Part shown: positions 1-64,000 of the stretch, piece by piece | How the letters are laid out: every line of letters starts with the position of its first letter | Position numbering within the stretch: the first letter of the stretch is position 1 | Assembly (NCBI RefSeq): GCF_003086295.3 | Contig: NC_092039.1 | Location: 70,823,649 to 70,887,648, forward strand | Reading direction: 5' to 3' | Source of the DNA: Arachis hypogaea | Taxonomy: Eukaryota > Streptophyta > Magnoliopsida > Fabales > Fabaceae | DNA length: 64,000 nt | Notes under the pieces: model-generated | Database searches by the model: none | Told to the model about the DNA's origin: nothing | What the model saw: only the letters and a program-made list of their open reading frames with translations | Program-made: the position numbers and the translations under genes

Positions 1-479
1 AATTGATTTTTTGCTTGCTCCAGTTGATGAAGGGTTGCATAAAATTGATCTACTGATTCTTCAAAGCGAGCCTGTGATTCTTGGCTTGATGGATGTGGAC
101 ATGGTACATAGGGAAGTGGTGGTCCTTATGAGTAATTGGATTGGCATTGGGGTAAATAAGGATCATACAGTGGAGAATGGTGAAAGGAAGCTTGTGAGTG
201 TGGTGGTTCGAATCTATGTTGAGAGGATGATCTATGAGCACAGGGTGGGGCTTGTTGGTAAATACAAGGGGGTCCACCATATCTATCATCTTGGTATGCA
301 TTGTGGAATGGTCTTTGTCCATGATATCTTGGAAGGTGTTGTTGCCTAAAGGGTTGATCAGATACTCTTGGCTCCATCCATCTCTGATTTTTTAGACCTT
401 AATGTATATTCCTGTTATAACTTCCATTCCTTTCAACAAAATTAGAGCCAAACTCAAAGTGAGAGGGGTGAGAACTCAT
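1..479 (-). pseudogene. ORF1 of element C', N-terminal part, frameshifted
   Basis: I do not recognise a family. The ATG (479-477) starts the same His/Pro/Gln/Tyr-rich protein as ORF1 of element C (16132-14774), with recurring short runs of Gln, His and Pro. Reading is broken: the homologous stretch moves between frames around 320-380. The window edge truncates it. By position, first ORF after the primer site, it replaces gag, but I see no gag signature such as the FELKP...LFPFSLRD segment found in A, G, I and J. Its function is unknown; a structural or nucleic-acid-binding role is only a guess from composition. Confidence 0.6.
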
Positions 480-577
480 AGTAGCTAATAAAAATAAGGG
501 GGGTGAAGAAAAGTAACAATTAAACAAGTAAAAGAAAAATATTTACAATAACCAATAATAAGGCACACGTTTGCAAT

Positions 578-595
578 TCCCTAGCAACGGCGCCA
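578..595 (-). other. Primer-binding site of C' (tRNA-Asp type, degenerate)
   Basis: On the minus strand this reads TGGCGCCGTTGCTAGGG and lies 3 nt inside the LTR edge at 599. It is complementary to the 3' end of plant tRNA-Asp (ending GGCAACGGCGCCA), with decay at the distal end. Confidence 0.8.
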
Positions 596-598
596 TTT

Positions 599-2005
599 TG
601 AAGAACAAAACTCTCGCGCGGTCTAGAATTTTCACAAATAAATCTCCGTTGTAAGTATAGCTTCTAGACCGACAAGAATTCCTTTCTTACAAAAGTTTTG
701 GTTGTCAGAAGTAACAAACCCAATAAAATTTATAAACCGAAGTATTCAAACCTCGGGTCGTCTTCTCAAGGAATTGCAGGGAGGTGTGTTTATTATTGGT
801 TATGGAAAACAGTGTTTTTCGGTTTTGAAAAGGGTTTGGACAAGAGAATAAATAGATTGCAGGAATTAATGAATCAATTACTATAAATCTCTTGGCAAGG
901 TATGGAAATTGGAATTTCTATCCTAGTTATCCTTATCAGGTGTGCTGAGAATTGGGTTTTAATCCCACTTAATTATCCCTTATTAAATAAAGGAAAGTCA
1001 AGTAAACTAATTAAATTGATCCTCGAGTTTGAATCAACTTTTAGAGCGATCCAAATTAATTAGCAATTGCCAATTTCAACCACTGCTGAGTTTGATAACT
1101 CAAGTATTACCAATTAATTAACCAAAGCCAAAAGGGAGAAGAAATCATAAATAGAGCAAAACAATCATGAGTCTAAAATACCTCAAATTATATTAAATAA
1201 AGAAAATCATAACATGAATGGTTCATAAGCCAATTTGGCAACATAATTAATCAACAAATAAGAGAAGTCAAAATAAAGGAATATTGAACCTGATATAAAG
1301 ATGAGATAATCCAAAAATTAAGAGAAATTCTAAATCCTAAATCCTAATCCTAATCCTAAGAGAGAGGAGAGAACCTTTCTCTCTAAAAACTACATCTAAA
1401 CCTAAAACTATGTATTATGATCTCCTCATGATGAATAAATGGATTCTCCCAATTTATAGCCTTTAATCTGTGTTCTCTGGGCTTGGATCTGGACAAAAAA
1501 GGGTCCAAAAGTTGCTGGGGCTGACTTCTGCAAATTCTACAGAGCGCGCACGTCACGTGTCCGCGTGGGTCACATGGTCGCGTCAGTCACGCGTCCGTCT
1601 CAGTTGTGTTTCGCGAGTCACACGTTCGCGTCATCCATGAGCTCATGTCGATGCTCTTTGCGCTTAAGCACGTGTCCACGTCGTCCACGCGTTCGCGTCG
1701 CAGCCAGTTTCTTCAAAAACTCCATTTTGTGCTTTTCTTCCATTTTTGTATGTTTCCTTTCCATCCTTTGAGTCATTCTTGCCCTATAAAACCTGAAAGT
1801 ACTCAACACACAAATCACGGCATCGAATGGTAATAAAGGATAATTAAATTTAATATTTTTAGAGCATAGGAAACATGTTTTCTCATATATCATAAAACAA
1901 GGAAGGAATTGTAAAAGCATGCAAATTCACATGAATAAGTGGGTGAGGAGTTGATAAAATCATTCAATTAAAGCACAAGATATATCATAAAATAGTGGTT
2001 TATCA
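599..2005 (-). repeat. 5' LTR of element C'
   Basis: It aligns to the LTR of C (16277-17786). In element sense it starts TGATAAACC at 2005 and ends ...TTCA at 599. A TATA-like ATTTATA (minus TATAAAT) is at 1452-1458. Upstream of that, at about 1545-1700, lies a cluster of CG-rich near-palindromes (CACGTGTCCGCGTGG, CACGCGTCC and similar). This is the family's U3 palindrome array. Confidence 0.85.
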
Positions 2006-2006
2006 A

Positions 2007-2495
2007 GAACCGTATTCAAGACTCCTATAGGAACCTCTCCATACCAGCTTGTGTATGGAAAAGCCTGTCATCTGCCAGTGGAACTGGAACATAAGGCCTA
2101 CTGGGCAACCAGGTTCCTAAACCTTGATGCCAAGGTAGCTGGAGAGAAGAGATTACTCTAGTTGAATGAGCTAGAGGAGTTCAGACTCAATGCTTTCGAA
2201 AATGCTAAAATTTACAAGGAGAAAGCAAAAATATGGCATGACAAAAAGCTATCATCTAGAGTCTTTCAGCCAGGACAGAAGGTTCTGCTATTTTACTCTA
2301 GGCTCAGATTGTTCCCTGGGAAACTAAAATCCCGGTGGAAGGGACCATATGTGATTACAAGTGTGTCACCATATGGATATGTAGAGCTTCAGGATATTGA
2401 CTCTAACAAAAACTTTCGTTTTTAACGGACAGAGAGTTAAGCATTATCTTGAAGGAAATGTTGAGCAAGAATGCTCAAGACTGAGACTGGATTAA
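2007..2495 (+). pseudogene. Integrase C-terminal region of element D (broken)
   Basis: The C-terminal part of an Athila-lineage integrase, the enzyme that joins element DNA to host DNA. Visible in order are a KTPIGTSPY segment, a [10 protein letters not shown] block, an LNELEEFR helix segment and the GPF/Y-like module (KSRWKGPYVI). The catalytic core is missing because C' interrupts the element just upstream. Two breaks are visible: a TAG at 2158-2160 where the context suggests CAG (Gln), and one extra T in the T run at about 2420. After that T the frame continues to a TAA at 2493-2495, 11 nt before the twin hairpin. Confidence 0.8.
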
Positions 2496-2506
2496 AGCTC
2501 AGTAAA

Positions 2507-2553
2507 GTCCAGCTAAAGACAGTAAATAAGCGCTTGCTGGGAGGCAACCCAGC
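2507..2553 (+). promoter_or_regulatory. Conserved twin hairpin downstream of pol (element D copy)
   Basis: Hairpin 1 is at 2507-2520 (GTC...GAC around CAGCTAAA). Hairpin 2 is at 2536-2553: stem GCTGGG / CCCAGC with loop AGGCAA. An AAGCGCTT-type linker lies between them. The same two-hairpin layout occurs at 14499-14548, 23655-23702, 40541-40588 and 54712-54758, with compensatory stem changes. It starts 11 nt after the integrase stop. Function unknown. Confidence 0.7.
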
Positions 2554-2699
2554 CATTAGCAAAGGTGTTGTTATTCAAATAATAATTATACGAGTTTAAT
2601 ATAGGTTATTTTTAAGGTATATGATCAATTGCAGAGGTTTACAGAGTAACAGAAGAGTCTAGAATAGAAAAACAGAGAAGCCAATTGAAAAGAAGCTTA

Positions 2700-3003
2700 C
2701 TGGCGTTTAAACGCCAGTAAAGGTAGCAAACTGGGTGTTAAACGCCAAAATGGCTATCATTCTAGGAATTTAATGCCAGTAAAGGTACCATTCTGGGCGT
2801 GAAATGCCAGAATGGGCAGCATTCTAGGCATTAAACGCCAGAAACAGCAGCCTCCTGGGCGTTTAGAAAAACGCCCAATGACAAAGGCTTTCTGGAGTTT
2901 AACGCCGGCCAGGGTACCCTGGCTGGCCGTTAAACGCCCAAAGTGGCCACCAGATGGGCATTAAATGCCGGAATGGCTATCATTCTGGGCGTTTAACACC
3001 AGA
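2700..3003 (+). repeat. Internal palindrome array of element D (core GGCGTTTAACGCC)
   Basis: About ten units at roughly 30-bp spacing. The first is a perfect 18-bp palindrome, CTGGCGTTTAAACGCCAG (2700-2717). The others are imperfect versions such as CTGGGCGTTTAACACCAG. Spacers resemble AATGGCTATCATT. The same palindrome type recurs in D's own LTR at about 8271-8374. Confidence 0.85.
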
Positions 3004-3134
3004 ACAGTAAAGGGGAGGGAATTTCGTTTCTAATTCAATTTTTTTCAAATTTTTTTATTTTAATTCATAATTTTCTGCATAAAAATATTACAAATCTTCA
3101 TCATGCAATCCCCATTTCAAAAAATTAATAATCT

Positions 3135-3141
3135 TATAAAA
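3135..3141 (+). promoter_or_regulatory. Putative internal TATA box upstream of D ORF2
   Basis: TATAAAA, about 130 bp downstream of the palindrome array and about 420 bp upstream of the ORF2 ATG. The region is AT-rich, so a chance match is possible. I list it because C and J show the same order of array, TATA-like site and ORF2. Confidence 0.35.
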
Positions 3142-3487
3142 TCTTTGCAATTCCTTTTCAATTCTTTTTCAAAACATCTTTTAAAACTCATTTATCTCTA
3201 TAATTTCTTCCCAAATCTTTTTCATTCATCCATATTTTCTTTTATTTATTTTATGCATTAACAAAAATTCAGATTTTACTTCCTCATATCATTTTCATAT
3301 CTTTTAAATTTTCAAATTCTATCTTTTTCACATCATGTTTATCTTTTATCAAATCATATCTTTCTATCTTTTCTTTTTCAAAAAAATTTGAAACCCATTC
3401 CCCCTCCCTTTTTAAAACACATTCGGCCACCTTCCTAGACCCATCATTCAAATCTATTACTCCCTCTCTTCCTCTTCTTTCTTTGTT

Positions 3488-3523
3488 TTGCTTGAGGACA
3501 AGCAAACCTCTAATTTTGGTGTG
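3488..3523 (+). other. Tetraloop hairpin plus PPT-like motif before D ORF2
   Basis: TTGCTTG-AGGA-CAAGCAA hairpin (3488-3505), followed by a T-rich stretch ending TTTTGGTGTG. It copies the module that precedes the 3' LTR at 7857-7894. It may be an internal polypurine-tract-like site or an RNA structure in the ORF2 leader. Confidence 0.55.
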
Positions 3524-5008
3524 TTTTTCTGTGATCACTGAGTCAAAACAGACCAAGATCATGGCCCCTAAAGGAAAACAAACTACTCCAAGAGGCAAGA
3601 AAGAAAACAATCCAAAACCTTGGATACAAGAGAGGTTCTGCACCAAAGAACATGTAGACCATTACTTCAAAATTGTGTGCCAAAGATCAGTGATCCCAGA
3701 AGTTAAATTCGATCTGAAAGAAGTTGAATATCTGGAGATCCAAGAGTAGATTCGAAATAGGGGCTGGGAAATCCTGGCTAATCCTGAGATACATGATGGA
3801 AGAAACATGATCCATGAATTCTATGCAAATCTGTGGATGACAGATAAGCAAAAAATGGAGGGAACTGCCTTCTACGCCTTTCAGACTATGGTCAGAGGAA
3901 ATGTTATTTACTTCCATCTTGATAAAGTGAGAGAAGTCCTCAAACTTTCTCAGCTACAAGGTGATCCAGAATTCTTTATTAGGAGAATAGCTAAAGATAA
4001 AAAGCTGGATCAAGTTCCAGAGGACATATGCCTCCCTGGAACTAAGTGGATAACCAACTCAAAAGGTGTCCCAAACTAGCTAAAGAAAGGAGATCTCAAA
4101 CCAGTCGCTAGGGGCTAGCTGAATTTCATTGGGCGTTCTATACTTCCCATCAGTAACCGGTCTGGAGTCACTGTCAAAAGGGCAGTGATGATTTATTGTA
4201 TTATGCTAGAAAAAGAAGTGGAGATTCATCAGCTAATTCCTTGTGAGATTTACATATTTGCAAACAAGGAATCCACTGAGGCCAAATTGGCTTACCCAAG
4301 CTTGATCAGTCTATTATGTAAAGATGCGGGGGTGAAGATAGGAGTGGATGAGTACATCCCAGTTGAACGCCCAATCACCAAAAAGGTAATGGATGGACCT
4401 CAAGTTCAAGACAACCTCATCAAGAGGAGGGCGCATGAGCTCCTCCCAGAAATTTCTCAATTTAACTATTGGGACCGCTTAGAAGCATCTGTCACCAAGC
4501 AGCAAGAAACTATGGATCAACTCAAAGAAGAGCAGCAGAATCATAACAGAATGCTCTGTAAACTGCTCAAAGAATAGAAAAAGCAAGGGAGTGAGATACA
4601 GGAGCTAAAGCGCCAGAAGCTGTCCTTTGATGACCTAGCCGTCCCACAGATTGAGGGAGTGATGACAAGTCATCATATACCCATTTTTCAAGCTAATTTC
4701 ACTTGTTTTGTTAGCATTTATGCACTTTCTTGCATCCTAAGTAAATGATTTGGAGTGAAAATGCATAACGTCTCTAAATCAAGCAACCACCATGAAATTA
4801 ATGTTAAATCATGAGGTTTAAGCTAATTTTAATTGAATTTTAATTGATTTATAAGCCTCTTGAATTTAGTGATACTTGGAGTGGTTGTTTTGGTTTATTA
4901 TAGGTGAAGAAAAGAAAAGAAAAGGAAAAGCGTGGCCTAAGAAGTGTAGCCCAAGGAAAGGAAAGTGTGGTCAAAGCAAGAGGAAGTGTGCCGCATGCAA
5001 GGGGGAGG

Positions 5009-5742
5009 CAAACATTGCCCTCCACAAGGGCACACTGCCCTCTAGGAGGGCAACATAAGGGAACCAAACAAGGAAGGCAACTCTGCCCTGCCCACTACAA
5101 GGGCAGAGCACAAAAGTGTGCCTTGGAACCAAGGAGAAGAGAACCTTACCCTGCCCTCCACAAGGGTAGTATCGGGCTCACCAAGGAAGAAAATCAAAGG
5201 AAAAATGTCACCCATGCATGCCACAAGAATCGAACACGGACCATGGAAGAAGCAAGGAACTAAGGTTGAGTGTCGTGCCAAGAAACCAAGGAAATTAGTT
5301 GAGAGTGTGTCCCAGCCGTGTTTCGAACACGGGACATCAAAGTGGAAACACTGCCCTGCCCTCCGCGAGGGCAGGGCAGCATTTTGTTGATGCATGGAGC
5401 TGGCGCACCAAAACTCAAATCTGGCGCACCAAGGCTCATTCCTGGCAGCACCAGCACGCACCAAGTTCGATCCTGGCAGCACCAAATTTTCCTGCCCTGC
5501 CCTCCGCGAGGGCAGGGCAGCGTCCTATGCACCAAGGCAAATTCTGGCGCACCAATTTTTGATTCTGGCGCACCAATTCTTGATTCTGGCAGCACCAAGG
5601 CAATTTCTGGCGCACCAACTTTTCCTGCCCTGCCCTTGGCGCGGGCAGGGCAGCATTCTGCGCACCAAACACGCACCAGACCGCACCAAGGCCGCACCAA
5701 CATGCACCAAATCCTGCCCTGCCCTCCACAAGGGCAGGGCAG
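5009..5742 (+). repeat. U3 palindrome array of the A-family LTR (solo copy)
   Basis: Four 29-bp units at 5351-5379, 5492-5520, 5625-5653 and 5714-5742. Each has 12-bp arms, CTGCCCTGCCCT and its complement, around a 5-nt centre (one unit has a slightly altered 3' arm). Degenerate units lie at about 5009-5165. Between them are short GGCGCACCAA and GGCAGCACCAA repeats. The array ends about 115 bp upstream of the TATA box. Confidence 0.88.
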
Positions 5743-5856
5743 CCTCCTGTGAGCAACTTTTCATGGGCCGAAAATTCAAATTAAAACCTCATTTTAATTC
5801 ATTTCTTCACCAAATCAAAAGCCCATCCAAATCCCAAAATCCAAGAATAGAAAGTG

Positions 5857-5864
5857 TATAAATA
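5857..5864 (+). promoter_or_regulatory. TATA box of the solo LTR
   Basis: TATAAATA in the context GTGTATAAATAGGAG. The same site and context are found in the LTRs of A (20971-20978, 26398-26405, minus strand) and I (60308-60315). It places the palindrome array in U3. Confidence 0.7.
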
Positions 5865-6696
5865 GGAGCTAGTTTGATGTAATTAGGGACTTTTTGACTT
5901 ACCTTTTGCTTAGCTTTGAAATTTTGCACTTTCTTTGAGCTTTGAATTTTATTTTGGCACTTTGGAGCTTCTCTTGGTGTCTTCACTGAGATTTCAGAGA
6001 ATTGAGGAGGAGAATTGATCTCTCTTCTTCCTCGTTCTTGCTTAGGCCTTCTTAATTTCTTTGTTTTGAGTTTTGGGTGTGAAGAATTGAGGAAATTCTG
6101 TCTCAATCTCCATTCAAAGTCTCTTTAATTTCTTTTCTGCAAAATTGAATCAATTTACATTCTCTTTACTGTTTCTTCTTCAATTTCTTGCCAATTGCTT
6201 TGTGAACTTGGATCTGGGAAGGCAAATAGAGATCTAGGCTCTGCAACCTAGTCTCTTGAGACCTGAGACCACGATTTACTTTTGGTTCTTTTGTGAACCT
6301 CTGCTGTACTTTATTTCCTTTCTGTTTGAATGCTCATTGCTTCTGATTCAATTTCTGCTCTCTTAATTGTTGCAATTTACTTTCTCTCTGTTTAGATTCT
6401 GCAATCCCAGTCCTCAAATCCCTTTTACATTCAAGCAATTTACATTTCTTGTCATTTAAGTTACTGCAATTTACATTTCTTGCACTTTAAGTTTCAGTCA
6501 TTTAATTTCTTGTTCTTTAAGATTCAGTCTATTTTACTTTCCTGTTCTTTAATTTCCTGCAATTTCCCCTCTCCTTTTACATTTCAAGCAATTTATCTTC
6601 TGTTAAATACAACCCACTCAACCAAAACTTGATTCGCTTGACTAAATCACCCACTAAACTAAAATTGCTCAATCCTTCAATCCCTGTGGGATCGAC

Positions 6697-6746
6697 CTCA
6701 CTCATGTGAGTTATTATTACTTGATGCGACCCGGTACACTTGCTGG
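6697..6746 (+). other. U5 hairpins of the solo LTR
   Basis: Hairpin a: CTCAC-TCAT-GTGAG (6697-6710). Hairpin b: CCGG-TACACTTG-CTGG (6731-6746), paired with one G-U. Equivalent structures with changed stems but the same TACACTTG loop occur in A, G and J, and with one loop change in D. Confidence 0.6.
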
Positions 6747-6813
6747 TGAGTTTTGTGTTGGATCGTTTTCCACACATCAGGGAGCACCTCTCTCTCAAAA
6801 TAAAAGTTGTTGA

Positions 6814-7856
6814 GTCCTAACTCTGTGATCATTTCTGTTATTAGAGACCTATTTTAGGATTGCATGAGTATTAGTATTAGAGTTGTATGAGCATTAGTAT
6901 TATTTTTATCAATTTGGGTATAATTTACTCCTCTTATCATCATCAAACATGAATAAAATAGTAGATTTTTTTTAAAAGAACAAGGGTACAAATATTTTGA
7001 GTACAAAATAAGAAAAATTCAAATTATTTATATGTGGTGGCATTACTTTAGCTCTCTGAATGAATGCTTGAACAGTGCATATTTTTTATAGTGAAGTTTA
7101 TGAATGTTAAAAATGTTGGCTCTTGAAAGAATAATGAAAAAAGAGAAATGTTATTGATAATCTATAAAATCATAAAATTGATTCTTGAAGCAAGAAAAAG
7201 CAGTGAAAAATACAAAGCTTGCGAAAAAAATATAGGCAAAAAAAAAGAAAAAGAAAAAGCAAGTAGAAAAAGCCAGTAACCCTTTAAACTAAAAGGCAAG
7301 GGTAAAGAGGATCCAAGGCTTTAAGCATCAGTGGATAGGAGGACCTAGAACAAAAAAATCCTGACCTACGCTGCTAAATCAAGCTGTCCCTAACCATGTG
7401 CTTGTGTCATGAAGGTCCAAGTGAAAAGCTTGGGACTGAGTGGTTAAAGTCATGATCCAAAGCAAAAGAGTGTTCTTAAAAACTCTGGACACCTCTAACT
7501 GGGGACTCTAGCAAAGCTGAGTCACAATCCGAAAAGGTTCACTCAGTTATGTGTCTGTGGCATTTATGTATCTGGTGGTAATACTGGAAAACAAGATGCT
7601 TAGGGTCACAGCCAAGACTCATAAGTAGCTGTGTTCAAGAATCAACATACATAACTAGGAGAATCAATAACACTATCTGAATTCTGAGTTCCTATGGATG
7701 CCAATCATTCTGAACTTCAAAGGATAAAATAAGATGCCAAAACTTCAGAAGCAAAAAGCTCTAAGCCCCGGTCATCTAATTTGAATTTGAGCTTCATTAA
7801 AGACTATGAGATATTATTGGACCATAATCTTCTTTTAATCCTATTTTATTTATCTA
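6814..7856 (+). other. 3' untranslated region of element D
   Basis: No supported ORF. The stretch from about 7300 to 7790 matches, in inverse orientation, the 3' region of element J at about 51640-52080 (shared AGTGGTTAAAGT and CTTGGACCTTCATG-type segments). It is therefore a family-conserved noncoding region between ORF2 and the PPT. An A-rich stretch lies at 7200-7260. Confidence 0.6.
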
Positions 7857-7894
7857 GTTGCTTGGGGGCAAGCAACAGTTTAAGTTTGGTGTTG
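7857..7894 (+). other. Tetraloop hairpin and candidate PPT of element D
   Basis: Hairpin GTTGCTTG-GGGG-CAAGCAAC (7857-7876), then TTTAAGTTTGGTGTTG directly against the LTR start at 7895. The same layout borders the 3' LTRs of A, G and J. The tract is purine-interrupted, so its role as polypurine tract is inferred from position. Confidence 0.6.
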
Positions 7895-9509
7895 TGATGA
7901 GCGAATATTTTATACGCTTTTTGGTAGTGTTTTCATATAGTTTTAGCATGTTTTATTCACTTTTTGATATGTTTTTATTAATTTTTATTCAAAAAATCAC
8001 ATTTCTGGACTTCACTATGGGTTTGTGTGTTTTTCTATAATTTCAGGTATTTTTTGGCTGAAATTGAGGGACTTGAGCAAAAATCTGATTCAGAGGCCGA
8101 GAAAGGACTGCAGATGCTGTTGGATTCTGACCCTCCGACACTCAAAATGGATTTTCTTGAGCTACAGAAGCCCAGTTGGAGCGCTCTCAATTGCGTTGGA
8201 AAGTAGACATCTTGGGCTTTCCAGAAATGTATAATAGTTCACACTTTTTTTGAGATTTGATGGCCCAAAATGGCGTTAAACGCCAGCTAGAAACCCTTTT
8301 CTGACATAAAACGCCAGAACTGGCACCAAAACTGGAGTTAAACGCCCAAACTGGCACCAAAGCTGGCGTTTAACTTCAAGAATGGCCTATGCACGTAAAA
8401 GCTTCAAAGCTCAGTCCAAACACTCATCAAGTAGACCCCAGAAGTGGATTTCTACACTATCTGCACTTAGTTACTCATTTTCTGTAAACCTAGGTTACTA
8501 GCTTAGGATAAAAACTACTTTTAGAGATTCATTTACGAACTTATGACATTTTTACATTTCATATTGTATCTTTGATGGCATGAGTCTCTAAACCCCATAG
8601 GTGGGGGTGAGGAGCTCTGTTGTGTTTCGATGGATTAATGCAATTACTACTATTTTCTATCTAATTACGTTTGCTTCTATTCTAAGATATTCACTCGTAC
8701 TTCAATGTGATGAATGTGATGAATCGTGACACTCATCATCATTCTCAAATCCATGAACACGTGCTTGACAACCACTTCTGTTCTATCTGAGCTCAACGTA
8801 GTCATTGGGCGACAGCTTGAGTGCGTATCTCTTGGGCTCCTGATCCACGAGTTTGACTGCTTCTCCTGAAAATAAAGCATATGAATCCGTGAGATCATAA
8901 CCTTCGTGGTAAAGGCTGGAAATAATTAGTAGCATTCTTGAGATCTGGAAAGTCTAAACCTTGTTTGTGGTATTCTGAGTAGAATCTGGGAAGGGATGAC
9001 TGTGACGGGCTTCAAACTCGCTAATGTTGGGTGCAGTGATAGTGTGCAAAAGGATAAACATATCCTATTCCGACACAAGTGAGAACCGACAGATGATTAG
9101 TCCTACAGAAATCGTAGCTTGACTATTTTCATTGAGAGGACGGATGGTAGCCATTGACAACGGTGATCCAACAACACATAGCTTGCCATAGAATGAACCA
9201 TGCGTGTTTGGAGAAGAAGATAGTAGGAAAGCAGAAATTCAGAGGGCAGAGCATCTCCAAAACCCCAACCTATTCTCCATTACTGAATAACAAGTATCAT
9301 TTATTTCATGTTCTTTTACTTTTTGCAAACAAAACTCTTTTTATTATTAAACTCCTGACTAAGTGTTACATGATAACCATAGATTGCTTCAAGCCGGCAA
9401 TCTCTATGGGATCGACCCTCACTTACGTAAGGTATTACTTGGACGACCCAGTGAACTTGCTGGTTAGTTGTGCGGAGTTGCAAAAGTGTGATTGCAATTT
9501 TGTGCACCA
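7895..9509 (+). repeat. 3' LTR of element D
   Basis: It starts TGATGAGCGAAT and ends GTGCACCA, 1615 bp, and is related to the J LTRs. U3 carries TGGCGTTAAACGCCA (8271-8285) and three decayed units up to about 8374. The site aligned with the TATA box of J reads GATAAAAA (8508-8515), so the promoter looks decayed. U5 has CTTACGTAAG (9422-9431) and CCAG-TGAACTTG-CTGG (9448-9463). Confidence 0.85.
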
Positions 9510-9721
9510 CTTTCTATTGGGATTGAGCAGGTTCGGAAGGCGGTGGCGATGGGATTGCATGGAGGATCGGTTGGTGAAGGCTGTGGGACAGCGGTGTTAG
9601 AATAGATATCTCCTAAGATAGATTACCTGGTTTATTTATGTTAAGGTTTATATGTTATGCTTATCTGTTTTAGAATACTTTAAGCTTGAATCTTGTGATG
9701 GACATGGAGCTTAGGATTGCC
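9510..9721 (+). repeat. 5' LTR fragment of element B, between D and C
   Basis: It matches 33276-33488 of the B 3' LTR (GGAAGGCGGTGGCGAT, TTTAGAATACTTTAAGC and more). It ends GGATTGCC at 9721. The same LTR resumes at 17787 with TTGCCTTTGG, so TTGCC is present on both sides of element C. Confidence 0.9.
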
Positions 9722-11389
9722 TAAACAATAGCATGTCCTCATGCTATATCCAAGGTAAAAAGTAAGGTTGAAGTGGTGGAATGCCATGTAATGCAATCTA
9801 ATCTAAATGCAACTACCTAAATGAGTCATGCAATCCTAATTTTATTCACTCATATATAAAGCTTACATGTATTAAATCAGTTCACATTCTCAAGGAATCA
9901 TATGTACATAGCCAACCTTGAATCATGTTAAAGCACTTTTACACTTGAGATGGGAAGAAAAATATTTTATAAACTTGCAAGACAATTAACAAATTAAGCA
10001 TAGATATATGTTGATGAGTTATTGAACCCTCATTGGATTTTGTGTTTACTCTCTAATCACTCAGTGTTTATTGGGTTAATCACTCTATTCTTCTTTTTAT
10101 CCTTACTTTCTATAACTTTGTTCTTCATCTAACCAATCAACAATTATAAAATATAAACATACCAAAAATCATGAGGTCTTTAATTAAGGTTGTAATGGGG
10201 CCAAGGTAAAGGTAAGGGTATATGTATAAGGCTAAGTGAGCTAATAAGTGAATCCTTAATTGGTCTAAGATATCACCTAACATACATAATTTCTAGAGCA
10301 AAGCTTCTTTACCTGTTTTCCCATGTTTTTCCCACTTTTGATATTACATGCTCATGCATTAGTTTTAATTTTTGCTCCATGTGCACTTGCTTTAATTTTC
10401 ATTTTTTTAAATGCACATGGTAATTAATTATTTTAATTTTACATGAGCATGCTTCCCAAAACATATTTATTCTTTTCAACTCTTCTACCTTTGTTTCTAA
10501 CATCCATGTTCCCATAAAGTTTTCCCCACACTTAAACAATTACACAATTTCTATCTTAAGCTAACCAAGGATTCAACTTGGGATTTTTTTAATTTGCTTT
10601 TCTGCTTAAGGCTAGTAATGTAGTTATAAGACAAGGGGGATTAAAGCTCAAGGGGGCTAACAAGGATGACATAAAAGGTAAGCTTTATTTGGGATAAGTG
10701 AGTTAATAATCAAACATGGCCTCAATCACTCTCTTGGTATGTATCTATATTCTATAATCGGACATATAGATTAAAACAAAGCAAAGAACACCAAAGAAGG
10801 ATGGAACACACAGGAATAAAATATTATGGTTTAAATGTAACCATAAAATTAAGCTCAAAACTCACAGGCTGTATGTTCTCAAACTCATAAATCATATATC
10901 ATTCATATATGTCATGCAGGTTTAGTTAAAATTTCCTATTATTCTCATAAAAAATTGTTTTGGGTGGCCTTTAAGGTTTTAGTGTTTCTCCTTGATGAAA
11001 TGTTGTTAACTAACTAACATGTAATGCTATATATACAAGGTGTAGATTGTTTCTATTCTGTTAAAGTCTCTAGCTTACTTCCTTTTTATTTTTCAATCAA
11101 GTCAACTATCATATACTAAAAAGGATAAACTATACTAATTAATCCACTTAAAATAAAACTAGTAAACTAATGTGCAAATCAAGCTAAAATATCCAAAGTA
11201 GTATACATATAGCTCAAAGTGCAAAATGCAAAAGGTACAATAAAAAGCAAAAAGAGAAAAATATGCAAAAATACAGAAAATGAACAAAATAAGAGAGAGT
11301 TTGTAGTGGTTCACCAAAATAAAGATACGCCAGAGATGGCAACCTCCCCACACTTAAACAATAGCATCGTCCTCGATGCTCACTGAAGC
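9722..11389 (-). other. 3' noncoding region of element C
   Basis: AT-rich, with no supported ORF. It holds a terminal tetraloop hairpin (9727-9744), a PPT-like TTGTTTAAGTGTGGGGA on the minus strand at about 10526-10542, and the same motif at about 11342-11358. The last is next to a second tetraloop hairpin, AGCATCG-AGGA-CGATGCT (about 11363-11380), just after the ORF2 end. Confidence 0.55.
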
Positions 11390-12833
11390 TGGGTGTGAAG
11401 GAGTGTCATCTCTAGAAGGATGGGTAGCTGGAGTCTATGTGGTGGTGGTCTGAGGATCTGGCTACTGCAGAGGAGGTGCTGACTGTATAGGGATCTCGGG
11501 ATCTGCAGCCTGGATCTGATGTGGGACCTCATGCTGTGGTGCAGCCTGCTCTGTGCCTGCCTGCTCTGTCTCTCTCTGTGGATGGGTCTCCTCCTCATGC
11601 TCATCCGCCTCCTCCTCAGATGGCTCCGATGGTGTGTCAGGCTCGGAGGGGATGTCACTGCCAGATCGTATCAACAGCTTCAGGTGCTCTTAACGTCGCC
11701 GGCTGCGACGCTCAGATCTTTCATACCGGCGCCGGTTGCGGCGCTCCATCCTGTCTAGTTGCTGAAACAAGCGGTGCACTAGGTGATAAACTGGCTCTGA
11801 GGCAGGTGGAGGTACAGTAGTGGTAGCAGGGGTAGCTGTGGAGGAAGAAGGACCAGCGGAAGGTGTGGCTGTCTCATCAATAGTAGTGAAGGGTGGGGTC
11901 TGTAGCCCAAAGCTAGAAAGTTCCTACTGTGAGGAATAATCTTCCTACAGTTTGCAGCCGGTGGCTTCTCATCGGCATCCTCCCAAGGCACGTCAACTCG
12001 ACGGCCAGCTGTGTAACCAAATAGGGAAAGGGAAGAGTGCCTCGGACGTGGACCCTGGCTATGTAGGACTGGATAAAGCATGGCAGGTACAGGTCCTTAC
12101 CCTCCATCACACACCAAAGGAGGGTGATTATAGCGGCCGGTATCACGGTCTCATGGGTACTCGGCATAACATAGTTGCTCAAGAGCTGGTGTCATAGCCG
12201 AGCCTCATCATTTAAGTAAATCCGCTTGATTCCCTTAGGCATGGTGGTGTCCTGACCCAATTCCCATGGAACAGTCGGGTCAAGGGCAATTCTCGCCTTG
12301 ATTGCATCCCAATCAAATCGCATAAAGCGCATGTCCTCCTCAGCCCTTTTGTAACCATCTGGCTGATTGGACTTTGGTGGGAGCTGCAGAATGTCCTCAA
12401 TGGCCTCTTCAGTGACCAATATCTGCTTGCCTCTTAGGTTCACTGCATCCAGGGAAGTGATGAAGTAATTGCAGTAAAATTCCTTTACCCAAGATGCATT
12501 GACCTCTGTAAGGTTTCTCTCCAGGAAGAACCAGCCTCTTTCTTTGATCTAATCAGAGGTGTATTGCTGGAGTTCATTTGGGATTTCCAGAGTCCGCTCT
12601 AAGTACAGGTTTCTGGAGGTTGCAAACGCCGGATATTTCAACTCGCAGTATCGGTTTGCAAACCTTATGGGATCAGTAGCAGGGAGTAGCTGGTCAGCCT
12701 TCTCCTGCGCGGTACAGTGTTTCTCCCGTTAGGAGGCATCATGCATAAGATCTTTGATAGACATAGATGAATCTCCTCTTTTACGTTTGCCAGTGGTAGC
12801 CTTTCCTTTTCCCTTTCTCTGGGAATCTGACAT
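11390..12833 (-). pseudogene. ORF2 of element C (putative plant transposon protein), broken
   Basis: The ATG at 12833-12831 follows a splice-acceptor-like tract. The N-terminus is basic (KGKGKATTGKRKRG). The middle block resembles the putative plant transposon protein domain: a WVKEFYCNY segment, an ILQLPPK segment and a DTTMPKGIKR segment, the latter two near 12220-12410. The C-terminal part is acidic and Glu/Pro/Gln-rich (11462-11674) and lies in another frame, so there is at least one frameshift near 11690-11900. In-frame stops occur near 12190, 12550 and 12730. It corresponds by position and domain to ORF2 of D and J, but is clearly diverged from both. Confidence 0.7.
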
Positions 12834-12862
12834 CCTGAAAAACAGAAAACCAGGATATAATA
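12834..12862 (-). promoter_or_regulatory. Putative 3' splice site directly before C ORF2
   Basis: On the minus strand a pyrimidine-rich tract (TTTTCTGTTTTTCAG) ends 1 nt before the ORF2 ATG. This is a good plant acceptor by eye. It suggests ORF2 could be read from a spliced message. I could not fix a matching donor. Confidence 0.4.
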
Positions 12863-13901
12863 AAAATAGGAAAGCAAATAGGCAAATAAGTTGATGATGA
12901 TTCAGATAGAAATAGAAATAGCAAAAATTGGAATCAAAAATCAAAAATGCAATTTATGAACCAGGAGATCAAAGAAAACAAAAATGCGTGCCCTGGCATT
13001 CATGAATTAGTTTGGTGAAATCTAAGGAAAGCACGGTTGAAAATGCCAAAACCAAGACATGAATGGAAACATTTTACAGAAAATTGGGCAGCATTTCGGC
13101 TAAAATTGGACTGTCCCGGAAATAAAAAGCAACAAGATAGTTCATATGAATAAAAAATAAAGCTGCAATTACATATAAGGAGTATGAACATGAAAAATGC
13201 AATGTAAAAAGCAGCATGAAACAAGAAAGTACAACATATGAACAATAGCAACATCACAGAAATATCAGAATTGCAAAAATTATAAAGCAAGAAACATGAA
13301 CAGCGCAATTATCAGGCCTAAATCCACTAACCACATCCTAGGCTACCTAACAACCTAGAATCCACTACAACATGCATATCGAACTAGCCTAATGATAAAT
13401 GTAAATACAAAAAAATATGGGATGAACTAAGAATGATAGAAGGGGGCGTTCTGCGGAACCTGGTAGGCGAATGAAGGAGAGTGGGGCAGAGAAGTGACTG
13501 GGGGGATAGTGGCAGTGGTGTCCGGCGCGGCGGAGGACGCTGGCGCGGCTGTTGTGGCTGCTGTTCGAGGCAGGGGGTTCGGTAAGGTAACATGGGATGG
13601 GGGGAAAGGTTGGGACAGGGGGTTGAGGGTGGTGGTGGTTGGAGGTGGCGCGGCTATTGGCAACGCGGTGGGCGGCGATCGCGGAGGGGGCAGCGGCGGT
13701 GGAGGGAGAAGAGGAGAGGAAGAAGAAGAGAGATGGGGGAAGGAAGGGGGTTGGCGTGGTGGTTGGTTCTGGGTGGTCGACAGGGGCGGGGGTGGCCGAT
13801 GGTGGTGGCTGGGTGGTTGGAGAAGAAGAAAGGGAGGAGAGGGTTTTGGGGTGGGGCGCGACAGATAGGGTTCGCGTGACTTGGGGGGTTATAAATTTGA
13901 A
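12863..13901 (-). other. ORF2 leader region of element C, with a GC-rich segment
   Basis: 12863-13380 is AT-rich with no supported ORF. About 13440-13880 is strongly purine/pyrimidine-skewed and GC-rich. It leaves Pro/Ser-rich frames open on the minus strand (for example 13389-14024) and Gly/Arg-rich frames on the plus strand. I see no recognisable domain and treat these as composition-driven. A weak TATA-like TTTATAA (minus, 13889-13895) lies at its upstream edge. Confidence 0.5.
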
Positions 13902-14366
13902 TCGAGGCGATCGCGTGGAGCACGCGGTCGCGTGGCTGGGGTGTAGTAGGGGTGACGCGATCGCGTGGGTTGCGCGATCGCGTGGAATGGGTAAAAGAGG
14001 GAATGACGCGATCGCCTGAGGCATGCGATCGCGTGGCTGGAAATTGTGCTAAATGCACGATTCCAACGTCGTGTCAGCGCAACTCTCTGTCTCCTTTGGG
14101 GTGGTGTGCAATCCTCGCGACGCGATCGCGTCGCTCACGCTGTCGCGTGGGATTAATGTTTGTGCATGTGACGCGATCGTGTCAGGGACGTGACCGCGTG
14201 GTTCATTTTGTGCGAAACGTACAATGGCCACACGATTCCAACCTAGCTTTCTGGGCGTTGGATCTTTACGCCGATTTCCAGGTCACGCGACCGCGTGATT
14301 GACGCGGACGCGTGGGGGGTGTTTTATCGCAATGGACGCGATCGCATGAGTGATGCGGTCGCGTCC
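13902..14366 (-). repeat. Internal palindrome array of element C (core GCGATCGC)
   Basis: Seven doublets of about 32 bp, each made of two near-palindromes of the type ACGCGATCGCGT about 8 nt apart. They start near 13902, 13953, 14004, 14119, 14170, 14283 and 14334. The same doublet type lies in C's own LTR (about 17299-17480). CpG-dense. Confidence 0.85.
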
Positions 14367-14498
14367 CACGCCCATTTTTTTTTACTGAATGCAAAATGCA
14401 ATGCCAATATGAATGTTATGCAAAACTCCAGGTTCAATACAATAAAATAAAATAAAACTTGAAAACAAATGAAAATGAGGAAGGAACGATCATACCAT

Positions 14499-14548
14499 GG
14501 TGGGTTGTCTCCCACCTAGCACTTTTAGTTAAAGTCCTTAAGTTGGAC
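14499..14548 (-). promoter_or_regulatory. Conserved twin hairpin (element C copy)
   Basis: On the minus strand: hairpin 1 GTCC-AACTTAA-GGAC (14534-14548), hairpin 2 stem GGTGGG / CCCACC with loop AGACAA (14499-14516). Stem bases differ from the other copies but still pair. It lies about 225 nt downstream of the ORF1 end, farther than in A, D, G or J. Confidence 0.65.
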
Positions 14549-14773
14549 ATTTGATGAGCTTCCTGTTATGGTGGCTTGTGCTTGAATTCGTCCAGAAATC
14601 TCCACTAGTGTTTGGAATGCCAGCATCCTCTGGGGTCCCAAACAAAGTACGCAAAGCTCTTGTGTGAGTTCAAACAGGCTTGTAGGCTCCCGGAGTGTTG
14701 AATGTCAGAATAGACTACAGGATCCCAAACTTTTCTTCTATACCCATCTTTGTCTTGATCTACATTGTTTCAG

Positions 14774-16132
14774 TCAGGTGAGGAGTAATCCGAATTCTCA
14801 CTACAGTGACAAAACAGCTTCTGAGATCCCTTAGATTGAGCTTGACACCAATTCCTGCACCTCAAATTGAAGTGCGAAACCTCATTGAATCTTGCATACC
14901 ATCGCTAAGTGCAAATCATTTCCCTTTTTCTCTTAAAGTCGCAGAGAGCTCTAAGCTGGCCATCTGTCTCAAGCAAACCATATTCAAGTGGAAAATTGAA
15001 GATAAATGTCAAGGATTTTACCCACTTGAAGTTTGTGTTGAGTGGTAGTGGCCTTGGGGTCAGTGTTTCCAGTGGTTCTGCAAGCTCTACTCCCTTGTAG
15101 TCTTCTGTGAATTCCTCTACTTCCTTGCAAACCTTTTCCATTCCAGCCATGTCCTGGTCAAAGTCTTCCATGTCTTCCTCATCACTTTAGTCATAACTAG
15201 GAGGTTGAGAAAAGTCAACCTCTGCATCATCTTCGTATTCACTTGGGGACGATTCTTCTGTCTCAAAGAATTCACTTGCGGATGCAAGTTCATCACTAGG
15301 AGGACTTGACTGGTGATCATCATCTTCAAGGAAACATGTGTCTTGGGTAATTCCATCTAGTTCATCATAAGATATCTGCATTGAGGGCTGCGCAACATCC
15401 TCTTTAGCATCAATTGTAACATCCTTGACGGAGTTCTCCACAACTCTGGATTCAGGTGGTGGTTCGGCATCTCCTAAATCTTCAACCAATTCTTCTTCTT
15501 CTGCAATGACAGCGCCCTCTACTTGTTCCAATACGAAGTTAAGCTCTATGCTATCCACTGGAGTCTCTAGTGTCTTCTTCGTGCTGCGTTCTTCATTAAA
15601 TTCTCCACATGAAGCCATGGGAGTCTGTCGAGTGTCCGAACGTCTAGAAGATAATTGATTTATTGCTTGCTCCAGTTGATGAAGGGTTGCATTGAACTGG
15701 TTTACTGATTCCTCAAAGCGAACCTGTGATTCTTGGTTTGGTGGATATGGACATGGTGCATAAGGGAGTGGTGGTTCTTGGGAGTAATTAGATTGGCGTT
15801 GGGGTGGATAAGGATCCTGTGGTAGTGAATGATGAAAAGAAGCTTGTGAGTGTGGTGGTTCGAAGTTATGTCGAGAGGATGGTCTCTGAGCACAGGGTGG
15901 GGCTTGTTGGTAGCTACTAGGCGGTCCACCAAATTTTTCAACTGGGTATGCATTGTAGAATGGTCGTTGTCCATGATATCTTGGAGGGTGTTGTTGCCTA
16001 AAGGGTTGATTAGATCCTCTTGGCTCCATCCATCCTTGATTGGTCTGACCTTGATGCATATTCCTACTGTGGTTTCTATTTCCTTCAACAAAGTTAGAAC
16101 CAAACTCAAAGCGAGAGGGGTGAGAATTCATA
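14774..16132 (-). pseudogene. ORF1 of element C, unrecognised protein, two in-frame stops
   Basis: The ATG at 16132 gives a product starting MNSHPSRFEF, about 450 codons to TGA at 14776-14774. Stops interrupt it at 15189-15187 (TAA) and 14907-14905 (TAG). Residues 1 to about 125 are rich in Pro, Gln, His and Tyr. A possible coiled coil follows (ESVNQFNATLHQLEQAINQL). Residues about 190-315 are strongly acidic. The C-terminal part has an FPLEYGLL segment and several cysteines (RCRNWC, FCHC). It occupies the gag position and is shared with C', so it is an element gene, but I see no gag, protease or pol domain. It could be a diverged gag analogue or a captured sequence. Confidence 0.6.
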
Positions 16133-16255
16133 GTAGTTATCAGAAATAAGGGGAAAAAGGAGAAAAAAATAAACAAGTAAAGGAAAAAATATATATATAT
16201 ATTTTTTTGAAAAAAAATATTTACAATAACCAATAATAAGCCACACGTTTGCAAT

Positions 16256-16273
16256 TCCCCCGCAACGGCGCCA
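16256..16273 (-). other. Primer-binding site of element C (tRNA-Asp type)
   Basis: The minus strand reads TGGCGCCGTTGCGGGGGA, complementary to the tRNA-Asp 3' end with one change, 3 nt from the LTR edge at 16277. Confidence 0.85.
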
Positions 16274-16276
16274 TTT

Positions 16277-17786
16277 TGACGTTAGGATTTTTGCTAGTAA
16301 AGAATTTTATAAAATTACGTTGTAAGTATAGATTCTAAACCAACAAGAATCCCTTCGTACAAACGTTTTGGTTGTCACAAGTAACAAACCCCTAAATAAA
16401 TTGATAACCGAAGTATTTAAACCTCGGGTCGTCTTCTCAAGGAATTACAGGAAAGTATGTTTTTATTATTGGTTATGAAGGTTGTAAATTAGGGTTTTGA
16501 GAACGAGGAATGAATATGGCAATTAATTTAAATGACAATTAAAATGAATAAATACTGTAAAACAAACCTTTTGGCACGGTATGAGAAATTGGAAGTCTAG
16601 ACTCAGTTATTCTTATCAATAATAATGAAAGTTGAATCTTAATTCCACTTAGTTAACCTTTGCTAAAGCAGAGGAAAGTCAAGGGACTAATTAGTTTGAC
16701 CTTCAAATCCTATTTATTTCCTAAGAAAAGGTTGGGATTATTGAAGTTAAATTCAATTAGCGAAGATAACAGTTATCAATTATGTTGAGCTAAGATAACT
16801 CCTGAGTTACTGATTTCTTAACAAAGACCAAAAAGGAAAAAGTAAATTAATTCTACTGGAATGAAAATGTCTTCAGATTGGGAATAATCAATGGCATAAA
16901 TAAAAGAAGGCAATATTAAACTGAAATACCTCAAATAACATTAAATAAGAAAATCATCATGAATGTGGCATAAGCCAAATAGGCAACATAACTAATATAA
17001 GCATTAAAGTATCTGAGAATAAGAGATAAATATAAAGTAAAAGAACAGTGAACCTGGGATTGAGAGTCACTCCTAAAACTAAGAGAAGTCCTAAATCCTA
17101 ATCCTAAAGAGAGAGGAGAGAACCTCTCTCCAACTAAACCTAAATCATGGAAAGTAACTAAAAATTGGAGATTCCCTGAATGGATGCATTCCCACACTTC
17201 ATAACCTCTGGTTTATGCCTTCTGGACTTGGATTTGGGCCAAAAAGGGCTTCAGAATCCGCTATGAGCGTTTTCTGCAATTTTTGGTGCGTAGCCTCTGT
17301 CACGCGTCCGCGTGGGTCACGCGGTCGCGTCAATTAGAGTCTTCATTGTCGCGCGGTCACGTCAGTCATGCGGCCGCATCATAGGTGTTCTTCTTTAGGC
17401 GCGCGGTCGCGTCAGTCATGCGGCTACGTCGCTACTTCTTCGCGCTTGGCATGCGGTCGCGTCGTCCATGCGGTCGCGTCGCTGCCAGTTCCTTCACAAA
17501 CTCCATTTTATGCTTTCCTTCCATTTTTGTATGTTTTCTTTTCCATCCTTTAAGTCATTCCTGCCTTAGAAGATCTGAAACTACTCAACACACTAATCAT
17601 GGCATCGAATGGAAATAAAGGTAATTAAAATAATTAATTTTAATGCATAGAAAACATGTTTTTCACATACATCACATAATAAGGAAGGGAAAGTAAAACC
17701 ATGCAATTAATATGAATATGTGGGTGAAGGATTGAATAAATCACTCAAACTAAGCACAAAATATATCACAAAATATGGGTTTATCG
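16277..17786 (-). repeat. 5' LTR of element C
   Basis: In element sense it starts CGATAAACC (TGATAAACC in C', so one substitution at the terminus) and ends ...ACGTCA. A U3 array of CG-rich near-palindromes (GCGGTCGCGTC, CACGCGTCCGCGTGG) lies at about 17299-17480. The site corresponding to the C' TATA box is decayed (near 17200). It aligns to 599-2005. Confidence 0.85.
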
Positions 17787-18280
17787 TTGCCTTTGGCATC
17801 CCAGGGTCTTATATCCTACATCACTGGGCACTGTTACCATACCGAGAACCTCCAATTCTCATACCATATTTCTATTATGTTTTTCAGATGCAGGTCGCAA
17901 CCCACCTCAGTGAGTCGTTTTGGATGGTGACAGGAGTGGAGGATATTGGATTCTTTTGGAGTCTTTTGTTTATTTTGTTTATACATCTCTCACTTTTGTA
18001 TTTTTTTTCCTAGAGGCTTGTATATGAGAGAACAAAACTTGTATAAGCTGTTTTCAAACTGTCAGGTTTCTATATGGTCTGTATATGGCTAGCCGGCTTA
18101 AACTCCGTGAGCCATGGCTAGTTTCTTATCATATTATACACTTACTTTTTGTTATATTACCTTTGTATCTTGTGTGTTAAGTTAGTAGCTTTGATATGTA
18201 TGAGCTTATAATTGTCATAATCGTTGATTAATCTTTTCATTACGAAGCGAGTTAACGCTTAGGCTACTTAGGGTGTTACA
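17787..18280 (+). repeat. 5' LTR of element B, right part
   Basis: It matches 33484-34085 of the 3' LTR and ends GGGTGTTACA, as that LTR does. It lacks about 100 bp present in the 3' LTR around 33890-34010, including the AT microsatellite. A TTTTTCAG-ATG acceptor-like site lies at about 17880-17890. Confidence 0.88.
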
Positions 18281-18285
18281 TTTAG

Positions 18286-18300
18286 TGGTATCAAAGTGGT
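18286..18300 (+). other. Primer-binding site of element B (initiator tRNA-Met type)
   Basis: TGGTATCAAAGTGGT, 5 nt after the LTR end. It is close to TGGTATCAGAGC, the usual plant initiator-Met PBS. It is distinct from the tRNA-Asp sites of the other elements. Confidence 0.85.
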
Positions 18301-18506
18301 TCATCCTCATGAGCCCAAGGGATGGACTGATTGTGCTTTATTGCATACTCTGTGTGTCTTTTCTTTTATGCTATTTAGGTTATCTACTTGATATTTCATA
18401 GCATGCTTGTTTGCGAGTGCCTGTTTGGGATAATTAAAGCACTAGACTTTTGATATTGAGACTGATCACCTTGATATCGATTGTTTGGTGTAGACAGGAA
18501 CCCTAC

Positions 18507-19612
18507 ATGGCCACTTGTGGATGAGGTTGAACACGAACACGAGAAAGTAAGAACGAGCAACCAGCTGACAATCATGCTAAATTTATGGCGGCAATGGCGA
18601 ATCTTGCTAATACCATGGAAGCTAATGCTGCTGCAACTCTGCAAGCTGTGCAGAGGTTAGGCCAACCGGCCAGGAATGGACATGGCAATAAGAATGGTGA
18701 AGGGAACGCCAACGATAATGCTGAGGGTAACGGCGATAACACGGGAGGAGTTTTGATGACCTTGGCGATATTCCTCAAGGTTCATCTGCCAACTTTCTGC
18801 AGATCCACAAATCTTATTGAAGCGGCCACTGGTTCCAAGCCATGGAGCATGCTTTACAGGCGTAACATGTTCCCCACGATCAATATGTCGAGTTTGCCGC
18901 TTATCAGGTAGCGGGAGAGGCCCAGCCCTGGTGGCAAGCTGAGTGCCGTTTGCTACAACTTTAGAACCCCAACATTCTGTGGGATGTGTTCTGAACGGCC
19001 TTTTATAAGAAGTACTTTCCTGAGTCTGCAAGGAAAGTGAAGGAGATGGAGCTAATGCAGCTGAAGCAAGGTTCCATGTCTGTGGCTGAATACACCAACA
19101 AGTTTGAGGAGCTCTGTAGGTTTTCTCGAGTCTGTCAGGGTGACCCGGAGACTTTCGAGAGCTGGAGGTGTATTAAGTACCAGAGGGGTTTAAAGGATAA
19201 TATTATGACTGTTGTGTCTCCTTTGGAGATTCGTGTCTTCTTTGACTTAGTGAACAAGGCTAGAGTAGTGGAAGACTATGCCAAGACCGTGGCGGCATCT
19301 GAAGACACTCATGGAGGGAGCTCTAGTCGGGGGAGTGGCAAGTATTTTCATCTGAGAAGACAAAGTTTCAAGAGAGGAGGATATGCGCCTCAAGGCCAAG
19401 GGGGCTTCAGAAAGAACAATCAGAACCAATTTCAGTATGCTAAGGGAAGAGGAAATTAGAGTAAGAATTCTTCGAATTTGACTTGTGTATGTTGTGGGCG
19501 TTTCCATCCTTATGACTCATGCAAAATTGGTTTAGGTGATTGTGGGTTGCCTGACCACATTGTGAGAATTGCCCTCATAGGAGGAATCAGAATGCAGGCC
19601 AAAGTTAGCATC
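18507..19612 (+). pseudogene. gag of element B (Tekay-type), broken
   Basis: Capsid/nucleocapsid region. The ATG at 18507 is followed at once by stops. An Ala/Asn-rich stretch (18585-18760) is followed by the retrotransposon gag domain: the block 19037-19300 has MELMQLKQGSMSVAEY and a YQRGL motif. A basic Gly/Arg/Gln-rich linker (19310-19460) precedes a zinc-knuckle remnant with CVCCGRFH at about 19485-19525. Frames change near 18910-19030 and 19459. The protease ORF follows directly. Confidence 0.78.
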
Positions 19613-19629
19613 TAAGTCGAGTCTTTGCT

Positions 19630-20067
19630 GTGAATGCCAAGTATGCTTCCAAGGAGGATCCATTGATGAGAGGTATATGTCTAATTGGTAATAAATCCTT
19701 AGTTGCATTATATGATACTGGAGCTTCGCATTCGTTTATTTCGTTAACTAATGTTGAGCAATTAGGCTTGAAAGTGTCAGAGTTACCTTTTGATCTGCAT
19801 GTACATACTCCACATCAAACAGTTATGACTAGGTCAGGTTGTAGACAAGTAGGTTTCAAGCTTGAGGGTAGAGACTTTGTGCACGATTTGATTTGTTTAC
19901 CAATGGTGGGGCTAGAAATGATTTTGGGGTTTGATTGGTTATCGAAGAATCGGGTTTTTTTGGATTGCTCTGAATGGACTATTCGGTTTATGCCAGGAGA
20001 AGACAATGGAGCAGTGATAGCTACAGGATATTACCTGAGCTCTGTAATGGTGAATTGTAGTGGGGAG
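19630..20067 (+). CDS. Protease domain of element B (3' end cut by element A)
   Basis: Retropepsin-like aspartic protease, which cleaves the gag-pol polyprotein. The active-site motif is DTGASHSFIS, followed by a GLEMILGFDWL segment (the flap-to-C-terminal Gly-hydrophobic-Asp-Trp-Leu motif typical of Ty3/gypsy proteases). The frame is open to 20067, where A is inserted. Reading resumes in pol at 27611 after one copy of the GGGAG target. In an uninterrupted element this would be one polyprotein with RT. No stop lies inside this piece. Confidence 0.82.
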
Positions 20068-22122
20068 TGATGTGTGGAAAGCGATCCAACACAAAACTCA
20101 CCGGCAAGTGTACCGGGTCGCATCAAGTAATAATAACTCACATGAGTGAGGTCGATCCCACATGGATTGAAGGATTGAGCAATTTTAGTTTAGTGGTTGA
20201 TTTAGTCAAGCGAATCAAGTTTTGGTTGAGTGGGTTGTATTTAACAGAAGATAAATTGCTTGAAATGTAAATGGAGAAGGGAAATTGCAGTTAATTAAAG
20301 AACAGGAAAGTAAAATAGACTGAATCTTAAAGAACAAGAAATTAAATGACTGAAACTTAAAATACAAGAAATGTAAATTGCAGTAACTTAAATGGCAAGG
20401 AATGTAAATTGCTTGAATGTAAAAGGGATTTGAGGACTGGGATTGCAGAATCTAAACGAAGAGAAAGTAAATTGCAACAATTAATAAAGCAGAAATTGAA
20501 TTGGAAGCAATGAAGACTCAAACAGAAATTGAAATTAAAGTGCAGCAAGGTTCACAGAAGAACCAAAAGTAAATTGGGATCTCAGGGTTCAAGAGACTAG
20601 GTAGCAGAGCCTAGATCTCAATTACCTTCCTAGATCCAAGTTCTCAAAGCAATTGACAAGAAATTGAAGAAGAAACAGTAAAGAGAATGTGAATGGATTC
20701 AATTGTGCAGAAAAGAAATTAAAGAGACTTTGAATGGAGATTGAGACAGAATTTCCTCAATTCTTCACACCCAAAACTCAAAACAAGGAAATTAAAAAGA
20801 CCCAAGCAAGAATGAGGAAGAAGAGATAACAATTCCCCTCCCCAATTCTCTGAAATCTCAGTGAAGACACCAAGAGAAGTTCCAAAGTGCAAAAGTAAAA
20901 TTCAAAGCTCAAAAGAAAGTGCAAAATTCAAAAGCTAAGCCAAAGGTCCTAATTACATCAAACTAGCTCCTATTTATACACTTTCTATTCTTGGATTTTG
21001 GGATTTGGATGGGCTTTTTATTTGGTGAAGAAATGAATTAAAATGGATTTTGAATTAAATTTTCGGCCCAAAAAATAGCTTCCAGGAGGCTGCCCTGCCC
21101 TTGTGGAGGGCAGGGTAGGATTTGGTGCGTGTTGGTGCTTGCTTGGTGCGGCTTGGTGCGGCTTGGTGCAGCCTGGTGCACAGAACGCTGCCCTGCCCGC
21201 GCGGAGGGCAGGGCAGGAAAAATTGGTGCGCCAGAAATGTGCCACGGTGCGTGCTTGGTGCTGCCAGATTCAAGCTGTGATGCGCGCTGCTGCTGCCAGG
21301 ATCGTGCCTTGGTGCGCAGAATGCTGCCCTGCCCTCGCGGAGGGCAGGGCAGAAAAACATGGTGCTGCCAGGATCGTGTGTGGTGCGCGCTGGTGCTGCC
21401 AGGGTAGTGATTTGGTGCGCCAGAGTTGTGCACCAACAAAATGAAGTCCCGCGTTCGAATCCGGGCAGAAACACACGCTCAGTCATTTTCCTTGGTTTCT
21501 TGGCACGGTAATGGGACTTAGTTGTTTGCTTCTTCATGGTCCCGTGTTCAACTCTTGTGGCAAGCATTTGGAGACATTTTCCTTTGATTTTCTTCCTTGG
21601 TGAGCCCGATACTGCCCTTGTGGAGGGCAGGGCAACATTTTATTCCTCTTGATTCCAAGGCACCAATTTGTGCTCTGCCCTTGTAGTGGGCAGGGCAGAG
21701 TTGCCTTCTTTGCTTGGTTCCCTTATGTTGCCCTCCTAGAGGGCAGTGTGCCCTTGTGGAGGGCAATGCTTGCCTCCCCCATTGTATGCGGCACACTTTT
21801 CCTTCCTTTGACCACGCTTCCTTCTCCTTGGGTCACGCTTTCTTAGGCCACGCTTTTCTCTTTTATTCTTTTCTTCACCTAAAATAAACCAAAACAACCA
21901 CTCCAAGTATCACTAAATTCATAAGGCTTATACATCAATTAAAATTCAATTAAAATTAGCTTAAACCTCATGAGTTAACATCAATTTCATGGTGGTTGCT
22001 TGATTTAAAGAAGTTGTGCATTTTCACTCCAAATCACTTACTTAAGAAGTAAGAAAGTGTATAAAGACTAATAAAACAAGTGAAATTAGCTTGAAAAATG
22101 GGTATATGATGACTTGTCATCA
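20068..22122 (-). repeat. 3' LTR of element A
   Basis: In element sense it runs from 22122 (TGATGACAAGTCATC) to 20068 (...CACATCA). TATA box 20971-20978 (minus TATAAATA). U5 hairpins: CTCAC/GTGAG at 20137-20150 and CCGG-TACACTTG-CCGG at 20101-20116. The palindrome array lies at 21090-21770. Confidence 0.92.
21090..21770 (-). repeat. U3 palindrome array, A 3' LTR
   Basis: Units of CTGCCCTGCCCT / AGGGCAGGGCAG type at about 21090-21118, 21189-21217 and 21323-21351, plus degenerate GCCCTTGTGGAGGGC units at 21610-21770. It has one full unit fewer than the sister LTR (26515-27245). GGTGCGCCAGA-type short repeats fill the gaps. A tRNA T-arm-like sequence lies at 21446-21466. Confidence 0.85.
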
Positions 22123-22158
22123 CAACACCAAACTTAAATCTTGCTTGTCCCCAAGCAA
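22123..22158 (-). other. Candidate PPT and tetraloop hairpin of element A
   Basis: In element sense: TTGCTTG-GGGA-CAAGCAA (22158-22141), then TTTAAGTTTGGTGTTG against the LTR edge. Confidence 0.62.
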
Positions 22159-23654
22159 GCATCAAAACTAAGAGTAAATGACATGAATAAGAAAAGAACA
22201 CATATCCTTATTAGGCATATAGCAGAACTTGATTTATGGAGTCTTTATGCAGACAATGATAACTCAATTATTGTTGCTGTTACATAATATACATCTTTCC
22301 TCAAAGGCTTGCTAAACTTGCTGTTGGAAGACTCACTTTTTAATTACTCCCTTGCTAACTTTTCTTGGCTTATAATGCTTAACAAGCTTATTATTCTTTT
22401 GGAGGTTTGGTGTCAAATGTTGCAGTGTTAGCCTTTGGCTTTATTTTCTTTTTCTTTTACTCAACATCTTTCCACGACAGACACATGGCTCACTAATTCT
22501 TCCTAGGATCATTGATGCCCAGCATCTCTTTGGATAACTAAATGTTCTGTATCTAAGTTGCTCTTTATTGTGGACTTTCAATTGGCCATCCCAAATCAGT
22601 TGATCTAAGTGACCGGGTTTTAAAATACCCCTTAGAATTTACTCATCCAAGCATATCTTAGTACAAGAACACCACAGGCATATGTCCTAGGGTCCAAGCT
22701 ATTGGTGTCCAACCTTTATTCTTTGTTTTTCTTGCCATTTTGGCTTTTTCTTCTTCCTTTTCTTTCTGTTTTTGTTACCAAGGGCTTTTTCATTATTGAT
22801 AAGAGTCTTTGTAACAGCAAGCTAACTCACACTTGAATGAGAATGATATTACGCAACAATTATTTCATGAGTTATGCATTTAATCAAACACATATACCAC
22901 CACTAACTTCCATTCTTACTTATGCAACATTGGATATTTCACTTTTCAATTCAAACAAATCTCTTTTATTGAAGCATACGGGAAACAAAACAAATTTCAA
23001 GCTAAGTGGTGGATAACAAGCATTATGCAGATTTAGCATTTTTAACAAACAATTTCACTTGCAACTAGATAAACACTTTAGCAAGACATACAATGGTTTC
23101 CAGATTCAAAACATTTCACAGCAGCAAGGATCAAGTTTAGATACAACCTTTGAGGTTGCAGCCCTTTGATTCTTCCTTCTGTTGTGTTCTCTTTGAGTTA
23201 AGATGCATAATGTCTTCAATTGTTGCCTCATGTCCTGCATAATTCTCAAAGTTGCTTGCTTCTCAAGCCCTTAATTATATGGTTAGTATGCACAAACTGA
23301 GTGTGGTTCCTGGATTGATTTTGGTGTGGGAACACCAAACTTAATTGTTTGCCACTGCCTCTTATGCAACCATTTTAACCATATGTGAAACTTTGTGTCC
23401 TTGCTAAAGGTTAATGAAATTAAAACTAGAAAGCAATTAAACAGTTGAATAATGTGTTTGGTTGCTTGGAGCTAGCATCATGCAAGAGGTGAGAATGTGT
23501 TTTTTTAAATGATATTTTTGGTGGAACACCAAACTTAGAATCTTTCATTCTCCCTTAAATTGTTTTGGTGTGCAACACCAAACTTAGCTCCTTGCAATCC
23601 AGACCAATTATTCAACATTTTTATTGAAAAAGCTATGAAAGAAAACTACCTCCG
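22159..23654 (-). other. 3' untranslated region of element A
   Basis: No supported ORF in 1.5 kb. At least three further copies of the PPT-like TAAGTTTGGTGTT (minus) lie near 23332, 23525 and 23572. No ORF2 is present, unlike C, D and J. Confidence 0.6.
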
Positions 23655-23702
23655 GTTGGGTTGCCTCCCAACAAGCGCTCTTTTATTGTCACTAGCTTGA
23701 CA
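23655..23702 (-). promoter_or_regulatory. Conserved twin hairpin (element A copy)
   Basis: Hairpin 1 TGTCA-AGCTAG-TGACA (23702-23687), hairpin 2 stem GTTGGG / CCCAAC with loop AGGCAA (23672-23655), in element sense. It begins 17 nt after the stop codon of the tail ORF. Confidence 0.7.
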
Positions 23703-23719
23703 TCTTCTATTTTTGCTGA

Positions 23720-24019
23720 TCATGGAGGTTGAAGATCACAGTGCCTTAGCTTGTCTTTCTTCACTGTGAACTTCCTTCCGGTTTCCTCTTTGATGACCTC
23801 TATAAATTCTTGTGGAAGGATCTTAGTCACAATGTAGTGATCAGACAACTGTGGGGATACCTTCATGGTTTGAATATTGATCATCACTCGATCCCCTAGT
23901 GAAAACTTTCCAATGAGGATTTTCTGCTTTTTTTTTAGTTCTATCCTCTGTCTCTCCTTGAAAGAATTCCTTGTTGTGTTTTTCTTGGCTGGTACTTCCA
24001 TTGCCCAGTATTTTCTCAT
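23720..24019 (-). pseudogene. Integrase-C-terminal-like tail of element A, out of frame with gag
   Basis: About 99 codons: a basic Lys-rich stretch (KKNTTRNSFKERQRIELKKK), then a module with FSLGDRV, YIVTKIL and FIEVI followed by FTVKKDKLRH. This lines up with the C-terminal tail of G and, more distantly, with the GPF/Y-type end of the D integrase (PGQKV, YVITSV, YVEL, then KHY). It overlaps the gag ORF by about 180 nt in a +1-shifted frame. A frameshift therefore separates it from gag, or once did not. It may be a relic of pol or a functional fusion domain. Confidence 0.6.
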
Positions 24020-25301
24020 TGTCCTCTATGATCCTTTTCCATCCTTCCTTTTTTGTAGCATCTTCGTTGTTGGTTGGTTTGTCTTCAATGGTTTTGAGGA
24101 AAGTACTTGGTTTCTTCTCACCCATTTCTGCAAAGTACTTCACCAGTTGAGCTATCTGCTCCTCAATTCCTTTGATTAACATTGTTTGGTTCCTTGTTGT
24201 TTCCTCTTGGTATTTCATCATTCTCTCTATTAGGATCTCCAAATATGTGATTCTCTGAGAGTCTTGTGAAATTGGTTGGTTATGAGGTGTTAAAGGTTGG
24301 AAGAGCGGGTGTGATGGTGGCATGTAATGGTTGTTATTGCTGTAATGGTGTTTTTGTTGGTTTGTGAAGTTGGGGTTGTTATAATTGAAATCCCTTGGTT
24401 TGTGATTTTGGTACTCGTTCCTTCTCCAGTTGAGATGAGTCTGGGAGTGTCTGTGTTGTGAGTATTGGCTTTGAGTGGTATTAGTGGGTGGGGGATGTTG
24501 ATTGTTTGTGGTCATGGAGTTGCCCTGGTGGAAACGTCCTTGTTCTTGATGTTGAGACTCCCTCATTCTCAGATAAGAATGAGGTCTCCATGGTGGAAAT
24601 TTGGCATTCACTGCAGCAGACAGCTCCATATTTTGCTGTGGTTGATGGTGCATTTGTCTGTTTAGGTCCTTGAACGCATTCACCCCTTCAATATTCATCA
24701 CTTCTTTTTCTGAGATTGCATTCTGTGGTTCCTCAAATGAATGTTGGTTGTTGATTCCTTTGTCATTGAAGTTTGCATTTCCTTGGGTAGTTGTTATTGC
24801 TTTGAGTAGACCATCTGAGAAGTAGTCCACTGCTCTTCTTGTTTCTGGGGTCAATCCTTCATAGAAAGCTCGGAAGCCCACTTTATCAGTTGCTTTCTTG
24901 TATCTTTCCCAGGCTTTGAAAAGTTCTTCCTCCCCTTGTGTGAATAGATGTTCCTTCTCTTTCAACTGGATGATCTGTCTGCATGAGGTGAATTTGGCCA
25001 GAAATTTGGTGACCAAATCATCCCAACTAGTGATACTTCCTTGGAGAAAAGTTTCAAACCATTGTGCCGCTTCACCCTTTAATGAGAAAGGGAATAACAG
25101 GATCTTGTAAGTGTCATGATCTAGACCATCGGTTTTGACCGCATTACAAGTTCTCAGAAAAGTAGATATGTGCTGTTGAGGATCTTCCAATGGATTTCCG
25201 TCATAAGAACAATTGTTCTTGATGAGTGTAATAAGTGGTGGCTTCATGTCATGATATCCTTGGTCTGTAGCAACTCGTACGCAAACAATCAAAATGACCA
25301 A
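23841..25301 (-). CDS. gag of element A (Athila-like capsid protein)
   Basis: An open frame of 486 codons. The gag domain occupies roughly residues 15-165: KPPLITLIKNNCSYDG at the start, then a KILLFPFSLKGEAAQWF block and a FYEGLTPETRRAVDYFS block. The middle is rich in Gln, His and Asn. The C-terminal third is charged, with a QDSQRITYLEILIERMMKY coiled-coil-like segment. The first residues (MVILIVCVRVATDQGYHD) do not match the charged N-termini of G and I, so the true start is lost or the N-terminus is recombined. No protease follows. Gag would assemble particles in the cytoplasm. It lies about 170 nt downstream of the PBS. Confidence 0.8.
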   Translation of the reverse strand: MVILIVCVRVATDQGYHDMKPPLITLIKNNCSYDGNPLEDPQQHISTFLRTCNAVKTDGLDHDTYKILLFPFSLKGEAAQWFETFLQGSITSWDDLVTKFLAKFTSCRQIIQLKEKEHLFTQGEEELFKAWERYKKATDKVGFRAFYEGLTPETRRAVDYFSDGLLKAITTTQGNANFNDKGINNQHSFEEPQNAISEKEVMNIEGVNAFKDLNRQMHHQPQQNMELSAAVNAKFPPWRPHSYLRMRESQHQEQGRFHQGNSMTTNNQHPPPTNTTQSQYSQHRHSQTHLNWRRNEYQNHKPRDFNYNNPNFTNQQKHHYSNNNHYMPPSHPLFQPLTPHNQPISQDSQRITYLEILIERMMKYQEETTRNQTMLIKGIEEQIAQLVKYFAEMGEKKPSTFLKTIEDKPTNNEDATKKEGWKRIIEDNEKILGNGSTSQEKHNKEFFQGETEDRTKKKAENPHWKVFTRGSSDDQYSNHEGIPTVV

Positions 25302-25469
25302 ACAACAGCACGCTTGAAAATTGAGTGCAGTTAATTGAGATAACTTGTTAGCGAGTTAATAGAGGCAATTTCTCAAACAGTTAGTATGTTAGTCAAAATT
25401 AAAATAACAGAAAAGAAAAAGTGCTTGATCTAGACCTCCACTTCACTTAATCATTGTAAATCTATTTCA

Positions 25470-25488
25470 ATCCCCGGCAACGGTGCCA
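25470..25488 (-). other. Primer-binding site of element A (tRNA-Asp type)
   Basis: The minus strand reads TGGCACCGTTGCCGGGGAT, with one mismatch to the tRNA-Asp complement (TGGCGCC...), a likely G-to-A change. It lies 6 nt from the LTR edge at 25495. Confidence 0.87.
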
Positions 25489-25494
25489 AAAACT

Positions 25495-27605
25495 TGACGT
25501 GTGGAAAGCGATCCAACACAAAACTCACCGACAAGTGTACCGGGTCGCATCAAGTAATAATAACTCACATGAGTGAGGTCGATCCCACAGGGATTGAAGG
25601 ATTGAGCAATTTTAGTTTAGTGGTTGATTTAGTCAAGCGAATCAGGTTTTGGTTGAGTGGGTTCTATTTAACAGAAGATAAATTGCTTGAAATGTAAATG
25701 GAGAAGGGAAATTGCAGTTAATTAAAGAACAGGAAAGTAAAATAGACTGAATCTTAAAGAACAAGAAATTAAATGACTGAAACTTAAAATACAAGAAATG
25801 TAAATTGCAGTAACTTAAATGGCAAGGAATGTAAATTGCTTGAATGTAAAAGGGATTTGAGGACTGGGATTGCAGAATCTAAACGAAGAGAAAGTAAATT
25901 GCAACAATTAATAAAGCAGAAATTGAATTGGAAGCAATGAAGACTCAAACAGAAATTGAAATTAAAGTGCAGCAAGGTTCACAGAAGAACCAAAAGTAAA
26001 TTGGGATCTCAGGGTTCAAGAGACTAGGTAGCAGAGCCTAGATCTCAATTACCTTCCTAGATCCAAGTTCTCAAAGCAATTGACAAGAAATTGAAGAAGA
26101 AACAGTAAAGAGAATGTGAATGGATTCAATTGTGCAGAAAAGAAATTAAAGAGACTTTGAATGGAGATTGAGACAGAATTTCCTCAATTCTTCACACCCA
26201 AAACTCAAAACAAGGAAATTAAAAAGACCCAAGCAAGAATGAGGAAGAAGAGAGATCAATTCCCCTCCCCAATTCTCTGAAATCTCAGTGAAGACACCAA
26301 GAGAAGTTCCAAAGTGCAAAAGTAAAATTCAAAGCTCAAAAGAAAGTGCAAAATTCAAAAGCTAAGCCAAAGGTCCTAATTACATCAAACTAGCTCCTAT
26401 TTATACACTTTCTATTCTTGGATTTTGGGATTTGGATGGGCTTTTGATTTGGTGAAGAAATGAATTAAAATGGATTTTGAATTAAATTTTCGGCCCAAAA
26501 AATAGCTTCCAGGAGGCTGCCCTGCCCTTGCAGGGCAGGATTTGGTGCGTGTTGGTGCTTGCTTGGTGCGGCTTGGTGCGGCTTGGTGCAGCCTGGTGCG
26601 CAGAACGCTGCCCTGCACGCGCGGAGGGCAGGGCAGGAAAAATTGGTGCGCCAGAAATGTGCCACGGTGCGTGCTTGGTGCTGCCAGATTCAAGCTGTGA
26701 TGCGTGCTGGTGCTGCCAGGATCGTGCCTTGGTGCGCAGAATGCTGCCCTGCCCTCGCGGAGGGCAGGGCAGAAAAACATGGTGCTGCCAGGATCGTGTG
26801 TGGTGCGCGCTGGTGCTGCCAGGGTAGTGATTTGGTGCGCCAGACTCACTTCTTGGTGCGCCAGAGTTGTGCACCAACAAAATGCTGCCCTGCCCTCGCG
26901 GAGGGCAGGGCAGTGTTTCCAAAATGAAGTCCCGCGTTCGAATCCGGGCAGAAACACACGCTCAGTCATTTTCCTTGGTTTCTTGGCACGGTAATGGGAC
27001 TTAGTTGTTTGCTTCTTTATGGTCCGGTGTTCAACTCTTGTGGCAAGCTTTTGGAGACATTTTCCTTTGATTTTCTTCCTTGGTGAGCCCGATACTGCCC
27101 TTGTGGAGGGCAGGGCAACATTTTATTCCTCTTGATTCCAAGGCACCAATTTGTGCTCTGCCCTTGTAGTGGGCAGGGCAGAGTTGCCTTCTTTGCTTGG
27201 TTCCCTTATGTTGCCCTCCTAGAGGGCAGTGTGCCCTTGTGGAGGGCAATGCTTGCCTCCCCCATTGTATGCGGCACACTTTTCCTTCCTTTGACCACGC
27301 TTCCTTCTCCTTGGGTCACGCTTTCTTAGGCCACGCTTTTCTCTTTTATTCTTTTCTTCACCTAAAATAAACCAAAACAACCACTCCAAGTATCACTAAA
27401 TTCATAAGGCTTATACATCAATTAAAATTCAATTAAAATTAGCTTAAACCTCATGAGTTAACATCAATTTCATGGTGGTTGCTTGATTTAAAGAAGTTGT
27501 GCATTTTCACTCCAAATCACTTACTTAAGAAGCAAGAAAGTGTATAAAGACTAATAAAACAAGTGAAATTAGCTTGAAAAATGGGTATATGATGACTTGC
27601 CATCA
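25495..27605 (-). repeat. 5' LTR of element A
   Basis: In element sense it starts at 27605. TATA box 26398-26405 (minus). The palindrome array is at 26515-27245, with a full extra unit at 26885-26913 not present in the 3' LTR. The U5 hairpin pairs CCGG with TCGG around TACACTTG. Outside the array the two LTRs differ only at scattered positions. Confidence 0.92.
26515..27245 (-). repeat. U3 palindrome array, A 5' LTR
   Basis: The same unit type as 21090-21770, but the first unit is shortened (CTGCCCTGCCCTTGCAGGGC) and an extra unit plus a 21-bp insertion is present at about 26844-26920. Confidence 0.85.
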
Positions 27606-27610
27606 GGGAG

Positions 27611-28421
27611 GAGTGTCAGGGTTATATTCTGTTGACTACTAATGCGTTGGGTGTTGCCCAGAACTTAGATCAGATTTCGGTGGTTAGAGATTTTCCAGAA
27701 GTGTTCTCGGAAGATATCCCTGAATTCCCACCTCAAAGGGAAATCGAATTTGCAATTGAATTGGTGCCAGGAGCCAGACCAGTGTTAATTGTACCGTATA
27801 GAATGGCTCTGATAGAGCTGGCAGAATTAAAGACTCGGTTGGAAGAGCTTCTGAATAAGAGGTTCATTCGACCGAGTGTATCACCTTGGGGATTACCAGT
27901 TTTATTGGTAAATAAGAAAGATTGAGGAATGCGTTTGTGTGTGGATTACCGACAGTTAAACAAAGTGACAGTGAAAAACAAGTACCCACTGCCAAGGATA
28001 GATGACTTGATGGATCAACTGTAAGGATCTGGAGTGTTTTCCAAGATTGATTTGAGATCCGGTTACCATCAGATAGGGGTGAAGGAGGATGATATCCCTA
28101 AGACGGCGTTTAGGTCACGCTATGGACACTACGAGTTTGCGGTAATGTCCTTTAGATTAACGAATGCACCTGCTATTTTCATGGATTATATGAACAGAGT
28201 GTTTCGTCCCTTTTTAGACAAATTCGTGGTGGTTTTCATAGATGACATCTTAGTTTACTCTAAGACGGCAAAGGAGCATGAGGAACATTTGAGGATTGTG
28301 CTGTAAATCTTAAAGGAATGGAAATTGTATGCTAAGTTGTCGGAGTGTGAGTTCTGGAAGGAGGAAGTGAAGTTCTTAAGTCACGTGGTGAGTAAGGAGG
28401 AATATCCATAGTTCCTTCTCA
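27611..28421 (+). pseudogene. Reverse transcriptase of element B (broken)
   Basis: RNA/DNA-dependent polymerase domain, with the protease-RT linker first (FPEVFSEDIPEFPP). Motifs in order: [40 protein letters not shown] and the catalytic [10 protein letters not shown], where F replaces the usual Y. Reading is interrupted by TGA at 27923-27925 and TAA at 28021-28023 and near 28304. A frameshift near 28410 separates it from RNase H. In-frame with the PR piece at 20067 once A and one TSD copy are disregarded. Confidence 0.85.
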
Positions 28422-28422
28422 G

Positions 28423-29015
28423 GTGGAAACGGTGACGAAAATCAGAAGCACTTTGGGTTTAGTCGGACATTACCAGAGATTCATTGAAGGATTTTCCCGG
28501 ATTGCACTACCGATGACTAAGTTGACAAAAAGAGAAGTGCCATTCGTGTGGATGTCGGAGTCCAAAGAGAGTTTTCAGACTTTGAAGCAGAAGTTAACTT
28601 CAGCAACTGTTTTAATTTTACCGAAACCGCATGAACCATTTGAAGTATATTGTGATGCTTCTTCGAAAGGTTTGGGTTGCTTGTTGATGCAACACCGGAA
28701 CGTGGTGGCTTATGCATCGCGTCAATTGAGACTGTATGAGGTGAACTACCCAACTCATGACTTGGAATTAGCGGCGATTGTGTTTGCACTGAAGGTTTGG
28801 AGACACCACTTGTATAGAGTTAGGTTTAGCGTCTTTTCTGATCATAAGAGTCTCAAGTACATCTTTGATAAGAAAGAGTTAAATATGCACCAGAGAAGGT
28901 AGATGGAGTTGATTAAAGATTATGATTTTCAGTTGAGTTATCACCCTAGAAAGGCGAACGTGGTAGCAGATGCTTTGAGTCGGATGTCCTTGACAATAGC
29001 TTGGATGAGGATTAA
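28423..29015 (+). pseudogene. RNase H region of element B (broken)
   Basis: It degrades RNA in RNA-DNA hybrids during reverse transcription. It begins in the RT thumb/connection ([17 protein letters not shown]) and continues into RNase H with catalytic-type positions in [12 protein letters not shown], the [13 protein letters not shown] helix and the [12 protein letters not shown] motif. The end motif ADALSRM is at about 28966-28986. A stop at 28900-28902 (TAG after MHQRR) and another near 29017 interrupt it. Confidence 0.83.
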
Positions 29016-29199
29016 GTAAGAGGAGCTAGTAGATAAGTTTGTGAATCTTAAGCTAGATATTGGTGAAGTGGTCGGAAGGGCTTGTTTGAACCAGTTATAG
29101 ATCTCAAGCACGTTTAAATCAGAAATACAAAGGGCTCAGCAAGATGAGCAAAACCATCACCAATTGTTTCAACCAGTTGGTGATAAGAGGCATGAAGAA

Positions 29200-30588
29200 T
29201 TCACTAAGGATGATGAGGGGTTATGGAGGTACAAGGGAAGGATTTGTATGCCGGATGTTGGGAGTTTAAGGTAGGACTTATTGTTGGAAGCTCATTACAA
29301 CGGGTTTTCTATTCATCCCGGGAGTATGAAGTTGTATTATGACTTGAAGAAGATGTTCTGGTGGCCTAGGATAAAGGGTGATGTAGCAATAGTGGTATCC
29401 AAGTGTTTAACTTGCCAGAAGGTGAAGATAGAGCATCAGAAATCGTCAGGAATGCTACAACCAGTTGAGATTCCTCAGTGGAAGTGGGAAGGAATTACAA
29501 TGGATTTTGTGATAGGTTTACCGAAGACTAGGTCGGGATTTGATGCGATTTGGGTGATCATGGATCACTTAACCAAATTCGCTCACTTTCTGCCTATCCG
29601 AGTAAACTGTTCTATGAAGGAGTTGGCGAGATTGTACATTAAGGAGATAGTAAGGTTGCATGGTGTGCCGTCGAGCGTATTATTGGACCGTGATCCCCGA
29701 TTCACTATAAGGTTTTGGGGAGCTTTTCAAAGGGCTTTCAGTTTGAAGCTATGTCTCAGTACTGCATATCATCCGCAAACTGATAGACAGTCGGAGAGGA
29801 CTATTCAGACGTTGGAAGATATGATGAGAGCATGTGTTTTGGATCAACTTGGAAGTTTGGATCGTTACATGCCATTGGTGGAGTTTGCGTACAACAATAG
29901 CTTTTATGCGAGCATTGGGATGACTTTGTATGAAGCATTGTATGGACGGAAGTGCCAGTCTCGACTCTGTTGGTATGAATCAGGTGGAGCAAGTGCTTTG
30001 GGTCCATATTTGATAGCAGAGACTACTGAGAACCCTAAGAAGATTCGTGCAAGGATTCTAACTGCCCTAAGTCGACAGAAGAGTTATGCAAATCAGAGAT
30101 GGAAACCGTTAGAGTTTGAAGTGGGAGATCACGTATTCCTTAGGGTTACACCGACAATTGGGATTGGAAAAGCAATCAAGACCAAGAAGTTGAACCCAAG
30201 ATATATAGGACCATTTGAGATTTTGAAGAGATTCGGGCCGGTGGCGTATCAAGTAGCTTTACCACCTCATCTATCTAACTTACATGACATATTCCATGTG
30301 TCACAACTTTGTAAGTACACACCGGATGCTTCTCATGTGTTGGAGCCAGAGTCAGTTAAGTTGAAGGAGAATTTAACTTTCCAAGTAACGCCAGTGAGGA
30401 TCGATGACACTAGTGTGAAGAAGCTGCGAGGAAAGGATGTTTCATTGGTTAAATTTGCTTCGGAATGAGCAGGAGTAGAAGAGCACACTTGGGAATTGGA
30501 GTCCGAGATGCGAAAGGATTATCCCGAGCTATTCTCAGGTAATTCAAATTTTGAGGGTGAAATTTCTTATTTGGTGGGGAGAATGTAA
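29200..30588 (+). pseudogene. Integrase and chromodomain of element B (nearly open)
   Basis: Joins element cDNA to host DNA. A zinc-binding HHCC segment (AHYNGFSIHPG ... CLTCQK) is followed by the catalytic core with D in ITMDFVIGLP, D in LLDRDPRF and E in SERTIQTLED, spaced as in other Ty3/gypsy integrases. The position before SERT is Arg where Gly is usual. The GPF/Y module is YIGPFEILKR. A DIFHVSQLCKY segment leads into a chromodomain, interrupted by TGA at 30466-30468, and ends with HTWELESEMRKDYPELF. The chromodomain is thought to guide integration to marked chromatin. The run 29281-30468 is open for 395 codons. Confidence 0.88.
30573..30583 (+). other. Polypurine tract of element B
   Basis: GGTGGGGAGAA directly before the 3' LTR start TGTAAGAAACGC at 30584. 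Primer site for plus-strand DNA. Confidence 0.8.
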
Positions 30589-32151
30589 GAAACGCAACTA
30601 ATCAACTGGTTAATTAAGTGATTAATTGCCCAAATTAGATTCCGAAAAAGTTAGAGAGAGAATTTGAGGATGAAAATGGTGATTTTTGGACTCAGTGGGT
30701 CTTTCTGAGTCAGAAAATGTGCTTTCTGCGAAAAACCATGAGAAACCACAAATTGGCAGTTGAAACGATTGAACTGGTTCAAGTCTGCTCAGTTCTGCAC
30801 AAGAAAAAGTTGGAACAGTCGAAAACCTTAGAAAAATATTAGAAGTTAAAAACCGGGCGTTAATTTTAAAGGTTTGGCCCCGAGTTGGGCCGAACGGGTT
30901 AAAGACGCTAACAGGTTGGGCCGAGCCCAAGTTAGGCCGAAGCCCAATATATATAAACATTAAGTGAACCTTTTTCTCCTTCATTAAACACACACACAGC
31001 AGAATTGAGAGAGGGAGAGGAGAAGAGATTGAGCACTATTCACCTCAACCTTCCGAATCTCATATCTTGAGCTCGAGAGCTCCGATCGTCGCACCGTTTG
31101 TGGCTACGTGTTCCTTGTGAAGAGCTCTACAAATCCCATCTAAGAAACTCTAGAGGTAATCACGAAATTCTCCCAGTTCTTCTCTTCAAAATTTCGGGCT
31201 TACTAGGGCTTTGGGTTAAATGAGTTTTGTGATTTTGGATGTTTAGGTTTGCTCTAATTCTTGCTTAGCCTTGGGTTTTGACATCCAAATCTATTGGAAA
31301 AGATAAGAGCCATTAAACCCTTGTGAGTTTATGTTTAATTGAAAACCCTAGGTTGATTTGAGGTGATTTGTATGTATATAGTTTGATTTTTGTGGCTTTG
31401 GGAGCTCTTGGAACGTATTTGTGCTTATTGGAGTGGAATTGAAAGTTTGGACGGTGGTTGGAAGCTTGTTTGTGCTAAGTTGAAATTTGGTGCATAAAGG
31501 GAATCAGCCAAGGTATGGTTTCGGTTTCTTCTATGTAGTATATAATATTCATGGACACATAGGCCAGTGACCAATAGGATAGGTTGAACTAAAATGATGG
31601 TTGGTGTGTTAAATGTTGATGAATTGATGAATGTTGGGTTGATTGTGATGAATTATAATAATACAATGATGTTGAATTATTGTATGAATTGGAAGTTGGT
31701 TCTTTATGATAATTGTAGTGTTATGATTTATGAAATGGTGAATTTGATGGTGATTTGGTCATAAGTGTTATATAGTTGATGTTGGAATTGAGAGTAATGT
31801 AATGAGAAGGAGAATGTGGTAAGGTTGGTGTATTATGGTACAACTAGTACATTTTGATGAAAAGTGGAGTTTTGGGATGGTTTGATGTGATTTGGTATGG
31901 GTATGGTAATAAATTTTGGGAATTGTGAAGTTTGATAAAAATTGGGTTTTTGATGAACTTTGTACGAACATAACTTCCGTCTCATTTTTTTAAACTGAGT
32001 GAAATTTATTTAGAATTAAAGATCATTGAAAACTCTTTAAATCGGTATAATGTATGTGAAAATTGGGATTTTGTAGAGGAAGTTATGATCCGACAAAGTT
32101 GGTGTTAAAAAGCTGAAATTTTGCAAAGTTGCAGAATTTCATGTTTTTTGA

Positions 32152-32460
32152 TATGTGCGAGCGCACACCCTGCGAAAATTTTGACCTGTGCGCACGCACA
32201 GGCAGGGAAGTACATTCTGTTTGCAGCGCTAGCACAGCTTGTGCACGCACATATCTAAGGAAGGATTTCAACTTGTGCGTCCGCACATGTCCACACAGGC
32301 CTGTGCGGACGCACATGTTGGGAAAGCCAATCTGTTAGGGGCGCTGGCACAGGTTGTGCGAGCGAACAGATTCTGTAAGTTTTTACGCCCCTGTGCGTAC
32401 GCACACATTTTGAAATTTTCTAGGGGTGCGCACGCACAGACCCCTGTGTGGCCGCACACG
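32152..32460 (+). repeat. Palindrome cluster in the B 3' LTR (core TGTGCGNNCGCACA)
   Basis: Units such as TGTGCGCACGCACA, TGTGCGTCCGCACATG, TGTGCGGACGCACATG and TGTGCGTACGCACA, about seven in 310 bp, with short A/T-rich spacers. The 5' LTR part that would carry the sister copy is outside the window. Confidence 0.8.
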
Positions 32461-33960
32461 TCCTGTTTCTCAAATTTACTTGTTTTTCGACTATTTTACC
32501 TTCCCACCAAGGTTGTAAGCTTCTATAACACTATTTTAAGACTTTTGGGCCTAGTTTTGAGTCTTAGAACATAGGATATAACTTAAGGGTTCAAGTACTT
32601 GATTTTAAGATAAATTAGAAAACGGAGGCTTAGGTTTCTGGTGTGCTGGGAAGGGTTTGGCGGATGATTGATATATGAGATAAGGGATGATGAACTGTTG
32701 ATATTTGGAAACTGAGTTATGAATGGACAGTGGTTGAAAAGAGTCGAGGACTCCGATTTGAGATGATGGATCCATGTATATTGAAAATGCTTTTTGAAAA
32801 CCACTGAAATAATATTTTTACTGAGATTATGAGACGCTATGCGCCCGACAGGGACAATGGTTAATCCCGCCTGTCGAGGTAGCTGTGGCGGCATAAGGAC
32901 GGTGGTTAATCCCGCTTACGTTGAGATGCGAGGTTTGAGGCAAGAGTATCCCGCTCGCAACCATTCGGATCTATAGGGCGTGCTGGCGCCGGTACCTGGA
33001 CAGTGATCGGGGCACTATATCTCAGGGGTTCCCATATGAGAAATCCGAAGGGCGACGTCTATATGGAGATGTGTCGGGTTGGCAGTTGAACCGACAATGT
33101 GATATCACAGCCAGTAGGGCAGGCATTCATCATGTGCATTTTCTATCTGTTTGTATGCTTTGTTTACTTGTAATGGCTTGCCTAATTGAATAACATGCTT
33201 ACTTGCTATTTGAATTATTTGCCTTATATGCTTCTACTTGTGCCTTACTTGCATTGTATATTACCTATGCTTTCTACTGGGATTGAGGAGGTTTGGAAGG
33301 CGGTGGCGATAGGATCGCATGGAGGATCGGTTGGTGAAGGTTGTGGGTCAGCGGTATTCAGTTAGAATAGAAATCCCCTAAGATAGATTACCCGGTTTAT
33401 TTATGTTAAGGTTTGTATGTTTTGCTTATCTGTTTTAGAATACTTTAAGCTTGAATCTTGTGAAGAATATGGAGCTTAGGATTGCCTTTGGTGTCCCGGG
33501 GTCTTATATCCTACATCACTGGGCACTGTTACCATAATGAGAACCTCCGATTCTCATACCGTATTTCTGTTGTGTTTTTCAGATGCAGGTCGCAACCCAC
33601 TTTGGTGAGTTGTTTTGGATGGTGACAGGAGTGGAGGATCTTGGATTCTTTTGGAGTCTTTTGTTTATTTTGTTTATACATCTCTCACTTTTGTATTTTT
33701 TTTGCCTAGAGGCTTGTATATAAGAGAACAAAACTTGTATAAGCTGTTTTCAAACTGTCAGGTTTCTGTATGGTCTGTATATGGCTAGCCGGCTTAAACT
33801 CTGCGAGCTGTGGCTAGTTTCTTATCATATTATACACTTACTTTTTGTTATATTACCTTTGTATATTGTGCGTTATGTTAGTAGCTTCGATAGTACATTT
33901 GCGCTTTTGAAATCCTGTTTTTGAGCTATATCTTTCATCGGGCTTCTAGACTATACTATT

Positions 33961-33962
<2 letters not shown>

Positions 33963-34006
<44 letters not shown>
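33963..34006. repeat. AT dinucleotide microsatellite
   Basis: About 21 TA repeats within the B 3' LTR. It is absent from the right part of the 5' LTR, so it expanded after insertion or was deleted there. Confidence 0.9.
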
Positions 34007-34010
<4 letters not shown>

Positions 34011-34085
34011 TTAGAGTTGTCGTAATCTCTGATTAATCTTTGTTTTACGATGCGAGGTAAAGCTTAGGCTAATTAGGGTGTTACA

Positions 34086-34751
34086 TTTTCAAGAGACTCC
34101 AAATCAACATCCCCTTTGCTGAAGCACTAGAGCAAATGCCACTCTATGCCAAGATTTTGAAGGAGCTAATGACCAAGAAAAAGAGCTGGAGAAATGATGA
34201 AAATTGTGGTGTTAACCGAGGAATGTAATGCTATCATTCAACATAAACTACCACAGAAGTTGAAGGACCCTGGGAGCTTCCAAATCCTTTGTGTCATAGG
34301 AGAAATCACAGTGGAGAAAGCTCTATGTAATTTGGGAGCCAGCATAAATCTAATGTCCTTAGCAATGATGAAAAGAATGAAGATTGAGGAAGCCAAACCA
34401 ATAAGAATGGCACTTCAATTAGCAGATCGATCATTCAGATTTCCCCATGGAATAGTAGAAGACTTGTTGGTGAAGCTGGGAGACATCTTCTTCCTAGCAG
34501 ACTTTGTGGTGTTGGATATAGAGGAAGAGACCAAAGGTTCAATCATTATGGGATGGCCGTTTCTAGCAACAACTAGAGCCATCATCGATGTCCAAAAAGG
34601 AAAACTCATTCTTAGACTACGTGATGAGAAAATGGTATTCAATGTGTTCAAGGCCATGAGTTACCCACAGGAATCACTAGGAGAATGCATGAGGTTGGAT
34701 GCAGTGGAGATATTAGTACAAGAAACCTTTGAAGAAGAAGAACTTGAGTAG
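34086..34751 (+). pseudogene. Protease region of element E, active-site Asp changed to Asn
   Basis: Athila-type aspartic protease. 34086-34190 encodes the NIPFAEALEQMPLYAK segment found before the protease in I and G. A frameshift near 34190 leads into a 185-codon frame. The active-site motif reads CNLGASINLM (AAT at 34329-34331), where I, G and J have CDLG. A conserved end segment, SIIMGWPFLATTRAIIDV, follows, then TAG at 34749-34751. The Asp-to-Asn change should abolish catalysis. It corresponds to a single G-to-A transition. Confidence 0.8.
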
Positions 34752-34876
34752 GTGACCAAAAGAAGATCCCCCATCAAATAGTGAGGTTGCAACAGTTTAA
34801 TCAACTGAGGCATTCATTCCAAGTACATCAGAGGAATAGAAAGAAGAAAATGAAGCACCCAAACTTGAATTGAAAG
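34086..34876 (+). mobile_element. Element E: Athila-like fragment between B and F
   Basis: Gag-end and protease coding sequence only. The left part continues outside the window beyond B, and the right part beyond F. It is the oldest layer seen here, since both B and F are inserted in it. Confidence 0.8.
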
Positions 34877-35354
34877 TGTTCATACCCTGGGTCGAGCTGT
34901 GCGACCCGGGCTGACCAAAGACATAAGTGACCGACCTCTTCAGGTTCGGTCGCCACCGACCTCTTCTAAAAGAGTTTGGCCAAATCACCATAGAGGCCCA
35001 AGCAGGCCCAAACAAAGGAACGCAGCCCATTCTAAAGGTGGCAAAGCCAAGAAAGATAAGGTAGCTCTCCTAAAAAGATAAGATAAGATAACTATCTTAT
35101 CTCAATGAAAGCCACTCAATACTACTATAAATACACTGGAGCACCCAGGTATAACTCATACTCTCATTCTACACAAAAAACCTGCTTAAAGCCCGTGCTA
35201 ACTTAGGCATCGGAGTCTCTTGCAGATACCACCACCCTATGATGATCAAGGATCAGTAGCTCTACCAGAGCCAGCAAGTCAGACACGACAGCTCCGGCCA
35301 CAACAGCAAATCTCATCCGAGATCGACCTTCAGTTTCAAGTAACCCTCGTAACA
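34877..35354 (+). repeat. 5' LTR of element F
   Basis: 478 bp, TGTTCATACC...CTCGTAACA. Two near-palindromes lie close to the start: CCTGGGTCG / CGACCCGGG arms at about 34884-34910, and GACCGACCT / AGGTTCGGTC at about 34929-34953. TATA box TATAAATA at 35126-35133. The sister LTR is not in the window. Confidence 0.82.
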
Positions 35355-35373
35355 TTAGCGCCGTTGTCAGGGA
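35355..35373 (+). other. Primer-binding site of element F
   Basis: TTAGCGCCGTTGTCAGGGA directly after the LTR. It resembles the tRNA-Asp complement with several changes. Confidence 0.65.
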
Positions 35374-35395
35374 CCCTGAAAGTCATTCCATCATT

Positions 35396-36704
35396 ATGGC
35401 GGACAACCTTGACAACGATCACAACTCCGATTTAGAAGAAAGGACGCCACATAAGAACACGGACTTCACACTGAAAGATACATCTCAACTAAACAGAGAC
35501 AAGCATTCTCCAAACACAGAAATTCTACATGCCCTCCAAGAATAGCAAGACCGTGTCAAGCAGCTCGAACAAGAAGTCGAACACCAGCGCGAAGCCAAAA
35601 GAGACCTTCGGAGGGAAACAAGACGACGCCGAGAGCTAGAGGACAAGCTCCTAAAGCTTGAGGCTGATCTCAAATCTAAAACCATTTGATCCAGTCAGGA
35701 AGATAGCTCGCACAAGGACCAAGATCCATTCACCAAAGAGATCATGAAAGCTAAAGTCCCAAAGGATTTCGAAGCTCCTGACATGACCCCATACGATGGT
35801 ACATCGGATCCGAGCCATCATCTTAGCAATTTTAGAAGTAGGATCTATCTCACGGATGCCTCAGATCAATAAAGCTTTCCCGACCACCTTAACCAAAATC
35901 GCAATAAAGTGGTTCGACAGCTTGCACCAAGGTCAATAGCAAGCTTCAATGACCTCGCCAAGAAGTTCCTAGCCAGATTTTCCATCCAAAAAGACAAAGC
36001 CAAACACGCCCCAAGGCTATTAGGATTAAGCAAGGAGATCGGAAGAGCCTCCATAACTACATAGAAAGATTCAACAAGGCGTGTCTAGACATACAAAGTC
36101 TGCCAACAGAAGTAGCCATCATGGGTCTCATCAATGGTCTTTGAGAAGGACCCTTTAGCCACTCCATATAAAAAAAGCATCCAACAACTCTAAATGAGGT
36201 ACAAGAACGGCAGAAAAGTATATTAACATGGAGGAGAACTCTTGACTAGGAGAAATTCAAAATCCGGATTCTCCTACCCTCCTCGGGACAAGGGTAAAGA
36301 GTCCGGGAAAAAAGAAGACCAGCCTACTGAAAAACCTAGAAAATACCACAACTACACTCCACTAAGAGTGTCCCTTGTGGATGTATACAGGGAGATATGC
36401 AACACTGAGAAAATCCCCCCCACCTTGCCCAATCAAACACAAAAGAGGAGGGGGAAATCGGGCAGAGTACTGCGGATACCACCGAATCTACGTACATTCT
36501 ACCAACGAGTGCTTCGACCTAAAGAATGTCATAGAGAAATTGGCAAGAGAAGGGCGACTAGATCGGTATTTAGCCAATAAAATAGATGAGCCAAGAAAAA
36601 GAAGAAAGGACGAAGAGGTCGGACAAACTGAATGCTCACCTCACACCCTTGAGAGACATGTGCATATGATAAATGGGGGATACGTAGGAGGAGGGATTTA
36701 TAAA
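35396..36704 (+). pseudogene. gag of element F (Tat-type), broken
   Basis: The ATG at 35396 starts MADNLDNDHNSD. It has a long charged coiled coil (about 35530-35690, RETRRRRELEDKL), then a gag domain with a TPYDGTSDPSHHLSNF segment near 35790 and an FNDLAKKFLARFSIQKDKAK segment near 35950. A Pro/Lys-rich linker (about 36250-36350) precedes a zinc-knuckle-like stretch with CGYHRIYVHSTNEC (36472-36513). At least six in-frame stops and several frameshifts are present. It ends with the HVHMINGGYVGGGIYK segment where G is inserted. Confidence 0.75.
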
Positions 36705-38940
36705 TGATCGGGGAAAACTTGTCTCTCAACAAATTCCCATTCGGCAAGTGTACCAAATTTGTCGTCAAGTAAAAACTCACAATAGAGTGAGGTCGAATCC
36801 CACATGGATTGATTGATCAAGCAACTTTAATTAGAGGAATGATCTAGTTGAGCGAATCCATGAATAGAGTTGACAATTGCAGAAATTAAAATGGCAAGAA
36901 AGTAAATGACTGAAAGTAAATGGCAGAATTGTAAATGGGAATAGGGGAATTGCTCATAAAAGTAAATTGCAGAAAATAAAGAGAATGGGTAAGATCAGAA
37001 ATGGGGAGTTCATTGGGCTTAGGAGATGTTGCATTCTCCGGATCAATTTCATTTTCATCTCTTCCTCAATCAATGCACTCATTGATCTCCTTGGCAATCT
37101 TAAGTGATTGAATCACAATTTCTTGCAATTCAATCTCTCAAATCTTGATCAATAGCCAATTCCTTGGTCAATTGCTCATGAGAAGAGATGAAGTGTGGTC
37201 ACTGATTATACCACATGCACTTCCCAAATCAAATGCTTAGAGGGTTATAACCACATACCCATCCACACTCAATTTGGTCCAGTATGAGAAAGCATTTCTA
37301 GCTAATCTCTTCATTCCTCTTTCAAGGATCCGAAGAGATCCATGTTTGAATAGCTTCTTTTCCAAGATCACTATCCAATTTGATGAAGATCGAAAGCTTT
37401 CAAGTAAAATCAAAAGGAAAGATAGAAGAAGAAGAAGAAAATTAGTGTTGATCCATCAAATTACAACAGAGCTCCCTAACCCAATGAAAGGGGTTTAGTT
37501 GTTCATAGCTCTAGAAATCAAAATCAAAGATGGAGAATACATGATAAAACTAGAAGTGCAGAGAAAGTAAAAATACAAGAGTAGTTCTCTCTCCTCGCCA
37601 AAAAGCTCCCTTCTATTTCAAAACTACTCCTATATATACTACTCTTCTCAGCTTCTAGTTAGCTCTCCAAGTCTTGGGCTTCTGGATCTTTGAAGCAGTT
37701 CCTTTCTTCAATTGGGCTTGGCTTACTTGTAGAGAGAAAGTGTGAAGTGGGCAGAGAGCTTTAGCTCAAGACGTTAGAGGTGTTTAATAGTTAGTGAAAA
37801 AACAAGTTCGAGAACGTTAGTGACACTTAACATTGTCACTAACGTTGCCATGCTCCCCTTTGTCTCCCGTTAAAGCCCACGTTAACTGGGTTAACGTGGC
37901 TTTTAACGTTGCCTTGTTAGCCTTCGAGAACGTTAGCGACACTCAACATTGTCACTAACGTTCAAGTGTGCCCCTTCTTGTTTCACGTTAAAGCTCACAT
38001 TAACTAGGTTAACGTGGCTTCTAACGTGGCTTCTGCCATCCTTCGAGAACATTAGTGACACTCAACATTGTCACTAACGTTCAAGTGTGCCCCTAGGTTT
38101 CACGTTAGAGTCCACGTTAACTAGGTTAACATGGCCATTCTTAGCCATCCCAACGTTAGTGACAATGTTGAGTGTCACTAACGTTGGCTCATTCTTCATT
38201 CCTCATCGTTAGCTTCCACGTTAACCAAGTTAACGTGAAGGTTAACGTGGCTCTTGGGGGTTGTGTGGTTGCTCCAACGTTAGTGACAATGTTGAGTGTC
38301 ACTAACGTTGTCGACAACTCTCTATCTCTTACGTTAGCTCCCACGTTAACCAAGTTAACATGGGAGTTAACGTGGCTATTTGCACCTTAGGCCAACGTTA
38401 ATGACAATGTTGAGTGTCACTAACGTTGACTTCTCTTCCCCCTTTAACGTTAGAGGCCACATTAACTAGGTTAATGTGGCTTCTAACGTGGCCATTTATG
38501 AGCAATTGCCAACGTTAGTGACAATGTTAAGTGTCACTAACGTTGGCTCAACTTCTCTTCTCTACGTTAGAGTTCACGTTAACTTGGTTAACGTGACTCT
38601 TTAACGTGGGCATTGATGGCTTTTGAGAGTGTTTTTGGCAATCACTTTTTTTTCTTAACTTTGCAAGTTACCTCCCATTCCTTGCTTCCTTTTGGTCCTG
38701 AAATCAAGCAATAGAGTGCATCAAAGTTCTAGTCCAAGTCATGGGTAATGCAATATACAATTTTGTCATTAAAATCATGCAAAATCCTCATGAAATAATG
38801 TAAAATGCACAATGTATGCTTGAATCAAGATCTGAGTGAATATTTGCCCAAAACTAACTTATTTCCTAAGAAAATGCATGAAATTACCTAAAAACAGTAA
38901 AGAAAAGGTCAGTGAAACTGGCCAAAATGCCCTGGCATCA
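36705..38940 (-). repeat. 3' LTR of element G
   Basis: In element sense it starts TGATGCCAGGGCATTT at 38940. TATA-like TATATATA at 37631-37638. The palindrome array at 37813-38595 lies upstream of it. The U5 hairpin pairs TTTGG with CCGAA around TACACTTG (about 36739-36756). The ORFs in it (such as 37274-37498 and 38172-38390) are repeats of the array or leader and are not supported. Confidence 0.93.
37813..38595 (-). repeat. Alternating two-palindrome array in the G 3' LTR
   Basis: Seven copies of palindrome P1 (34 bp; arms AACGTTAGTGACA and complement, 8-nt centre) alternate with seven of P2 (21 bp; arms CACGTTAAC and complement, 3-nt centre), with a period of about 115 bp. P1 starts: 37813, 37929, 38048, 38152, 38276, 38394, 38511. 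The P1 centre is inverted between the first three and last four copies. Confidence 0.92.
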
Positions 38941-38977
38941 CAACACCAAATTTAAAGCTTGCTTGTCCCTAAGCAAG
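38941..38977 (-). other. Candidate PPT and tetraloop hairpin of element G
   Basis: In element sense: CTTGCTT / AAGCAAG hairpin around GGGA (38958-38977), then TTTAAATTTGGTGTTG against the LTR edge. Confidence 0.6.
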
Positions 38978-40540
38978 TACTGGAACAAGAGAGTGATGAA
39001 TGAAATCTCCAGAGAAATGAGTCATTCTTGTGGAAGTCATATTACTGATTTTATGGTGGTTTCATGCATAGCAACTTAGGTTCATTCCACTACTGGCTTT
39101 CAGACCTTTATCATCTCCTAAATTACTCACTTTGTTATATCCCATGAGACCTTTATTTATTGATCCTTTTGTTGTTATTTCAAGAGCTTATTTGTGTTTT
39201 TAGGCTAAGTGTTTTGTAAGGGGGCAACTCTTTAGGATAAGCTTTCAGCCAACACTCCCGAACCAGTTGGTTCAAGGTGCTAGGTGTTGAAGCACCCCTA
39301 AGGACTTACTTACTCAAGTCTTTCCCCTATACATACACACTACAGGCATATAGTTTATTTATTTTCTTTCCTTGAGACCTTGGTGTCCAGCACCTCTTTA
39401 GGTTACTAAATGCTCTGTGGTGAGGGTTACTCTTGATAGTGGATTTTCAGCTGATAATCCTGGGTTAGTTAACCCAAGTTACCAGGTGATGAAGCACCCC
39501 AATGAGCTTATTCATCCAAGTATATCCCCCACACAGAAGCACTACAGACACATGTCTTAAGGCAAACCATTGGTGCCTAGCCTTATTGCTTACTCTTTTT
39601 CTTTTGTTTTTCACTTCCCTTGTTCTTTCCCTTCTTATTAGGATCTTGTTGTTATCTTAGTCTCATAGGTATATCAAAAGTAAAGCATTCAGGATAGATA
39701 GTTGTCATCCTAACCTTGTGGTTAAACCAACTTAGCTAACTTATGACTACCCCCAAAGATTCATGAATGCACTTCCACATTATGAACTCCTTTCTAGTCT
39801 TTTGTAAACATAGATATTCTCTTCTTCATACAAATAGACAAGCTTGCAAGTTAATAAGGGAAAGAAGCAGTGACACTTAAGCCAGAGTTCATGGTCCTGA
39901 GCAATAAGATCATTAAGATGCAGAATTGAAAATGTTCAAACTAACATGGAAGCATGTTCTATTCCATACAAGATCTTCCTTATTTAAAGCATAGAAAAAG
40001 AACTGGAGTAACGAAGGAACTCCACCATCTTTTACTTTTCTGGCCATCCTTGCTCTTTTCCTTGCTGGTCCTCCTTGTGTCCTCTTGCACTTCCTTGCAG
40101 CCGAGCCAATCTTGCTTGCTTCCAATCCGCAATTGCCTTCCTCACTGATTCATGGCTCTCTTCCACCCTTTGTCTCTCTTCTCGTGCTAGTTCATCCCTA
40201 TAAAGATGAAATAAGAAAAGTAAGAACTACTTTTATAAAAGAAACAAAAATGCTTTAACATCTACAGCTTGAATAATAAAAGAATTTGTTTATTCCTGAA
40301 TTCCACCAACTGACTAACTGTGTATCTTCAAATGCAGATTGGTGGCACCATAGGGTGACACCAAACTTAGTTTGGAGCACTGTGATGAAAATTTGTGTTC
40401 AAAGCTTTAAGAAGAATGCTTTGAACACCAAACTTGTTCTTCACTATATTATGCATATAAAAATTTCACACGTGTTTGTCATGTTATGGTTGGCATTCAT
40501 GAATATTGATTTATTCACTAACTTCTGAAAGCATGTAAAA
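38978..40540 (-). other. 3' untranslated region of element G
   Basis: No supported ORF in about 1.56 kb. PPT-like CCAAACTT copies lie near 40363 and 40428. Repeated segments such as GGTGTCCAGCACC and GCTAGGTGTTGAAGCACC suggest old internal duplications in 39240-39590. Confidence 0.55.
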
Positions 40541-40588
40541 CATGGGTTGCCTCCCATGAAGCACTTCTTTAGCGTCACTAGCTTGACG
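40541..40588 (-). promoter_or_regulatory. Conserved twin hairpin (element G copy)
   Basis: Hairpin 1 CGTCA-AGCTAG-TGACG (40588-40573), hairpin 2 stem CATGGG / CCCATG with loop AGGCAA (40558-40541). It begins 11 nt after the stop codon of the tail. Both stems differ from A, C, D and J at paired positions. Confidence 0.72.
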
Positions 40589-40599
40589 TTACCCCCTTA

Positions 40600-43410
40600 T
40601 TATGGTGGTTGGTAATGCTTGAAGTTTTCTCCTCTGGCAGTGCACTTGTATCCATTGGTTGTATCAATGATCTCTACATGCTCCAAGGAGAGAACTCTGT
40701 TGATGGTGAAGACCTCAGGTAGCTGAGATGGTACAGTGGGGAGATTAGGAGGGATATCTGTGAAGTAGGCTGAGATTACTTTATCCCCTGGAGAGAAATC
40801 TTCCGTAGGAATCTTCTTGTTCCGCCACCCCCTTGGTACCTTTTTCTTTGCCCCTGGTGCTGTTTTCTTACTCCTGGTGGCCTCCTTCTTTGATGAGCTT
40901 TTGTTAATGTCCTCACAAACTTCTGGTGGCTTAGGTTCCTCCAATTTTTCCTTGACCTGTGGCACTTGCTGCTGGCCTTGTCCATCAGCCCAGTGAATCT
41001 CAGGATGAGCTGGTTGTGCTTCAGTGCTTGCTTCTTCCTTTAGTATCTCATGATGATCTTTGCCCGGTTCTTTGTCCTCTTCATCTTTTTCTAGTGAGAG
41101 TTCGAAAACACTGAAGCTCAGTTGTTCATCATGGATCCTTAATATTAACTATCCTTTCTCCACATCTATGAGTGCTCTAGCAGTAGCTAGAAATGGTCTC
41201 CCCAATATGATTGGGTGCAGGTGACTCTCTTCCATGTCCAGGATGACAAAGTCTGTTGGGAGAAAGTATTTTCCAAATTTGAGCAACACGTTTTCCACCA
41301 CTCCTACTGCTTGCTTTTGAGTCTTGTCGGCCAGCCTTATGACTACATCTGTAGGTAGTATCTCATTGATCTGCAGCCTTTTTACCAGTGATAGGGGTAT
41401 TAAGTTGATGCTTTCTCCCAAATCGCAAAGTGCTCTATCAAAATTTGTTTCCCATATAGCACAAGGGACATGAAAACTTCCTGGGTCTTTTCTTTTCACA
41501 GGCAATTGTGTTTGAATGAGGGTGCTGCAATCCTTGTTCATCACTATAGTCTGGCCCCCCTTGAGTGAGCTCTTCCTAAGAAGTAGTTCCTTCATATACT
41601 TGATGAATGCTGGCATTTGCTGAATGACCTTGATGAATGGTATGTTCACATTCAAAGATGCAAACGAGTCTAAGAACTTTGAGTATATTCTTTTTCCCAC
41701 AGCACCCTTTAGTAGTTGAGGAAATGGTGTGTATAGTCTCAGCAGCTCCTGTTGTCAGATTTCTGGTTCTTGTTGGTCTTTCTTCTCCCTCTCTACTAAG
41801 GTATTTTCAGGTTGTTCTGACAGCTTGCTTGGCTTGTCTTCGGTCTCCTTGTCATTTGTAGTGACCATATTGCAGTCTTCCCATCTTACTTTCTTTGCTT
41901 CACCTCTCGGATTCTTCTCCGTGTCACTTGGGAAGCTATCAGTGGGTCTGGGAATCTTCTCAGACAGATATCCCACTTGGAATTCCAGCTTCTTGATTGC
42001 TTCCCCCCAATTCTTCATACTGGCTCTCACCTCCTCTTTGAACACCTTATTGTCTTGAATGTCTTTGCATATGCTCTCAAGTAAGGTTTCAATCTTAGAG
42101 ATTCTGTCATCAAATGATGGTATGTTGGGGGTAGAGGTAGAAGGGTGAGATGTATTGATGTGGTTTTGTGGGTATGTCCTCTGTGTGAATTGTTGGGGGG
42201 CTGTGTTGTTGTTGGAGTTGTGGCGTCTCTGATCTTGGCCTTGGTCTTGTTGATTACCCCACCCAAAGTTTGGGTGATTCCTCCATCCAGGGTTGTAGGT
42301 CTTGGAGTATGGATCATGGTTGTATCTAGGTGAATTCCCAATGTAGTTGGCTTGCTCCTGAGTGCCTTCTTCCTCTTCACTTGCTCCCTCTTGAGTTAAA
42401 GTGGTGATTGCTGTCACTTGACTTCTCTCCATCTTCTTGGTGAGGTCAGCTAGCTGCTTGGTGATTAGCTTGTTTTGAGCAAGCAGAGCATCTACATTGT
42501 TCAGCTCTATTACTCCTCTAGTGTTCCCTCTTTCGGAAGCATAGAAGTAGTCATTCTCAGCTACAGTTTCAATGACATCTATGGCTTCCTCAATGGTCTT
42601 CTTCTTGTTCAAAGAACCTCCGGATGAATGGTCTACGGCCTTCTTAGATTCATTTGACAGTCCTTCATAGAAGATGTGCAACTGTACCCATTCATTGAAC
42701 ATATCAGATGGACATCTCCTTGTTAGGTCTTTAAACCTCTCCCATGCTTCATATAGAGTCTCACCATCTTGTTGCCTGAAAGTTTGGACCTCAGCTCTCA
42801 GCCGATTGACTCGTTGAGGGGGGTAAAATCTTGCTAAGAATTTGTTCATAACATCATCCCAAGTTGTCAATCTCTCCTTTGGAAAAGACTCCAAACACTT
42901 GGTTGCCTTGTCTCTGAGAGAGAATGGGAACAACAACAGTCTATAGGCGTCAGGTTGAACGCCATTGGACTTCACTGTGTCACATATTCTCAGGAATGTG
43001 TTTAAGTGTTGGTTGGGGTCTTCATGAACACCTCCTCCGATCGAACAATTGTTCTGAACAAGGGTGATGACCTGTGGCTTTAGTTCAAAGTTGTTGGCAT
43101 GGATGGTTGGTTTTTGGATGCTACTTCCGCAGTTCCCTGGGTTTAGGTTAATGTAAGAGCCCAAGACTCTTCTATCTTCCCCACCAGGATTTGCTCTACC
43201 TCTTCCATCATGGTTGTGCACCTCTTCCTCACGATGGTCTTCCATGGTTTTTTCAAAGTATTCTTCCAAGTGTTCCTCTTCTTCTTCAGCACCCACTACA
43301 CGTTTTTCTTTTGCCTCCGTTCTTAATCTTAAGAAGGTTCTTTCAGGTTCAGAATCAAAGGAAGTTGAAGCTCCGCTTCTTCTCCCTGTCATACAACCAA
43401 CAGAGTACAA
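40600..43410 (-). pseudogene. gag-protease-integrase-tail polyprotein of element G (two in-frame stops)
   Basis: One frame of about 937 codons, stopped only by TGA at 41757-41755 and TAG at 41151-41149. The N-terminus is Arg/Glu-rich (about residues 7-90). The gag domain runs to about residue 280: NNFELKPQVITLVQNNCS, LLLFPFSLRDKA, FLARFYPPQ and FYEGLSNESKKAVDHSSGGS. The YNPGWRNHPNFGWGN motif is at about 370. A coiled coil near 440-480 follows. The protease has CDLGESINLIPLS as active site and HPIILGRPFLATARALIDV as end segment. The final 120 codons are a Lys-rich linker and an integrase-C-terminal-like module (FSPGDKVI ... VEIIDTTNGY ... FKHYQPP). RT, RNase H and integrase core are missing between protease and tail. 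Confidence 0.82.
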
Positions 43411-43654
43411 GCAAGAAAAGCAATGCAGAAAGTATCTTGTTAGAATTACTTGTTAGTGTCAGTGATGCAATATATCAAACAGTTAGTGGGTTAGTGAACT
43501 GAATTATAAATAGCAAAGAAAAACTAAGAAACAGGGGAGGGGAAGAATTAAACTAAGACGGAAAGCAAATTAACCAAACAAAAAATTAAATCAAACAAAA
43601 TACAAATGCTCAATCTAGTGATCCCCTAATGTAATCATTGTCGATGCACAATCA

Positions 43655-43673
43655 ATCCCCGGCAACGGCGCCA
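43655..43673 (-). other. Primer-binding site of element G (tRNA-Asp type)
   Basis: The minus strand reads TGGCGCCGTTGCCGGGGAT, a perfect tRNA-Asp 3'-end complement, 6 nt from the LTR edge at 43680. Confidence 0.92.
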
Positions 43674-43679
43674 TAAACT

Positions 43680-45926
43680 TGATCGGGGAAAAACTTGTCT
43701 CTCAATAAATTCCCATTCGGCAAGTGTACCGAATTCGTCGTCAAGTAAAAACTCACAATAGAGTGAGGTCGAATCCCACAGGGATTGATTGATCAAGCAA
43801 CTTTAATTAGAGGAATGATCTAGTTGAGCGAATCCATGAATAGAGTTGATAATTGCAGAAATTAAAATGGCAAGAAAGTAAATGACTGAAAGTAAATGGC
43901 AGAATTGTAAATGGGAATGGGGGAATTGCTCATAAAAGTAAATTGTATAAAATAAAGAGAATGGGTAAGATCAGAAATGGGGAGTTCATTGGGCTTAGGA
44001 GATGTTGCATTCTCCGGATCAATTTCATTTTCATCTCTTCCTCAATCAATGCACTCATTGATCTCCTTGGCAATCTTAAGTGATTGAATCATAATTTCTT
44101 GCAATTCAATCTCTCAAATCTTGATCAATAGCCAATTCCTTGGTCAATTGCTCATGAGAAGAGATGAAGTGTGGTCACTGATTATACCACATGCACTTCC
44201 CAAATCAAATGCTTAGAGGGTTATAGCCACATACCCATCCACACTCAATTTGGTCCAGCATGAGAAAGCATTTCTAGCTAATCTCTTCATTCCTCTTTCA
44301 AGGATCCGAAGAGATCCATGTTTGAATAGCTTCTTTTCCAAGATCACTATCCAATTTGATGAAGATCGAAAGCTTTCAAGTAAAATCAAAAGGAAAGATA
44401 GAAGAAGAAGAAGAAAATTAGTGTTGATCCATCAAATTACAACAGAGCTCCCTAACCCAATGAAAGGGGTTTAGTTGTTCATAGCTCTAGAAATCAAAAT
44501 CAAAGATGGAGAATACATGATAAAACTAGAAGTGCAGAGAAAGTAAAAATACAAGAGTAGTTCTCTCTCCTCGCCAAAAAGCTCCCTTCTCTTTCAAAAC
44601 TACTCCTATATATACTACTCTTCTCAGCTTCTAGTTAGCTCTCCAAGTCTTGGGCTTCTGGATCTTTGAAGCAGTTCCTTTCTTCAATTGGGCTTGGCTT
44701 ACTTGCAGAGAGAAAGAGTGAAGTGGGCAGAGAGCTTTAGCTCAAGACGTTAGGGGTGTTTAATAGTTAGTGAAAATACAAGTTCGAGAACGTTAGTGAC
44801 ACTTAACATTGTCACTAACGTTGCCATGCTCCCCTTTGTCTCCCGTTAAAGCCCACGTTAACTGGGTTAACATGGCTTTTAACGTTGCCTTGTTAGCCTT
44901 CGAGAACGTTAGTGACACTCAACATTGTCACTAACGTTCAAGTGTGTCCTTCTTGTTTCACGTTAAAGCTCACGTTAACTAGGTTAACGTGGCTTCTAAC
45001 ATGGCTTCTGCCATCCTTCGAGAACGTTAGTGACACTCAACATTGTCACTAACGTTCAAGTGTGCCCCTAGGTTTCACGTTATAGTCCATGTTAACTAGG
45101 TTAACGTGGCTTCTAACGTGGCCATTCTTAGCCATCCCAACGTTAGTGACAATGTTGAGTGTCACTAACGTTGGCTCATTCTTCATTCGTCATCGTTAGC
45201 TTCCACGTTAACCAAGTTAACGTGAAGGTTAACGTGGCTCTTGGGGGTTGTGTGGTTGCTCCAACGTTAGTGACAATGTTGAGTGTCACTAACGTTGTCG
45301 ACAACTCTCTATCTCTTACGTTAGCTCCCACGTTAACCAAGTTAACGTGGGAGTTAACGTGGCTATTTGCACCTTAGGCCAACGTTAGTGACAATGTTGA
45401 GTGTCACTAACGTTGGCTTCTCTTCCCCCTTTAACGTTAGAGGCCACGTTAACTTGGTTAACGTGGCTTCTAACGTGGCCATTTATGAGCAATTGCCAAC
45501 GTTAGTGACAATGTTAAGTGTCACTAACGTTGGCTCAACTTCTCTTCTCTACGTTAGAGTTCACGTTAACTTGGTTAACGTGACTCTTTAACGTGGGCAT
45601 TGATGGCTTTTGAGAGTGTTTTTGGCAATCACTTTTCTCCTTAACTTTGCAAGTTACCTCCCATTCCTTGCTTCCTTTTGGTCCTGAAATCAAGCAATAG
45701 AGTGCATCAAAGTTCTAGTCCAAGTCATGGGTAATGCAATATACAATTTTGTCATTAAAATCATGCAAAATCCTCATGAAATAATGTAAAATGCACAATG
45801 TATGCTTGAATCAAGATCTGAGTGAATATTTGCCCAAAACTAACTTTTTTCCTAAGAAAATGCATGAAATTACCTAAAAACAGTAAAGAAAAGGTCAGTA
45901 AAACTGGCCAAAATGCCCTGGCATCA
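43680..45926 (-). repeat. 5' LTR of element G
   Basis: 2247 bp. TATATATA at 44607-44614. U5 hairpins: ATTCGG / CCGAAT around TACACTTG (43715-43734) and CTCAC / GTGAG (43752-43767). Array at 44789-45582. Nearly identical to the 3' LTR. Confidence 0.93.
44789..45582 (-). repeat. Alternating two-palindrome array in the G 5' LTR
   Basis: The same P1/P2 alternation as 37813-38595, with seven of each and the same inversion of the P1 centre after the third copy. Unit number is the same in both LTRs. Confidence 0.9.
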
Positions 45927-45931
45927 ATAAA

Positions 45932-46769
45932 TCATCCCGCAAAAGACACCTTAAAGAGATATATCATGTCGGAGAAGGGGATAGGTCGCTCAACCTCCCC
46001 ACTATTACCTTTACACAAGAGGACGCAACAAGCATCATCCCGGGGCATGACGATCCTATGGTCATCACCATCATACTGCCCAATGCTAATCTCCACCGAA
46101 CATTGGTAGACCAAGGAAGCTCTGCAGATATCTTATTCAAAGCCATCTTCGACAAGCTGGCCTACAAGAGAAAGAACTCAGAACGTACCCAAATAGCTTG
46201 TTCGGACTAGGGGACACCCCAATTCAACCACTAGGATACATCTCGCTGCATACAACTTTTGGAAAAGGAACCTTGTAGTTGATGTGAGCTTAGCTTATAA
46301 CGCCCTAATAGGTCAGACAACGTTGAACCAGCTCGCCTCTGTGGTCTCCACTCCACATCTATAAATGAAGTTTCCAACTCCAAAAGGGATTGCCAAGATA
46401 AAAGGAGATCAAAAACTTGCGCGACACTATTACAATGAAAGCCTAAACCTTAGAGGCAATCCCGATGGGAAGGAAATCAACACTATCAAACTCGGGGGAG
46501 TTCGAGCTCGCGAAGAACTTCGTCCACAACCCGAAGGTGAGACTGAAAAAGTCCAAGTCGGGGATGCTTGCGATAAAACAACAAACATAGGAGCAACCTT
46601 GAAAGGAGACTTAAAGGATCCGCTGATACAATTCCTAAAGGATAATATGCCATAAGCTGGCAGTATATCCTGGATATGCCCATGCAACAGAAACGCAGGA
46701 AGCTCGGGCCAGAAAGTTCTCAAGCTGTGGAAGTACAAGCCTTACGAGAGGCAGGGTTCATAAGGGAGG
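45932..46769 (+). pseudogene. Protease region of element F, broken
   Basis: It resumes the F frame after G (SSRKRHLK-like segment at the ATAAA junction). Tat-type protease: the HDDPMVITIILPNANLHR segment is followed by the active-site region VDQGSSADILF (Asp codon 46109-46111), then a frameshift near 46175 and stops near 46210-46290. The linker to RT (46365-46655) is open and reads FPTPKGIAKIKGDQK, followed by LRPQPEGETEKVQVG, both familiar from Tat elements. It is cut by solo LTR H in the IREV segment before RT. Confidence 0.72.
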
Positions 46770-48600
46770 TGATGACATGTTATCATGTCATGTTTTTCTA
46801 TGCTTTTTCACATAAGAAATTAATGATTAATGTTTAATTGTTGAGTGTTTTTGTGCTTAAATAATATATTTGTTTGATCTTTTGATTTCACAAATGTTGT
46901 AGGAAATAAGTAGAAAAAGAAGCAAAACAAGCACAAAATAAGCTCAAAAGAAAAATTTTGGACACACTTTAGAATTTGAGCATGCTTTGGAGCCTTAGGC
47001 CATGCTTTTAAGAGCGTGGCCCATGATTAATTAAGGAAGAAGCGTTCTCAGGCCAGAAATGCTACGTTCACTCTGAATGAAGACCTACGATACCTTCAAA
47101 GTTTGGGATCAGAAAATTGGCAAGGGACGCGTGCGCGTCGATGTGACAATAGTGAAGAAAGACGCGTTTGCATGGATGAAGCGAAGCATGGATGCGACAT
47201 TTTGCAATCCACGCGCACGCGTGGGTGATGCGTATGCGTGGAAGGAGCATTCATTTCGCGAGCGCTACGTTGTCAAAGTGAACGCTGCAAGGGACGCGTA
47301 CATGTGGGTGATGCGTATGCGTTGATGAGCCTAAACACCAGGGACGCGCAAGCGTATAGCACGCATACGCGTGGGTGCCCGAATGCTACGTTGTTCTCAG
47401 AATGCTACGTTCTCCTGGAAGCAGCTCCTTTGACCCAATTTACACCACTCTGAGTCCATTTAAACTTCAAGCAAGCAGCCCACAGTTATCACTCAATCAA
47501 GGCCACAAGATTCATCTAGAATAGTTAATTTTCATTTGATTGTAATTTGTTTTGAATTTCATTTCACTTTGTAATTTAGGCTAGCTTATATATAGGTCTC
47601 AATTTCAGAAGAAAAGTACCATGCAAGGCTTGAGGAAGAGAGACTCCAGAGCTCTCTTGGAGGATTAGAGACTCCAGAGATCATAGTGTAGAATTTCTCT
47701 TCTAACCATTTACGCATCTTTTTCTTAGTTTGTATTGAATTCAATTTTATTTTCCTGCAATTCTTCTTTAATGCAAATTTATGTTTCTGTTAATTTATAT
47801 CCATGCAATTTCCATTTTTTGCTAATGTTCTTAGAGCTATGATCCATTGAACCCTAATCATTAGGGGGAGGAGCTCTGTTATGATTCACATAATTTAGTA
47901 AATTTCTTCTTCTTCTCAATTCAATTGAATAGCTATTGGATATCCTCTATTTTGATTGATGATTCATTCACTCCGGAAGGGGGATTGAATCTATGAATGC
48001 TCGTGTGAGCCTCGAAAGGGGAATGATGGGCATTAGAACTGAGGCTCTATCCTTTACTACTCTCTTGATCAACACCATTCGGGAGGAATTGAGATCCTGA
48101 GAGTTAATGTGGCTTATGGATGAGAGACATGTACTTAATCTCTTCCCATGACAATTAGATCATGGAATTGGCAAGATTGATTGTGATTAGAGAGATTGGA
48201 TTGCCAAGGAATTGGGATCTACTCAATTTCAATCCGCCATAGATCTACTCATATGATTGAGAAAGGAGTTGAGACCTATTTGATTCATTGTGGATTATGA
48301 TATCTCTAATCCCTAGTGAATCTTTTCTTTTTGTTATTTCTGTTTCATTTAATTTTCCAGCACCCAATCCCTCTACATTTGATTCAATTTACATTCTGCA
48401 CTTTACATTCCTGTAATTTACATTCTGTTAGTTCAAACTCACTCAATTCATCACCGTCTGCTTAACTAAATTTATCACCTAACTAAAGTTACTTGATCCA
48501 TCAATCCTCGCGGGATCGACCTCACTCACGTGAGTTTTACTACTTGATGCGACCCGATATACTTGCCGGGGAGTTTGTGTGGAATCGCTTTTCCCCATCA
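46770..48600 (+). mobile_element. Solo LTR H, TSD GGAGG
   Basis: 1831 bp, TGATGACATG...CCCCATCA, flanked by GGAGG at 46765-46769 and 48601-48605. The F reading frame is continuous across one TSD copy. TATA-like TATATATA at 47587-47594. U5 has CTCAC-TCAC-GTGAG (about 48520-48533) and CCCG / CGGG around a TATACTTG-type loop. It is related at both ends to the LTRs of A and I but has a different palindrome array. Confidence 0.9.
47128..47380 (+). repeat. Palindrome array in solo LTR H (core ACGCGNNCGCGT)
   Basis: Near-palindromes such as GACGCGTGCGCGTC, CACGCGCACGCGTG and CACGCATACGCGTGG, often as doublets joined by GGTGATG. It lies about 200 bp upstream of the TATA box. The doublet layout resembles that in element C (13902-14366). 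Confidence 0.8.
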
Positions 48601-48605
48601 GGAGG

Positions 48606-48970
48606 TCAAATACCCATTATGGCTAGCCAACGTTGTCTTGGTAAAGAAGTCAAATGGCAAGTGGATAATGTGTACCGACTACACCAACCTCAATAAGGCA
48701 TGCCCAAAAGATCCCAACCCGCTCCCGAACATAGATAATCTAGTGGATGCCTCTTCCGGATAAAAGTACCTCTCCTTCATGGATGCCTATTCAGGATACA
48801 ACCAAATCCCAATGTATCCACCCGATCAAGAGAATACCTCGCTCCTAACCCCAAAGGCAAACTATTGCTATATAGTTATGCCCTTCGGACTCTAGAATGC
48901 AGGAGCTAACTACCAAAGACTAATGAACAAAGTTTTTGCAGACCATATCAAAAAACTAATGGAGGTTTAT
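48606..48970 (+). pseudogene. Reverse transcriptase start of element F, cut by element I
   Basis: Tat-type RT N-terminal half: KYPLWLANVVLVKKSNGKW, the CTDYTNLNKACPKDP block, the FMDAYSGYNQIPM motif and the NYCYIVMPFGL motif. Stops occur at about 48761 and 48892. Element I is inserted after the Tyr codon of MEVY, immediately before the Val-Asp-Asp expected in the catalytic YVDD. The rest lies beyond the window. Confidence 0.82.
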
Positions 48971-49883
48971 TGATGACAAGTCATCTTATGCTAGTTTTAC
49001 AAGCATTTTTCATTATTTTCATTAGGTTTTGTGCATTTTCTTACACCATAAGTAAGTAATTAGAGTGGATTTTCATGATTATCTTGAATCAATCAAACAT
49101 CATTCATTTTACACAAAATCATAGGTTTTATGCTAGAATTAATTGATTTTATTAATGATGCAAAGATCTAATGATTTTGGTGAGACTTTGATTTGTTGTT
49201 TGGTTGCTTGTAGGTGAAGAAATGGTGGAAAGAGGAATTTTTGGCACACTTTTGAAGTTTGAGCACACTTTGGACCTTAGGCCACGCTTTAAAAAGTGTG
49301 GCCCGTAAAAATAAAGTGTGGCACATCAAAGCTCACGCGGAGAACCCAAGAGGAAGCACCAAATGGTAGCGCTCATTCTCTTCATCTTTTTCGTGACATA
49401 CTTGGCAAGGAAACAAGGGAGCAAGGCCAGCGCTAAAAGGGTCCAACGTAGCGCTCGAAGAGGGGAACCAAGCAAGGTTGGGCGCATCAACACAAGGAGA
49501 AGTAGTGCTAAAAAATTCGAGTGTAGCACTCCCTTTTGCTCACTTTTTTGAGCTTGGAACCAAGGGAAGCCAAGCATGCACAAAGCAAAACACAAGGGCA
49601 GCGTTTGAAAAAGGCAACGTAGCACTCCCTTTTGCTACCTTTCTCGTGCTCTTGGAACCAAGGAAATCTGAGTTCAAAGCAAACCAAGGCAGCGTTCACT
49701 TAGTTAACGCTATTCATAAGGAGCTATGGGAAAGGAGGCTTGGCACATGACAAGGCTAAGTGAACGTAGCGTTCACAAGACCAAACGGAGCGCTCCCCTA
49801 GGAGCTGACCCATGCCTCCAACTCAATTGAACCAAGACCAACCGGACTCATCTCACTTCAAATCCAAAAACTAAAAGGCCCAC
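48971..49883 (+). repeat. 5' LTR of element I, left part
   Basis: It starts TGATGACAAGTCATC, as the A-family LTR does. At 49360-49800 it has repeated AGCGCT and GTAGCGTT-type motifs between A-rich stretches, the family's (loose) palindrome array. It ends at the CCCAC target of J. ORFs here are not supported. Confidence 0.85.
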
Positions 49884-51526
49884 TGGTGGACGAAATTGTG
49901 ATTGCCCTCTTTGTATTTGCATGAGATTTATTTAATGGCTCTTTGGCATGTGTGATCACAACTACGTTCAACTTAACCAGCAAGTGTACTGGGTCATCCA
50001 TGTAATACCTTACGTGAGTAAGGGTCGATCCCACAGAGATTGTTGGTATGAAGCAAGCTATGGTCACGTTGTAAATCTCAGTTAGGCAGATTAAATAGTT
50101 TATGATGAGTTCGAAAATTAATTAATAAAAAGAAAATAACAGGGATAGAAATACTTATGTAAATCAATAGTGGGAATTTCAGATAAGTGTGTGAAGATGC
50201 TGTGCTCCTCTCGTATCTCTATTTTCTTATTACATTCATCCAATCCTTCCTACTCCTTTCCATGGCAAGCTGTATGTAGGGCATCACCGTTGTCAATGGC
50301 TACATCCCATCCTCTCAGTGAAAACGTTCCTATGCTCTGTCACAGCACGGCTAATCATCTGTCGGTTCTCAATCAGGTTGGAGTAGAATCCCTTGATTCT
50401 TTTGCGCTTGTCATGACGCCCAGCCTTCAGGAGTTTGAAGTTCATCACAGTCATTCAATCCCAGAATCTTACTCGGAATACCATAGACAAGGTTTAGACT
50501 TTCCGGATCCTCATGAATGCCGCCATCTATCTAGCTTATACCACGAAGATTCTGTTGGGGAATCTAAGAGATATGCGCCCGGCCTAAAGTAGAACGGAAG
50601 TGGTTGTCAGTCACGTACGTTCATAGGTGAGAATGATGATGAGTGTCACGGATCATCACATTCATCAAAGTTAAGTATAACGTATATCTTGGAATAAGGA
50701 TAGAAGAGAATTGAATAGAAAGTAATAATAATTGTATTGAAACTTGAGGTACAGCAGAGCTCCACACCTTAATCTATGGTGTGCAGAAACTCCACTGTTG
50801 AAAATACATAAGTAAAAGGTTCAGGCATGGCCGAATGGCCAGCCTTCTCCATGATCAAGAGACCGAATAGTCAAAAGATTAAACTGTCAAAAGATGTCTA
50901 ATACAATAGTAACTTATCCTATTTATACTAGACTAGCTACTAGGGTTTACATGAGTAAGTAATTGATGCATAAATCCACTTCCGGGGCCCACTTGGTGTA
51001 TGCTTGGACTGAGCTTGATCTATTCACGAGCTGAGGCTTTTCTTGGAGTTGAACTCCAAGTTATAACGTGTTTTGGGCGTTCAACTCCGGATCATGACGT
51101 TTTTCTGGCGTTTAACTCTAGACAGCAGCATGTACTTGGCGTTCAACACCAAGTTACGTCATCAATTTCCAAATAAAGTATAGACTATTATATGTTGCTG
51201 GAACGCTCTGGATGTCTACTTTCCAACACCGTTGAGAGCGCACCAATTGGAGTTCTGTAGCTCCAGAAAGTCTATTTCTAGTGCAGGGACGTCAGATTCC
51301 AACAGCATCAGCAGTCCTTTTGTCAGCCTTTTTCAGAGTTTTGCTCAAGTCCCTCAATTTCAGCCAGAAATTACCTGAAATTACAGAAAAACACACAAAC
51401 TCATAGTAAAGTCCAGAAATGTGAATTTAACATAAAAAATAATGAAAACATCACTAAAAGTAGCTTGATCTTACTAAAAACTACCTAAAAATAATGCAAA
51501 AACGCGTATAAATTATCCGCTCATCA
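49884..51526 (-). repeat. 3' LTR of element J
   Basis: In element sense it starts TGATGAGCGGATAATT at 51526 and ends TCCACCA. TATA box TATTTATA at 50920-50927 (minus TATAAATA). GGCGTTNAAC-type palindromes at about 51040-51150 lie upstream of it. U5: CCTTAC-TCAC-GTAAGG (50008-50023) and CCAG-TACACTTG-CTGG (49977-49992). Confidence 0.93.
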
Positions 51527-51564
51527 CAACAACAAACTTAAATTGTTGCTTGTCCCCAAGCAAC
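51527..51564 (-). other. Candidate PPT and tetraloop hairpin of element J
   Basis: In element sense: GTTGCTTG-GGGA-CAAGCAAC (51564-51545), then TTTAAGTTTGTTGTTG against the LTR edge. Confidence 0.62.
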
Positions 51565-52638
51565 TGAAAATCAATTAGGATAAAAAGAAGAGAATATACT
51601 ATAAATTTCAAAATATCAATGAATATTAATTCTAATTAGATGAGCGGGACTTGTAGCTTTTTGCTTCTGAACAGTTTTGGCATCTCACTTTTTCCTTTGA
51701 AGTTTAGAATGATTGGCTTCTCTAGGAACTTAGAATTTCGGATAGTGTTATTGACTTTCCTAGTTAAGCATGTTGATTCTTGAACACAGCTACTTATGAG
51801 TCTTGGCCGTGGCCCTAAGCATTTTGTTTTCCAGTATTACCACCGGATACACAAATGCCACAGACACATGACTGGGTGAACCTTTTCAGACTGTGACTCA
51901 GCTTTGCTAGAGTCCCCAGTTAGTAGTGTCCAGAGCTCTTAAGCACACTCTTGCTTTGGATCACAACTTTAACCACTCAATCTCAAGCTTTTCACTTGGA
52001 CCTTCATGACACAAGCACATGGTTAGGGACAGCTTGATTTAGCCGCTTAGGCCTGGATTTTATTTCCTTGGGCCCTCCTATCCATTGATGCTCAAAGCCT
52101 TGGATCCTTTTTACCCTTGCCTTTTGGTTTTAAGGGCTATTGGCTTTTTCTGCTTGCTTTTTCTTTTTCTTTCTATATTTTTTTTCGCCTATTTTATTTT
52201 TCTTTTTTTTTTCACAAGCTTTTTACTTTTCACTGCTTTTTCTTGCTTCAAGAATCAATTTCATGATTTTTCAGATCATCAATAACATTTCTCTTTGTTC
52301 ATCATTCTTTCAAGAGCCAACAGTTTTAACATTCATAAACAACAAGATCAAAAATATGCACTGTTCAAGCATTCATTCAGAAAACAAAAAGTATTGTCAC
52401 CACATCAATATAATTAAATTAAATTCAATGATAAATTCAAAATTCATGTACTTCTTGTTCTTTTGAATTAAAATATTTTTCATTTAAGAGAGGTGAAGCA
52501 TTAATGGAATTTATTCATAGCTTTAAGACATGGTTACTACATACTAATGATCATGAAGTAGAGACACAAAACATAGATAAACACAACATTTAAAAACTGA
52601 AAACAGAAAGAAATAAAGAACAAGGAATGAATCCACCT
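51565..52638 (-). other. 3' untranslated region of element J
   Basis: No supported ORF. 51640-52080 matches 7300-7790 of D in inverse orientation. A strong pyrimidine run lies at 52140-52250 (purine-rich in element sense). Confidence 0.6.
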
Positions 52639-53775
52639 TTAGTGGCGTCTTCTTCTTGAAGGACCAACAATGTCCTTAAGCTCTTCTATGTCCCTTCCTT
52701 GCCTTTGTTGCTCCTCCCTCATTGCTCTTTGATCTTCTCTTATTTCTTGGAGAATGATGGAGTGCTCATGATGTTCCACCCTTAATTGTTCCACATTGTG
52801 GCTCAAATCTTCTAAAGAGGTGTTGAGTTGCTCCCAATAGTTGTTATGAGGAAAGTGCATCCCTTGAGGCATCTCAGGAATTTGTTGATGATGAGCTTCC
52901 TCATGCATCTCTTGAGGACCGTGAAGGATCTCTCTTGCTTGCTCCATCCTCTTCTTGGTGATGGGCTTATCCTTTTCAATGGGGATGTCTCCTTCTATGA
53001 TAACTCCAGCTGAGTAACATAGATGGCAAATAAGGTGAGGAAAAGCTAGCTGTGCCATTGTGGAGGACTTGTCGGCTATTTTGTAGATTTCATTGGAGAT
53101 GACCTCATGAACTTCTACTTCCTCTCCAATCATGATGCTATGAATCATGATGGCCCGATCCACAATAACTTCAGATCGGTTGCTAGTAGGAATGATGGAG
53201 CGTTGAATGAACTCTAACCATCCTCTAGCCACAGGCTTGAGGTCCAGTCTTCTTAGTTGAACTGGCTTGCCTTTGGAGTCTATTCTTCATCGAGCTCCTT
53301 CCACACATATGTCCATTAGGACTTGGTCCAACCTTTGATTAAAGTTGACCCTTCAAGTGTAGGGGCGTTCATCTCCTTGCATCATAGGCAAGTGAAATGC
53401 CAACCTCACATTTTCCCGACTAAAATCTAAGTATTTCCCCCGAACCATTGTGAGATAATTCTTTGGATTCGGGTTCATACTTTGATCATGGTTCCTAGTG
53501 ATCCATGCATTGGCATAGAACTCTTGAACCATTAAGATTCCGACTTGTTGCATGGGGTTGGTTATGACTTCCCAACCTCTTCTTCGGATCTCATGTCGGA
53601 TCTCCGGATACTCATTTTTCTTGAGCTTGAAAGGGACCTCAGGGATCACCTTCTTCTTTGCCACAACATTATAGAAGTGGTCTTGATGGCTCTTGGAGAT
53701 GAATCTTTCCATCTCCTATGACTCGGAGGTGGAAGCTTTTGTCTTCCCTTTTCCTTTTCCGGCCTTGGGTGCCAT
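52639..53775 (-). pseudogene. ORF2 of element J (putative plant transposon protein), three in-frame stops
   Basis: The ATG at 53775 gives MAPKAGKGKGKTKAST and one frame of 378 codons to 52639. The middle has the conserved blocks QEFYANAW, TMVRGKYLDFS and LAFHLPMMQGD. A block with RAIMIHSIMIGEEVEVHEVI lies near codons 205-225 and IEKDKPITKK near 255. The C-terminus is a Gln/Glu/Arg coiled coil ending GPSRRRRH. Stops: TAG near 53718, TGA at 53355-53353, TGA near 53289. The two TGA codons are each one C-to-T step from CGA (Arg). No frameshift is seen. It lies downstream of its own array, TATA-like site and tetraloop module. Confidence 0.8.
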
Positions 53776-53814
53776 TGATGGTGATGGAAAAAAATAAAAA
53801 GCTTATGCTTTTAC

Positions 53815-53848
53815 CACACCAAACTTAAAATATTTCTCGTCCTCGAGC
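53815..53848 (-). other. Tetraloop hairpin and PPT-like motif before J ORF2
   Basis: In element sense: CTCG-AGGA-CGAG (53847-53836), then TTTTAAGTTTGGTGTGG (about 53829-53815). Same layout as the 3' PPT module, with a changed stem. Confidence 0.55.
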
Positions 53849-53968
53849 AAGAGAAGAAAGAAGAGAAGAAGAAGAAGAAGAAAATATGGAGGAGAGGGAG
53901 AGATGTAGGTTCGGTCAAGGTGAAGAAGAAGGGGTTGTGATGTGTGAAAATGAAGTAGAATGGAAGGG

Positions 53969-53976
53969 TATATATA
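53969..53976 (-). promoter_or_regulatory. Putative internal TATA box of element J
   Basis: TATATATA, about 350 bp downstream of the internal palindrome array and about 190 bp upstream of the ORF2 ATG in element sense. In the LTR, array and TATA are about 110 bp apart. Confidence 0.4.
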
Positions 53977-54322
53977 AGGAGAGGGGGTAGTGTGTATTCG
54001 GCCATTTAGGGTGGGAATGGGTGGGAAAATGTTTTTGAATTTTTGAAAGTAGGTGGGGTTTATGGGGAAGAGTGGATGGATTTGAGTGGTGAAGGGGGTG
54101 ATTGGGAAGAGGAATTGAGGTGATTGGTGAAGAGTGTTGGGAAGTGTGACATGGGGAAGAGTAGTCACAAAAATAGGATTAGGAGGTAAGGTGGGAATAT
54201 AGTAGGTGGGGATCCTGTGGGGTTCACAGATCCTGAGGTGATCCTGTGGGGGTCCACAGATCCTGACGTGTCAAGGAATTCCATCCCTGCACCAAATAGG
54301 CATGTAAAATGCCTTTGCACAC

Positions 54323-54570
54323 CATTCTGGCATTTAAACGCCCATTGGTGCACATTCTGGGCGTTCAACGCCCATGTAAAGCATGTTTCTGGCGTTGAAC
54401 GCCAATTTCATGCTTGTTACAGGCGTTCAGCGCCAGCTTTTCTTCTCTAGGCACATTCTTGGTGTTCAGCGCCAGAATGTTGCTTGTTTCTGGCATTCAG
54501 CACCAGAATGATGCTCTGTTCTGGCGTTGAACGCCGGCCAGATGCATCTTACTGGCGTTGAACTCCAGCC
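54323..54570 (-). repeat. Internal palindrome array of element J (core GGCGTTGAACGCC)
   Basis: Eight units at about 32-bp spacing (for example CTGGCGTTGAACGCC, GGGCGTTCAACGCCC, GGCGTTCAGCGCC). The same type is in J's LTRs (about 51040-51150 and 59785-59900). Confidence 0.85.
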
Positions 54571-54711
54571 TGTGCGTCCTCCAGGGTGTGAATTTTTTCT
54601 TCTACTGTTTTTGATTCTGTTTTTAATTTTTATGATTTTTTCGTGACTCGTCATGATCATGTACCTAATAAAACATAAAATAACAATAAAATAAAAATTA
54701 GATAAATAAAA

Positions 54712-54758
54712 TTGGGTTGCCTCCCAACAAGCGCTTCTTTAATGTCAATAGCTTGACA
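54712..54758 (-). promoter_or_regulatory. Conserved twin hairpin (element J copy)
   Basis: Hairpin 1 TGTCA-AGCTAT-TGACA (54758-54743), hairpin 2 stem TTGGG / CCCAA with loop AGGCAA (54727-54712), extendable by one G-U pair. It begins 32 nt after the gag-protease stop. Confidence 0.7.
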
Positions 54759-54790
54759 GTGGCCCTCATGGAGCCACAAAGGTGATCATG

Positions 54791-57106
54791 TCAATGTTGT
54801 ATAGTCCCAACACCAAACTTAGAGTTTGGATATGGGATCTTAACACCAAACTTAGAGTTTGGTTGTGGCCTCCCAACACCAAACTTAGAGTTTGACTGTG
54901 GGGGCTCTTCTTGACTCTGAACTGAGAGAAGCTCTTCATGCTTACTCTCTTTTGTCACAGAGGGATGGCCATGTGCCTTAAACACAAGGTAGTCCCCATT
55001 CAATTGAAGGACTAATTCACCTCTATTGACATCTATCACAGCTCCTGCTGTGGCTAGGAAAGGTCTTCCAAGGATGATGCATTCATCCTCTTCCTTCCTA
55101 GTGTCTAAAGTTATGAAATCAGCAGGGATGCAAAGGCCTTCAACTTTTACTAACACGTCCTCCACTATTCCATAAGCTTGTCTCAATGACTTGTCTGCCA
55201 ATTGTAATGAGAACAAGGCAGGTTGTACCTCAATGATCCCCAGCTTCTCCATTACAGAGAGTGGCATGAGATTTATCCCTGACCCCAGATCACACAGAGC
55301 CTTTTCAAAGGTCATGGTGCCTATGGTACAAGGTATTAAGAACTTGCCAGGATCTTGTTTCTTTTGAGGTAGAGTTTTCTGAATCCAGGTATCTAGTTCA
55401 CTAATGAGCAAGGGAGGTTCACTTTCCCAAGTCTCATTACCAAACAACTTGGCATTCAGCTTCATGATAGCTCCTAAATATTGAGCAACTTGCTCTCCAG
55501 TCACATCTTCATCCTCTTCAGAGGAAGAATAGTCTTCAGAGCTCATGAATGGCAGAAGGAGATTTAATGGAATCTCTATGGTCTCTGTATGAGCCTCAGA
55601 TTCCTTTGGATCCTTAATAAGAAACTCCTTCTTGCTTGAAGGACGTCCCAGGAGGTCTTCCTCACTAGGATTTTCGTCCTCCTCCTCCCTTGTGCATTCG
55701 GCCACATTGATCACATCAATGGCCTTGCACTCTCCTTTTGGATTCTCTTCTGTATTGCTTGGGAGAATACTGGGAGGAGTTTCAATAACTTTCTTACTCA
55801 GCTGGCCCACTTGTGCCTCCAGATTTCTGATGGAGGATCTTGTTTCATTCATGAAACTGAAAGTGGCCTTTGACAGATCAGAGACTATATTGGCTAAATT
55901 AGAAGTGTTTTGTTCAGAATTCTCTGTCTGTTGCTGAGAAGATGATGGATATGGCTTGCTATTGCTCAGCCTATTGCGTCCACCATTGTTAAAGCCTTGT
56001 TGAGGCTTTTGTTGATCCTTCCATGAGAAATTTAGATGATTTCTCCATGATGAGTTATAGGTGTTTCCATAAGGTTCACCCATGTAATTAACCTCTGCCA
56101 TGGCAGGGTTCTCAGGATCATAAGCTTCTTTAGAAGTTGCCTCTTTAGTACTGCTGGATGTATTTTGCCATCCATTCAGACTTTGAGAGATCATGTTGAC
56201 TTGCTGGGTCAACACTTTGTTCTGAGCCAATATGGCATTCAGAGCATCAATTTCAAAAGCTCCTTTCTTCTGAGGTGTCCCATTATTCACGGAATTCCTC
56301 TCAGAAGTGTACATGAATTGGTTGTTTGCAACCATGTCAATGAGTTCTTGAGCCTCTTCAGGCATTTTCTTTAGGTGAATAGATCCACCTGCAGAATGGT
56401 CCAATGACATTTTTGAAAATTCAGATAGACCAGAATAGAATATATCTAATATGGTCCATTCTGAAAACATGTCAGATGGACATCTTTTGGTCAGCTGCTT
56501 GTATCTTTCCCAAGCTTCATAGAGGGATTCACCATCTTTTTGTTTGAAGGTTTGAACATCCACTCTTAGCTTGCTCAGCTTTTGAGGAGGAAAGAATTTA
56601 TCCAAGAAGGCAGTGACCAGCTTATCCCAGGAGTCCAGGCTATCCTTGGGTTGTGAATCCAACCATATTCTAGCTCTGTCTCTTACAGCAAAAGGGAAAA
56701 GCATGAGTCTGTAGACTTTAGGATCAACTCCATTTGTCTTTACAGTCTCACAGATCTGCAAGAACTCAGTTAGAAACTGATAAGGATCTTCAGATGGAAG
56801 TCCATAAAACTTGCAGTTTTGTTGCATTAAGGCAACTAGCTGAGGTTTAAGCTCAAAATTATTGGCTCCAATGGCAGGAATGGAGATGCTTCTTCCATCA
56901 AACTTGGACGTTGGCTTTGTGAAGTCACCAAGCATTCTCCTTACATTATTATTATTTTCGGCTGCCATCTCCTTCTCTTGTTCGAAATTTTCTGAAAGGT
57001 TACTTCTGGATTATTGTAATTTAGCTTCTCTTAATTTTCTCTTCAGAGTCCTTTCAGGTTCTGGATCAATTTCAACAAGAGTGCCTTTATCCTTGTTCCT
57101 GCTCAT
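54791..57106 (-). CDS. gag-protease of element J (one early stop, otherwise open)
   Basis: From ATG 57106 (MSRNKDKGTLVEIDPEPERT) the frame has one TAA at 57013-57011 and is then open for 725 codons from Met 56968. The gag domain has NNFELKPQLVALMQQNC, LMLFPFAVRDRA, FLDKFFPPQ and IFYSGLSEFSKMSLDHSAGGS. The YNSSWRNHLNFSW motif follows, then a coiled coil and an acidic stretch (SSEEDEDVTGEQ). The protease has active site CDLGSGINLMPLS and end segment CIILGRPFLATAGAVIDV. The last 30 or so codons are four PNSKFGV-type repeats translated from PPT-like DNA. No RT follows. Products would form particles and mature them, using enzymes from elsewhere. Confidence 0.85.
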
Positions 57107-58601
57107 ATGAAAGAGAAGAAAACAAGAAAGAGGAATCCTCTATGTCACAGTATAGAGATTCCTTTATGTTAGTAGAAGAAGAAAGGGGAGAAGAAAGTAG
57201 AAGAGGGGATTCGGATATTAGGTGAAGAGGGGTGAAGAGAAGTGTTAGTAATTAAATAAATAAATAGAATAAGAAAAGAGAGGGAGAATTTCGAAAACAA
57301 TTTTGAAAAAGGGGTTAGTAATTTTCGAAAATTAAAGATAAGATAAGATTAAAATTAAAATTTAAAACAATTAATTAATTAAAAAGATATTTTGAAAAAG
57401 GGATGAGATATTTTCGAAAATTAGAGAGGGAAGAGTAGTTAGGTGGTTTTGAAAAAGATAAGAAACAAACAAAAAGTCAAAGAGTTAGTTGGAAAAGATA
57501 TTAAAATCAAATTTGAAAAGATAAGAAGATAAGAGGTTAGATAAGATATTTTGAAATCAAATTTTGAAAAAGATAAAATTTTTGAAAAAGATAAGATAAA
57601 AGATAAAAAGATCTAATTTTTAAAATGACTTAACTAACAAGAAACTACAAGATAAAATTCTAGAACTTAAAGATTGAACCTTTCTTAACAAGAAAGTAAC
57701 AAACTTCAAATTTTTGAACCAATCACATTAATTGTTAGCTAATTTTCAAAAATTAGATGTAAAGATAAGAAAAAGGTTTTGAAAATATTTTAAAAAAGAT
57801 TTTTGAAATTTTCGAAAAAAGGAAAAAAATGAAAAAGATATAATTTTTGAAAAAGATTTTGAAAAGATAAGATTTTTAAAATTGAAAATTTGACTTGACT
57901 TGTAAGAAACAACTAATTTTGAAAATTTTTGACTAAGTCAACTCAAATTTTTGAAAATTTGGAGAGAAATAAGGAAAAGATATTTTTTGATTTTTTGAAT
58001 TTTTAATTATGAGAGAGAAAAACACAAACATGACCCAAAACATGAAAATTTTGGATCAAAACACTTAATGCATGCAAGAACACTATGAATGTCAAGATGA
58101 ACACCAAGAACACTTTGAAGATCATGATGAACATCAAGAACATATTTTTAAAAAAAAAAAATTTTGATGCAAGGAAAACATGCAAGACACCAAACTTAGA
58201 AATCTTTAATGCATGGAAAATATGAATGCAAAAGTGCACATGAAAAACAACAAACAACACAAAACAAGAAATCATCAAGATCAAACAAGAAGACTTGTCA
58301 AGAACAACATGAAGATCATGAAGAACACTATGAATGCATGAGATTTTCAAAAAAAGGCAAGAAAAATTTTAAAAGCATGCAATTGACACCAAACTTAAAA
58401 ATTAACACAAGACTCAAACAAGAAACACAAAATATTTTTGATTTTTATGATTTTCTAATTTTTTGTATTTTTATTTTAATTTTTTCGAAAAACATGGTTA
58501 GAAAAACAAAAAAGAAAAGAAAAATTTTGAAAAACATATTTGAAAATAAAATTACCTAATCTGAGCAACAAGATGAACCGTCAGTTGTCCATACTCGAAC
58601 A
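57107..58601 (-). other. 5' leader of element J
   Basis: A 1.5-kb AT-rich leader between PBS and gag with many GAAAAAGATAAGATTTT-type repeats and no supported ORF. PPT-like AAGTTTGGTGTC copies lie near 58190 and 58386. Confidence 0.6.
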
Positions 58602-58620
58602 ATCCCCGGCAACGGCGCCA
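58602..58620 (-). other. Primer-binding site of element J (tRNA-Asp type)
   Basis: The minus strand reads TGGCGCCGTTGCCGGGGAT, perfect, 6 nt from the LTR edge at 58627. Confidence 0.93.
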
Positions 58621-58626
58621 AAAACT

Positions 58627-60270
58627 TGGTGGACGAAATTGTGATTGCCCTCTTTGTATTTGCATGAGATTTATTTAATGGCTCTTTGGCATGTGTGATC
58701 ACAACTACGTTCAACTTAACCAGCAAGTGTACTGGGTCATCCAAGTAATACCTTACGTGAGTAAAGGTCGATCCCACAGAGATTGTTGGTATGAAGCAAG
58801 CTATGGTCATGTTGTAAATCTCAGTTAGGCAGATTAAATAGTTTATGATGAGTTCGAAAATTAATTAATAAAAAGAAAATAACAGGGAAAGAAATACTTA
58901 TGTAAATCAATAGTGGGAATTTCAGATAAGTGTGTGAAGATGCTGTGCTCCTCTCGTATCTCTATTTTCTTATTACATTCATCCAATCCTTCCTACTCCT
59001 TTCCATGGCAAGCTGTTTGTAGGGCATCACCGTTGTCAATGGCTACATCCCATCCTCTCAGTGAAAACGTTCCTATGCTCTGTCACACCACGGCTAATCA
59101 TCTGTCGGTTCTCAATCAGGTTGGAGTAGAATCCCTTGATTCTTTTGCGCTTGTCATCACGCCCAGCCTTCAGGAGTTTGAAGCTCGTCACAGTCATTCA
59201 ATCCCATAATCCTACTCGGAATACCATAGACAAGGTTTAGACTTTCCGGATCCTCATGAATGCCGCCATCTATCTAGCTTATACCACGAAGATTTTGTTG
59301 GGGAATCTAAGAGATATGCGCCCGGCCTAAAGTAGAACGGAAGTGGTTGTCAGTCACGTACGTTCATAGGTGAGAATGATGATGAGTGTCACGGATCATC
59401 ACATTCATCAAAGTTAAGTATAACGTATATCTTGGAATAAGGATAGAAGAGAATTGAATAGAAAGTAATAATAATTGTATTGAAACTTGAGGTACAGCAG
59501 AGCTCCACACCCTTAATCTATGGTGTGCAGAAACTCCACTGTTGAAAATACATAAGTAAAAGGTTCAGGCATGGCCGAATGGCCAGCCTTCTCCATGATC
59601 AAGAGACCGAATAGTCAAAAGATTAAACTGTCAAAAGATGTCTAATACAATAGTAACTTATCCTATTTATACTAGACTAGCTACTAGGATTTACATGAGT
59701 AAGTAATTGATGCATAAATCTACTTCCGGGGCCCACTTGGTGTATGCTTGGGCTGAGCTTGATCTATCCACGAGCTGAGGCTTTTCTTGGAGTTGAACTC
59801 CAAGTTATAACGTGTTTTGGGCGTTCAACTCCGGATCATGACGTTTTTCTGGCGTTTAACTCTAGACAGCAGCATGTACTTGGCGTTCAACGCCAAGTTA
59901 CGTCGTCAATTTCCGAATAAAGTATGAACTATTATATATTGCTGAAAAGCTCTGGATGTCTACTTTCCAACGCCGTTGAGAGCGTGCCAATTGGAGTTTT
60001 GCAGCTCTAGAAAATCCATTTCGAGTGCAGGGAGGTCAGATTCCAACAGCATCAGCAGTCCTTTTGTCAGCCTTTTTCAGAGTTTTGCTCAAGTCCCTCA
60101 ATTTCAGCCAGAAATTATCTGAAATCACAGAAAAACACACAAACTCATAGTAAAGTCCAGAAATGTGAATTTAACATAAAAACTAATGAAAACATCCCTA
60201 AAAGTAGCTTGATCTTACTAAAAACTTCCTAAAAAGAATGCCAAAAAGCGTATAAATTATCCGCTCATCA
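58627..60270 (-). repeat. 5' LTR of element J
   Basis: 1644 bp, near-identical to 49884-51526. TATA box 59664-59671 (minus). Palindrome units, including TTGGCGTTCAACGCCAA (about 59880-59896), lie upstream of it. Confidence 0.93.
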
Positions 60271-60275
60271 CCCAC

Positions 60276-61230
60276 TCCAAGCTTTGAAGACCCAAAAATA
60301 GAAAGTGTATAAATAGGAGTTAATTCAACTTGTAAAGGACCTTTTTGCTCATTTTTAGTTTTCGCTTTTAAATTTCATTTGTCGTTGAATTTGGGATTTA
60401 GGAGTTGGATTTAGCTTTCTGTTTTCATTTTTCTTTTCTTATGCAACTTCTATTGTCTCTTCTTGGATTTTGAATTGTGATTGAAGAGCTCCATTTATTC
60501 TTAATCTGGGAATCATCTTTCAGTCTTCTTCTCAATTGTTCTAAGAATTGGATCTAAGTTTCATTTACTGTTCTCCTTCTCATTTCTTCTGCAATTACTT
60601 TTTTGTTTGATCAAGAGAGAAATTGAGATCTAGATCTGCTTTCTAATCTCATTTCTATTCTTTGATCTTCAATTTCTCATTAGGATTTCATAAGTGAATC
60701 TAGTTTTCTTGCTGTTTGTTTCTTCAAGAAATTTTCCTTTCTGTTTTGCTACTGAACTGAATCCCTTCATCTAATAGCTTTCTGAGTTGCTTTAATTTAC
60801 ATTTTCTTGTTAAATTCTAAATCCTAGCACCCAAAGCCCTTTCACTCTTCAAGAAATTTACATTTCTAAGAAATTTAGATTCAGTAAATTTAAGTTTCTT
60901 GCACTTTAAGTTTCTGCAATTTACATTTCTTGCAATTTAAGTTTCATCTCATTTACTTTCTTGAACTCTAAGTTTCATGCAATTTATGCTTTCTGCACTT
61001 TAGATTTTGTCAATTTCCCCTCTCCCTTTTATTTACATGCAATTTAACTTCTGTTAATCAAAATTCACTCAAATTATCAACTATTTGCTTAACTAAATTC
61101 ATCACCTAACTAAAATTGCTCAATCCATCAATCTCTGTGGGATCGACCTCACTCTCATGAGTAATTACTACTTGATGCGACCTGGTACACTTGCTGGTGT
61201 GTTTTGTGTGGAATCATTTTTCCCTCATCA
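60276..61230 (+). repeat. 5' LTR of element I, right part
   Basis: It resumes after J with TCCAAGC and ends CCCTCATCA. TATA box TATAAATA at 60308-60315. A T-rich leader carries TTTACATTTCTTGCA-type repeats (60790-61040). The U5 hairpin around TACACTTG is decayed here. Confidence 0.88.
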
Positions 61231-61236
61231 TGTTTT

Positions 61237-61256
61237 TGGCGCCGTTGTCGGGGATT
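61237..61256 (+). other. Primer-binding site of element I (tRNA-Asp type)
   Basis: TGGCGCCGTTGTCGGGGATT, 6 nt after the LTR end. One internal difference from a perfect tRNA-Asp complement (T for C). Confidence 0.9.
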
Positions 61257-61387
61257 GATTTAGATTGACAATGATTAAGTAGGGTGATAATCTAGATTAA
61301 GCATTTTCTTTTTATTTTTAACAAACACATTAGCTGTTTGAATTTTTGCTTAAACTAACCTTAACATAACTCTAGCAATAGAGTGAA

Positions 61388-62986
61388 TTGTATTTCTTGG
61401 TTTCTGGTTTCGTGTGTATGATAGAAGCAAGGAGAGATGTCTCCACCTCTAGTGAGATTGAAGAGAGAACTCTTCGAAGAATAAGAAGAGAAGCCAGAGG
61501 AAAGGGAGTTATTGGTGGAGAGGAATCAGAGGAAGAGAACCAGGAAATGGAAGGAAATGCTCCTAATCCACCAGAGGAAGTGGTTAACAACAATGGCCAG
61601 CCTCAAAGGAGGGTTCTAGCCTCCTACACTTTTCCAAATCCAAGGTACTATGGGAGTAGCATTCTTACTCCCAATGTCAATGCAAATAACTTTGAATTGA
61701 AGCCTCAACTCATCACTCTCGTGCAGAACAATTGTTCCTATGGAGGAGGTCCAGTTGAATATCCAAACCAACACTTATCCACCTTTCTGAGGATTTGTGA
61801 CACAGTAAAAAGCAATGGTGTGCATCCTGACATTTACAAATTATTGCTGTTTCCATTTTCCCTGAGAGACAAAGCTACTCAATGGTTGGAGTCATTTCCA
61901 AGAGAAAGCATCAATAATTGGGAAGATCTAGTGAACAAGTTCTTAGCCAAGTTTTATCCTCCCCAAATGATCATCAGACTCAAAACAGAGGTCCAAACAT
62001 TCACTCAGATGGATGGAGAGTCATTGTATGAGGCATGGGAGAGATACAAAGCTCTAATCAGGAAATGCCCACCAGAAATGTTCAGTAAATGCGATAGACT
62101 CCAAAACTTCTATGAAGGATTGACAGTGAGAGCTCAAGAAGCACTTGATTACTCTGCTGGATGCTCAGTACAACTCACGAAGACAGCTGAGGAGGCTCAA
62201 AATCTCATTGACACTGTAACAAACAACCAATACTTCTATGGTCATCAGAGGCAACGCCAACCAGCTCAAAGGAAAGGTGTATTGGAGCTTGAAGGTGTGG
62301 ACACTATTTTAGCTCAAAACAATGTGATGCACCAACAAATCCAGCAGCAAGATGATGGCCAAGAAGATTGATGGCCTCCAAGTTGCAGCAGTGAATACAA
62401 GTCAACCATCACCCACATGGTGGAAAAATGAAGAAAACCAAAAAGATCAGCAGTAGGAACAAGTTCAATATGTGCACAACCAAGGTTCTGGATCAAAGGA
62501 CTTTCATGGAGATACCTACAATCCTTCCTAGAGAAACCATCCAAACCTGAGGTGGGGAGACAACCAAAACTAGCAACCATGGCAAAGAAACTCAAACCAA
62601 AATAACTCCAAAAACATAAACCACCAAAACCATCAAAACACTAACCAAAACTGGTACAGAATACCATAAAATAACCAACCTCAACCTAACAACTATCCAC
62701 CCAACAATTCATCACTAACCAAAATAACTATCATCCACCCTCAACCACATCCTACAACCAACCACAACCACCCCCAGAGTCTCAAAGGATCTCTAACTTG
62801 GAGATACTAATGGAAAAGATGATGAAGTATCAGGAGATAACCAGTAAGAACCATGAAGCCTTAATGAGAAAATTAGAAAGGCAGATTGGACAACTATACA
62901 AGCAAGCAGTAATTGAAAGACCAACCAGTTCACTCCCAAGTGATACCATTCCTAATCCGAAAAAAAATGCAAGGCTATCCAATTGA
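61388..62986 (+). pseudogene. gag of element I (Athila-like), broken at the 3' end
   Basis: Open from ATG 61388 (a Met at 61418, MIEARRDVST, is a plausible true start) to TGA 62369-62371. The N-terminus is charged (ERTLRRIRREARG). The gag domain has NNFELKPQLITLVQNNCS, KLLLFPFSLRDKATQW, NKFLAKFYPPQ and NFYEGLTVRAQEALDYS. The same frame continues past TGA and a TAG near 62454, through an Asn/Gln-rich stretch with a degraded WRNHPN-type motif, to a coiled coil at 62798-62900 (MEKMMKYQEITSKNHEALMRK). Frames shift near the A8 run at 62960-62967. Confidence 0.82.
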
Positions 62987-63887
62987 GGAGTGGAAGAACT
63001 TTGGTGATGACAAAGAAGCCACCAAGAAGCCAACAAAGGATGACAAGACCAGCAGTAAAGAGCAAGGGATAATTGAAGAAAAGAACCAAGAGAAGCTCAA
63101 GGAGAAAAAGGAACCTCAAGCTTTAAAGAAGGGGAAGCAAATCATGGAAGAGCCATCACAAGAACAGAGGACAATGGTGAAAACATACACTCCTGCCATT
63201 CCATACCCTCAAAGGTTTAACAAGGAGATCAAAGACCAACAATTCCCTAAGTTCTTAGAGGTATTCAAGAAGCTAGAGATCAATATCCCACTTGTTGAAG
63301 CTCTAGAACAAATGCCTCTATATGCTAAATTCCTAAAAGAGCTCATCAACAAAAAGAGAAACTGGCATGAGAAGGAAACAATGCTTATGACACAAGAATA
63401 CAGTGCAGTAATCCTAAAAGGCCTCCCACTAAAGCTCAAAGATCCTAGGAGTTTCTTTCTGCCTTGTACCATGGAAAACATATCCATTGATAAGGCCCTG
63501 TGCGATTTAGGAGCCAGAATCAATTTAATGCCCTATTCTATGATGAGAAGGCTATGTATAGAGGAAGTAAAGCTTACACAGATGTCGTTGGAGCTTGTGG
63601 ATAAATCACTAGTACTTCTCAAAGGAGTGATTGAAAACCTCTTGATCAAGGTGGATACATTCATATTCCTTGCAGATTTTGTGATCTTGGATCTAGATGA
63701 GGAAGGAGGTGACTCCATCATATTGGGAAGACCCTTCCTGGCCACAGTAAGGGCCATCATCGATGTTGAACAAGGAGAACTGACCTTAAGGGTACATGAT
63801 GAGAGAATCACTTTGAATGTCTTTCAAGAAGCACAGCATACTGATAAAGAGAAAATCTGCATGAAGATTGAAGAAGAAGATTTATAA
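62913..63887 (+). CDS. Protease region of element I
   Basis: Athila-type protease in the frame after the shift, open for about 300 codons. A Lys/Glu-rich linker (63000-63180) is followed by the NIPLVEALEQMPLYAKFLKE segment found before the protease in E and G. The active site is CDLGARINLMPYS (about 63500-63538), where A-R replaces the more usual A-S. The end segment is SIILGRPFLATVRAIIDV. The frame ends at TAA 63885-63887. An in-frame Gln/Lys-rich continuation runs to the window end, so RT would lie further right. The true gag-protease junction lies upstream and is frameshifted. Confidence 0.8.
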   Translation: MKDQPVHSQVIPFLIRKKMQGYPIEEWKNFGDDKEATKKPTKDDKTSSKEQGIIEEKNQEKLKEKKEPQALKKGKQIMEEPSQEQRTMVKTYTPAIPYPQRFNKEIKDQQFPKFLEVFKKLEINIPLVEALEQMPLYAKFLKELINKKRNWHEKETMLMTQEYSAVILKGLPLKLKDPRSFFLPCTMENISIDKALCDLGARINLMPYSMMRRLCIEEVKLTQMSLELVDKSLVLLKGVIENLLIKVDTFIFLADFVILDLDEEGGDSIILGRPFLATVRAIIDVEQGELTLRVHDERITLNVFQEAQHTDKEKICMKIEEEDL

Positions 63888-64000
63888 TGGAAAGGAAAAC
63901 CCAACAAGGAGATCATCAGCTTACCTGTAGAGCAAGAGATGAAGAGTGGAGAAGAAAAAGAGGGTAAGGAACATGTGAAGGTCGAAAAGAAAAGGTAGGA

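Follow-up and report, generated by a model that had tools for sequence, protein, structure and literature searches.

What keeps some 50 nt recognisably alike in LTR retrotransposons that share little else around them? The question is raised by a 64,000-nt stretch of the Arachis hypogaea genome (the whole stretch analysed, called here the window), which carries five copies of the same pair of short hairpins. To our knowledge little has been established about cis-acting RNA signals in plant LTR retrotransposons, and there is no clear account of what the non-autonomous elements, which form much of plant genomes, must keep. The twin hairpin is a conserved, covarying element of Athila-like LTR retrotransposons lying just 3' of the gag/pol stop codon, and it is probably a cis-acting RNA control signal, a function that we infer. 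It is short and testable, could serve as a marker of the lineage in its various families, and could give a handle on how the RNA of the lineage avoids decay or is packaged.

Anatomy of the twin hairpin and its host elements

The five copies are present where the first-pass annotation had placed them, at 2507-2553 (copy A), 14499-14548 (C), 23655-23702 (G), 40541-40588 (D) and 54712-54758 (J); the element sense is the plus strand for copy A and the minus strand for the other four. Read in that sense, about 50 nt comprise hairpin 1, an A-rich spacer, a linker with AAGCGCTT or a variant of it, and hairpin 2. Hairpin 1 has a stem of at most five pairs and an AGCTA-like loop, while hairpin 2 has the stem NN-TGGG/CCCA-NN and the loop AGGCAA. 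In copy D, hairpin 2 (CATGGG AGGCAA CCCATG) lies at 40541-40558, the linker with AAGTGCTT at 40559-40572 and hairpin 1 (CGTCA AGCTAG TGACG) at 40573-40588, all on the minus strand; among its sister copies the linker has AAGCGCTT in L003-L008 and AAGCACTT in L002. Hairpins 2 and 1 lie on the minus strand at 54711-54728 and 54743-54758 in copy J, at 23655-23672 and 23687-23702 in copy G, and at 14499-14516 and 14534-14548 (GTCC AACTTAA GGAC) in copy C. On the plus strand, copy A has hairpin 1 at 2506-2521 and hairpin 2 at 2536-2553. The window holds no sixth copy, the next model match after the five scoring 10.4 bits, and no Rfam family matched above its gathering score within it.

The earlier description of hairpin 2 held throughout. 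The inner stem TGGG/CCCA is found in all five copies, the loop is AGGCAA in four of them and AGACAA in copy C, and the pair adjoining the inner stem is C-G in A, T-A in G and J, A-T in D and G-C in C, the two sides agreeing in every copy. At the outermost position stands G-C, C-G or G.U, the last of these in copy J. For hairpin 1 the forms TGTCA/TGACA, CGTCA/TGACG and GTCC/GGAC were recovered as described, but copy A forms only three pairs (GTC/GAC). This weak hairpin 1 is a feature of the 2507 family that goes beyond the first-pass annotation: in 13 of 13 A-type copies it is cut to about GTC/GAC, two of the five pairs being absent. An exact ACTGAG..CTCAGT repeat stands just upstream, around the pol stop codon (about 2470-2510 in the window), in 10 of these 13 copies (with L010, L024, L044, L053, L054, L059, L063, L064 and L065) and is altered in L023, L047 and L068; possibly it replaces hairpin 1.

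The regions of the five copies, each with 600 nt on either side, were compared locally in 10 pairs. Seven comparisons gave a match, every one over the twin hairpin, with identities of 80-91% across 45-50 nt in six pairs and of 76% across 66 nt between A and C; copy C gave no match with D, G or J in these ±600-nt comparisons. The only other matches in these regions were two short ones between A and J, about 240-420 nt downstream. Within those 1.2 kb the twin hairpin is an island. Farther out some stretches do align, with 86-88% identity between the LTRs of A and those of G and 67% across 290 nt between pieces of the gag regions of D and J. Elements A and J also have in common GGCGTT.AACGCC-like repeats downstream of the hairpins (2794-2815 and 2924-2976; 54322-54374).

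Three of the host elements have paired LTRs, all on the minus strand, and each holds one twin hairpin (3/3). Element D spans 36700-45926 (LTRs 36700-38940 and 43673-45926, 97.7% identical), with about 1.6 kb from the twin hairpin to the 3' LTR; element J spans 49884-60271 (LTRs 49884-51527 and 58627-60271, 97.4%), and element G spans 20068-27605 (LTRs 20068-22122 and 25495-27605, 95.8%). Gag ORFs matching PF03732 lie on the minus strand at 41758-43452 in D, 54794-57010 in J and 23844-25355 in G; D also has a protease, and D and G an integrase-like tail. Between gag and the hairpins no reverse transcriptase (RT), RNase H or integrase core was found in D, G or J, and the gag frames run up to the hairpins, or nearly so, leaving no room for an RT or an integrase core. 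The twin hairpin is kept in elements that have lost both, a point that the first-pass annotation had missed. The LTR identities of 95.8-97.7% suggest that these elements moved fairly recently with helper enzymes.

In a fourth gag-bearing element, whose gag occupies 61382-62368, the copy falls 340 bases past the window end (L009:340), so that four of the four window elements with a Pfam gag match carry the twin hairpin. The model search found none in the neighbouring element with an SH3_Tf2-1 integrase (28396-30468), which we take to be of chromovirus type. A relative of A-type elsewhere in the genome, L023, shows in broken frames the order PF03732, PF13650, PF00078, PF17917, PF00665, twin hairpin (5316-5367) and PF20167, that is gag, protease, RT, RNase H, integrase, twin hairpin and the PF20167 ORF. 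The label Athila-like given at first pass fits this anatomy of gag, protease, RT, RNase H and integrase followed by an extra ORF; beyond anatomy the lineage name is an assumption that follows the first-pass annotation.

Several other features of these elements were recorded. Some gag or gag-protease frames end, by eye, in a look-alike of the integrase C-terminus (FS.GDKV-like .. LRHx..QPP, then stop), as if Gag were fused to it; these tails lie at 40603-41148 (-) and 23723-24025 (-) in the window, L009:1-336 (+) and L013:9728-10000 (-), and the piece in D has no Pfam match. The polypurine-like AAGTTTGGTGT adjoins the 3' LTR of G (22126) and recurs inside G, D and J, its positions being 22126, 23333, 23527, 23576, 40359, 40426, 53817, 54811, 54844 and 54877; at the end of the gag ORF of J it is repeated in frame (..NSKFGV..). 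The stretch 34088-34652 (+) is 65% like 63264-63828 of the element with gag at 61382, with no copy detected after it; this possible counter-example may be a truncated fragment. Positions 1-2004 are 70-78% like 15653-17785 in the same orientation and, on this likeness, probably belong to a C-like minus-strand element rather than to element A. The LTRs of D (37796-38618 and 44772-45605) contain internal low-identity repeats in both orientations.

Pairing, copy number and a second plant

Selection for RNA structure had been proposed from the five copies, on the understanding that stem changes should covary beyond phylogenetic expectation in a larger alignment of independent families. Pair types were counted in a 51-copy alignment (42 distinct) drawn from 68 copies after near-duplicates had been dropped (5 of 28 model matches, 12 of 40 cores). 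It includes 28 copies chosen by the exact core, a choice that biases the four inner pairs of their hairpin 2, the five discovery copies and four chosen by likeness to copy D. Among the 42 distinct copies the pair next to TGGG/CCCA is U-A in 21, C-G in 10, A-U in 8 and G-C in 3 and never unpaired, and the outermost pair of hairpin 2 is G-U in 18, G-C in 11, C-G in 8 and A-U in 4, with one unpaired.

A second set of 56 copies (26 distinct), from which the five discovery copies were left out, had not been chosen for the next-to-core pair. All 56 have a Watson-Crick pair at that position, against 66% expected if the two sides varied independently. The outermost pair of hairpin 2 is Watson-Crick in 17 and G.U in 38 (84% expected to be paired), and in hairpin 1 the outer and the inner pair each form in 43 of 56 copies, against expectations of 70% and 57%. 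The null model re-placed the substitutions of each column on the branches of a tree, which keeps relatedness, and R-scape was not the program used. The double-change score summed to 1.182, the null gave 0.151 ± 0.108, and 0 of 500 replicates came up to the observed value; these figures are indicative because the tree was built from the same short columns. For single pairs the observed value was reached by 0 replicates of 500 (next-to-core), 2 (outermost), 3 (hairpin 1 inner) and 76 (hairpin 1 outer); with all copies except L076, which has hairpin 2 only and was left out of this test (61 distinct copies, identical ones counted once), hairpin 1 gave 0/500 for the inner and 9/500 for the outer pair. 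Copies that had been picked by an A-T or a G-C pair (for each, 20 out of 100 listed places) were kept out of the test of that pair. In 16 rows picked as family representatives five pairs change on both sides (12/500 shuffles reach this); further pair types were no more numerous than in shuffles (308/500), and the other measures were reached by 0/500. The hairpin 1 counts of the 51-copy and 16-row sets are lowered, as the C-type rows stand one column out of register.

The forms of hairpin 1 include TGTCA/TGACA, CGTCA/TGACG, CGTCG/CGACG and CGTCC/GGACG, with CATCG/CGATG and GTCG/CGAC in the second plant described below. TGAC-type protein-binding repeats were considered as the sole cause of the inverted repeat and rejected, since CGTCC/GGACG, CGTCG/CGACG and CATCG/CGATG pair and yet lose TGAC on at least one arm. 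Selection for RNA structure has thus survived a partial run of the proposed test, with more families and a null that keeps relatedness (0/500), and the twin hairpin is almost certainly a real structured RNA.

The genome was sampled over 200 kb of its 2.56 Gb (50 kb directly after the window, 10 kb before it and 140 kb on seven other contigs). Model R1, built from the five window copies as had been recommended at first pass, matched 16 further copies there at 41-74 bits (E below 1e-9), the next best match having 12 bits and E 0.28; a rebuilt model, R2, recovered the same 16, some of which were among the copies used to build it. The exact 14-base core TGGGAGGCAACCCA occurs 27,255 + 27,179 = 54,434 times in the genome and its reversed-pattern control 0 times, which rules out a chance origin. 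Forty cores were fetched regardless of pairing, being the first 40 of 100 listed places and all on contig C1: hairpin 1 has four or five pairs in 30 of them, three in nine A-type copies and two in L032. Fully matched 16-mers number 9,070 with C-G, 4,596 with A-T and 166 with G-C as the next-to-core pair. The viral contigs searched yielded no relative.

When a 20-base pattern was run against contigs of bacteria and archaea, it matched one contig, from Candidatus Burkholderia humilis, and two more copies were found in the same assembly (three in total); under stricter filters the 57 remaining genomes of the genus gave no copy. The locus has a CACTA transposase, a Ty3-type gag and, farther on, a bacterial-type esterase, and it is therefore taken as DNA of the host plant, presumably Psychotria (Rubiaceae), co-assembled with its leaf symbiont. 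In L109, one of the three copies, the frame before the stop has no significant Pfam match. In L109, L116 and L117 plant-like retroelement pieces are joined to high-GC sequence (GC about 0.40 to 0.60), and these junctions are probably assembly chimeras. Between the 64-kb window and the three loci the sole match (E <= 1e-4) is the twin hairpin, with 82% identity over 50 nt. Against the pairing, U faces U beside TGGG/CCCA in two of the three copies. Judged by these sequences, the twin hairpin seems to be present in the DNA of a second plant as well. Should the host belong to the coffee family, the twin hairpin would be older than the rosid/asterid split; horizontal transfer is another possible source of these copies.

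Distance to the stop codon and possible functions

The twin hairpin lies close to a stop codon, an observation that is new here and absent from the first-pass annotation. From the last gag/pol stop to hairpin 1 there are 7-18 nt in most copies measured and 26-37 nt in three J-type copies (26 in L017, 32 in window copy J and 37 in L026). Among 27 copies ending in ..QPP-stop, a sample with many close relatives of which 16 come from the set picked by the A-T pair, 24 have a spacer of 11 nt and the remaining three have spacers of 9, 13 and 17 nt. It measures 10-11 nt in A-type copies (window A, L010, L023 and L024), 18 nt in L011, L012, L013:2005, L015 and L027, and 9, 15, 11 and 17 nt after the other tails of L018, L022, L009:7752 and L028; in three C-type copies, with the frame assumed, it measures 7, 10 and 10 nt. 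The copies of the second plant follow their stop by 14 (L109), 14 (L111) and 17 nt (L112).

In the window the stop of the integrase-like tail frame of copy D is at 40600-40602 (-), 11 nt before hairpin 1, and is followed at once by a second stop. The corresponding stop of copy G (..LRHCDLQPP, then stop) is at 23720-23722 (-), 17 nt before; that of the 739-aa gag ORF of copy J is at 54791-54793 (-), 32 nt before; and that of the integrase-like C-terminal frame of copy A is at 2493-2495 (+), 10 nt before the hairpin 1 register. In copy C the frame that leads to the nearby stop is open for just 12 codons. In L018, L022, L010, L023, L024 and L009:7752 an integrase or integrase-like C-terminus, recognised by eye, ends at a pol stop 9-15 nt before hairpin 1, with Pfam support in L022 and L023. 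The tails after the ..KHY/KLY stretch differ among families and the stop stays near hairpin 1; some of this regularity may reflect common ancestry of the integrase tail.

The explanation that we prefer is that the twin hairpin would act as RNA on the full-length, translated transcript. With the usual spacer of about 11 nt hairpin 1 would start roughly where the footprint of the terminating ribosome ends, so that the twin hairpin could stay folded during translation. Its task would be coupled to termination: the stop would be marked as genuine and the full-length RNA spared nonsense-mediated decay despite its long untranslated remainder. Non-autonomous elements would retain it since their own gag message needs it in cis. 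Drawn by analogy, this explanation as a whole has in our judgement a probability of roughly 0.42, and a role coupled to termination, taken by itself, falls somewhat short of an even chance. Against decay protection stand the three J-type spacers of 26-37 nt, the 12-codon frame of copy C, the possible common ancestry of the integrase tails, a mixed plant precedent, the greater length of the retroviral element compared below, and the A-type hairpin 1, short of two pairs. The strongest form of the proposal, a 50-nt plant counterpart of the retroviral stability element, with tens of thousands of copies and common to distant eudicots, that stands at the leading edge of the ribosome on the gag/pol stop, lets the full-length RNA escape nonsense-mediated decay and is obligatory for every amplified family, autonomous or not, is rather unlikely.

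The main rival to decay protection, itself doubtful, is a role in packaging or dimerisation, in which the twin hairpin would be recognised by Gag or by another copy of the RNA and the linker would start the dimer. Packaging would explain why elements without an RT or integrase core keep the structure, but not why it lies close to the stop codon. The AAGCGCTT-like 8-mer of the linker is self-complementary, with G.U allowed, in 50 of the 56 unselected copies, and co-folding of two copies gave an intermolecular linker duplex with the hairpins kept in seven of eight family representatives, the exception being C; a palindrome of such length is, however, expected to co-fold anyway, and it is disrupted in C-type linkers (of the 40 linkers from sets picked by their A-T or G-C pair, 18 are self-complementary). 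As a proven dimer site the palindrome finds no support beyond the tree null, 126/500 replicates reaching its covariation. Retroviral dimerisation and packaging hairpins, which sit in the 5' leader, also have a self-complementary stretch, but here the structure lies downstream of pol, and it carries its palindrome in the linker instead of a loop.

It is quite unlikely that the twin hairpin serves translation of the downstream PF20167 ORF, by termination-reinitiation or internal entry. An ORF of this kind does follow it in A, C, J and L023 (in J at 52642-53286 (-), between the hairpins and the 3' LTR), but G has no listed ORF of at least 70 aa and D only one of 78 aa before the 3' LTR, both keep the twin hairpin, and the PF20167 pieces begin several hundred bases or more downstream. 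A signal in reverse transcription or in DNA, either a second plus-strand start at a polypurine-like motif or a protein-binding inverted repeat, we consider very unlikely. AAGTTTGGTGT recurs near the twin hairpin in G, D and J, but in varying order and distance (on both sides in J, downstream in G and D), and the frequent G.U at the outermost pair (38/56) favours RNA.

Stimulation of stop-codon readthrough is suggested by the succession of stop, spacer and structure, with a spacer length that resembles that of recoding signals, and where the longest frame nearby is of gag/pol type (15 copies), at least 21 codons are open past the stop in all but one. It is nevertheless highly improbable because the frame is not kept: spacers of 7, 9, 10, 11, 13, 14, 15, 17 and 18 nt fall in all three frames, the extensions, of 0-53 codons, do not reach the PF20167 pieces in A, C and J, a second stop directly follows the first in D and K (L009:336), and copy A has only six open codons past its stop. 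Selection on a VKLVTLKKRLLGGNP-like peptide, suggested by one frame with a similar translation in A, G, D and J, is hardly credible and was rejected, the stretch lying after the pol stop, its frame being shifted by +1 (L018) and +2 (C-type) bases, and its changes following base pairing.

Relation to known elements

The core 13-mer occurred in no paper, and the 14 papers with one of four 12-mers included, by title, none on plant retroelements; among the matches listed there is no description of the twin hairpin, and an earlier description is possible. Athila4, Calypso and Diaspora have the same general anatomy as the window elements. In the available text of the Diaspora paper (PMC1142308) the terms hairpin, inverted repeat and secondary structure have 0 occurrences, the available parts of PMC1142308, PMC11963269 and PMC2829016 mention no such element after pol, and in the part of PMC11410651 at hand hairpin refers to RNAi constructs. 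An extra PPT is reported for the linkers of Athila4 and Calypso, and conserved inverted repeats for Sirevirus at the PPT/3' LTR junction and the gag/pol boundary (PMC2829016, partial text). The Sirevirus motifs differ from the twin hairpin in that they belong to Ty1/copia elements and are not at the pol stop, and that part of the source makes no claim of covariation (PMC2829016).

In Turnip crinkle virus, studied in N. benthamiana, a readthrough structure after the stop protects a reporter from decay, and in the same plant assay an unstructured post-stop region protects too, a hairpin made there abolishing the protection (PMC6277124, available text). These stop-proximal elements likewise follow a stop and were assayed in a plant, but the virus is unrelated and its other protective region is unstructured (PMC6277124, same text).

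The nearest working model, by analogy, is the stability element (RSE) of Rous sarcoma virus, for which the available text of PMC2925335 gives a minimal length of 155 nt with the key parts within 100 nt. The twin hairpin is unlike it in measuring about 50 nt, in coming from plants and in having two short hairpins, and protection from decay would be carried over to it by analogy only. With the RSE it shares its place as a structured RNA directly after a stop codon, the gag stop in the RSE and the gag/pol stop here, with the three J-type copies standing 26-37 nt away, on the full-length message of a retroelement and before a long untranslated remainder.
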